Positions 1 to 27,270 of a stretch of DNA of 27,270 bases are shown here, piece after piece; position 1 is the stretch's first letter, and each line of letters opens with the position of its first letter. The notes below the pieces were generated by a model, which saw only the letters and a list, made by a program, of their open reading frames with translations, was not told the origin of the DNA and did no database searches. The stretch is from an uncultured Oscillospiraceae bacterium (GTDB lineage Bacteria; Bacillota; Clostridia; Oscillospirales; Ruminococcaceae). Location: contig CAKSEE010000040.1 of NCBI GenBank assembly GCA_934446455.1, positions 1-27,270 of the forward strand, read 5' to 3'. The position numbers were made by a program, and so were the translations under genes.

Positions 1-729
1 GGAGAAAGCATATTCTTCGATGGTTTTGAGCTCGTAGGGGAGCTTTGCGGAAGCGAGCGAGGTGCACCCGATGAACGCGCTGGAGCCTATGGTCTTTACG
101 CCGTCGGGGATAGAAATGCTCTTAAGGCTTCTGCACCCGCTGAACGCATCGGAGCCTATGCTGTCGATGTACGCGGGGAGCGTTACGGTTGAAAGCGATA
201 CGCAGCCGTCGAAAAGGCGCGAGGGGATATTCGTTGCAATGCAGGTGAGGTTAGCGCTCAGCAGCGACGTGCAGTTTGCGAAAGCGGCGTCGCCTATGTA
301 CGATACGCCTGCGGGAACCGTTACAGCCGCAAGCGACGTGCAGCCGTAGAACGCGGTCGTGCCGATGGAGGTGAGCGTATCGGGCAGGCTTACGCGCTCA
401 AGATTTACGTAATCGGAAAGCGCGCTCGTCGAGAGGCTTCTTATGCCTGCGGAAAGGGTTACTGCGGTGATCCTCGACTTGAAGTTGTTGGTGCACAGCG
501 CGGTAACGGTGCTTACCACCTTGTTGTTTACCTTTGCAGGTACGGTTATCGCAGAGGACGTGCCAATATAGCCCGTTATCTCCGCTGTGCCGTCAGCCAT
601 TATAGAGTATTGCCACTCGCCGTCGGTTTCGGCGGAAGCCCTCTGCGTGCAGAAGAAGCATGAGAGCGAAGCGAGTACGGCAAGCGCCATCAGGAACGAC
701 AGCACTCTGTTTGTCTTGCTTTGTACCAT
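1..729 (-). CDS. BspA-like leucine-rich-repeat secreted protein (N-terminal part, runs off window)
   Basis: The 243 codons visible read from an ATG at 729 down to the window edge, so the C-terminus is missing. The start is preceded by a strong AAAGGAGG site at 740-747. Residues 1-30 form a signal peptide: a short basic start (MVQSKTNR), then a hydrophobic stretch ending near TQRASA. After a short Ig-like stretch, the rest is repeats of about 23 residues with the pattern 'AFxGCxSLxxVxxPxxVxxIG', which is the LRR_5/BspA (Treponema pallidum-type) repeat. Family knowledge: such proteins are exported and often surface-anchored or adhesive. The ligand cannot be inferred. It is transcribed divergently from metA and has its own promoter. 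Confidence 0.85.
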   Translation of the reverse strand, partial: MVQSKTNRVLSFLMALAVLASLSCFFCTQRASAETDGEWQYSIMADGTAEITGYIGTSSAITVPAKVNNKVVSTVTALCTNNFKSRITAVTLSAGIRSLSTSALSDYVNLERVSLPDTLTSIGTTAFYGCTSLAAVTVPAGVSYIGDAAFANCTSLLSANLTCIATNIPSRLFDGCVSLSTVTLPAYIDSIGSDAFSGCRSLKSISIPDGVKTIGSSAFIGCTSLASAKLPYELKTIEEYAFS

Positions 730-792
730 AGAATATATACCTCCTTTGAATTGTTGCCGCAAATGGCGCGGGCCATTCGGCAGTACAAGTAA

Positions 793-821
793 ATTATAAC
801 ATATGTCTGCCGGATTTTCAA
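793..821 (-). promoter_or_regulatory. Promoter of the BspA-like gene
   Basis: On the minus strand a -35 TTGAAA (816-821) and a -10 TATAAT (793-798) are separated by exactly 17 bp. The start codon lies about 65 nt downstream. The 5' leader holds an imperfect hairpin at 755-782: TGCCG with CGGCA, and AATGG with CCATT, with a two-base bulge. It sits just before the Shine-Dalgarno site and could affect translation; that role is inferred. The rest of the 730-964 divergent spacer holds only this promoter and the metA promoter. Confidence 0.7.
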
Positions 822-902
822 TAGCAGTATGTGTAAAATTTTCCGTCCCGAATACGTTAATTTTGACTATAACGCGCGCACGCCCGCAAACCCGCCGCGG
901 GC

Positions 903-931
903 TTGACAAAAAGGAGAATCCATTATATAAT
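903..931 (+). promoter_or_regulatory. metA promoter (consensus sigma-A type)
   Basis: TTGACA at 903-908, a 17-bp spacer, and TATAAT at 926-931 match the vegetative consensus perfectly. The predicted transcription start, near 938, is only about 27 nt before the metA start. That leaves no room for a SAM riboswitch or T-box, so control through a long leader is not apparent here. Confidence 0.85.
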
Positions 932-964
932 AGAGATATTGTAAATAACGAAAGGAAGATGAGA

Positions 965-1882
965 ATGCCTGTAAAGATAGCGGACGGGCTGCCCGCGCAG
1001 CAGGTGCTCGAAAACGAGCATATCTTTGTCATGACGCAGCACAGGGCGCTTCACCAGGACATACGCCCGCTTAAGATAGCGATACTTAACCTCATGCCGA
1101 CGAAAATAACCACCGAAACGCAGATACTGCGCTCGCTGTCAAATTCGCCGCTGCAGATAGAGATAACGCTTCTCCAGACCTCCACCTACACGGGTAAGAA
1201 CACCCCCTCGGAGCATCTGATGGAATTCTACAAGACCTTTGACGATATAAAAAACGAAAACTTCGACGGCTTTATCATCACGGGCGCGCCCGTTGAACAC
1301 CTCGACTACCCCGAGGTTGAATACTGGGACGAGCTTTGCAGGATAATGGAGTGGACGAAAACGCACGTTCATTCCACGTTCCACATATGCTGGGCGGCGC
1401 AGGCGGCGCTGTTCTACCATTACGGCATACCAAAGCACCCGCTTGAAAAGAAGGTTTCGGGCGTGTTCACGCACAGAATGCTCAACCCGAAATCAAGGCT
1501 CTTCAGGGGCTTTGACAGCGAGTTCTGCGTGCCGCATTCCCGCCATACCGAGGTGCGCGCGGAGGATATTCTCAGGGTCCCGACGCTCAAGCTTATGGCG
1601 GTGTCCGACGAGGCGGGCGTTTACGCCGTATGCAGCGAGGACGGCAAGCAGTTCTTTATCATGGGCCACAGCGAGTACGATGCCGAAACGCTCGATACCG
1701 AGTACCGCCGCGATCTCACGCGCGGAATGTCCCCCGAGATACCCCGCCACTACTACCCCGACGACGACCCCAAAAACGCCCCCGTGATGAAATGGCGCGC
1801 GCATTCAACGCTTTTATACACCAACTGGCTCAATTACTTCGTTTACCAGACCACGCCCTTTGACATTTCCGAAAATGTTTAG
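965..1882 (+). CDS. metA: Homoserine O-acyltransferase, predicted acetyl-CoA type
   Basis: MetA acylates the hydroxyl of L-homoserine, the first committed step of methionine synthesis, in the cytoplasm. The protein has 305 residues from ATG 965, the family's usual length. I chose 965 because AAAGGAAG at 951-958 is about 7-8 nt upstream; the in-frame ATG at 959 is too close, and longer upstream reading would cross the promoter. Catalytic residues fall at standard positions: Cys142 in FHICWAAQAAL, His235 and Glu237 in IMGHSEYDA. Residue 111 is Glu (GAPVE). In the published Bacillus cereus work, Glu111 gives acetyl-CoA specificity and Gly111 gives succinyl-CoA, so this is predicted to be a transacetylase despite the common 'succinyltransferase' label. 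It is monocistronic or weakly linked to the next gene, 48 bp away. Confidence 0.95.
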   Translation: MPVKIADGLPAQQVLENEHIFVMTQHRALHQDIRPLKIAILNLMPTKITTETQILRSLSNSPLQIEITLLQTSTYTGKNTPSEHLMEFYKTFDDIKNENFDGFIITGAPVEHLDYPEVEYWDELCRIMEWTKTHVHSTFHICWAAQAALFYHYGIPKHPLEKKVSGVFTHRMLNPKSRLFRGFDSEFCVPHSRHTEVRAEDILRVPTLKLMAVSDEAGVYAVCSEDGKQFFIMGHSEYDAETLDTEYRRDLTRGMSPEIPRHYYPDDDPKNAPVMKWRAHSTLLYTNWLNYFVYQTTPFDISENV

Positions 1883-1930
1883 CGCGGTCTGCGGGATATT
1901 ATTCTGAATAAGATAAAAGGAGAAAAGACA

Positions 1931-2794
1931 ATGGCAGATTTGTTAGGACTCAGCATTGGCACTATCATTTCGGGCGTATTTTACTCCCTGTTCGCGCTGG
2001 CGGCGGTAATCGTCGGCATTGAGCTTTACACAACGGTGTTCTGCAAGAAGAACGACGGCAAGTACACGGGCTTTATGGGCAGGCTCTACGATTTTGTGAA
2101 CGTAAAGAAGTTCTCGCTTGAGCCGCTGCTCAAGGCGGCGTACATCATCGCGGCGCTCTACATAACGCTTTCCGCGCTCCTCAGCTTCTCTGACTACAAC
2201 GTGTGGCGCGGCCTCGGCAAGCTTGCGGTAAAGGTTGTGCTTGACAACGCGCTGCTGCGCATCGGCTACGAGCTTGCGCTGCTTCTCGTAAGAGTGCTTA
2301 AGAAGCTCGACAGCATAGGCGACAAGCTCGGCGCCGACGGCGAAAAGAGCGAGTTCTCCGAGGAAATATTCCCCAAGGGCGTGAAGGCTGCCGTTCAGCA
2401 GAATACGGCTGCGCCTGTTCCTCAGCCCGCGCCTGTTCCTCAGCCCGCGCCTGTTCCTCAGCCCGTGCCCGTCGCACAGCCCGCGCCCGTCGCACAGCCC
2501 GCGCCCGTCGCACAGCCCGCGCCCGTCGCACAGCCCGCGCCTGTCGCACAGCCCGCGCCTGTTGCACAGCCCGTAGCTGTCGCACAGCCCGCGCCCGTCG
2601 CACAGCCCGCGCCCGTGCCTCAGCCGGTACAGCAGACGGTTCCCGCTGCTGCACCTGCTCCCGCAGCTGTCGCACAGCCCGCAGCTGTCGCACAGCCCGC
2701 GGCTGCCGCGGAGGAAACGACGTTCTGCACGGTATGCGGCAAGCAGATAAAGGTAAACTCGAAGTTCTGCCCTTACTGCGGCAATTCGCGCTGA
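1931..2794 (+). CDS. Membrane protein with Pro/Ala/Val/Gln repeat linker and C-terminal zinc ribbon
   Basis: This 287-residue protein is not assigned to a named family. Its start is preceded by AAAAGGAG at 1915-1922. Residues about 7-33 and 65-85 are clear membrane segments, and about 92-120 is a possible third. Residues about 160-231 are twelve hexapeptides of the type PAPVAQ or PAPVPQ, followed by more Ala/Pro-rich linker. The end is a zinc-ribbon knuckle pair, CTVC (266-269) and CPYC (280-283), as in many Firmicutes 'zinc-ribbon domain' membrane proteins. The layout suggests a membrane anchor that presents a zinc ribbon on a flexible cytoplasmic tether. Ligand and function are unknown. It lies 48 bp after metA, but no functional link is evident. 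Confidence 0.8.
   Translation: MADLLGLSIGTIISGVFYSLFALAAVIVGIELYTTVFCKKNDGKYTGFMGRLYDFVNVKKFSLEPLLKAAYIIAALYITLSALLSFSDYNVWRGLGKLAVKVVLDNALLRIGYELALLLVRVLKKLDSIGDKLGADGEKSEFSEEIFPKGVKAAVQQNTAAPVPQPAPVPQPAPVPQPVPVAQPAPVAQPAPVAQPAPVAQPAPVAQPAPVAQPVAVAQPAPVAQPAPVPQPVQQTVPAAAPAPAAVAQPAAVAQPAAAAEETTFCTVCGKQIKVNSKFCPYCGNSR
2408..2623 (+). repeat. 18-bp coding minisatellite, 12 units (PAPVAQ/PAPVPQ)
   Basis: Twelve in-frame 18-bp units encode AAPVPQ, PAPVPQ twice, PVPVAQ, PAPVAQ five times, PVAVAQ, PAPVAQ and PAPVPQ. Several neighbouring units are identical or differ by one or two silent bases at DNA level, which indicates recent slippage or unequal exchange. The number of units is likely to vary between strains without breaking the frame. 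Confidence 0.95.
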
Positions 2795-2812
2795 TACACT
2801 GATAACGCTCAT

Positions 2813-2847
2813 GCCCGCCGAAGTCCGCACGGTTTCGGCGGGCTTTC
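2813..2847 (+). terminator. Intrinsic terminator after the zinc-ribbon protein gene
   Basis: A 10-bp perfect stem, GCCCGCCGAA (2813-2822) with TTCGGCGGGC (2834-2843), has an 11-nt loop and is followed by a short T run. It separates the metA/zinc-ribbon unit from the fapA promoter. Confidence 0.75.
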
Positions 2848-2885
2848 TGCGCGTTAAGATATTTTTGATATCTTTCTTTTTTGTG

Positions 2886-2914
2886 TTGCATTTTTCGGGT
2901 GAGTATGGTATACT
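2886..2914 (+). promoter_or_regulatory. Promoter of the FapA-like gene
   Basis: TTGCAT at 2886-2891, a 17-bp spacer and TATACT at 2909-2914. The start codon follows about 36 nt after the predicted transcription start. Confidence 0.7.
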
Positions 2915-2956
2915 TAAATCAGGAAGAATGATTCCATAAGGCTAAGAGGTGATATT

Positions 2957-4339
2957 ATGTCAGATGAAAAGAAAATCGTGAACTCTGTTGTCGAGCTTTC
3001 CGTAGACCCGAACAACACCACAGCGTTCCTTTCCTTTACAAAGCCGGAGAACGGCGGCGCGGACATTACCTATGAAAAAATCATGGCGGCGCTTGAGGCA
3101 AAGCATATCAGCTTTGGTATAATGGAAAATGACCTGCACGACGCGGTGGACAAGAAGCGCTACAACGAGAACATATGCGCGGCGCGCTGGCAGCCCCCTG
3201 TCAACGGGCAGGACGGCGCGGTTACATACCTGTTCAGGACAAAGAGCGTGATCGCGCCCACGGAGGACGAAAAGGGCGTTGTTGACTATAAGAACCTCGG
3301 CATTGTGAATAATATCACCAAGGGCACTACCATAGCGACGATAACCCTGCCCACCGAGGGTGAGCCGGGGCGCAACATTCTCGGCGCGGCAGTCCCGCAG
3401 CGCAGGGGCGCGCCCGTAAGGGTGAGCGCCGCAAACGGCACGCAGCTTGTAAACGACGGCACGGAGCTTATCGCCGCGCGCAACGGCAACCTGCGCTTTA
3501 TCAACGGCGCGTTCAACGTTGAGGAGGAGCTTGTGATAGCCGAGGACGTGGGCGTATCCACGGGCAATATTGATTTTATCGGCAACGTTACGGTAAGGGG
3601 CAACGTGCTTGAGGGCTACCGCGTATCCTCAAAGAAGAACATAACCGTCAACGGCTCCGCCATCGGCGCAGAGCTCTGCGCGGACGGCGATATCGTCATG
3701 CGCACGGGCTGCATAAATTCCACCATAACCTGCAAGGGCAGCGTGCGTGCGGGCTTTTTTGAGAGCAGCCGCATAACCTGCGGGCATAACGTCGAGGGCG
3801 GCAGCTTTGTCGGCGGAGAGGTGTTCGCAAACGGCAACATAACCGCCACGGGCAAGGGAATTATGGTAGGCGGCAAGTATACCGCGCTTGAGAACATCGA
3901 GGCGGGGACGATAGGCTCGGAAAACTATACGCGCACGCTTATTTCGCTCGGCAACAACGCTGTCCTGTCCGAGGAGCGCGACGCGCTTGAGCGCAGCATT
4001 GCCGAAATGGAGGACAAGGCGGATCAGCTCGGCAAGATACTCGCAATGCTCAACGAGCAGTCCAAGAAGGCGAAGCTCCCGCCCGAGCGCGAGCAGATGA
4101 AAGCGGAGGCTCTGCGCAGCCGCCTGAAGCTGCAGGCGCAGGTGAGAAGCTCGAAAACGCGTATCGAGCAGATAAACGAGTCGCTTATGGTGGCACAGCA
4201 GCTCACGGTTTCCGTCAGAAAGGCGTTTTACCCCGGGGTTACGCTGCGCATAAACAACTGCATAAAGCAGGTGAACGAGGTGAACTCGCACTGCCGCGCG
4301 ACCATCGAGGACGGCGACATTGTGTTCAAGCTGCTGTAA
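2957..4339 (+). CDS. FapA/DUF342-family polymer-forming protein
   Basis: The 460-residue protein has the DUF342 (FapA) layout. Residues about 1-190 are the N-terminal region, with the typical stretch GTTIATITLPTEGEPGRNIL leading into the core. Residues about 190-330 are short Gly/Asn-rich beta repeats of right-handed beta-helix type (e.g. GDIVMRTGCINSTITCKGSV). Residues about 335-415 are a long charged coiled coil starting ERDALERSIAEMEDKADQL, and a short beta tail ends the protein. An AGAGGTGAT site precedes ATG 2957. The family was named for flagellar assembly protein A in Vibrio, but it is widespread in non-flagellated Firmicutes where its role is unclear. No flagellar gene is nearby, so I would not call it a motility gene. 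Confidence 0.85.
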   Translation: MSDEKKIVNSVVELSVDPNNTTAFLSFTKPENGGADITYEKIMAALEAKHISFGIMENDLHDAVDKKRYNENICAARWQPPVNGQDGAVTYLFRTKSVIAPTEDEKGVVDYKNLGIVNNITKGTTIATITLPTEGEPGRNILGAAVPQRRGAPVRVSAANGTQLVNDGTELIAARNGNLRFINGAFNVEEELVIAEDVGVSTGNIDFIGNVTVRGNVLEGYRVSSKKNITVNGSAIGAELCADGDIVMRTGCINSTITCKGSVRAGFFESSRITCGHNVEGGSFVGGEVFANGNITATGKGIMVGGKYTALENIEAGTIGSENYTRTLISLGNNAVLSEERDALERSIAEMEDKADQLGKILAMLNEQSKKAKLPPEREQMKAEALRSRLKLQAQVRSSKTRIEQINESLMVAQQLTVSVRKAFYPGVTLRINNCIKQVNEVNSHCRATIEDGDIVFKLL

Positions 4340-4358
4340 CGCGGCGTAAACTGCATAT

Positions 4359-4390
4359 AAAAAGAGCCGCGCTCCGTTCCGGGGCGCGGC
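4359..4390. terminator. GC-rich hairpin in the fapA/tRNA convergent spacer
   Basis: The stem GCCGCGCTCC (4366-4375) pairs with GGGGCGCGGC (4381-4390) with one G-U pair and a 5-nt loop. AAAAA at 4359-4363 becomes a U-run on the minus strand. On the plus strand only AGTTTG follows, so it is a weak terminator for fapA and a better one against minus-strand read-through. Confidence 0.6.
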
Positions 4391-4424
4391 AGTTTGCTGC
4401 GGTAAGACTATGCGCATAATAAGC

Positions 4425-4448
4425 AAAAACCCCCGAAATTCGGGGGTT
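4425..4448 (-). terminator. Terminator of tRNA-Ser(GGA)
   Basis: On the minus strand the stem AACCCCCG/CGGGGGTT with a 5-nt loop is followed directly by TTTTT (AAAAA at 4425-4429 on the plus strand). It begins only 4 nt past the tRNA 3' end. Confidence 0.9.
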
Positions 4449-4452
4449 CTGC

Positions 4453-4544
4453 TGGCGGACAGAAAGGGATTCGAACCCTTGAACGGGTATTAGCCGTTAC
4501 ACGATTTCCAATCGTGCGCCTTAGACCAGCTCAGCCATCTGTCC
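4453..4544 (-). tRNA. tRNA-Ser, anticodon GGA
   Basis: On the minus strand the 5' acceptor GGACAGA (4544-4538) pairs with TCTGTCC (4463-4457), followed by discriminator G and an encoded CCA at 4455-4453. The anticodon arm is CACGA-TTGGAAA-TCGTG, with anticodon GGA complementary to 4507-4509, reading UCC/UCU. A long variable arm and the T arm (TTCGAAT) complete a class II tRNA of 92 nt including CCA. Confidence 0.97.
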
Positions 4545-4586
4545 ACACAAACTTTATTCTGCCGACGCTCTTGCATCGACTTGTAT

Positions 4587-4615
4587 ATTATATCACAAGC
4601 CCTCGGTTTTGTCAA
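4587..4615 (-). promoter_or_regulatory. Promoter of tRNA-Ser(GGA)
   Basis: On the minus strand TTGACA (4610-4615) and TATAAT (4587-4592) are separated by 17 bp, a perfect consensus. The mature tRNA starts about 35 nt after the predicted transcription start. The spacer from here to the glgB stop (4616-4814) has no gene I can support; it carries two 12-bp perfect palindromes at 4677-4688 and 4707-4718. Confidence 0.9.
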
Positions 4616-4814
4616 GCACTTTTTTCGATTTTTTTATATTTTTTCTCTTTTCGTCCAAAAGCGCTTTCGCGGTTGACCGCATATGCGGCAGAAGCTGCCT
4701 GCCTTAGTATGCGCATACAGCTGTAACTGTCTGCGGGGGCTGCCCAGCCGCACGCGTGTGACATGAGCCGCCGAAGAATCACAAACAGCCGGAACCGCCC
4801 GTCGGGCTGCCGAC

Positions 4815-6614
4815 CTACCGGCGGAGTTCGTAGTAGGCGGCTGAGTATCGCGGGACGTCGAAGGTGACGTTGCCGTTTTCGTCGGCGGTGAGAGTCTGCG
4901 GGTAGTGCGGGGCGCAGCCGCTCCACCTTTCCTCGGTGCTGTCAAGCAGGAGGGAGAGCGTGTTGCCGCAGCCGATGTTAAGGGTGTACCACTTCTGCAC
5001 GCTGTCGGAGAAGTTGAAAACCGCCGCTATGGCGTTCTCGTCGGGGCAGCTGCGGAGGATCGCGTAGCAGCGGCGCAGGGGGCTGTCGCAGTCCAGCCAG
5101 CGGAAGCCGTCCGCGCTGTCGTCCCAGCGGGAAAGCGCGGGGCGTCCGAGATAGAGGCGGCAGAGCTTCGCCATGAACTTTGAGAAGCTGTCGTGTATGG
5201 GGTAGGTGAGGACCGCCCAGTCCTGCTCGCGCTTTTCGTCCCATTCGCGCAGCTGCCCGAATTCGTTGCCCATGAAGCTGAGCTTTTTTCCGGGGTGTGC
5301 GTACATATACATATAAAGCGCCCGCGCCTGTGGGAACTTGTCCTCGTAGTCGCCGTACATTTTCTGCACTATCGTCGCCTTGCCGTGAACGCTCTCGTCG
5401 TGGGAGAGCGGCAGGATATACTTCTCACTGTAGTTGTAGAGCATGGAGAAAGTGAGCTTGTGGTAATGGTCCACGCGCTGCTCGGGCGTTTTCTTGAAGT
5501 AGTCGAGCGTGTCGTTCATCCAGCCCATGTCCCACTTGTAGTCGAAGCCTAAGCCCCCCTCGCTTACCGCCTTTGTAACGCGCTCGTAGTCCGTGGAGTC
5601 CTCCGCGCAGAGTACCGCGGATGGGTGGCGCGCCTTAAGCCCCGCGTTCATTGAGCGCAGGAAGTTGGTGCCGCAGACGTTCTCGCCGCGCGCGGGGTCG
5701 CCGCCCCAGTAGATAAGGCGGCTTATTGCATCCATGCGCAGCCCGTCAAAGTGAAATTCGCTCAGCCAGTAGTCCGCAGCGGACTTGAGGAAGCTGCACA
5801 CCACGGGGTGGGTGTAGTCGAAGCTGCAGCTGCCCCACTCGCTGTAGGCTATGTCGTCAAACTCGCTCTCAAACATCGGCGTGCCGTCAAACTTTGCCAG
5901 CGCGTAGCCGTCCACCGCGAAATGCACGGGCACAAAGTCCATGAAAACCGCGACGCCGTGCGTGTGGCAGTAGTTTACGAAATACCGCAGCTCGTCCGCT
6001 GTGCCGTAGCGCGACGTGGGCGCAAAGAACCCCGTCGCCTGATAGCCCCAGCTCTCATCGCAGGGATATTCCGCAAGCGGCATTACCTCAATGCAGTTGT
6101 AGCCGCACTTCTTCACATATGAAACGAGCTTCGGCGCTATCTGTCTGTAGGTGTACCATCCGTTCCTGCTCCTGGGGGAGGTTTTCCACGAGCCGATGTC
6201 AGCTTCGTAAATGTTAAGCGCGTCGCCGTGCCATGTGGGGCGGGTACGCATCCACTCCTCGTCGGTGAACCTGAACCGCTGCGCGCGTATGTACGAGGCG
6301 AACCCCGGGCGCAGCTCCATTCCCCTGCCGTAGGGGTCGCAGCGCTCGGTCATGCCGCCGTTTGCGTAAATGCGCAGCTTGTACATCATGTCGGGCTGCG
6401 CTTTCTTTATAAACACCTCGCGCACGCCGCCGACGTCCTCCATAAAGGTATCCGTCCAGCCGTTGAACTCGCCTATTACCGAAACGCGCTCCGCAGCGGG
6501 CGCGTATACCCGAAACACCGTGCCCGCGCATTTCCCGTCCTCAAAGACAGGGTGCGCGCCAAGGTAATTGTACGCGTCAAAGCTGCCGCCCGCGCAGTAT
6601 TCTCCGAGATTCAT
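4815..6614 (-). CDS. glgB: 1,4-alpha-glucan (glycogen) branching enzyme, GH13
   Basis: GlgB cuts alpha-1,4 chains of glycogen and re-attaches them as alpha-1,6 branches in the cytoplasm. The 599-residue protein has a CBM48-type N-terminal beta domain (about 28-110, with GEFNGW), then a GH13 barrel and a C-terminal beta domain. Catalytic residues are visible: nucleophile Asp295 in GLRMDAI, acid/base Glu338 in VLCAEDST, and Asp406 in LPLSHDESVHGK. The strand with the usual HF..D motif is at HFAVDGYAL. It is shorter than the 728-residue E. coli enzyme and lacks the extra N-terminal N1 domain. A strong AGGAGGAA site precedes the ATG at 6614. No other glycogen gene is nearby. No clear terminator follows it; the next 200 bp lead into the tRNA promoter. 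Confidence 0.93.
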   Translation of the reverse strand: MNLGEYCAGGSFDAYNYLGAHPVFEDGKCAGTVFRVYAPAAERVSVIGEFNGWTDTFMEDVGGVREVFIKKAQPDMMYKLRIYANGGMTERCDPYGRGMELRPGFASYIRAQRFRFTDEEWMRTRPTWHGDALNIYEADIGSWKTSPRSRNGWYTYRQIAPKLVSYVKKCGYNCIEVMPLAEYPCDESWGYQATGFFAPTSRYGTADELRYFVNYCHTHGVAVFMDFVPVHFAVDGYALAKFDGTPMFESEFDDIAYSEWGSCSFDYTHPVVCSFLKSAADYWLSEFHFDGLRMDAISRLIYWGGDPARGENVCGTNFLRSMNAGLKARHPSAVLCAEDSTDYERVTKAVSEGGLGFDYKWDMGWMNDTLDYFKKTPEQRVDHYHKLTFSMLYNYSEKYILPLSHDESVHGKATIVQKMYGDYEDKFPQARALYMYMYAHPGKKLSFMGNEFGQLREWDEKREQDWAVLTYPIHDSFSKFMAKLCRLYLGRPALSRWDDSADGFRWLDCDSPLRRCYAILRSCPDENAIAAVFNFSDSVQKWYTLNIGCGNTLSLLLDSTEERWSGCAPHYPQTLTADENGNVTFDVPRYSAAYYELRR

Positions 6615-6648
6615 CTGTTATGTTCCTCCTGCGGCGGCTAAAAAGTTA

Positions 6649-6677
6649 TTGACAGCCGTCGTTTTTTATACTATAAT
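6649..6677 (+). promoter_or_regulatory. Promoter of the tetR-GH95-GH35 unit
   Basis: TTGACA at 6649-6654, a 17-bp spacer and TATAAT at 6672-6677 form a perfect consensus, with predicted start near 6684. Such a strong promoter fits one that is held down by a repressor, and an operator-like palindrome lies immediately downstream. Confidence 0.85.
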
Positions 6678-6686
6678 TATACAAGA

Positions 6687-6705
6687 GTTGAACGGTGTGT
6701 TCAAC
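6687..6705 (+). promoter_or_regulatory. Palindromic operator candidate, GTTGAAC-N5-GTTCAAC
   Basis: Perfect 7-bp inverted arms at 6687-6693 and 6699-6705 around GGTGT make a 19-bp site at about +3 to +21 of the predicted transcript. Its size and position fit a TetR-family dimer blocking its own promoter. That the TetR gene 65 bp downstream binds here is inferred. A second small inverted repeat, GTCGC-TTAT-GCGAC, lies at about 6724-6737 in the leader. Confidence 0.65.
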
Positions 6706-6770
6706 CGACAAATTGCGCCTATGGTCGCTTATGCGACGAATATGCGGCAATAGTCGCGGAAGGAGCGGAA

Positions 6771-7322
6771 ATGGACCTCAGAATAAAGCGCACAAAAAAT
6801 GCCGTGAGAGAGGCGTTTCTTTCGCTGCGGCGCAAAAAGCCGATCGAAAGGATAACCGTAACGGAGCTTGCGGCGCTCGCAGGGATAAACAAGGCGACGT
6901 TCTACCTGCATTACGCGGACATTTACGCGCTCTCAGACGAGATAGAGGACAGGCTTATCGATGAGATACTCGCGGATATAGGCGGCTTCGGCGGCTTTGC
7001 CAAAGACCCGCAGATATGCGCGCGGGAGGTGCTGCGCGCGTTTGTGGAGCGGCGCGGCGAGCTGTCCGCGATATTCTCGGGCAGTCGGTACGGGCTGTTT
7101 TCGCAGAAGATAGAGCGGCGCATCAAGGCGGCGCTGTTCGAGAGCGCGCCCGAGTATGCAACCCATGAAAACAGCCTTGCGCTGAGCTTCTGCATACAGG
7201 GGATATTCCACACGCTTGCGCAGACCGACGGCGCGCCGAGCGCGGAGGACTACGCGCTTATTTCCGAGCTTTCGCTTGAGCTTATAGGCAGGATAAAGCC
7301 TGACAACACATTCGGAGGATAA
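6771..7322 (+). CDS. TetR/AcrR-family transcriptional regulator
   Basis: This 183-residue protein has the TetR N-terminal DNA-binding domain: helix-turn-helix around residues 27-48 (ITVTELAALAGINKATFYLH), with the conserved KATFYLHY that ends the recognition helix. The C-terminal ligand-binding part is variable and its ligand cannot be read from sequence. AAGGAG lies just before ATG 6771. The stop codon is two bases before the GH95 start, whose ribosome site overlaps the end of this gene, so the three genes are translationally and transcriptionally linked. It is likely a local repressor of the glycosidase unit acting through the palindrome at 6687-6705. Confidence 0.88.
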   Translation: MDLRIKRTKNAVREAFLSLRRKKPIERITVTELAALAGINKATFYLHYADIYALSDEIEDRLIDEILADIGGFGGFAKDPQICAREVLRAFVERRGELSAIFSGSRYGLFSQKIERRIKAALFESAPEYATHENSLALSFCIQGIFHTLAQTDGAPSAEDYALISELSLELIGRIKPDNTFGG

Positions 7323-7324
7323 TT

Positions 7325-9613
7325 ATGGACGTTATATATCTTGAGCAGGAGGGGAAGATCCCCTCTCCGGGCGACAGCTATTCATTCTGGGAGCAGCACT
7401 GCCTGCCCGTCGGCAACGCGTATCTCGGCGCTTCAATGTTCGGCGGGGCGCGGCATGAGCGCATTGTACTCAACGAAAAAACGCTATGGGCGGGCGGTCC
7501 GTGCGAGCGCCGCCCCGACTATTACGGCGGCAACAAGCGCGACAGGTACAAATACGTGCGCGAGGTTCAGCGGGAGCTTTCCGCGGGCAATTACGCGCGC
7601 GTTAAGGAGCTTCTCCCCGAGCTTACGGGCGACGGGGACTTCGGCAGCTACCTTTTGCTGTGCAATCTGGAGCTTGACTTCGACCTGCCCGACGGCGCGC
7701 CCGAGGGCTACCGCAGGCAGCTCGACCTCGCGCGCTCGCTTTACGGCTGCGCGTTTACGCTGTGCGGCGTAAGGTATGAGCGCGAGGCGTTCGCGAGCTA
7801 CCCCGCGCGCGTTATCGCGTTCAGGTTCGGCGCGGACAGGGCGGGCGCGCTCTCGTTCAGGGCGGCTGTGGGCAAGTCGCAGGGCGGCAGGGTTTACGCC
7901 GAGGACGGCGCGCTTGTTTACAGCGGCGCCGTGGACGACAACGGTATGCGCTTTGACGCGCGCTTCGCGGTGCGTACGGACGGCGAGCTTTCAATAACCG
8001 AGGCGGGAATTACGGTCACGGGCGCTTCCGAGGCGGTGATATACTTCACCGCCGCTACCGATTACGCCATGCAGTACCCGACCTACCGCACGGGCGTTTC
8101 CCCGGAAAAGGTAACGCTCCCGCTGCTTGAAAGCGCCGTTAAAAAGGGCTACAGCGCGCTTTACGAGGAGCATTATGCGGACTACAGCGCGATATACGAC
8201 CGCGTTTCGCTTACGCTCGGCGAGGAGGCGGATATGCCCGCGGATAAGCTGCTCAAATGTTACCGCGAGGGCGACCGCCGCGCCATGAATGCGCTTGAAA
8301 CGCTCTATTTCCGCTACGGCAGATATCTTCTCATATCGTCCTCGCGCGAGGGGACGCTCCCTGCAAACTTGCAGGGAGTGTGGAACGAAAGCAACACCCC
8401 GCCGTGGTGCTGCGACTATCACATCAACGTAAACCTGCAGATGAACTACTGGGGCGCGCACAACACCAACATGGCTGAAACCGCGCTTCCGCTCGTGGAT
8501 TTCCTTGACAGCCTGCGCGAGCCGGGACGCGTTACCGCGCGCGAATACTATAATATAGCGTCCGACGGCGCTCACCCCGAAAACGGCTGGACGGCGCACA
8601 CGCAGTGCTCGCCCTTTGGGTGGACCGCGCCCGGCTGGGAGTTTTACTGGGGCTGGTCTACCGCTGCTGTGGCGTGGCTTATGCAGAACATATGGGAGCA
8701 CTACGAGTTTACGCGCGACGAGGAGTATCTGCGCGCTAAGATATACCCGATAATGCGCGAGAGCGTGCGCTTTTACACGCAGTGGCTCATATGGGACGAA
8801 AAGCAGGGGCGCATGGTGTCCTCTCCGACGTACTCGCCCGAGCACGGACCCGCGACCATAGGCAACACCTATGAGCAGAGCCTTATCGAGCAGCTTTTCA
8901 TAGATTTTCTGAGCGCTTCGCAGGTGCTCGGCGAGGAGGGCGAGCTTCAGGAGCGTGTGCGCGGGATACTTCCGCAGCTCAAGCCCTACCACATAGGGAA
9001 AACGGGGCTGCTCAAGGAGTGGTTCGAGGAGGACGAGCCCGATTTCGACCGCTCTGCGGTGCAGAAGAATCACCGTCACATCTCCCACCTTATGGGGCTG
9101 TACCCCGGAAAGCAGATAAACCGCTCCACGCCCGAGCTTATGGCTGCCGCAAAGGCCACGATGAACGACCGCGGCGACGAATCCACGGGCTGGGCGCGCG
9201 CGTACAAAATAAACCTCTGGGCGCGCACGGGCGACGGCGAGCGCACCTACAAGCTGCTGCGCGGTCTGCTTGAAAGCTGCACGTTCGACAACCTGTGGGA
9301 CTTCCACCCGCCGTTCCAGATAGACGGGAACTTCGGCGCGTCTGCGGGCATAGCTGAAATGCTCGTGCAGAGCCACGAGGGCGCGATAAGGCTTCTGCCC
9401 GCGCTGCCTGCGGCGTGGAGCAGCGGCAGCTTCGAGGGGCTGTGCGCGCGCGGCGGCTTCGTGCTGAACGCCCGCTGGGAGAACGGCGTTATCACCGAGT
9501 GCGAGATATGCTCGCAGCGCGGCGGCGAATGCACCGTGATATTCCCGACGGCTGACGGCGAGAGAACGCTCACCGTGGGAATTGAAGCGGGCGGCTGCGT
9601 AAAAATAGTGTAA
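7325..9613 (+). CDS. GH95 alpha-L-fucosidase (or alpha-L-galactosidase)
   Basis: GH95 enzymes are inverting exo-glycosidases, mostly releasing alpha-1,2-linked L-fucose from host glycans such as 2'-fucosyllactose and mucin. The 762-residue protein starts with the family beta-sandwich (GNAYLGASMFGG, then LNEKTLWAGGP). The (alpha/alpha)6 barrel carries the expected catalytic set by comparison with Bifidobacterium AfcA: Asn368 and Asn370 in INVNLQMNYWG, acid Glu506 in SPEHGP, and Asp667 in QIDGNFG. No signal peptide is seen, so the enzyme is predicted to be intracellular and to need imported oligosaccharides. Some GH95 members prefer L-galactose; sequence alone cannot exclude that. It is followed 11 bp later by a GH35 gene. 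Confidence 0.92.
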   Translation: MDVIYLEQEGKIPSPGDSYSFWEQHCLPVGNAYLGASMFGGARHERIVLNEKTLWAGGPCERRPDYYGGNKRDRYKYVREVQRELSAGNYARVKELLPELTGDGDFGSYLLLCNLELDFDLPDGAPEGYRRQLDLARSLYGCAFTLCGVRYEREAFASYPARVIAFRFGADRAGALSFRAAVGKSQGGRVYAEDGALVYSGAVDDNGMRFDARFAVRTDGELSITEAGITVTGASEAVIYFTAATDYAMQYPTYRTGVSPEKVTLPLLESAVKKGYSALYEEHYADYSAIYDRVSLTLGEEADMPADKLLKCYREGDRRAMNALETLYFRYGRYLLISSSREGTLPANLQGVWNESNTPPWCCDYHINVNLQMNYWGAHNTNMAETALPLVDFLDSLREPGRVTAREYYNIASDGAHPENGWTAHTQCSPFGWTAPGWEFYWGWSTAAVAWLMQNIWEHYEFTRDEEYLRAKIYPIMRESVRFYTQWLIWDEKQGRMVSSPTYSPEHGPATIGNTYEQSLIEQLFIDFLSASQVLGEEGELQERVRGILPQLKPYHIGKTGLLKEWFEEDEPDFDRSAVQKNHRHISHLMGLYPGKQINRSTPELMAAAKATMNDRGDESTGWARAYKINLWARTGDGERTYKLLRGLLESCTFDNLWDFHPPFQIDGNFGASAGIAEMLVQSHEGAIRLLPALPAAWSSGSFEGLCARGGFVLNARWENGVITECEICSQRGGECTVIFPTADGERTLTVGIEAGGCVKIV

Positions 9614-9624
9614 AGGAGAGCCTT

Positions 9625-11367
9625 ATGTTTGAAATAAAAGACGAATTTCTGCTTGACGGAAAGCCCTTTAAGATAATTTCGGGAGCGGTGCATTACTTCC
9701 GCACAGTACCGGATTACTGGCGCGACAGGCTTGAAAAGCTGGTGAATATCGGGTGCAATACCGTTGAAACATATATTCCATGGAATTTTCACGAGCCGAG
9801 GCAGGGCGAGTTCCTGTGGGAGGGTATGCGGGATGTATGCCGCTTTATAGAGCTTGCGCAGGAGCTTGGACTTTATATGATGTTAAGACCCTCGCCCTAC
9901 ATATGCTCGGAATGGGAGTTCGGTGGGCTGCCCGCATGGCTGCTTAAGGACCCGAAAATGCGCCTGCGCTGCTCGTACGCGCCGTACCTTGACGCCGTAA
10001 AGCGCTATTACAACGTACTTATTCCGAAAATTGCCCCGTATCAGCAGGACAGGGGCGGAAATATAATTCTGGTGCAGATCGAAAACGAGTACGGCTATTA
10101 TGGCAACGATACGGCTTACCTTGAGTTCCTGCGCGATACGATGCGCGGGCTTGGCATAACCGTGCCGTTTGTAACGTCCGACGGTCCGTGGAAGGAAGCT
10201 GTTTTCAGGGCAGGAATGGTTGAAGGGGCGCTGCCGACGGGTAACTTCGGTTCTTCTGCGGAATGGCAGTTCGGCGAAATGCGGCGGTTTATAGGCGAGG
10301 GCAGGCCGCTTATGTGTATGGAGTTCTGGAACGGCTGGTTTGACGCATGGGGCGAGGAACACCATGTCACAGAGCCTGAAAAGGCCGCACATGAGCTGAA
10401 CGAGCTTCTTAAGCGCGGCAGCATGAGTTTCTATATGTTCGAGGGCGGCACAAACTTTGGATTTATGGCAGGCAGGGGCGAAGGCAACGAAACTGCTGAC
10501 GTCACCTCATACGACTACGACTCGCCGCTCACCGAGGACGGGCAGCTTACAAGGAAGTACGAGCTTTGCAGGGAAGTGATCTCGCGCTACGCCGATATAC
10601 GGCAGATACCGCTTACAACTGCAATAAAGCGCGCGGAGTTCGGCAGTATAGCGTGCGCGGCAAAAACAGACCTTTTCAGCACGCTCTGCACGCTGTCAGA
10701 GCCTGTGACGTCCGTATGCCCGCTCAGCTTCGAGGAGCTTGACTGCTATTACGGCTATGTGCTTTACAGGCTGAAAATAAAGGAGTGCGAGCAGGCGGAC
10801 GATGTAAGGTGTGAAAACGCCGCAGACAGGGTTCAGGTATTCAGGAACGGGAAATATGCCTTTACGGCGAACGGCGCAGATGCAGGGGAAGCGTTCGGGC
10901 TTCCCGAAAAGACCTGCGGCGGCACGCTGGAGCTGCTTGTAGAAAATGTGGGCAGAGAAAATTTCGGAACGGGGCTTGAGCGGCAGCGAAAGGGCATTCT
11001 TGGCGGCGTTAAGGTCAACGACCACAGGTATTACGGCTTTGATATGTACTGCCTGCCGCTCGATGAGAAGCAGCTTGAAAGGATAGACTTCAGCAGCGGC
11101 TGCGCCGATGGCGCGCCTGTATTTTACCGCTTTGATTTCAACGTGACAGAGCCCGCCGACACATTTCTTGACACGAAAGGCTTCGGAAAGGGCGTCGCCT
11201 TTATCAACGGCTTCAATCTGGGCAGATTCTGGGATATCGGGCCGCAGAAAAGGCTTTATATTCCCGCGCCGCTTATGAAAAAGGGCGCAAACACCATTAT
11301 ACTGTTTGAAACAGAGGGCAGAAGCAGTGGCGAAATATATCTGTCCGATACCCCCGCGCTCGGGTGA
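9625..11367 (+). CDS. GH35 beta-galactosidase
   Basis: GH35 retaining enzymes remove terminal beta-linked galactose. The 580-residue protein has the family's N-terminal TIM barrel, beginning with LLDGKPFKIISGAVHYFR. The acid/base is Glu155 in VQIENEYGYYG and the nucleophile is Glu233 in LMCMEFWNGW. Beta-rich C-terminal domains include FINGFNLGRFWDIGPQ, a GH35 hallmark. No signal peptide is seen. AAAGGAG lies between the GH95 stop and ATG 9625. With GH95 it would strip fucose and galactose from host-type oligosaccharides. By eye its codon use (more GAA, ACA, AAA) is a little less GC-biased than GH95 next door, which might indicate a separate origin. Confidence 0.92.
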   Translation: MFEIKDEFLLDGKPFKIISGAVHYFRTVPDYWRDRLEKLVNIGCNTVETYIPWNFHEPRQGEFLWEGMRDVCRFIELAQELGLYMMLRPSPYICSEWEFGGLPAWLLKDPKMRLRCSYAPYLDAVKRYYNVLIPKIAPYQQDRGGNIILVQIENEYGYYGNDTAYLEFLRDTMRGLGITVPFVTSDGPWKEAVFRAGMVEGALPTGNFGSSAEWQFGEMRRFIGEGRPLMCMEFWNGWFDAWGEEHHVTEPEKAAHELNELLKRGSMSFYMFEGGTNFGFMAGRGEGNETADVTSYDYDSPLTEDGQLTRKYELCREVISRYADIRQIPLTTAIKRAEFGSIACAAKTDLFSTLCTLSEPVTSVCPLSFEELDCYYGYVLYRLKIKECEQADDVRCENAADRVQVFRNGKYAFTANGADAGEAFGLPEKTCGGTLELLVENVGRENFGTGLERQRKGILGGVKVNDHRYYGFDMYCLPLDEKQLERIDFSSGCADGAPVFYRFDFNVTEPADTFLDTKGFGKGVAFINGFNLGRFWDIGPQKRLYIPAPLMKKGANTIILFETEGRSSGEIYLSDTPALG

Positions 11368-11426
11368 CTTTTCAGCCGCTGCGTGAGAGTGGTGTAATTG
11401 AGCTTCGCAGAAAACACAACAGAAAA

Positions 11427-11472
11427 AACGGCACAGCAATGCAGGTTAGCATGGCTGTGCCGTTGATTTTAT
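11427..11472 (+). terminator. Terminator of the tetR-GH95-GH35 unit
   Basis: The 11-bp perfect stem AACGGCACAGC (11427-11437) / GCTGTGCCGTT (11454-11464), with a 16-nt loop, is followed by GATTTTATTTT. Confidence 0.85.
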
Positions 11473-11473
11473 T

Positions 11474-11640
11474 TTAATCGGTTTCTGTACGCTTTCTCGA
11501 CTTTTTCTTGTATTCCGGAAATAGATTGAATTGAGCCTTGTTGAATCTGCCGACATAATAAACCGTTCCTTGGGCAAATCTAATCTGTCGGGCAATTTCT
11601 ATAGGAGGCGGAATCATTATATTGTGTGCCCTCGCTTCAT
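11474..11640 (-). other. Possible coding remnant between GH35 and tRNA-Ser
   Basis: The minus strand keeps a frame open through this stretch, ending RKRTETD at 11474, with a protein-like peptide containing IARQIRFAQGTVYYVGRF and then a lysine-rich tail. The frame only extends further upstream through the duplicated terminator element at 11639-11797, and I see no good start or Shine-Dalgarno site there. It may be the end of a decayed gene or chance. I recognise no family. Confidence 0.25.
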
Positions 11641-11797
11641 GCGGGCGAAAACGCGTAAAAAGAAAAGCGCCTCGCCGCGGAATTGCGTGCGAGGCACTCG
11701 CTGGCGCGCATGGCGTGGTTCTGCACTTTATGCGGGTGAAAACGCGTAAAAAGAAAAGCGCCTCGCCGCGGAATTGCGTGCGAGGCACTCGCTGGCG
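11639..11797. repeat. 68-bp direct repeat, two copies with 91-bp period
   Basis: Copy 1 (11639-11706) and copy 2 (11730-11797) both run from ATGCGGG(C/T)GAAAACGCG to GCTGGCG and differ at one position. Copy 2 ends inside the 3' end of the tRNA-Ser gene, covering its CCA and the next two bases; copy 1 carries the same few bases without a tRNA. Each copy holds an inverted repeat, GCCTCGC/GCGAGGC, next to an A-rich run that makes a minus-strand terminator. The 23 bp between copies is unrelated. Confidence 0.9.
11748..11786 (-). terminator. Terminator of tRNA-Ser(GCT), proximal copy
   Basis: On the minus strand the stem GCCTCGC (11786-11780) / GCGAGGC (11766-11760) is followed by GC and TTTTCTTTTT. 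An almost identical copy lies 91 bp further on, at 11657-11695, giving tandem terminators. Confidence 0.75.
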
Positions 11798-11884
11798 GAG
11801 AACGAGGGATTTGAACCCTCGCGCCGGTTTGAGCCGACCTACTCCCTTAGCAGGGGAGCCCCTTCACCACTTGGGTAGTTCTCC
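11793..11884 (-). tRNA. tRNA-Ser, anticodon GCT
   Basis: On the minus strand the acceptor GGAGAAC (11884-11878) pairs with GTTCTCC (11803-11797); discriminator G and encoded CCA follow (to 11793). The anticodon arm is CTCCC-CTGCTAA-GGGAG with anticodon GCT (complementary to 11849-11851), reading AGC/AGU. A long variable arm and TTCAAAT T loop make a 92-nt class II tRNA. Confidence 0.97.
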
Positions 11885-11910
11885 AAAGGTGAATATCAAT
11901 CACGTTCATT

Positions 11911-11939
11911 ATTATACCACACCCTTCCGCTTTTGTCAA
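11911..11939 (-). promoter_or_regulatory. Promoter of tRNA-Ser(GCT)
   Basis: On the minus strand TTGACA (11934-11939), a 17-bp spacer and TATAAT (11911-11916) form a perfect consensus. This is the same architecture as the other tRNA-Ser promoter in this window, including the CTTGACAAAA context. Confidence 0.9.
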
Positions 11940-12022
11940 GGGCTTTTTACAAAAAAGTTTTCGCTGCCCGCGCAGGCGGCAGGGGGAGCGGCTCGGGGCG
12001 CTTGTTCAGCCGCATTGGCGAC

Positions 12023-12077
12023 TTTACAAAGATTTAACATTGCGCTGCTTTTGGATTTAACATTCCCTTGATATAAT
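12023..12077 (+). promoter_or_regulatory. Pho-box-like repeats and promoter of the pst-pho operon
   Basis: Three TT(A/T)ACA-type hexamers, TTTACA 12023-12028, TTAACA 12034-12039 and TTAACA 12057-12062, lie on one face upstream of a -10 TATAAT at 12072-12077. The first two are exactly 11 bp apart and the third is 23 bp further on. The last two sit in an 11-bp repeat, GATTTAACATT. The -35 region at 17-bp spacing (TTTTGG, 12049-12054) is poor, as expected for an activated promoter. TTAACA-type repeats at 11-bp spacing are the known Bacillus PhoP binding pattern. The PhoB/PhoR pair in this operon is the likely regulator. The 5' leader to pstS is about 120 nt. Confidence 0.75.
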
Positions 12078-12203
12078 TAAGTCACAAGGCAGGGACAGGG
12101 CGCGGACGAACCGCGGACCGATACGGCGCGCAGAACCGCATAAGGGGCGGAAAGGCGCTGAAAAAAACATAGAACCTGCTTTACATTATTAAGGAGAACG
12201 ACT

Positions 12204-13094
12204 ATGAAAACCAGAAACTTTGCATACCTTGGCATTACGGCGGCACTCATTCTCGGCGCGCTTACAGGCTGCGCAGGCGGAAACAGCTCCTCGGGCAGCA
12301 AAAAGAGCGACCTCGGCGCTATCACCGTGGTATCCCGCGAGGACGGCTCGGGTACGCGCGGCGCGTTCGTTGAGCTTATGGGCATTGAGCAGAAGAACGC
12401 CGCAGGCGACAAGGAGGACATGACTCGCGCGGACGCCGAGATAAACAACTCCACAAACGGCGTGCTGATGAGCGTTGCGGGCAACCCTTCCGCTATCGGA
12501 TACATCTCGCTCGGCTCTCTTAACGACACGGTAAAGGCGCTTAAGGTTGACGGCACTGCCGTAAGCGTAGACAACATAAAGGCGGGTTCTTACCCCGTTG
12601 CAAGACCGTTCAACATCTGCTACCTTGAGACCTCGCTCACCGAGCTCGACAAGGACTTCATCTCCTTTATCGTAAGCACCGACGGGCAGGCTATCGTTGC
12701 GGACAAGGGCTACATTGCAATTGAAGCCGGCGACGCATACACCCCCTCAGGTCTGAGCGGCACTATCACCTGCAACGGCTCTACCTCTGTAGGTCCTGTA
12801 ATGGAGGTTCTTGCCGCAAAGTATCAGGAGCTTAACCCCGACGTCAAGATAGAGGTTCAGCAGACCGGTTCGGGCGCGGGCATTACCGCAGCTGCCGAGG
12901 GCGCGTGCCGGATAGGCATGGCTTCGCGCGACCTCAAGCAGGAGGAGCTTGACGCGGGTCTTACTCCCCTTAAGATAGCGGACGACGGCATAGCGGTTAT
13001 CGTAAACCTTGAGAACCCGCTTGACGACATCACTTCCGAGCAGGTTATGAAGATCTACACAGGCTCGATAAGCGACTGGTCCGAGCTTGGCTGA
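12204..13094 (+). CDS. pstS: Phosphate-binding lipoprotein PstS, circularly permuted order
   Basis: This is the extracytoplasmic phosphate receptor of the PstSCAB importer. The 296-residue protein has a lipoprotein signal with LTGC, cysteine at residue 23, and AAGGAG before ATG 12204. The order of its halves is unusual. Residues about 38-180 correspond to the normal C-terminal part: the phosphate-binding loop SREDGSGTRG at 44-53, GYISLGSLND, and the ARPFNI...ISFIVSTDGQAIV ending. Residues about 184-296 correspond to the normal N-terminal part: NGSTSVGPV at 191-199, QTGSGAGI at 220-227, GMASRDL at 238-244, and the ITSEQVMKIYTGSISDWSELG end. In standard PstS the NGSTSV part comes first. All loops that contact phosphate are present, so a complete binding site is expected. 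Confidence 0.93.
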   Translation: MKTRNFAYLGITAALILGALTGCAGGNSSSGSKKSDLGAITVVSREDGSGTRGAFVELMGIEQKNAAGDKEDMTRADAEINNSTNGVLMSVAGNPSAIGYISLGSLNDTVKALKVDGTAVSVDNIKAGSYPVARPFNICYLETSLTELDKDFISFIVSTDGQAIVADKGYIAIEAGDAYTPSGLSGTITCNGSTSVGPVMEVLAAKYQELNPDVKIEVQQTGSGAGITAAAEGACRIGMASRDLKQEELDAGLTPLKIADDGIAVIVNLENPLDDITSEQVMKIYTGSISDWSELG

Positions 13095-13136
13095 TAAAGA
13101 CAACCATTCACCTTCTTGGTGTTCTTCTCCCTTCCG

Positions 13137-13162
13137 CCGCATGAAGCCTCCGCTTCGTGCGG
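13137..13162 (+). other. Intercistronic hairpin between pstS and pstC
   Basis: CCGCATGAAG (13137-13146) pairs with CTTCGTGCGG (13153-13162): 10 bp including one T-G pair, 6-nt loop, no T run after it. It looks like an mRNA-stabilising or partial-termination structure. Such hairpins after binding-protein genes often raise the level of the receptor over the permease; that use here is inferred. Confidence 0.6.
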
Positions 13163-13192
13163 TACAGCCATATTATAGGAACGAGGTCAGAT

Positions 13193-14065
13193 ATGCGAAA
13201 TGCAAAGACTATGCTTGCAAAAGCAAAGGAAATAATAATGCACGGGCTTTTCCTGCTGTGCGCGTGCGCTTCAATACTTGCGGTAGTGCTTATATGCGTG
13301 TATCTTTTCGCAACGGGCATTCCCGCTATGGGCGAGATAGGCGTGACGGACTTTCTGTTCGGCATGGACTGGAAGCCCTCCGGCGGGTGCTTCGGCATAT
13401 TCCCGATGATAATCGGCAGCATACTTGTAACGGGAATCGCGGTGCTTATCGGCGTTCCGATAGGGATACTGTGCGCGGTGTTCATGTCGCACTACTGCCC
13501 AAAAAAGGTATACGCGTTCATGAAGCCGGCGGTGAATCTGCTGGCGGGCATTCCGTCGATAGTGTACGGCTTCTTCGGGCTTGTGTTTATCGTGCCGCTT
13601 ATTCGCACGCTGTTCGGCGGCGCGGGAAAGTCCCTGCTGACGGCGGGCATTCTCCTTGGCATAATGATACTGCCGACCGTCATAAAGACCTCGGAGTCGA
13701 GCCTTAACGCCGTTCCCAAAAGCTGCTACGAGGGCGCGCGGGCGCTTGGCGCAACGCATGAGCGCAGCGTGTTCTTCGCTTCGCTCCCTGCGGCGAAATC
13801 GGGCATACTGGCGGCTATAATCCTGGGCGTTGGCAGGGCGATAGGCGAAACCATGGCGGTAGTGATGATAGCGGGCAACCAGACCATGATACCGCGCAGC
13901 ATTACCTCGGGCGTCAGAACGCTCACCACCAACATTGTAATAGAAATGGGCTACGCCACGGGGCTGCACCGCAGCGCGCTTATAGCTACCGCCGTTGTGC
14001 TGTTCGTGTTCATACTTATAATCAACCTCTGCTTCTCCGTGCTTAAAAGGAGGAAGGACAAATGA
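13193..14065 (+). CDS. pstC: Phosphate ABC transporter permease PstC
   Basis: This is one of the two membrane subunits of the phosphate importer. From ATG 13193 it has 290 residues; GAGG at 13182-13185 supports this start, and a GTG further upstream at 13157 falls inside the intercistronic hairpin and is unlikely. Six hydrophobic segments are visible, the first at about 15-40. The cytoplasmic EAA loop, EGARALGATHERSVFFASLP, is the site that docks the ATPase, and LAGIPSIVYGFFGL is a PstC/PstA family signature. It overlaps pstA by the sequence ATGA. Confidence 0.95.
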   Translation: MRNAKTMLAKAKEIIMHGLFLLCACASILAVVLICVYLFATGIPAMGEIGVTDFLFGMDWKPSGGCFGIFPMIIGSILVTGIAVLIGVPIGILCAVFMSHYCPKKVYAFMKPAVNLLAGIPSIVYGFFGLVFIVPLIRTLFGGAGKSLLTAGILLGIMILPTVIKTSESSLNAVPKSCYEGARALGATHERSVFFASLPAAKSGILAAIILGVGRAIGETMAVVMIAGNQTMIPRSITSGVRTLTTNIVIEMGYATGLHRSALIATAVVLFVFILIINLCFSVLKRRKDK

Positions 14066-14982
14066 TAAAGGCAGCCGTAACCCGTACCGAGGCGCACAAC
14101 GCCGCGCCCGAGGGATACATCAACAAACAGACCCTCGGCGCAAAGCTGCGGCAGTACGCAAAAAGTCCGCTTTCGCTTGTGCTTATGATACTCGTAATGC
14201 TCTCCGCCCTGTTCGCCGCGGGAATACTGCTCTTTATCGTGGGATATATCCTCGTAAACGGCATACCGCACATCACTGCGGAGCAGTTCGAGTGGACCTA
14301 CACCCCCGAAAACCAGAGCATGATGCCCGCTATCATAAACACCGTGCTTATGACGGCGCTTACGCTGCTGCTTGCAGTGCCCGTGGGCATCTTTGCGGCG
14401 GTATACCTTGTTGAGTACGCAAAGCGCGGAAACAAGCTCGTAAAGCTTATACGCATAACCACCGAAACGCTTTCGGGCATTCCGTCGATAGTGTTCGGCC
14501 TGTTCGGATTCCTGATGTTCGTTATCCACCTTAAGTGGGGCAACGCAATGCTCGCGGGCATTATCACGCTTGCGATGATGGTGCTGCCGCTTATAATCCG
14601 CACAACGGAGGAGGCGCTGCTCGCCGTGCCCGACAGCTACCGCGAGGGCAGCTTCGGGCTGGGCGCGGGCAAGATGCGCACGGTGTCCCGCGTTATCCTG
14701 CCGACCGCCGTGCCCGGCATAATGTCGGGCGTTATCCTTGCGATAGGGCGTATCGTCGGCGAATCCGCGGCGCTTATCTTCACGGCGGGAACCTACCGCG
14801 CCGTGCCCGAGTCGCTTATGGACTCGACAGCTACCCTTACCGTGCATATGTATATTCAGTCCAACGAGGGACTGCACACCGACCTGGCGTTCGCGAGCGC
14901 GGTTATACTGCTTGCGCTCACGTTCCTTATAAACCTTGCCTCCGACCTTATCGAGCGCAGGATAGCGAGAAAGAAGGGCTGA
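14062..14982 (+). CDS. pstA: Phosphate ABC transporter permease PstA
   Basis: Second membrane subunit, 306 residues. AGGAGGAAGG in the end of pstC serves as ribosome site, and the ATG overlaps the pstC stop by four bases, implying translational coupling. A cytoplasmic N-terminus of about 40 residues is followed by six hydrophobic segments. The signature [14 protein letters not shown] and the EAA-type loop [20 protein letters not shown] match PstA. It is separated from pstB by one base. Confidence 0.95.
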
Positions 14983-14983
14983 T

Positions 14984-15733
14984 ATGAGCAAATTTGACAT
15001 AACCAACGCCGAGCTTTACTACGGCGATTTCAAGGCGCTTAAGGGTATAAACCTTGCAATACCCGAGAATAAGATAACCGCGTTCATAGGCCCGTCGGGC
15101 TGCGGTAAATCAACGCTCTTAAAGTCCCTCAACCGCATGAACGACCTTGTGGAGGGCTGCCGCATTACGGGGCAGTTCCTGCTTGACGGCGAGGATATTT
15201 ACGGCAGAATGGACGTAAACGAACTGCGCAAGCGCGTGGGCATGGTGTTCCAGAAGCCCAACCCCTTCCCTATGAGCGTGTACGACAACATAGCGTTCGG
15301 CCCGCGCACGCACGGCATACACTCAAAGGTAAAGCTCGACGATATCGTGGAGAAATCCCTGCGGGACGCGGCGATATGGGACGAACTGAAGGACAGGCTG
15401 AAAAAGAGCGCGCTGGGGCTTTCGGGCGGGCAGCAGCAGCGCCTTTGCATTGCGCGCGCCCTTGCGGTGCAGCCCGAGGTGCTGCTTATGGACGAGCCGA
15501 CTTCCGCGCTCGACCCTATTTCAACTTCCAAGATAGAAGACCTTGCAATTGAGCTGAAAAAGGAGTATACTATAGTTATGGTAACTCACAATATGCAGCA
15601 GGCGGCGCGTATTTCCGACATGACCGCGTTCTTCCTTCTGGGAGAGGTAGTCGAGTACGCGGACACCGACAGCATTTTCTCCAACCCGCAGGATAAGCGC
15701 ACCGAGGACTACATAACGGGGCGCTTCGGCTGA
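14984..15733 (+). CDS. pstB: Phosphate ABC transporter ATP-binding protein PstB
   Basis: This is the cytoplasmic ATPase that powers phosphate import. The 249 residues contain Walker [10 protein letters not shown] (about 36-44), the Q loop in [17 protein letters not shown], the ABC signature [15 protein letters not shown], Walker [12 protein letters not shown], and the H loop [17 protein letters not shown] is typical of PstB. Length is normal for the family. It is followed 16 bp later by phoU. Confidence 0.97.
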
Positions 15734-15749
15734 TAACAGGAGGGACGAC

Positions 15750-16388
15750 ATGAGAAACCGTTTTGACGAGCAGCTCGAGCAGCTGAACGTTGAGCTTATA
15801 AAGATGGGCGCGCTTTGCGAGGAGAGCATAGCGTGCGCGGTAAAGGCTCTTTTCGGTGAAAAGACCGAGTTTATGATAGACAAGGTAAACGAAAATGAGA
15901 ACGAAATAGACCACATGGAGCACGACATAGAGGCGCTGTGCATGAAGCTGCTGCTGCACCAGCAGCCCGTGGCGCGCGACCTGCGCAGCGTATCGAGCGC
16001 GCTTAAGATGATAACGGACATGGAGCGTATAGGCGACCAGTCGCAGGACATCGCGGAGATAGCGGGCTTTATCCACTCTGCGAGCCTTGCGGGCAGGGTG
16101 CATATAAACGAAATGGCGAACGAGGCGATAAGCATGGTAACGACAAGCGTGGATTCGTTCGTAAAGCGCGATATAGAGCTTGCGCAGCGCGCTATTGATT
16201 CTGACGACAGGGTGGACGCGCTGTTTTTGCAGGTAAAGGGCGAGCTTATCGGGCTTGTACGCAGCGACGCGGAGGACGCGGAGTACCTTATGGACCTGCT
16301 TATGGCGGCGAAGTATCTTGAACGTATAGCCGACCACGCAACCAACATTGCGGAGTGGGTGAAATATTCCATAACAGGCGAGCGCTGA
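15750..16388 (+). CDS. phoU: Phosphate transport/signalling protein PhoU
   Basis: PhoU links the Pst transporter to the PhoR kinase and dampens uptake and signalling when phosphate is ample. The 212-residue all-helical protein has the two expected tandem repeats, with metal-binding motifs MERIGDQSQDIAE and LERIADHATNIAEW. A strong AGGAGGG precedes ATG 15750. Its place between pstB and the two-component genes matches its known partners. Confidence 0.95.
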   Translation: MRNRFDEQLEQLNVELIKMGALCEESIACAVKALFGEKTEFMIDKVNENENEIDHMEHDIEALCMKLLLHQQPVARDLRSVSSALKMITDMERIGDQSQDIAEIAGFIHSASLAGRVHINEMANEAISMVTTSVDSFVKRDIELAQRAIDSDDRVDALFLQVKGELIGLVRSDAEDAEYLMDLLMAAKYLERIADHATNIAEWVKYSITGER

Positions 16389-16409
16389 GGCGCGGAAACG
16401 AGGTAAGCA

Positions 16410-17078
16410 ATGGTTTTTTTGCTTGAAGACGACGGCAGCATACGCAACTTTGTGCTGTATGCGCTTAACAATTCGGGGCTGGAGGCGCGCGGGTTCGAGC
16501 GCCCGTCGGAGTTCCGGGCGGCGCTTGCGGAGGAGAAGCCCGCAGTGGTGCTGCTTGACATAATGCTCCCCGAGGAGGACGGCTTAAGCGTTCTTGCCAG
16601 ACTGCGAGCAGACCGCGAATATGCGGATATGCCCGTGATAATGCTCACCGCAAAGGGTTCGGAATACGACAAGGTGATAGGGCTTGACAGCGGCGCGGAC
16701 GATTACATAGCAAAGCCTTTCGGCACAATGGAGCTTATCTCGCGCATAAAGGCGCTGATGCGGCGCACGCGCAGGGACGCCCGCACGGAGTACAGCTTCG
16801 GCGGGCTGTGCGTCAACACCTCGAAGCACACCGTAACGGTAAACGGCGCGGACGTGCAGCTCACCTACAAGGAGTTTGAACTGCTGTGCTACCTGCTTGA
16901 AAACATCGACACGGTGCTTACGCGCGAGAAGATACTGTCGCGCGTGTGGGGGTACGACTTCGACGGCGAGAGCCGCACGGTGGACGTTCACATAAGAACG
17001 CTGCGGCAGAAGCTGGGCGGCGCGGGGCGCATGATAGAAACGGTGCGCGGCATAGGCTACAAGGCGGTAAGACTCTGA
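16410..17078 (+). CDS. phoB: Response regulator PhoB/PhoP type (OmpR family)
   Basis: The 222-residue protein has a receiver domain with acidic pocket Glu6-Asp7-Asp8, phospho-acceptor Asp50 (LLDIMLPEEDG), Thr80 and Lys102 (AKPF), and a winged-helix DNA-binding domain with YKEFELLCYLLEN, LTREKILSRVWGYD and RTVDVHIRTLRQKLG. It is predicted to be phosphorylated by the adjacent kinase and to bind the repeats at 12023-12062. The N-terminus is very short before the first strand (MVFLLEDD), which is acceptable. A weak ACGAGGT site precedes the start. Confidence 0.93.
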   Translation: MVFLLEDDGSIRNFVLYALNNSGLEARGFERPSEFRAALAEEKPAVVLLDIMLPEEDGLSVLARLRADREYADMPVIMLTAKGSEYDKVIGLDSGADDYIAKPFGTMELISRIKALMRRTRRDARTEYSFGGLCVNTSKHTVTVNGADVQLTYKEFELLCYLLENIDTVLTREKILSRVWGYDFDGESRTVDVHIRTLRQKLGGAGRMIETVRGIGYKAVRL

Positions 17079-17091
17079 AACGGAGCGATAT

Positions 17092-18768
17092 ATGACAAAG
17101 AGGATTTTCGGCGGAGCGTTTGCGGCTTCGCTAATAGCGGTAATTGCGGCGATAGCGCTTGTGCTCGGCGTTACCTACGCCAATGAGCGCGCGCTGTATT
17201 CGCAGCAGATAGAGGAACAGACGCGGCTGCTTGCAGTCACCATGCAGTACACCGCAAGCGACTTTGACGTGGCGAGCCTTGAAACGCTCGGCGCGTTTGA
17301 AAACAGGATAACCTACATAGCCGCGGACGGCACGGTGCTTTTCGACAACAAGGCGGACCCCGTGCAGATGGAGAACCACAACGACCGCGAGGAGGTAAGG
17401 GCGGCGCGTAAGAGCGGCAACGGCTTTGCGGTGCGCGAAAGCTCCACGATAAGCAAGCGCACCATTTACTGCGCGCGGCAGATTGCTGACGGGTGCGTTG
17501 TAAGGGTGTCGGGCACGATGGATACGGTGCTTGGCGTGGTGCTTGGTATGTGGTGGGAGGTGCTGCTGGCGCTTCTTGCCGCGGCTGCGCTTTCGGGCGG
17601 AATAGCGGCGCTTGTGGCGCGCGCCGTGGTAAGGCCGATAAACGCCATAGACCTCAGGGCTCCCGATATTGCTGAAAGCTACGGCGAGATAGCGCCGCTC
17701 CTCCACAGAATAAAGGAGCAGAACGCCGAAATCTCCGCGCGGATGGCGGAGCTTTCCCGCAGCCGCGAGGAGTTCACGCTTATAACAGAGAACATGAGCG
17801 AGGGCTTTATCATAACCGACAGCCGCACCGAGGTGCTGTCCTACAACAGGGCGGCGCTTGAGATACTCGGCGCGGACGGCGGGGACGGTCAGACGCGCAG
17901 CGTGCTTGCGCTCAACCGCAGCGAGAACTTCCGCCGCGCGGTGGAAACGGCGCTTTCGGGCAGCCGCTGCGAGCAGGAGCTGACGCTCGGCGAGCGCGTG
18001 TACCAGCTTATTTCGACCCCCGTGCGCGCAGACGGCGGGGTAAGCGGCGCGGTGCTGATAATCCTTGACATAACCGAAAAGGAGAGCCGCGAGGAGCTGC
18101 GGCGGGAGTTCACCTCCAACGTGTCGCACGAGCTTAAAACGCCGCTTACAACGATATACGGCATAGCGGACATGATAGTCGGCGGCATAGTAAAGCCCGA
18201 GGACATAGGCAGGTTTGCAGGGGACATACGCGACGAGGCGAAGCGGCTGATAGCGCTTATCGAGGACATAATAAAGCTCTCGCAGCTTGACGAGAACACG
18301 TTTACAGACACAAAGGAGCGCGTGGATATCCTCTCCCTTGCGGAGCTTGCGGCATCAAGGCTTAAAACCGCGGCGGACGGCAAGCACGTTACGATAAACG
18401 TGAGCGGCGCGCGCGCGGAATACACGGGAATGTCCTCTGTGCTTGAGGAGATGATTTATAACCTGCTTGACAACGCCGTAAAGTACAACCGCGAGGGCGG
18501 CAGGGCGGATATCTCCGTTGAGGACGAGCCCGGGAGCGTTACGGTAACGGTGGCGGACACGGGTATAGGCATACCTGCGGACAGCATAGGGCGCGTGTTT
18601 GAGCGCTTCTACCGCGTGGACAAGAGCCACTCCCGCAGGATAGGCGGCACGGGGCTCGGGCTGTCTATAGTAAAGCACGGCGCGGCGCTTCACGGCGGCA
18701 CGGTTACTATCTCCAGCGCAGAGGGCTCGGGGACGACCGTAAAGCTCACGCTGCCGAAAACGGAATAA
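17092..18768 (+). CDS. phoR: Sensor histidine kinase PhoR type
   Basis: The 558-residue membrane kinase has one membrane segment at about 6-29, an extracytoplasmic region of about 110 residues, and a second membrane segment at about 147-172. A HAMP-like/linker region and a PAS-type domain (about 220-325, with ITENMSEGFIITDSRTEVL) come next. The dimerisation/phospho-acceptor helix has His346 in SNVSHELKTPLTTIYG. The catalytic domain has N box EEMIYNLLDNAVKYN, VADTGIGIP, the F box FERFYRVD and GGTGLGLSIVKH. This is the PhoR/PnpS arrangement. It lies 13 bp after phoB and is the last gene of the operon. Confidence 0.93.
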   Translation: MTKRIFGGAFAASLIAVIAAIALVLGVTYANERALYSQQIEEQTRLLAVTMQYTASDFDVASLETLGAFENRITYIAADGTVLFDNKADPVQMENHNDREEVRAARKSGNGFAVRESSTISKRTIYCARQIADGCVVRVSGTMDTVLGVVLGMWWEVLLALLAAAALSGGIAALVARAVVRPINAIDLRAPDIAESYGEIAPLLHRIKEQNAEISARMAELSRSREEFTLITENMSEGFIITDSRTEVLSYNRAALEILGADGGDGQTRSVLALNRSENFRRAVETALSGSRCEQELTLGERVYQLISTPVRADGGVSGAVLIILDITEKESREELRREFTSNVSHELKTPLTTIYGIADMIVGGIVKPEDIGRFAGDIRDEAKRLIALIEDIIKLSQLDENTFTDTKERVDILSLAELAASRLKTAADGKHVTINVSGARAEYTGMSSVLEEMIYNLLDNAVKYNREGGRADISVEDEPGSVTVTVADTGIGIPADSIGRVFERFYRVDKSHSRRIGGTGLGLSIVKHGAALHGGTVTISSAEGSGTTVKLTLPKTE

Positions 18769-18771
18769 GAG

Positions 18772-18803
18772 AAGCCCCTGCGTAATGCGCGCGGGGGCTT
18801 TTT
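18772..18803 (+). terminator. Terminator of the pst-pho operon
   Basis: AAGCCCCTGCG pairs imperfectly with CGCGCGGGGGCTT around a small loop, followed by TTTTT, starting 4 bp after the phoR stop. Confidence 0.8.
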
Positions 18804-18818
18804 GCTGTGCAAAATGTA

Positions 18819-18865
18819 TGCGGGACATGGCAGCGCGGCTCTTGCTGAATGTCCGCAAGCGCTGC
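18819..18865 (+). other. Two interleaved inverted repeats (pseudoknot-like order)
   Basis: TGCGGGACAT (18819-18828) is complementary, with one bulged G, to ATGTCCGCA (18849-18857), and GCAGCGC (18830-18836) is exactly complementary to GCGCTGC (18859-18865). The order A-B-A'-B' means both pairs interleave. It lies between the phoR terminator and the AT-rich islet. Just beyond it the 8-bp repeat AAAATAAT occurs twice (18877-18884, 18893-18900). Function unknown. Confidence 0.55.
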
Positions 18866-18899
18866 TTTGTGGTGTAAAATAATCGCAAGAGCAAAATAA

Positions 18900-19786
18900 T
18901 ACAGGTTATATGATGTATTTGAAAAAAAGGGAATGACTCTTTCTAATGGCGATGTTATTTTTACTGATCCATATAAAAACGATACTGACGGTGACGGGTT
19001 AGTTGACGGCCTTGAAGTGCTGTTAAAGAAATTCGACTTCAACAGACACTCTTACGTGTTTGAATTGCAAACGAACCCTTTGACGGGCGATTATGTAAAC
19101 ACCGGAAAAAGCGATTATGATAGAGTAAACGCTACAGATGTTTACGGAATGTCATACTATATATCGTCATTGAATGATGATAATGTTGATATTCCCGTCG
19201 GAACCGTAGCTTATGGTTATCCGAACACAAGCTGTGGAGAAGCGTTCATTGCTAAATCAGATGGCAAGTATTTTCAGTGCGCATTGGTTTATGCCAATGG
19301 CGAGTATTGGATTAAGGTTTTTTCGCAGAATGAGTATGACGTGTGGGGGTATATTTTGTCTGATAATAGTGATATTGAAATAACGTCTGTTGTTTCAAAC
19401 GCATATTTGGATAATCATTCAGAAAAAACCGATGTGATAAAATGCAAAAACGGTAAAGAAGTCAAATATGAGCAATGGTTTTATCCAATACTAGGAATGG
19501 TCAGAATAACAAGACCTATCCCTAGATTTATACAATATCAATATGGTCCTTGTATGGCTTTGTCGATAATGATGGGGGATATTATTTGTCTGAAACTATA
19601 CTACCTCCAGATGTTTTTTTAAATTATATTGTTATTGACCCATATTATACTTTTGATTTTCCGCGTACTATGAATGATTTCTATGCTGAGACCAATTATC
19701 CTTATCCTTGCAAGCAAATTGGTCCTACATATGAAATACGTACTTTTAATACAAAGGAGAGAACAAATGAAAAACTCGGTTTATAA
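18900..19786 (+). pseudogene. 5'-truncated, frameshifted remnant of a 'DTDGDG' calcium-repeat protein
   Basis: The frame is open from just after a stop at 18897 and starts mid-domain: RLYDVFEKKGMTLSNG is followed by TDPYKNDTDGDGLVDGLEV, a thrombospondin-type-3-like calcium loop that in intact proteins is preceded by more such repeats. No Shine-Dalgarno site or signal peptide is present. The frame runs well to about 19500 (ALVYANGEYWIKVFSQNEYD is SH3-like in feel). Then the sensible reading changes frame: around 19555 it goes from frame 3 to frame 2, giving YGFVDNDGGYYLSETILPPD and ending at 19786. A further double shift near 19500-19525 is possible. GC content is far below the neighbours'. 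I read it as the decayed 3' end of a large secreted protein gene brought in by transfer. The original function is unknown. Confidence 0.7.
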
Positions 19787-20651
19787 ATTGCATTTGGTAT
19801 TTCTACATATTTGCATTTTGCTGATGAGTGCTTGTTCATGTAACAATGAAATAAGCATCCTAAATGATGATGTTATTGGCACAGTAACAAATGTGGTGTC
19901 AAGCGAAGAGTGCAGTAATATATCAACAAATAGCGCTTTGGAAACAACTGGTAATTCGTTTGAATCAGAACAACATGAAACCTCAAAGACATCTTCAGAA
20001 GATATAAATGGCATTAAACCGGAGGACTTGAACACACCCTATATTGAGTATACCTCCGATGACGAATTGTTTTGCCGTTATTATCCAGGCGTATATAAAG
20101 CATATGAAAATATCTTCTCGGATAAAAATGTGGATAATAACATTGAATTGGCTATTTCCCAGTTGATGGACAAGAATATGATATGTATCTACACTTATTT
20201 TACGACGGCATTATTTCAAATTCAAGAACCTGACGAAAGTTCTGAAGATGGATATCTTCTAGTAGAATTTCGTTTTTTTAATAATTTATCCGAGTTTTAT
20301 AAGCTAGTAGAAAGCACATATACAGAGCCAATCAGCAATAAGCTTATTGAAGGGTATATTAACCTTGGTGAGCCAACATTCGTAGAAAGAAATGGTTCGG
20401 TTATGTACAATCCTAATTATACGGGGCTTACTACAGGACCGTATTTTAGTGAACTTGGATATAAAATCGAAATAATCGAGCAGTCCGATAGCCTATGCAA
20501 ATTTCTGTATACACCGTTATTTGAAACGATTTCCGATGAAAGACGTAACGAACTGGAAAAATATTGGGGTGATGATATGATGCCGCATGAGTGTGAAGCT
20601 GTGTTTGAAAATGGAGAATGGAAACTGAATGATATTATTTTTGCATTCTAA
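19767..20651 (+). CDS. Predicted lipoprotein of unknown function
   Basis: AAAGGAGAG at 19753-19761 precedes ATG 19767; the gene overlaps the end of the pseudogene by 20 bp and was probably coupled to it. The 294-residue product starts with a lipoprotein signal (HICILLMSAC, cysteine 23), then a Ser/Thr/Glu/Asn-rich linker to about residue 85, then a mixed globular domain ending DIIFAF. I recognise no family. Composition is AT-rich and codon use unlike the pho operon. The pairing of a calcium-repeat secreted protein with a downstream lipoprotein could be a secreted effector and its surface partner, but that is speculation. Confidence 0.75.
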   Translation: MKNSVYKLHLVFLHICILLMSACSCNNEISILNDDVIGTVTNVVSSEECSNISTNSALETTGNSFESEQHETSKTSSEDINGIKPEDLNTPYIEYTSDDELFCRYYPGVYKAYENIFSDKNVDNNIELAISQLMDKNMICIYTYFTTALFQIQEPDESSEDGYLLVEFRFFNNLSEFYKLVESTYTEPISNKLIEGYINLGEPTFVERNGSVMYNPNYTGLTTGPYFSELGYKIEIIEQSDSLCKFLYTPLFETISDERRNELEKYWGDDMMPHECEAVFENGEWKLNDIIFAF

Positions 20652-20760
20652 AGTTTGACCAATTGTCTTTACTAAATTAATAACACACTTTGAAGCTCAA
20701 TCGTATTGACCACCGCTGATATAACACCATCTTTAAGTGGTCTTACAGTTTATCAAAAAG

Positions 20761-20811
20761 AAAAACCTCCCGGATAATCCACATTTCAGTGGAGTTTCCG
20801 AGAGGTTTTTT
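20761..20811. terminator. Bidirectional terminator closing the AT-rich islet
   Basis: AAAAACCTC (20761-20769) pairs with GAGGTTTTT (about 20802-20810), and inside it CGGA with TCCG and TCCAC with GTGGA extend the stem around ATTTCA. T and A runs on both sides suit both directions. Confidence 0.85.
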
Positions 20812-20841
20812 CAATTTATAATCCAGTTGTCGAATTATCGG

Positions 20842-21035
20842 TCATCCCTTGTTCCGTTCGGTATGTTCAACATCCCGCGATTGCCGCAGAGTGGTGTTCG
20901 CGCAGCTGCCGCATTTTCCCCGAAAGCCGTGCGTTATCACATAAAAGCTGCCGTCCTTGTAATATGCGGTGGACAAGCAGGCGGTATATGCATTCTTAAG
21001 CGAAAAGGGAGTATGGCACGAGGCGACGGAGCTAT
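20842..21035 (-). other. Intergenic stretch with a coding-like minus-strand remnant
   Basis: The spacer 20812-21035 has no gene I can support. On the minus strand one frame stays open from the rhaB terminator region to a TGA at 20844-20842 and reads like protein, e.g. AYYKDGSFYVITHGFRGKCG and then SCANTTLRQSRDVEHTERN. There is no start codon or Shine-Dalgarno site and it would lie directly downstream of a strong terminator. It may be the relic tail of a gene or a dispersed intergenic element. Confidence 0.25.
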
Positions 21036-21067
21036 AAAAAACGGGTCTGACCGTGAAAGTCAGACCC
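21036..21067 (-). terminator. Terminator of the aldolase/kinase unit
   Basis: On the minus strand a perfect 9-bp stem GGGTCTGAC/GTCAGACCC (21067-21059 and 21051-21043) with a 7-nt loop is followed by G and TTTTTT. It begins 10 bp after the rhaB stop. Confidence 0.92.
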
Positions 21068-21076
21068 TGTTTTGTA

Positions 21077-22546
21077 TCAGCGCCCCGTGGCTGCGCGGTA
21101 TTTTTGCAGCGCGCCGCTCCATGCCGCAGCGTCTGCGGGTTCGCAGCGCTTTGTCATGCCGCAGGAAGCCACGAGCCTGCGCGCTTCGGCGATGCCGCCG
21201 ATTTCGCCGAGGGCGATAAGCGTTGAAAGCGCGTTTCCGAGCGCGGTAGCCTCAACGGGACCCGCAACGGCGGGTCTGCCGCAGGCGCAGGCGGTAAGCT
21301 CGCACAGCAGGCGGTCCTGCGTACCGCCGCCTATCATGTGTATCTGCGCGAAGCTCTCGTGCGTCAGCCGCTCTATCTGCTCTATCGCAAGCGCGAACTC
21401 GCACGCAAGGCTCTGGTAGATGCAGCGCAGCAGCGCGCCGTCCGTTTCGGGGACGGGCTGCCCCGTCCTGCGGCAGTATTCAGCGACAGCCGCGGGCATA
21501 TTCTCGGGCGCGGTGAAGTCCGCGCAGTTCGGGTCGATGAAGCTTACGAACGGCTCCGCCCCGCGCGCAAGGCTCTCCATGTCCGCAAAGGAATATTCCG
21601 TGCCGCCCTCCGCCCGACAGCGGCGGAACTCCTGAATAAGCCACAGCCCCATGATGTTGCGCAGCAGCATATTCTTTCCGCCGCAGCCGCCCTCGTTGGT
21701 AAGCCCCGCGTCAAGCGCCTCGCGCGTGTTAAGCGGGCGGGAAAGCTCCGTGCCGACAAGCGTCCACGTGCCGCAGGAAATGAACGCGAAGTGCTCCTGC
21801 GCGCTCGGCACGGCAAGCGCCGCGGAAGCGGTGTCGTGCGACGGACAGGCGATGACGGGCACAGGCTCGCACAGGAACTCCTCCGCAAGCTCCTCCTTAA
21901 GCATACCGTATACCTCGCCCGCGTGGATAAGCGGGCAGAATATACGCTTTGGCAGCCCCAGCAGCTCGATAAGGTGGATATCCCAGCCCTTGGACCTGCA
22001 GTCGATAAGCTGCGTTGTCGTCGCCTCGGTGTATTCGCTGCGGCACTTGCCCGTCAGCAGGTAAGCGAACAGGTCGGGCATCATCAGCAGCTTTTCAACG
22101 CGGAAGAGCTCGTTGCTCTCCCTTGAAGCGAGGTAATGCAGCTGAAAAATCGTGTTTATGTCCTGCGGCAGAACGCCCGTGCGATCGTAAAGCTCCTGCG
22201 CGCTTATGCGGGCGCATACCTCCTCGCGCATACCCTGCGTGCGCGTGTCGCGGTAATGCACGGGAGCGCTCAGCAGCGCGCCGTCGCGCCCGATAAGACC
22301 GAAGTCCACGCCCCATGTGTCTATGCTTATCGCGTCAAACCCGCCGCTGAACACGCCGAAGCTTATGCCGACCTTCATCTGCTCGAAAAGCTCGTCTATG
22401 TCCCAGCGCATTCTGCCATTTTCGGTGATGGGCTTGTTGGGAAAGCGGTGTATCTCCTCGAGCGAAATCTGCCCGTCCTCATACCTGCAAAGCATGGCGC
22501 GGGCGCTCGAAGCGCCGAAATCGAAAACAAGTACCGTTTTTGCCAT
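21077..22546 (-). CDS. rhaB: Rhamnulokinase-like FGGY carbohydrate kinase
   Basis: FGGY kinases of this group phosphorylate L-rhamnulose, and in some Firmicutes possibly L-fuculose, at C1. The 489-residue protein has the N-terminal phosphate loop VFDFGASSARAM, the RhaB-like motifs IHRFPN, RMRWDIDELF and IDTWGVDFGLI, catalytic Asp238 in ACPSHDTASAA, CGTWTLVGTEL, and the nucleotide-binding GGGTQDRLLCELTA. It resembles RhaB much more than E. coli FucK. AGGAGGTG lies 5 nt before the ATG. It is 191 bp downstream of the aldolase gene on the same strand and shares its terminator. No isomerase or transporter is in view, so rhamnose versus fucose use cannot be settled here. Confidence 0.88.
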   Translation of the reverse strand: MAKTVLVFDFGASSARAMLCRYEDGQISLEEIHRFPNKPITENGRMRWDIDELFEQMKVGISFGVFSGGFDAISIDTWGVDFGLIGRDGALLSAPVHYRDTRTQGMREEVCARISAQELYDRTGVLPQDINTIFQLHYLASRESNELFRVEKLLMMPDLFAYLLTGKCRSEYTEATTTQLIDCRSKGWDIHLIELLGLPKRIFCPLIHAGEVYGMLKEELAEEFLCEPVPVIACPSHDTASAALAVPSAQEHFAFISCGTWTLVGTELSRPLNTREALDAGLTNEGGCGGKNMLLRNIMGLWLIQEFRRCRAEGGTEYSFADMESLARGAEPFVSFIDPNCADFTAPENMPAAVAEYCRRTGQPVPETDGALLRCIYQSLACEFALAIEQIERLTHESFAQIHMIGGGTQDRLLCELTACACGRPAVAGPVEATALGNALSTLIALGEIGGIAEARRLVASCGMTKRCEPADAAAWSGALQKYRAATGR

Positions 22547-22622
22547 GGGGCACCTCCTGTGTCAATGCGCCGTGGGCGCTTTTATAGAGCGCATTGCTGC
22601 GCGTTTTCTGCGCGCTGTGTAA

Positions 22623-22769
22623 TTACAGCGGCTTTTCGGGGCAGACGAGCTGCACGCCGGGCAGCCCGTCAAAGCTGCACGGGACTATCCCAGCCTCGCG
22701 CCGGCCGAGCGCCGCTCTTACGGTTATGGTATCCGCCTTATTTGCTGTATTTTCTGTAGCCGGGGTGTC
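22623..22769 (-). other. Open coding-like frame between aldolase and kinase, without a start codon
   Basis: Overlapping the last codons of the aldolase in another frame, the minus strand stays open for 48 codons to a TAA at 22625-22623. The peptide includes TVRAALGRREAGIVP and ends GLPGVQLVCPEKPL, and its third positions look as GC-biased as real genes here. There is no ATG, GTG or TTG early in the frame and no Shine-Dalgarno site. It is either a relic of a gene once between the two, or chance. The rest of the spacer has GCGCGC-type small hairpins. Confidence 0.3.
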
Positions 22770-23424
22770 TTATCGGGAAGCTCTTTGCGATGTCGCAGCA
22801 CTCCTGAATCTTATCCATGGGCAGGTCGTGCGCGCCGCCGAGCTGCCTTGCCACAAGGCTCACCTTAGCAAAATGCTCGAGCGTTTCCATACGGTAGTAC
22901 GCCTGCGTGATGTCAACGCCGACGGTAAGCGCGCCGTGGTTTTCCATAAGTATCGTGTCGTGGTGCGCGAGGAACGGTATAATGCTGTCCGCAACGCCAA
23001 CGGAGCCGGGAGTGTCGTAGGGCGCTATCGGCACGCTGCCGAGGAAGATTATAGCCTCGGGCATGGTGTAGTCGTCAAGCGGAATATGCGCGATGGCGAA
23101 GCCCGTTGCGGTAGGCGGGTGCGCGTGAACAACGGCGTTCACCTCGGGGCGCTCCGCATAGCAGCGCAGGTGAACCTTGAACTCGCTCGTGGGCTTGTAG
23201 CCGGGCAGCGCCGCAGGCTCTACCACTTCGTTAGCGGCGTTCATCTTGATTATCATTCCGGGCTCAAGGATAGCCTTGCTTGTGCCTGTGGGGGTGGTTA
23301 AAAAGTTGCCGTCAGGCAGGCGCACGGAGATGTTGCCGTCGTTCGCCGCGACAAAGCCGAGCTGCCAGAGCTTGTGGCCGACGTCGCATATCGCCTGTGC
23401 CTGTGAGAGTTCGTATTCTGTCAT
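22738..23424 (-). CDS. fucA: Class II aldolase, L-fuculose-phosphate/L-rhamnulose-phosphate type
   Basis: These zinc enzymes split L-fuculose-1-P or related sugar-1-phosphates into dihydroxyacetone phosphate and lactaldehyde. The 228-residue protein has the phosphate loop NDGNISVRL, Ser/Thr contacts TPTGTSK, and the metal/catalytic set Glu81 (PTSEF), His100 and His102 (VVHAHPPT), and His163 (MENHGAL). I chose ATG 23424: AAGGA at about 23434-23438 is 9 nt away, against 3 nt for the in-frame ATG at 23430. Length fits FucA (about 215) better than E. coli RhaD (274). It is paired with a RhaB-like kinase, so the symbol is tentative. The 5' end has a promoter with an operator-like repeat. Confidence 0.85.
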   Translation of the reverse strand: MTEYELSQAQAICDVGHKLWQLGFVAANDGNISVRLPDGNFLTTPTGTSKAILEPGMIIKMNAANEVVEPAALPGYKPTSEFKVHLRCYAERPEVNAVVHAHPPTATGFAIAHIPLDDYTMPEAIIFLGSVPIAPYDTPGSVGVADSIIPFLAHHDTILMENHGALTVGVDITQAYYRMETLEHFAKVSLVARQLGGAHDLPMDKIQECCDIAKSFPIRHPGYRKYSK

Positions 23425-23482
23425 GATCATTGTTCCTTCCGTAAATTGCGTGTGCATATCTGCACATTATATTACATTATCC

Positions 23483-23511
23483 ATTTTAGCATTTTGAGCT
23501 AAAAAAGTAAA
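23483..23511 (-). promoter_or_regulatory. Promoter and operator-like repeat of the aldolase/kinase unit
   Basis: On the minus strand TTTACT (23506-23511), a 17-bp spacer and TAAAAT (23483-23488) form a promoter. The inverted repeat TTTAGC-N7-GCTAAA (23485-23503) fills the spacer and overlaps the -10, a classic repressor position. An alternative -10 TATAAT lies at 23466-23471 but lacks a good -35. No regulator gene is adjacent; it differs from the palindrome at 6687-6705. Confidence 0.6.
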
Positions 23512-23593
23512 GGGCTTATTTTCAGTTTTTATTTGTGCAAAATCACCAAAAATTCCCCCTTTGATTTCTATGATGTTGAAACAGCCGATACAC

Positions 23594-23622
23594 TTGTAAT
23601 AATTCCGCTTTTGTTGTATAAT
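23594..23622 (+). promoter_or_regulatory. Promoter upstream of the SF2/GHKL pair
   Basis: TTGTAA at 23594-23599, 17-bp spacer and TATAAT at 23617-23622; a second TATAAT at 23635-23640 lacks an obvious -35. The predicted start, near 23629, is followed by a terminator-like hairpin before the first gene at 23764. Confidence 0.65.
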
Positions 23623-23651
23623 GATAACGTGGACTATAATCATGTCTGTTA

Positions 23652-23687
23652 AAAAAGCCGCATATGTGCTGTAAATCACGGCTTTTT
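23652..23687 (+). terminator. Terminator-like hairpin in the leader (possible attenuator)
   Basis: AAAAAGCCG (23652-23660) pairs with CGGCTTTTT (23679-23687): 9 bp with an 18-nt loop and a U-rich 3' arm. It lies about 25-60 nt after the predicted transcription start and 77 nt before the TTG start. Further small stems, CCCTGC-GGC-GCAGGG (23710-23724) and GGGC-TTACT-GCCC (23727-23739), lie between it and the ribosome site. It could end a small RNA or act as an attenuator. Confidence 0.6.
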
Positions 23688-23763
23688 CAGGACTGTTCAT
23701 CGTATTTTCCCCTGCGGCGCAGGGTCGGGCTTACTGCCCTTTATATAGTGGAGGTGCGACAAA

Positions 23764-25701
23764 TTGAGCGATATCAAATGGATACCCCTTGGCGGAATGG
23801 AGCTGTCTGCGGCGAACGTTGCGGCGGCTGAAAAACTGCGCAAGTTCGGCTTTGCGGTGAACTGCGGAGAGTTCGGCTCGGAGAAGCTCACCAAAACGGG
23901 ACTTTGCATTTATGACGTCCTTCAGGAAAAGGACAACCCGAGCATTCTGCTTATAACGTCCGACAGGCTGCTTTACGGCTGGTACAGGATACTGCTTACG
24001 GGGCTCGGCGCTGACTTCAAGGTCATAACCGACGCGCCGAATGCGCTGGCGTTCTTCAGCGAGAGCTGCCCGAATCTTTTCCTTATGTCGCGCGACGCGC
24101 TTATGGGGCAGAACGCCCTTAAGGGCAAGGTCGGCGCGCAGCACGTGTGGGATCTCATCATCATCGACGAGGAACAGAACACCGACGTTCCCGACTATGC
24201 CGCATATCAGAAGAACATACCGTGGAAGAGCGAGAAGCTTCTTGTGATAACGCAGTTCCCGCAGAGGAAGGACGCGGACGCCGCAGCGCTGTCCTCGCTC
24301 ATAAAGTCCGTTATGGACGACGCCTCGCTTGCGGCGCAGGCCGATGAAATGCTCTTCAGCGTGAACACCTCGCTTTTCGACGGGGATTCGCCTGTAATGC
24401 GCTATTACGGCGAAAGTGCGCTTTCGGGCGCGGCGCGCGGCGCGGAATTCTGCGAGTACGCGTTCGACGAAGCCGTGCTTAAGGGAATGCGCAGGCGCGT
24501 TGATCTGCGCACGGGTATCCCCGCATACCGTTACGGCGGTAATATTTTTGAGGAATACGACGCGGACGAGTTCAGAAAGATATACGAGAAGAACAGCTAC
24601 ACCCGTTCCGAGGTCGAGGACCTGCGCGGGTTCGACAGGAAGCTGGACGCGTTCATAAAGCTTGCGGAGGGCGTTGCGCAGGACAAGGACAGCCGCGCGA
24701 TGATCTACGTGTGCGAAAAGTCCACTGCGGACTACCTGAGAAAGACGCTTACCTGCCTTTACGGCGAGAATGCGGTACATACCGCGCGCGGCGAGATATT
24801 CCGCGCGGAGGATATTCTGCGCAAGCTGCGCGTTGACGACAGCGCGGAATACCCGAAGTTCATCATCGGCATAGACGCGCTCGGCGCGGTCGGCGAGGGC
24901 TTCGACAGGATAAACACGATAATCAGCTACGAGCTGCCCGCGTGCGCAGCCATGCTTGAAAGGCGCATGACGCGCCACGGCGGCGGCGACAAGCGCTTCA
25001 TAATCTTCCGCGACAAGAATAAGCTGTTCGACTCGCGCATGCTTGACAAGGTGCTTTTCAACACGCTTGCAGAGGCGTTCTGCGGCGAGCTGCCCACGAG
25101 AAATATGCTGCTAGATATCCCGCTCAAGGGCGAGTGTCTGAGTAATGCCGTTGCAGACCTTGAATACGCGATAGGCTACGCGAACGAGGTCGACAACTGC
25201 TTCGATTACATAAAGAAGTTCAAGGCGGACTATGTGCTGCTCGGCGCGGAGAACATCAACACGGGCAGGCAGCTTGCAGAGTTTGCGGAGAAGCTGCTGA
25301 ACGGACTTTGCTCGGCGTTCGGCATAAGCCGCGGGCAGACTCCACAGGAGATAGCTGCGGCAGCGCAGGCGGCGCACGGGCTGTGCTATCTTGACGGCGG
25401 TAAGATAACCGCCCTTACCGAAAACGAGCTTGCGCGCCTTGCAAAGAGCTTTGAGGGCGACGGGTGGCTGTCGCAGCCGTTTGCGGCGGAGGCAGTAAAG
25501 GGGCTTGCCGCGGCAAAGCAGAGGATAGACGAGCTTCACAGCGGCGAGGGCTACCACCTGCACATAAAGCAGGAGCTTTCCGCGCTTGCAGACTGCATAC
25601 AGTACCCTGTGCTGTACGGCATATGGCGCTTCAGGGTGCGTGAGCAGGATTCGCAGCGCTCGTTCAGGGATTTCATCAAGATATATAACGACGGCATTTA
25701 A
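23764..25701 (+). CDS. SNF2-like superfamily 2 ATPase/helicase with degenerate motifs
   Basis: The 645-residue protein starts at TTG 23764, 8 nt after GGAGGTG; no better ATG exists. RecA-like domain 1 shows a near P-loop at 38-45, GSEKLTKT, i.e. GxxxxGK(S/T) with the last Gly replaced by Thr; motif Ia/Ib-like LLITSDRLLYGWYRIL; and motif II IIIDEEQN with Asp135-Glu136. Domain 2 shows motif IV-like RAMIYVCEKSTADYLRKTL (311-329), motif V-like GIDALGAVGEGFDRIN (369-384), and a motif VI-like LERRMTRHGGG (398-408). The order matches SNF2/RapA-type SF2 proteins, with weak motifs I and VI. The C-terminal 200 residues are helical and unassigned. It lies 96 bp before a GHKL ATPase gene, likely co-transcribed. 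Whether it hydrolyses ATP is uncertain. No nuclease or methylase domain was seen. Confidence 0.75.
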   Translation: MSDIKWIPLGGMELSAANVAAAEKLRKFGFAVNCGEFGSEKLTKTGLCIYDVLQEKDNPSILLITSDRLLYGWYRILLTGLGADFKVITDAPNALAFFSESCPNLFLMSRDALMGQNALKGKVGAQHVWDLIIIDEEQNTDVPDYAAYQKNIPWKSEKLLVITQFPQRKDADAAALSSLIKSVMDDASLAAQADEMLFSVNTSLFDGDSPVMRYYGESALSGAARGAEFCEYAFDEAVLKGMRRRVDLRTGIPAYRYGGNIFEEYDADEFRKIYEKNSYTRSEVEDLRGFDRKLDAFIKLAEGVAQDKDSRAMIYVCEKSTADYLRKTLTCLYGENAVHTARGEIFRAEDILRKLRVDDSAEYPKFIIGIDALGAVGEGFDRINTIISYELPACAAMLERRMTRHGGGDKRFIIFRDKNKLFDSRMLDKVLFNTLAEAFCGELPTRNMLLDIPLKGECLSNAVADLEYAIGYANEVDNCFDYIKKFKADYVLLGAENINTGRQLAEFAEKLLNGLCSAFGISRGQTPQEIAAAAQAAHGLCYLDGGKITALTENELARLAKSFEGDGWLSQPFAAEAVKGLAAAKQRIDELHSGEGYHLHIKQELSALADCIQYPVLYGIWRFRVREQDSQRSFRDFIKIYNDGI

Positions 25702-25748
25702 CGCCCCGCTGAGGGGATTTACAGGCTGCCCCCCACCGCGCGGGGCGT
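25701..25748 (+). other. Intercistronic hairpin between the SF2-like and GHKL genes
   Basis: ACGCCCCGC (25701-25709) pairs perfectly with GCGGGGCGT (25740-25748); GAGGGG and CCCCC inside can extend it. No T run follows, so it is more likely a processing or stabilising element than a terminator. Confidence 0.55.
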
Positions 25749-25797
25749 GCGGCTTTCGGCATAAATACAACGAGCGCGGAGAAACGGGGCGTAATTT

Positions 25798-27270
25798 ATG
25801 AGCGAGGGCTATGAAACCGTTGAAAAGCTGCTTGGCGACTTTTTTGAGCGCCACACAGCCAAGGATAAGGACGGTATGGCTGCTGTTCTTCAGGATATAC
25901 AGCTTAAGCTGAAATCCGGGCAGATAGGCAGCGAACCCTTCAAGGATTATTTCAACAATATGTATGCCGGCAGAGGCGCGATAAACGTAACGGGAATGAT
26001 GAGCGATTATCCCCGCGAGTCTATCATACGCGAGCTGTTTCAGAACATATTCGGGTGCGACTACGACGAGAACGACATCAAGATAATGGTGGAGTTCCTC
26101 GACGAGGGCAAGGTGAAGCTCACCTACAATGAAACGGGCTTCAAGCTCGACCAGGTGTTCTACTACCTGTCCGTTGGCAGAAACGACGGCAACAAGGAGC
26201 GCGAGGGCCGCTTCGGTCTTGGCGCAAAGAGCGTCTTTGCGAACGTAACATGGTTCGAGATGCGCTCCAACAGCTACAAGCTGCGCGTTGTGAACAGGGA
26301 CGGCACGCTCGTCGTGCAGGAGCTTGATCTCACCGCACCGCATCACAAGCACACCGAGATAGTGTTCTCGCTGCCGCAGGACGAGCAGGAAGCGCTGCAC
26401 AGAAACCTTGCAACTCTCACGAGCGAAAAGGGCAGCTACATAAATATGGTCGACTTGTGCTTCGCGTTTATCAGAAAGAAGCACCTCAAGTCCACGGACG
26501 AGCAGGAGGCTTACGGCAGGACGTTCAACATTGCCGTGATAAACTACGGCAAGCCCGAGGTGGTTTACAGAATACAGCAGTACCGCAGGGACGAGAACGA
26601 TATCCCCAAGGTGCGCTTCCTTGAAAACGGCAAGAGCGTCGCGGACTTTATCCACGCGGAGCGCGAGGGGTTCGTGTACCTTATCCCGTTCGCGTTTTCG
26701 GGCGCAAAGCGCGAGGTAGGGCGCGTTCTCACCTCCAAGTACAACTACTTCTCCACATTTGAGCTTACAGGACTTGTGCGCGCAAACAGCCAGAAGTTCA
26801 TTGACGAGCAGCTTTCGGCGTTCTTTGTGAGCGTGCCGAACTGCTTTATCACAAACAACCGCGCGGGCATTCGCCACGACGCGCTTGAGGAGGTGTCCCG
26901 CTCGATTGAGGAGGGCATTCTCTCCGTTGTGGAGGAGTACAGCAGGCTGTTCGTGCTGGAGCTTGCTCAGCGCCCCGACAACCCCGAGCGCTATATGCTG
27001 CGCCCGAGGCAGTACGTGTTCGAGTTCTTCTTCAACTATGTTAGCACCAGCACCATTGTAAGCGGGCTTAAGGAGAAGTTCTGCGACAATATCCACGTAC
27101 ACTTCCCCAACAGCGAGGATACGGTGCTGTTCAACAAGCTCAAGGAGAACGGCTTCTTCACCGAGCGCGCGGAAGTCACCAGGGAGGAGCATGAGGACGG
27201 CAGCGCCGCGCAGGCTCTTGTGGGCGACATTGAGCAGATGGAGAAGTGGTACGGCAGGGACGACGACCAT
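25798..27270 (+). CDS. Sacsin/HSP90-like GHKL ATPase (C-terminus beyond window)
   Basis: 491 codons are visible from ATG 25798 with no stop. The only ribosome-site match is a weak GGGG at 25786-25789. Residues about 70-160 have a Bergerat (GHKL) fold: N box RELFQN with Glu79 and Asn83; a G1-like box YNETGF (residues 110-115) where the usual DxGxG is altered; and a G2 lid VGRNDGNKEREGRFGLGAKS ending at Ser145, whose GRFGLGAKSVF closely matches the GxFGxGxxS of sacsin-type N-terminal ATPases. Residues about 170-491 have no family I can name; they include GFVYLIPFAFSGAKREVGR and an Arg-rich NNRAGIRHDA. Together with the preceding SF2-like gene it forms a two-ATPase unit. Family knowledge: sacsin-like ATPases occur in several phage-defence and chaperone contexts. 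Function here is unknown. Confidence 0.75.
   Translation, partial: MSEGYETVEKLLGDFFERHTAKDKDGMAAVLQDIQLKLKSGQIGSEPFKDYFNNMYAGRGAINVTGMMSDYPRESIIRELFQNIFGCDYDENDIKIMVEFLDEGKVKLTYNETGFKLDQVFYYLSVGRNDGNKEREGRFGLGAKSVFANVTWFEMRSNSYKLRVVNRDGTLVVQELDLTAPHHKHTEIVFSLPQDEQEALHRNLATLTSEKGSYINMVDLCFAFIRKKHLKSTDEQEAYGRTFNIAVINYGKPEVVYRIQQYRRDENDIPKVRFLENGKSVADFIHAEREGFVYLIPFAFSGAKREVGRVLTSKYNYFSTFELTGLVRANSQKFIDEQLSAFFVSVPNCFITNNRAGIRHDALEEVSRSIEEGILSVVEEYSRLFVLELAQRPDNPERYMLRPRQYVFEFFFNYVSTSTIVSGLKEKFCDNIHVHFPNSEDTVLFNKLKENGFFTERAEVTREEHEDGSAAQALVGDIEQMEKWYGRDDDH

Follow-up and report, generated by a model that had tools for sequence, protein, structure and literature searches.

GHKL ATPases of the MORC and paraMORC type occur paired with SWI2/SNF2 helicases; these pairs are sporadic, laterally mobile and accompanied by nucleases and methylases, and the S5 domain of MORC proteins carries the motif GhXhhpXXRhl (Iyer et al. 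2008, PMC2292703). The gene pair described here lies at the end of a 27,270-nucleotide stretch (the window) of contig CAKSEE010000040.1 from an uncultured Oscillospiraceae bacterium. Like the MORC/paraMORC pairs it combines a protein with N-terminal GHKL and S5/transducer domains with a neighboring Snf2-type SF2 protein. In contrast to them it appears to be vertically inherited, belongs to the core and comprises two genes; the MORC S5 motif was found in none of 104 GHKL sequences (some partial), and the ATPase site of the helicase is degraded.

Layout of the locus

The locus consists of the following features:

23532..23550, + strand: palindromic operator-like site TTTGTGCAAAATCACCAAA, agreeing with TTTGTGCAnnnTGCACAAA at 13 of 16 positions; putative operator
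23593..23622, + strand: dedicated promoter predicted from sequence, CTTGTAATAATT-n5-TTTTGTTGTATAAT (-35 TTGTAA, -10 TATAAT)
23750..23756, + strand: ribosome-binding site GGAGGTG, read from the sequence
23764..25701, + strand: gene of the Snf2-fold (SF2-like) protein, 645 aa, TTG start
23869..23901, + strand: Snf2-like motif I (Walker A), degraded, EFGSEKLTKTG, residues 36-46
24160..24180, + strand: Snf2-like motif II, IIDEEQN, residues 133-139
24955..24981, + strand: remnant of Snf2-like motif VI, LERRMTRHG, residues 398-406
25798..27270, + strand: gene of the GHKL ATPase with transducer domain, truncated after 491 residues by the end of the window
26023..26049, + strand: GHKL N-box IIRELFQNI (Glu79, Asn83)
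26119..26148, + strand: GHKL G1 box LTYNETGFKL
26200..26241, + strand: GHKL G2/lid box REGRFGLGAKSVFA
26353..26355, + strand: GHKL Thr186, motif IV position

The promoter pattern occurs as one copy per genome in 22 of the 43 genomes of the window's genus, in 21 of these 22 directly 5' of the Snf2-like gene, and the reversed pattern, used as a control, had no match. Since there is one copy per genome, a regulon sharing this full promoter can be ruled out. The sequence GGnGGTG is invariant across 18 aligned upstream regions of the Snf2-like gene. The predicted fold of the leader RNA is unremarkable (z -1.31).

Linkage and distribution of the pair

To describe its distribution, the pair was traced in the genomes of relatives, i.e. 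in the window's genus (genus 1, 43 genomes) and in a second genus (genus 2, 71 genomes). The GHKL gene is present in 41/43 and 69/71 genomes, respectively, the Snf2-like gene in 40/43 and 65/71. In wider samples the pair is rare: it was found in 6 of 197 genomes of a family sample and in 16 of 394 of an order sample, all 16 inside the two genera.

For the pair and motif counts 102 of the 114 genomes of the two genera were fetched, plus one genome of a third genus (G111). The remaining twelve comprise G211 and G223 (no match), G225 (no Snf2-like match), G226, which was overlooked and whose pair is locus L015, and G242, G243, G249, G254, G264, G278, G279 and G298, in which one or both genes are missing or fragmentary. 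In 102 of the 103 fetched genomes, whose regions were picked around matches of both genes, the pair is adjacent and on the same strand, and in the exception the genes lie on two contigs; the gap values of this count are not true distances because they are set by stop-to-stop frames. In the window itself the gap is 96 bp and the strand is shared, as recorded in the initial annotation. The two gene trees agree closely (r 0.96, 93 shared), as expected for vertically inherited genes. The genes are not strictly single-copy: there are fragments, weak second matches of the GHKL model in G009 and G255, and a weak second match of the Snf2-like model in G269, the second matches all within other long frames.

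The GHKL protein

Full-length relatives of the GHKL protein have 1018-1165 aa. In the structure model a GHKL plus transducer fold spans residues 57-432, with alignments to HSP90, GyrB and TopoVIB reaching residues 385-432; the comparison covers the N-terminal part, the C-terminal half being residues 433-1018. The features of the superfamily (Bergerat fold, N-box Glu/Asn, G1/G2 glycines) are all present, as is the S5-like transducer domain behind the GHKL domain that characterizes the GHKL-S5 group. Among the sequences with a residue at the respective position, the N-box Glu is kept in 103/103 and the Asn in 102/103; in the G1 box N111 is kept in 102/102, E112 in 101/102 and G114 in 100/101; in the G2/lid box G137, G140, G142 and K144 are each kept in 100/100; and position 186 of motif IV is Thr in 99 and Ser in 1 of 100. 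From the fold model and these near-invariant catalytic residues, the protein is predicted to be an active ATPase of the HSP90/MutL/topoisomerase-clamp type. A motif CxxC-x(28-45)-CxN, perhaps zinc-binding, is present in 87 of 93 GHKL sequences longer than 950 aa.

The protein is not readily assigned to a known family. A Pfam/NCBIfam scan of the window protein gave no family at cut-off, Pfam scans with E limits of 1 and 0.5 did not list HSP90 (PF00183), and a GHKL profile run against the sequences of solved structures gave nothing at E up to 1. Foldseek against viral models returned generic GHKL proteins such as RIIA. The sacsin-type domain (NF047352; Pfam SACS PF25794) is similar insofar as its profile matches residues 75-154, including the G2/lid box, and sacsin-like proteins commonly have a G1 box of the NExGF type. 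Yet NF047352 scores 22.1 bits in the window protein and at best 28.8 bits among the relatives scanned, against a cut-off of 50, and the C-terminal half and the partner gene differ.

HSP90/HtpG, MutL, GyrB and topoisomerase VI B have the same combination of GHKL and transducer folds across residues 57-432, but identities are 9-15%, there is no Pfam HSP90 match, and ordinary HtpG and MutL genes were found in all 15 pair-bearing genomes examined for them. Because both coexist with the pair in these 15 genomes, replacement of HtpG or MutL by the GHKL protein can be set aside. Could it nevertheless act like HSP90 as a chaperone of envelope or division complexes, its Snf2-fold partner being an adaptor for clients and not a DNA binder? 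We consider this unlikely. GyrB, topoisomerase VI B, MORC3 and MutL all fall within about 1.6 Z units against the model, so the fold does not choose among GHKL types; an ordinary HtpG is at hand; and we know of no precedent for a Snf2 fold serving as an adaptor.

The Snf2-like protein

In the structure model of the Snf2-like protein, residues 4-445 form a two-lobe core with two RecA-like lobes in Snf2 arrangement, and residues 446-645 form a helical extension. Both folds expected by the initial annotation, RecA-like and Bergerat, are thus present according to Foldseek and structure alignment, and the proposed link of an SF2/Snf2-fold protein with a sacsin/HSP90-like GHKL protein is upheld by fold models and adjacency. 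No family reached its cut-off in a Pfam/NCBIfam scan of the window protein, while one of three relatives scanned reached that of Pfam Helicase_C. The pair has no family of its own in any profile library scanned, in keeping with the suggestion of a distinct family.

An intact Walker A GxGKT/S together with a Walker B DE was found in none of the 101 readable sequences. In genus 1 GxGKT/S is absent from all 37 readable sequences (one further sequence, masked over motif I, is not scored here as lacking Walker A), and the acidic DE box of motif II is present in 38/38, as DEE in 33, DEA in 1 and DDE in 4, the test accepting DE anywhere within residues 133-139. In genus 2 this box is present in 0/62 sequences. 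One genus-1 and one genus-2 sequence without the motif regions were left out of the count. Lys41 of Walker A is kept in 37/37 genus-1 sequences and in 55/63 others, Asp135 and Arg401 are retained in every readable sequence, and 25 residues do not vary among 37 sequences drawn from three genera. Judged by its motifs, the protein is most likely a pseudo-motor without a complete ATPase site. Nucleotide binding may persist, since Lys41, Asp135 and Arg401 are kept. Of the original description as a two-ATPase system, the GHKL half is borne out by its near-invariant catalytic residues, whereas the label as a whole is doubtful because the partner lacks a complete site in the 101 readable sequences.

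RapA appears at Foldseek ranks 2, 3, 5 and 19, i.e. among the best matches, which could hint at a transcription factor of the RapA kind, releasing or recycling RNA polymerase while the GHKL protein supplies an ATP-driven clamp. However, many other Snf2 proteins align well to the model; the absence of RapA among the 50 VIA-align matches listed is uninformative. RapA acts through its own ATPase, the site of which is degraded here. Compared with RapA and the Snf2 remodelers the two lobes are alike in arrangement, but Walker A and B are never intact together (101 readable sequences) and the C-terminal 200 residues are alpha-helical. A RapA-like role is thus very improbable.

Defense or core function

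The initial annotation inferred a defense role. An antiviral system composed of a GHKL ATPase and an SF2 helicase, as in MORC/paraMORC restriction-type operons, Hma, DISARM or Tiamat, would find some backing in weak PADLOC matches, to HmaA (3.2e-7) by the Snf2-like protein, to TmtA (0.004) by the GHKL protein, and to DrmD (4.8e-4). TmtA and HmaA belong to the Tiamat and Hma systems, respectively. Moreover, operons with GHKL and SWI2/SNF2 proteins have been described for restriction-modification systems (PMC2292703).

Against this stand the near-universal presence of the pair in two genera, its core neighbors, the mirrored trees and the degraded Snf2-like ATPase site. The patchy, mobile occurrence within genera that is typical of defense systems was not found; at family level the distribution is narrow (6/197). 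The named neighbors (part of the neighbors is annotated) are core or metabolic genes, and in contrast to Tiamat and Hma no DNA methylase, nor any nuclease, is among them. Apart from one mislabeled bacterial scaffold, no phage, plasmid or viral contig was seen to carry the pair, and two scans of viral contigs with two peptide patterns each gave no relative. The scaffold, MT835670, was the sole phage record matched; it is unverified, colinear with genome G144 (98-100% amino-acid identity over ten genes) and not a phage. As the pair is near-universal, lies beside core genes and was not seen on phages or plasmids, the defense role is not supported, and we regard it as quite improbable. Homologs that are always separate genes in fixed core positions had been named as evidence against the proposal; the core position is indeed seen and argues against defense, but the genes stay together in the loci seen.

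A related possibility is that a formerly mobile conflict system, captured a single time by an ancestor, persists today for some other reason or for no strong one. Its narrow spread in the order sample, the likeness to conflict-type GHKL/SF2 pairs and the erosion of the Snf2 motifs would fit. Yet the GHKL catalytic residues are near-invariant and about 100 genomes retain the pair, which makes this history rather improbable. The distribution points instead to a lineage-specific core module.

Connection to the division cluster

Among the testable loci, mraZ of the dcw cluster follows the pair in 26 of 53 from genus 2 and in the single one from the third genus, in the latter with the order rsmH, ftsL-like gene, SpoVD/FtsI-type PBP, Mur ligase, mraY and ftsW behind it. 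A further 26 genus-2 loci have room for mraZ but lack it there, another has it 1.3 kb away, and in genus 1 it adjoins the pair in none of 30 testable loci; 9 genus-1 and 10 genus-2 loci with too little flank were left out.

A connection in genus 1 is suggested by a shared palindrome. With as many as 3 mismatches allowed, TTTGTGCAAAATCACCAAA is the single match to TTTGTGCAnnnTGCACAAA in the window; by chance 0.08 are expected on average, and 8 of 100 shuffles contained one. At 13 or more of 16 positions TTTGTGCAnnnTGCACAAA is found 5' of the pair in 30/35 genus-1 regions, whose extent is set by stop-to-stop frames and hence gives no true distances, 5' of mraZ in 22/22 testable cases of the window's group, and in 1/57 control regions, drawn from loci L001-L023. 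The mraZ sample comprised 30 loci among those listed, from 39 genomes with mraZ; 6 mraZ starts were not recognized and 2 contigs were too short. In the third genus the palindrome precedes both the pair, with 16 of 16 positions matching, and mraZ, with 15 of 16. Most promoters of the pair in genus 2 lack it: counted together with the third genus, 6/60 reach at least 13 positions.

Copies of the palindrome are also found 5' of genes for PGI, GAPDH, a DeoR regulator and LRR proteins, and thus its regulator, which was looked for and not found, is not division-specific. Of 60 sites sampled from eleven genomes, a part of all sites, 13 lie inside an ORF pick and another 11 are out of reach of any; some of the sites may be inactive.

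A possible interpretation

The near-universal presence in two genera and the ties in position and control site to the division cluster favor a core job. We propose, with a probability of roughly 40% for the reading as a whole, that the two genes form a core operon with division-linked control, encoding an active GHKL ATPase and a Snf2-fold pseudo-motor that act on a chromosomal nucleoprotein target. The operon would be a lineage-specific core unit of Oscillospiraceae-type gut bacteria. The GHKL protein, encoded by the second gene, would work as an ATP-driven dimer clamp and the Snf2-fold protein as its DNA- or nucleoprotein-binding partner. With the palindrome as a working operator, the pair would be controlled together with the division and cell-wall cluster, and its probable task while cells grow and divide would be to remodel nucleoprotein of the chromosome or a complex bound to DNA. 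A more specific version, which we put forward as speculative and on balance unlikely, is a chromosome-structuring machine of new design: a MORC/MutL-like GHKL clamp with a dead Snf2 motor as DNA-docking subunit, core in a few related gut Firmicutes genera and co-controlled with the division cluster.

The proposed division of roles between an active GHKL and an inactive Snf2-like protein leads to clear predictions for experiments on the two purified proteins. GHKL-Snf2 pairs are already known from restriction-type conflict systems. If the proposed reading is true, the fixed core operon would show how a conflict-type module can enter ordinary cell biology, and this little-studied group of gut bacteria would gain a new chromosome or envelope factor.

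Conservation and inheritance of the pair

The features around the pair formed by a Snf2-like gene and a GHKL ATPase gene are the following (residue numbers below refer to the window proteins):

21077-22546, strand opposite to the pair: FGGY carbohydrate kinase gene, 5' of the pair
22738-23457, strand opposite to the pair: class II aldolase gene, 5' of the pair
23532-23550: palindrome, 13 of 16 positions matched, the sole copy within the window
23593-23622: pair promoter, 0 mismatches to the pattern of genus 1 (the window's genus, that of genome G005)
23764-25701, plus strand: Snf2-like gene, 645 aa, TTG start preceded by GGAGGTG
25798 to window end, plus strand: GHKL gene, partial (first 491 aa, the rest beyond the window), 96 bp after the Snf2-like gene

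The initial annotation had proposed an undescribed system of two ATPases, and every motif it quoted was found in the two proteins. The pairing is real. In a pattern scan of an 84,980-species collection, 23 loci were matched by the Snf2-like alignment, and the GHKL gene came next in 22 of them; the exception, L020, stops within the Snf2-like gene. When regions were fetched around matches of both genes, the pair was adjacent and on the same strand in 102 of 103 genomes (G241: two contigs). Over the 93 sequences common to both gene trees, distances correlated at 0.96, and inside the two genera at 0.93 and 0.94, which fits the expectation for co-inherited genes. In both trees the window sequences grouped with genus 1, and the two genes matched the rest of the window in composition, their overall and third-position GC being inside the range of ten other genes compared.

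The GHKL gene was present in 41/43 genomes of genus 1 and 69/71 of genus 2 (the genus of genome G144), the Snf2-like gene in 40/43 and 65/71, respectively. The GHKL gene occurred in only 6 of 197 genomes of a family sample, one of which (G111) belongs to a third genus, and in 16 of 394 of an order sample, all from genus 1 or 2. Thus the pair is a narrow yet fixed trait. Some GHKL protein clusters represent thousands of metagenome sequences (P0235, 6548; P0176, 2374). Neither gene was found in the plasmid records scanned, and none of the viral contigs scanned was confirmed as encoding a relative of either protein. The sole phage record that encodes a relative, MT835670.1, is an unverified entry from human faeces labelled 'Bacteriophage sp.'; it is in fact a scaffold of a bacterial chromosome, with ten genes colinear with G144 at 98-100% identity.

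State of the two ATPase sites

The catalytic residues of the GHKL protein were kept: Glu79 in 103/103 sequences, Asn83 in 102/103, the G2 glycines in 100/100 and Thr186 in 99/100. Near its C-terminus, beyond the window, 87 of 93 relatives longer than 950 aa carry a CxxC-x(28-45)-CxN motif (residues 886-926 in locus L004), which is perhaps zinc-binding.

The Snf2-like protein is less conserved between genera (28% identity vs 43% for the GHKL protein). With the register of motif I (Walker A) set by relatives bearing GEGKT or GGGKT, GxGKT/S was found in 0/37 readable sequences of genus 1 and 14/62 of genus 2. The acidic DE box of motif II (Walker B) was retained in 38/38 and 0/62, respectively, and the G111 and window proteins have DE only. 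Hence none of 101 readable sequences combines an intact GxGKT/S with DE. Judged from these motifs, the protein looks like a pseudo-motor. It may still be able to bind nucleotide, because Walker A Lys41 is widely kept (37/37 genus-1 sequences, 55/63 others), which speaks against a fully dead site. Across 37 sequences from three genera 25 residues were invariant, Asp135 and Arg401 included.

Gene neighbourhood

The pair is linked by position to the division/cell-wall (dcw) cluster. mraZ follows the GHKL gene in 26 of 53 testable genus-2 loci and in the one third-genus locus. There, in G111, the order 3' of the pair is mraZ, rsmH, ftsL-like (scoring under its model's cut-off), SpoVD/FtsI-type PBP, Mur ligase, mraY and ftsW; the ORF families of the first four occurred in 10/15 sampled loci. 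In genus 1, mraZ adjoined the pair in 0/30 testable loci. FGGY kinase/aldolase genes adjoin it in one group of this genus, and an Rnf operon lies downstream in another; nine of the 23 related loci, namely L001-L006 and L020-L022, contained relatives of both the kinase and the aldolase. In part of genus 2, gpmI precedes the pair, with tpiA and pgk (names from L089).

In L008-L019 a gene for a conserved protein of ~180 aa lies on the minus strand about 260-540 bp 5' of the pair. By ORF family it is found in 12 genus-1 loci, adjoining the pair divergently in 11; its HDIG match is under the cut-off. In the window itself, GH95 and GH35 glycosidase genes stand in tandem (7325-11367), with the FGGY kinase and class II aldolase genes farther along (21077-23457); we take these to resemble parts of a host-glycan use cluster. 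At 12204-18768 the gene for a PBP-like solute-binding protein has those for an ABC permease and a PAS/HisKA histidine kinase close by, an arrangement presumably resembling a phosphate-uptake (pst/pho) locus.

A palindrome common to the pair and mraZ

The promoter CTTGTAAWAWT-n6-TTTGKWGTATAAT occurred as one copy per genome in 22 of 43 genus-1 genomes, in 21 of these directly 5' of the pair. About 40-60 bp 5' of it lies the palindrome TTTGTGCAnnnTGCACAAA, which the pair has in common with mraZ. Matches of at least 13/16 were found in genus 1 in 30/35 regions 5' of the pair (letter-shuffled mean for these regions, 9.9 of 16), 22/22 regions 5' of mraZ and 1/57 regions 5' of other genes. G111 has 16/16 before the pair and 15/16 before mraZ. 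Counting G111 in, the palindrome was rare 5' of the genus-2 pair (6/60) and present in 22/55 flanks 3' of the GHKL gene, all 22 being loci with mraZ next. The mraZ upstream region in genus 2 often bears the genus-1 palindrome (L085 8261-8544 and other genus-2 loci).

A looser pattern gave 0 to 23 strand matches per genome, each full palindrome being scored twice; the reversed control matched in 1/43 genomes. Among 60 sites inspected, 13 were within an ORF pick and 11 had no ORF pick in reach. Further genes bearing the site, named from one or two representatives per kind, were polysaccharide deacetylase, G5-3D and G5-M23 cell-wall proteins, phosphoglucose isomerase (PGI), GAPDH, LRR proteins and DeoR-type regulator genes. 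Given this variety, the predicted scope of a regulator acting here is broader than division; the regulator was looked for and not found. The palindrome, a putative operator, may in the genus of G005 mark an undescribed regulon of mraZ/dcw, cell-wall proteins, polysaccharide deacetylase, PGI and GAPDH.

Interpretation

No description of this pair was among the literature matches listed, which is weak evidence, with most subscription papers outside the coverage. The restriction-type operons in which a MORC/paraMORC GHKL protein is encoded next to a SWI2/SNF2 helicase (PMC2292703) are the closest kind described. Unlike these, the pair studied here is vertically inherited and core, has neither nuclease nor DNA methylase among the neighbours that were named, carries a degraded Snf2 ATPase and lacks the MORC motif, found in 0/104 of its GHKL sequences.

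A role on DNA is suggested by the folds and by what GHKL-Snf2 pairs do elsewhere. The GHKL protein would perform the ATP work of the module, and the Snf2-fold protein would dock onto DNA or nucleoprotein. We take the pair to be a lineage-specific core module that is controlled together with division and cell-wall genes.
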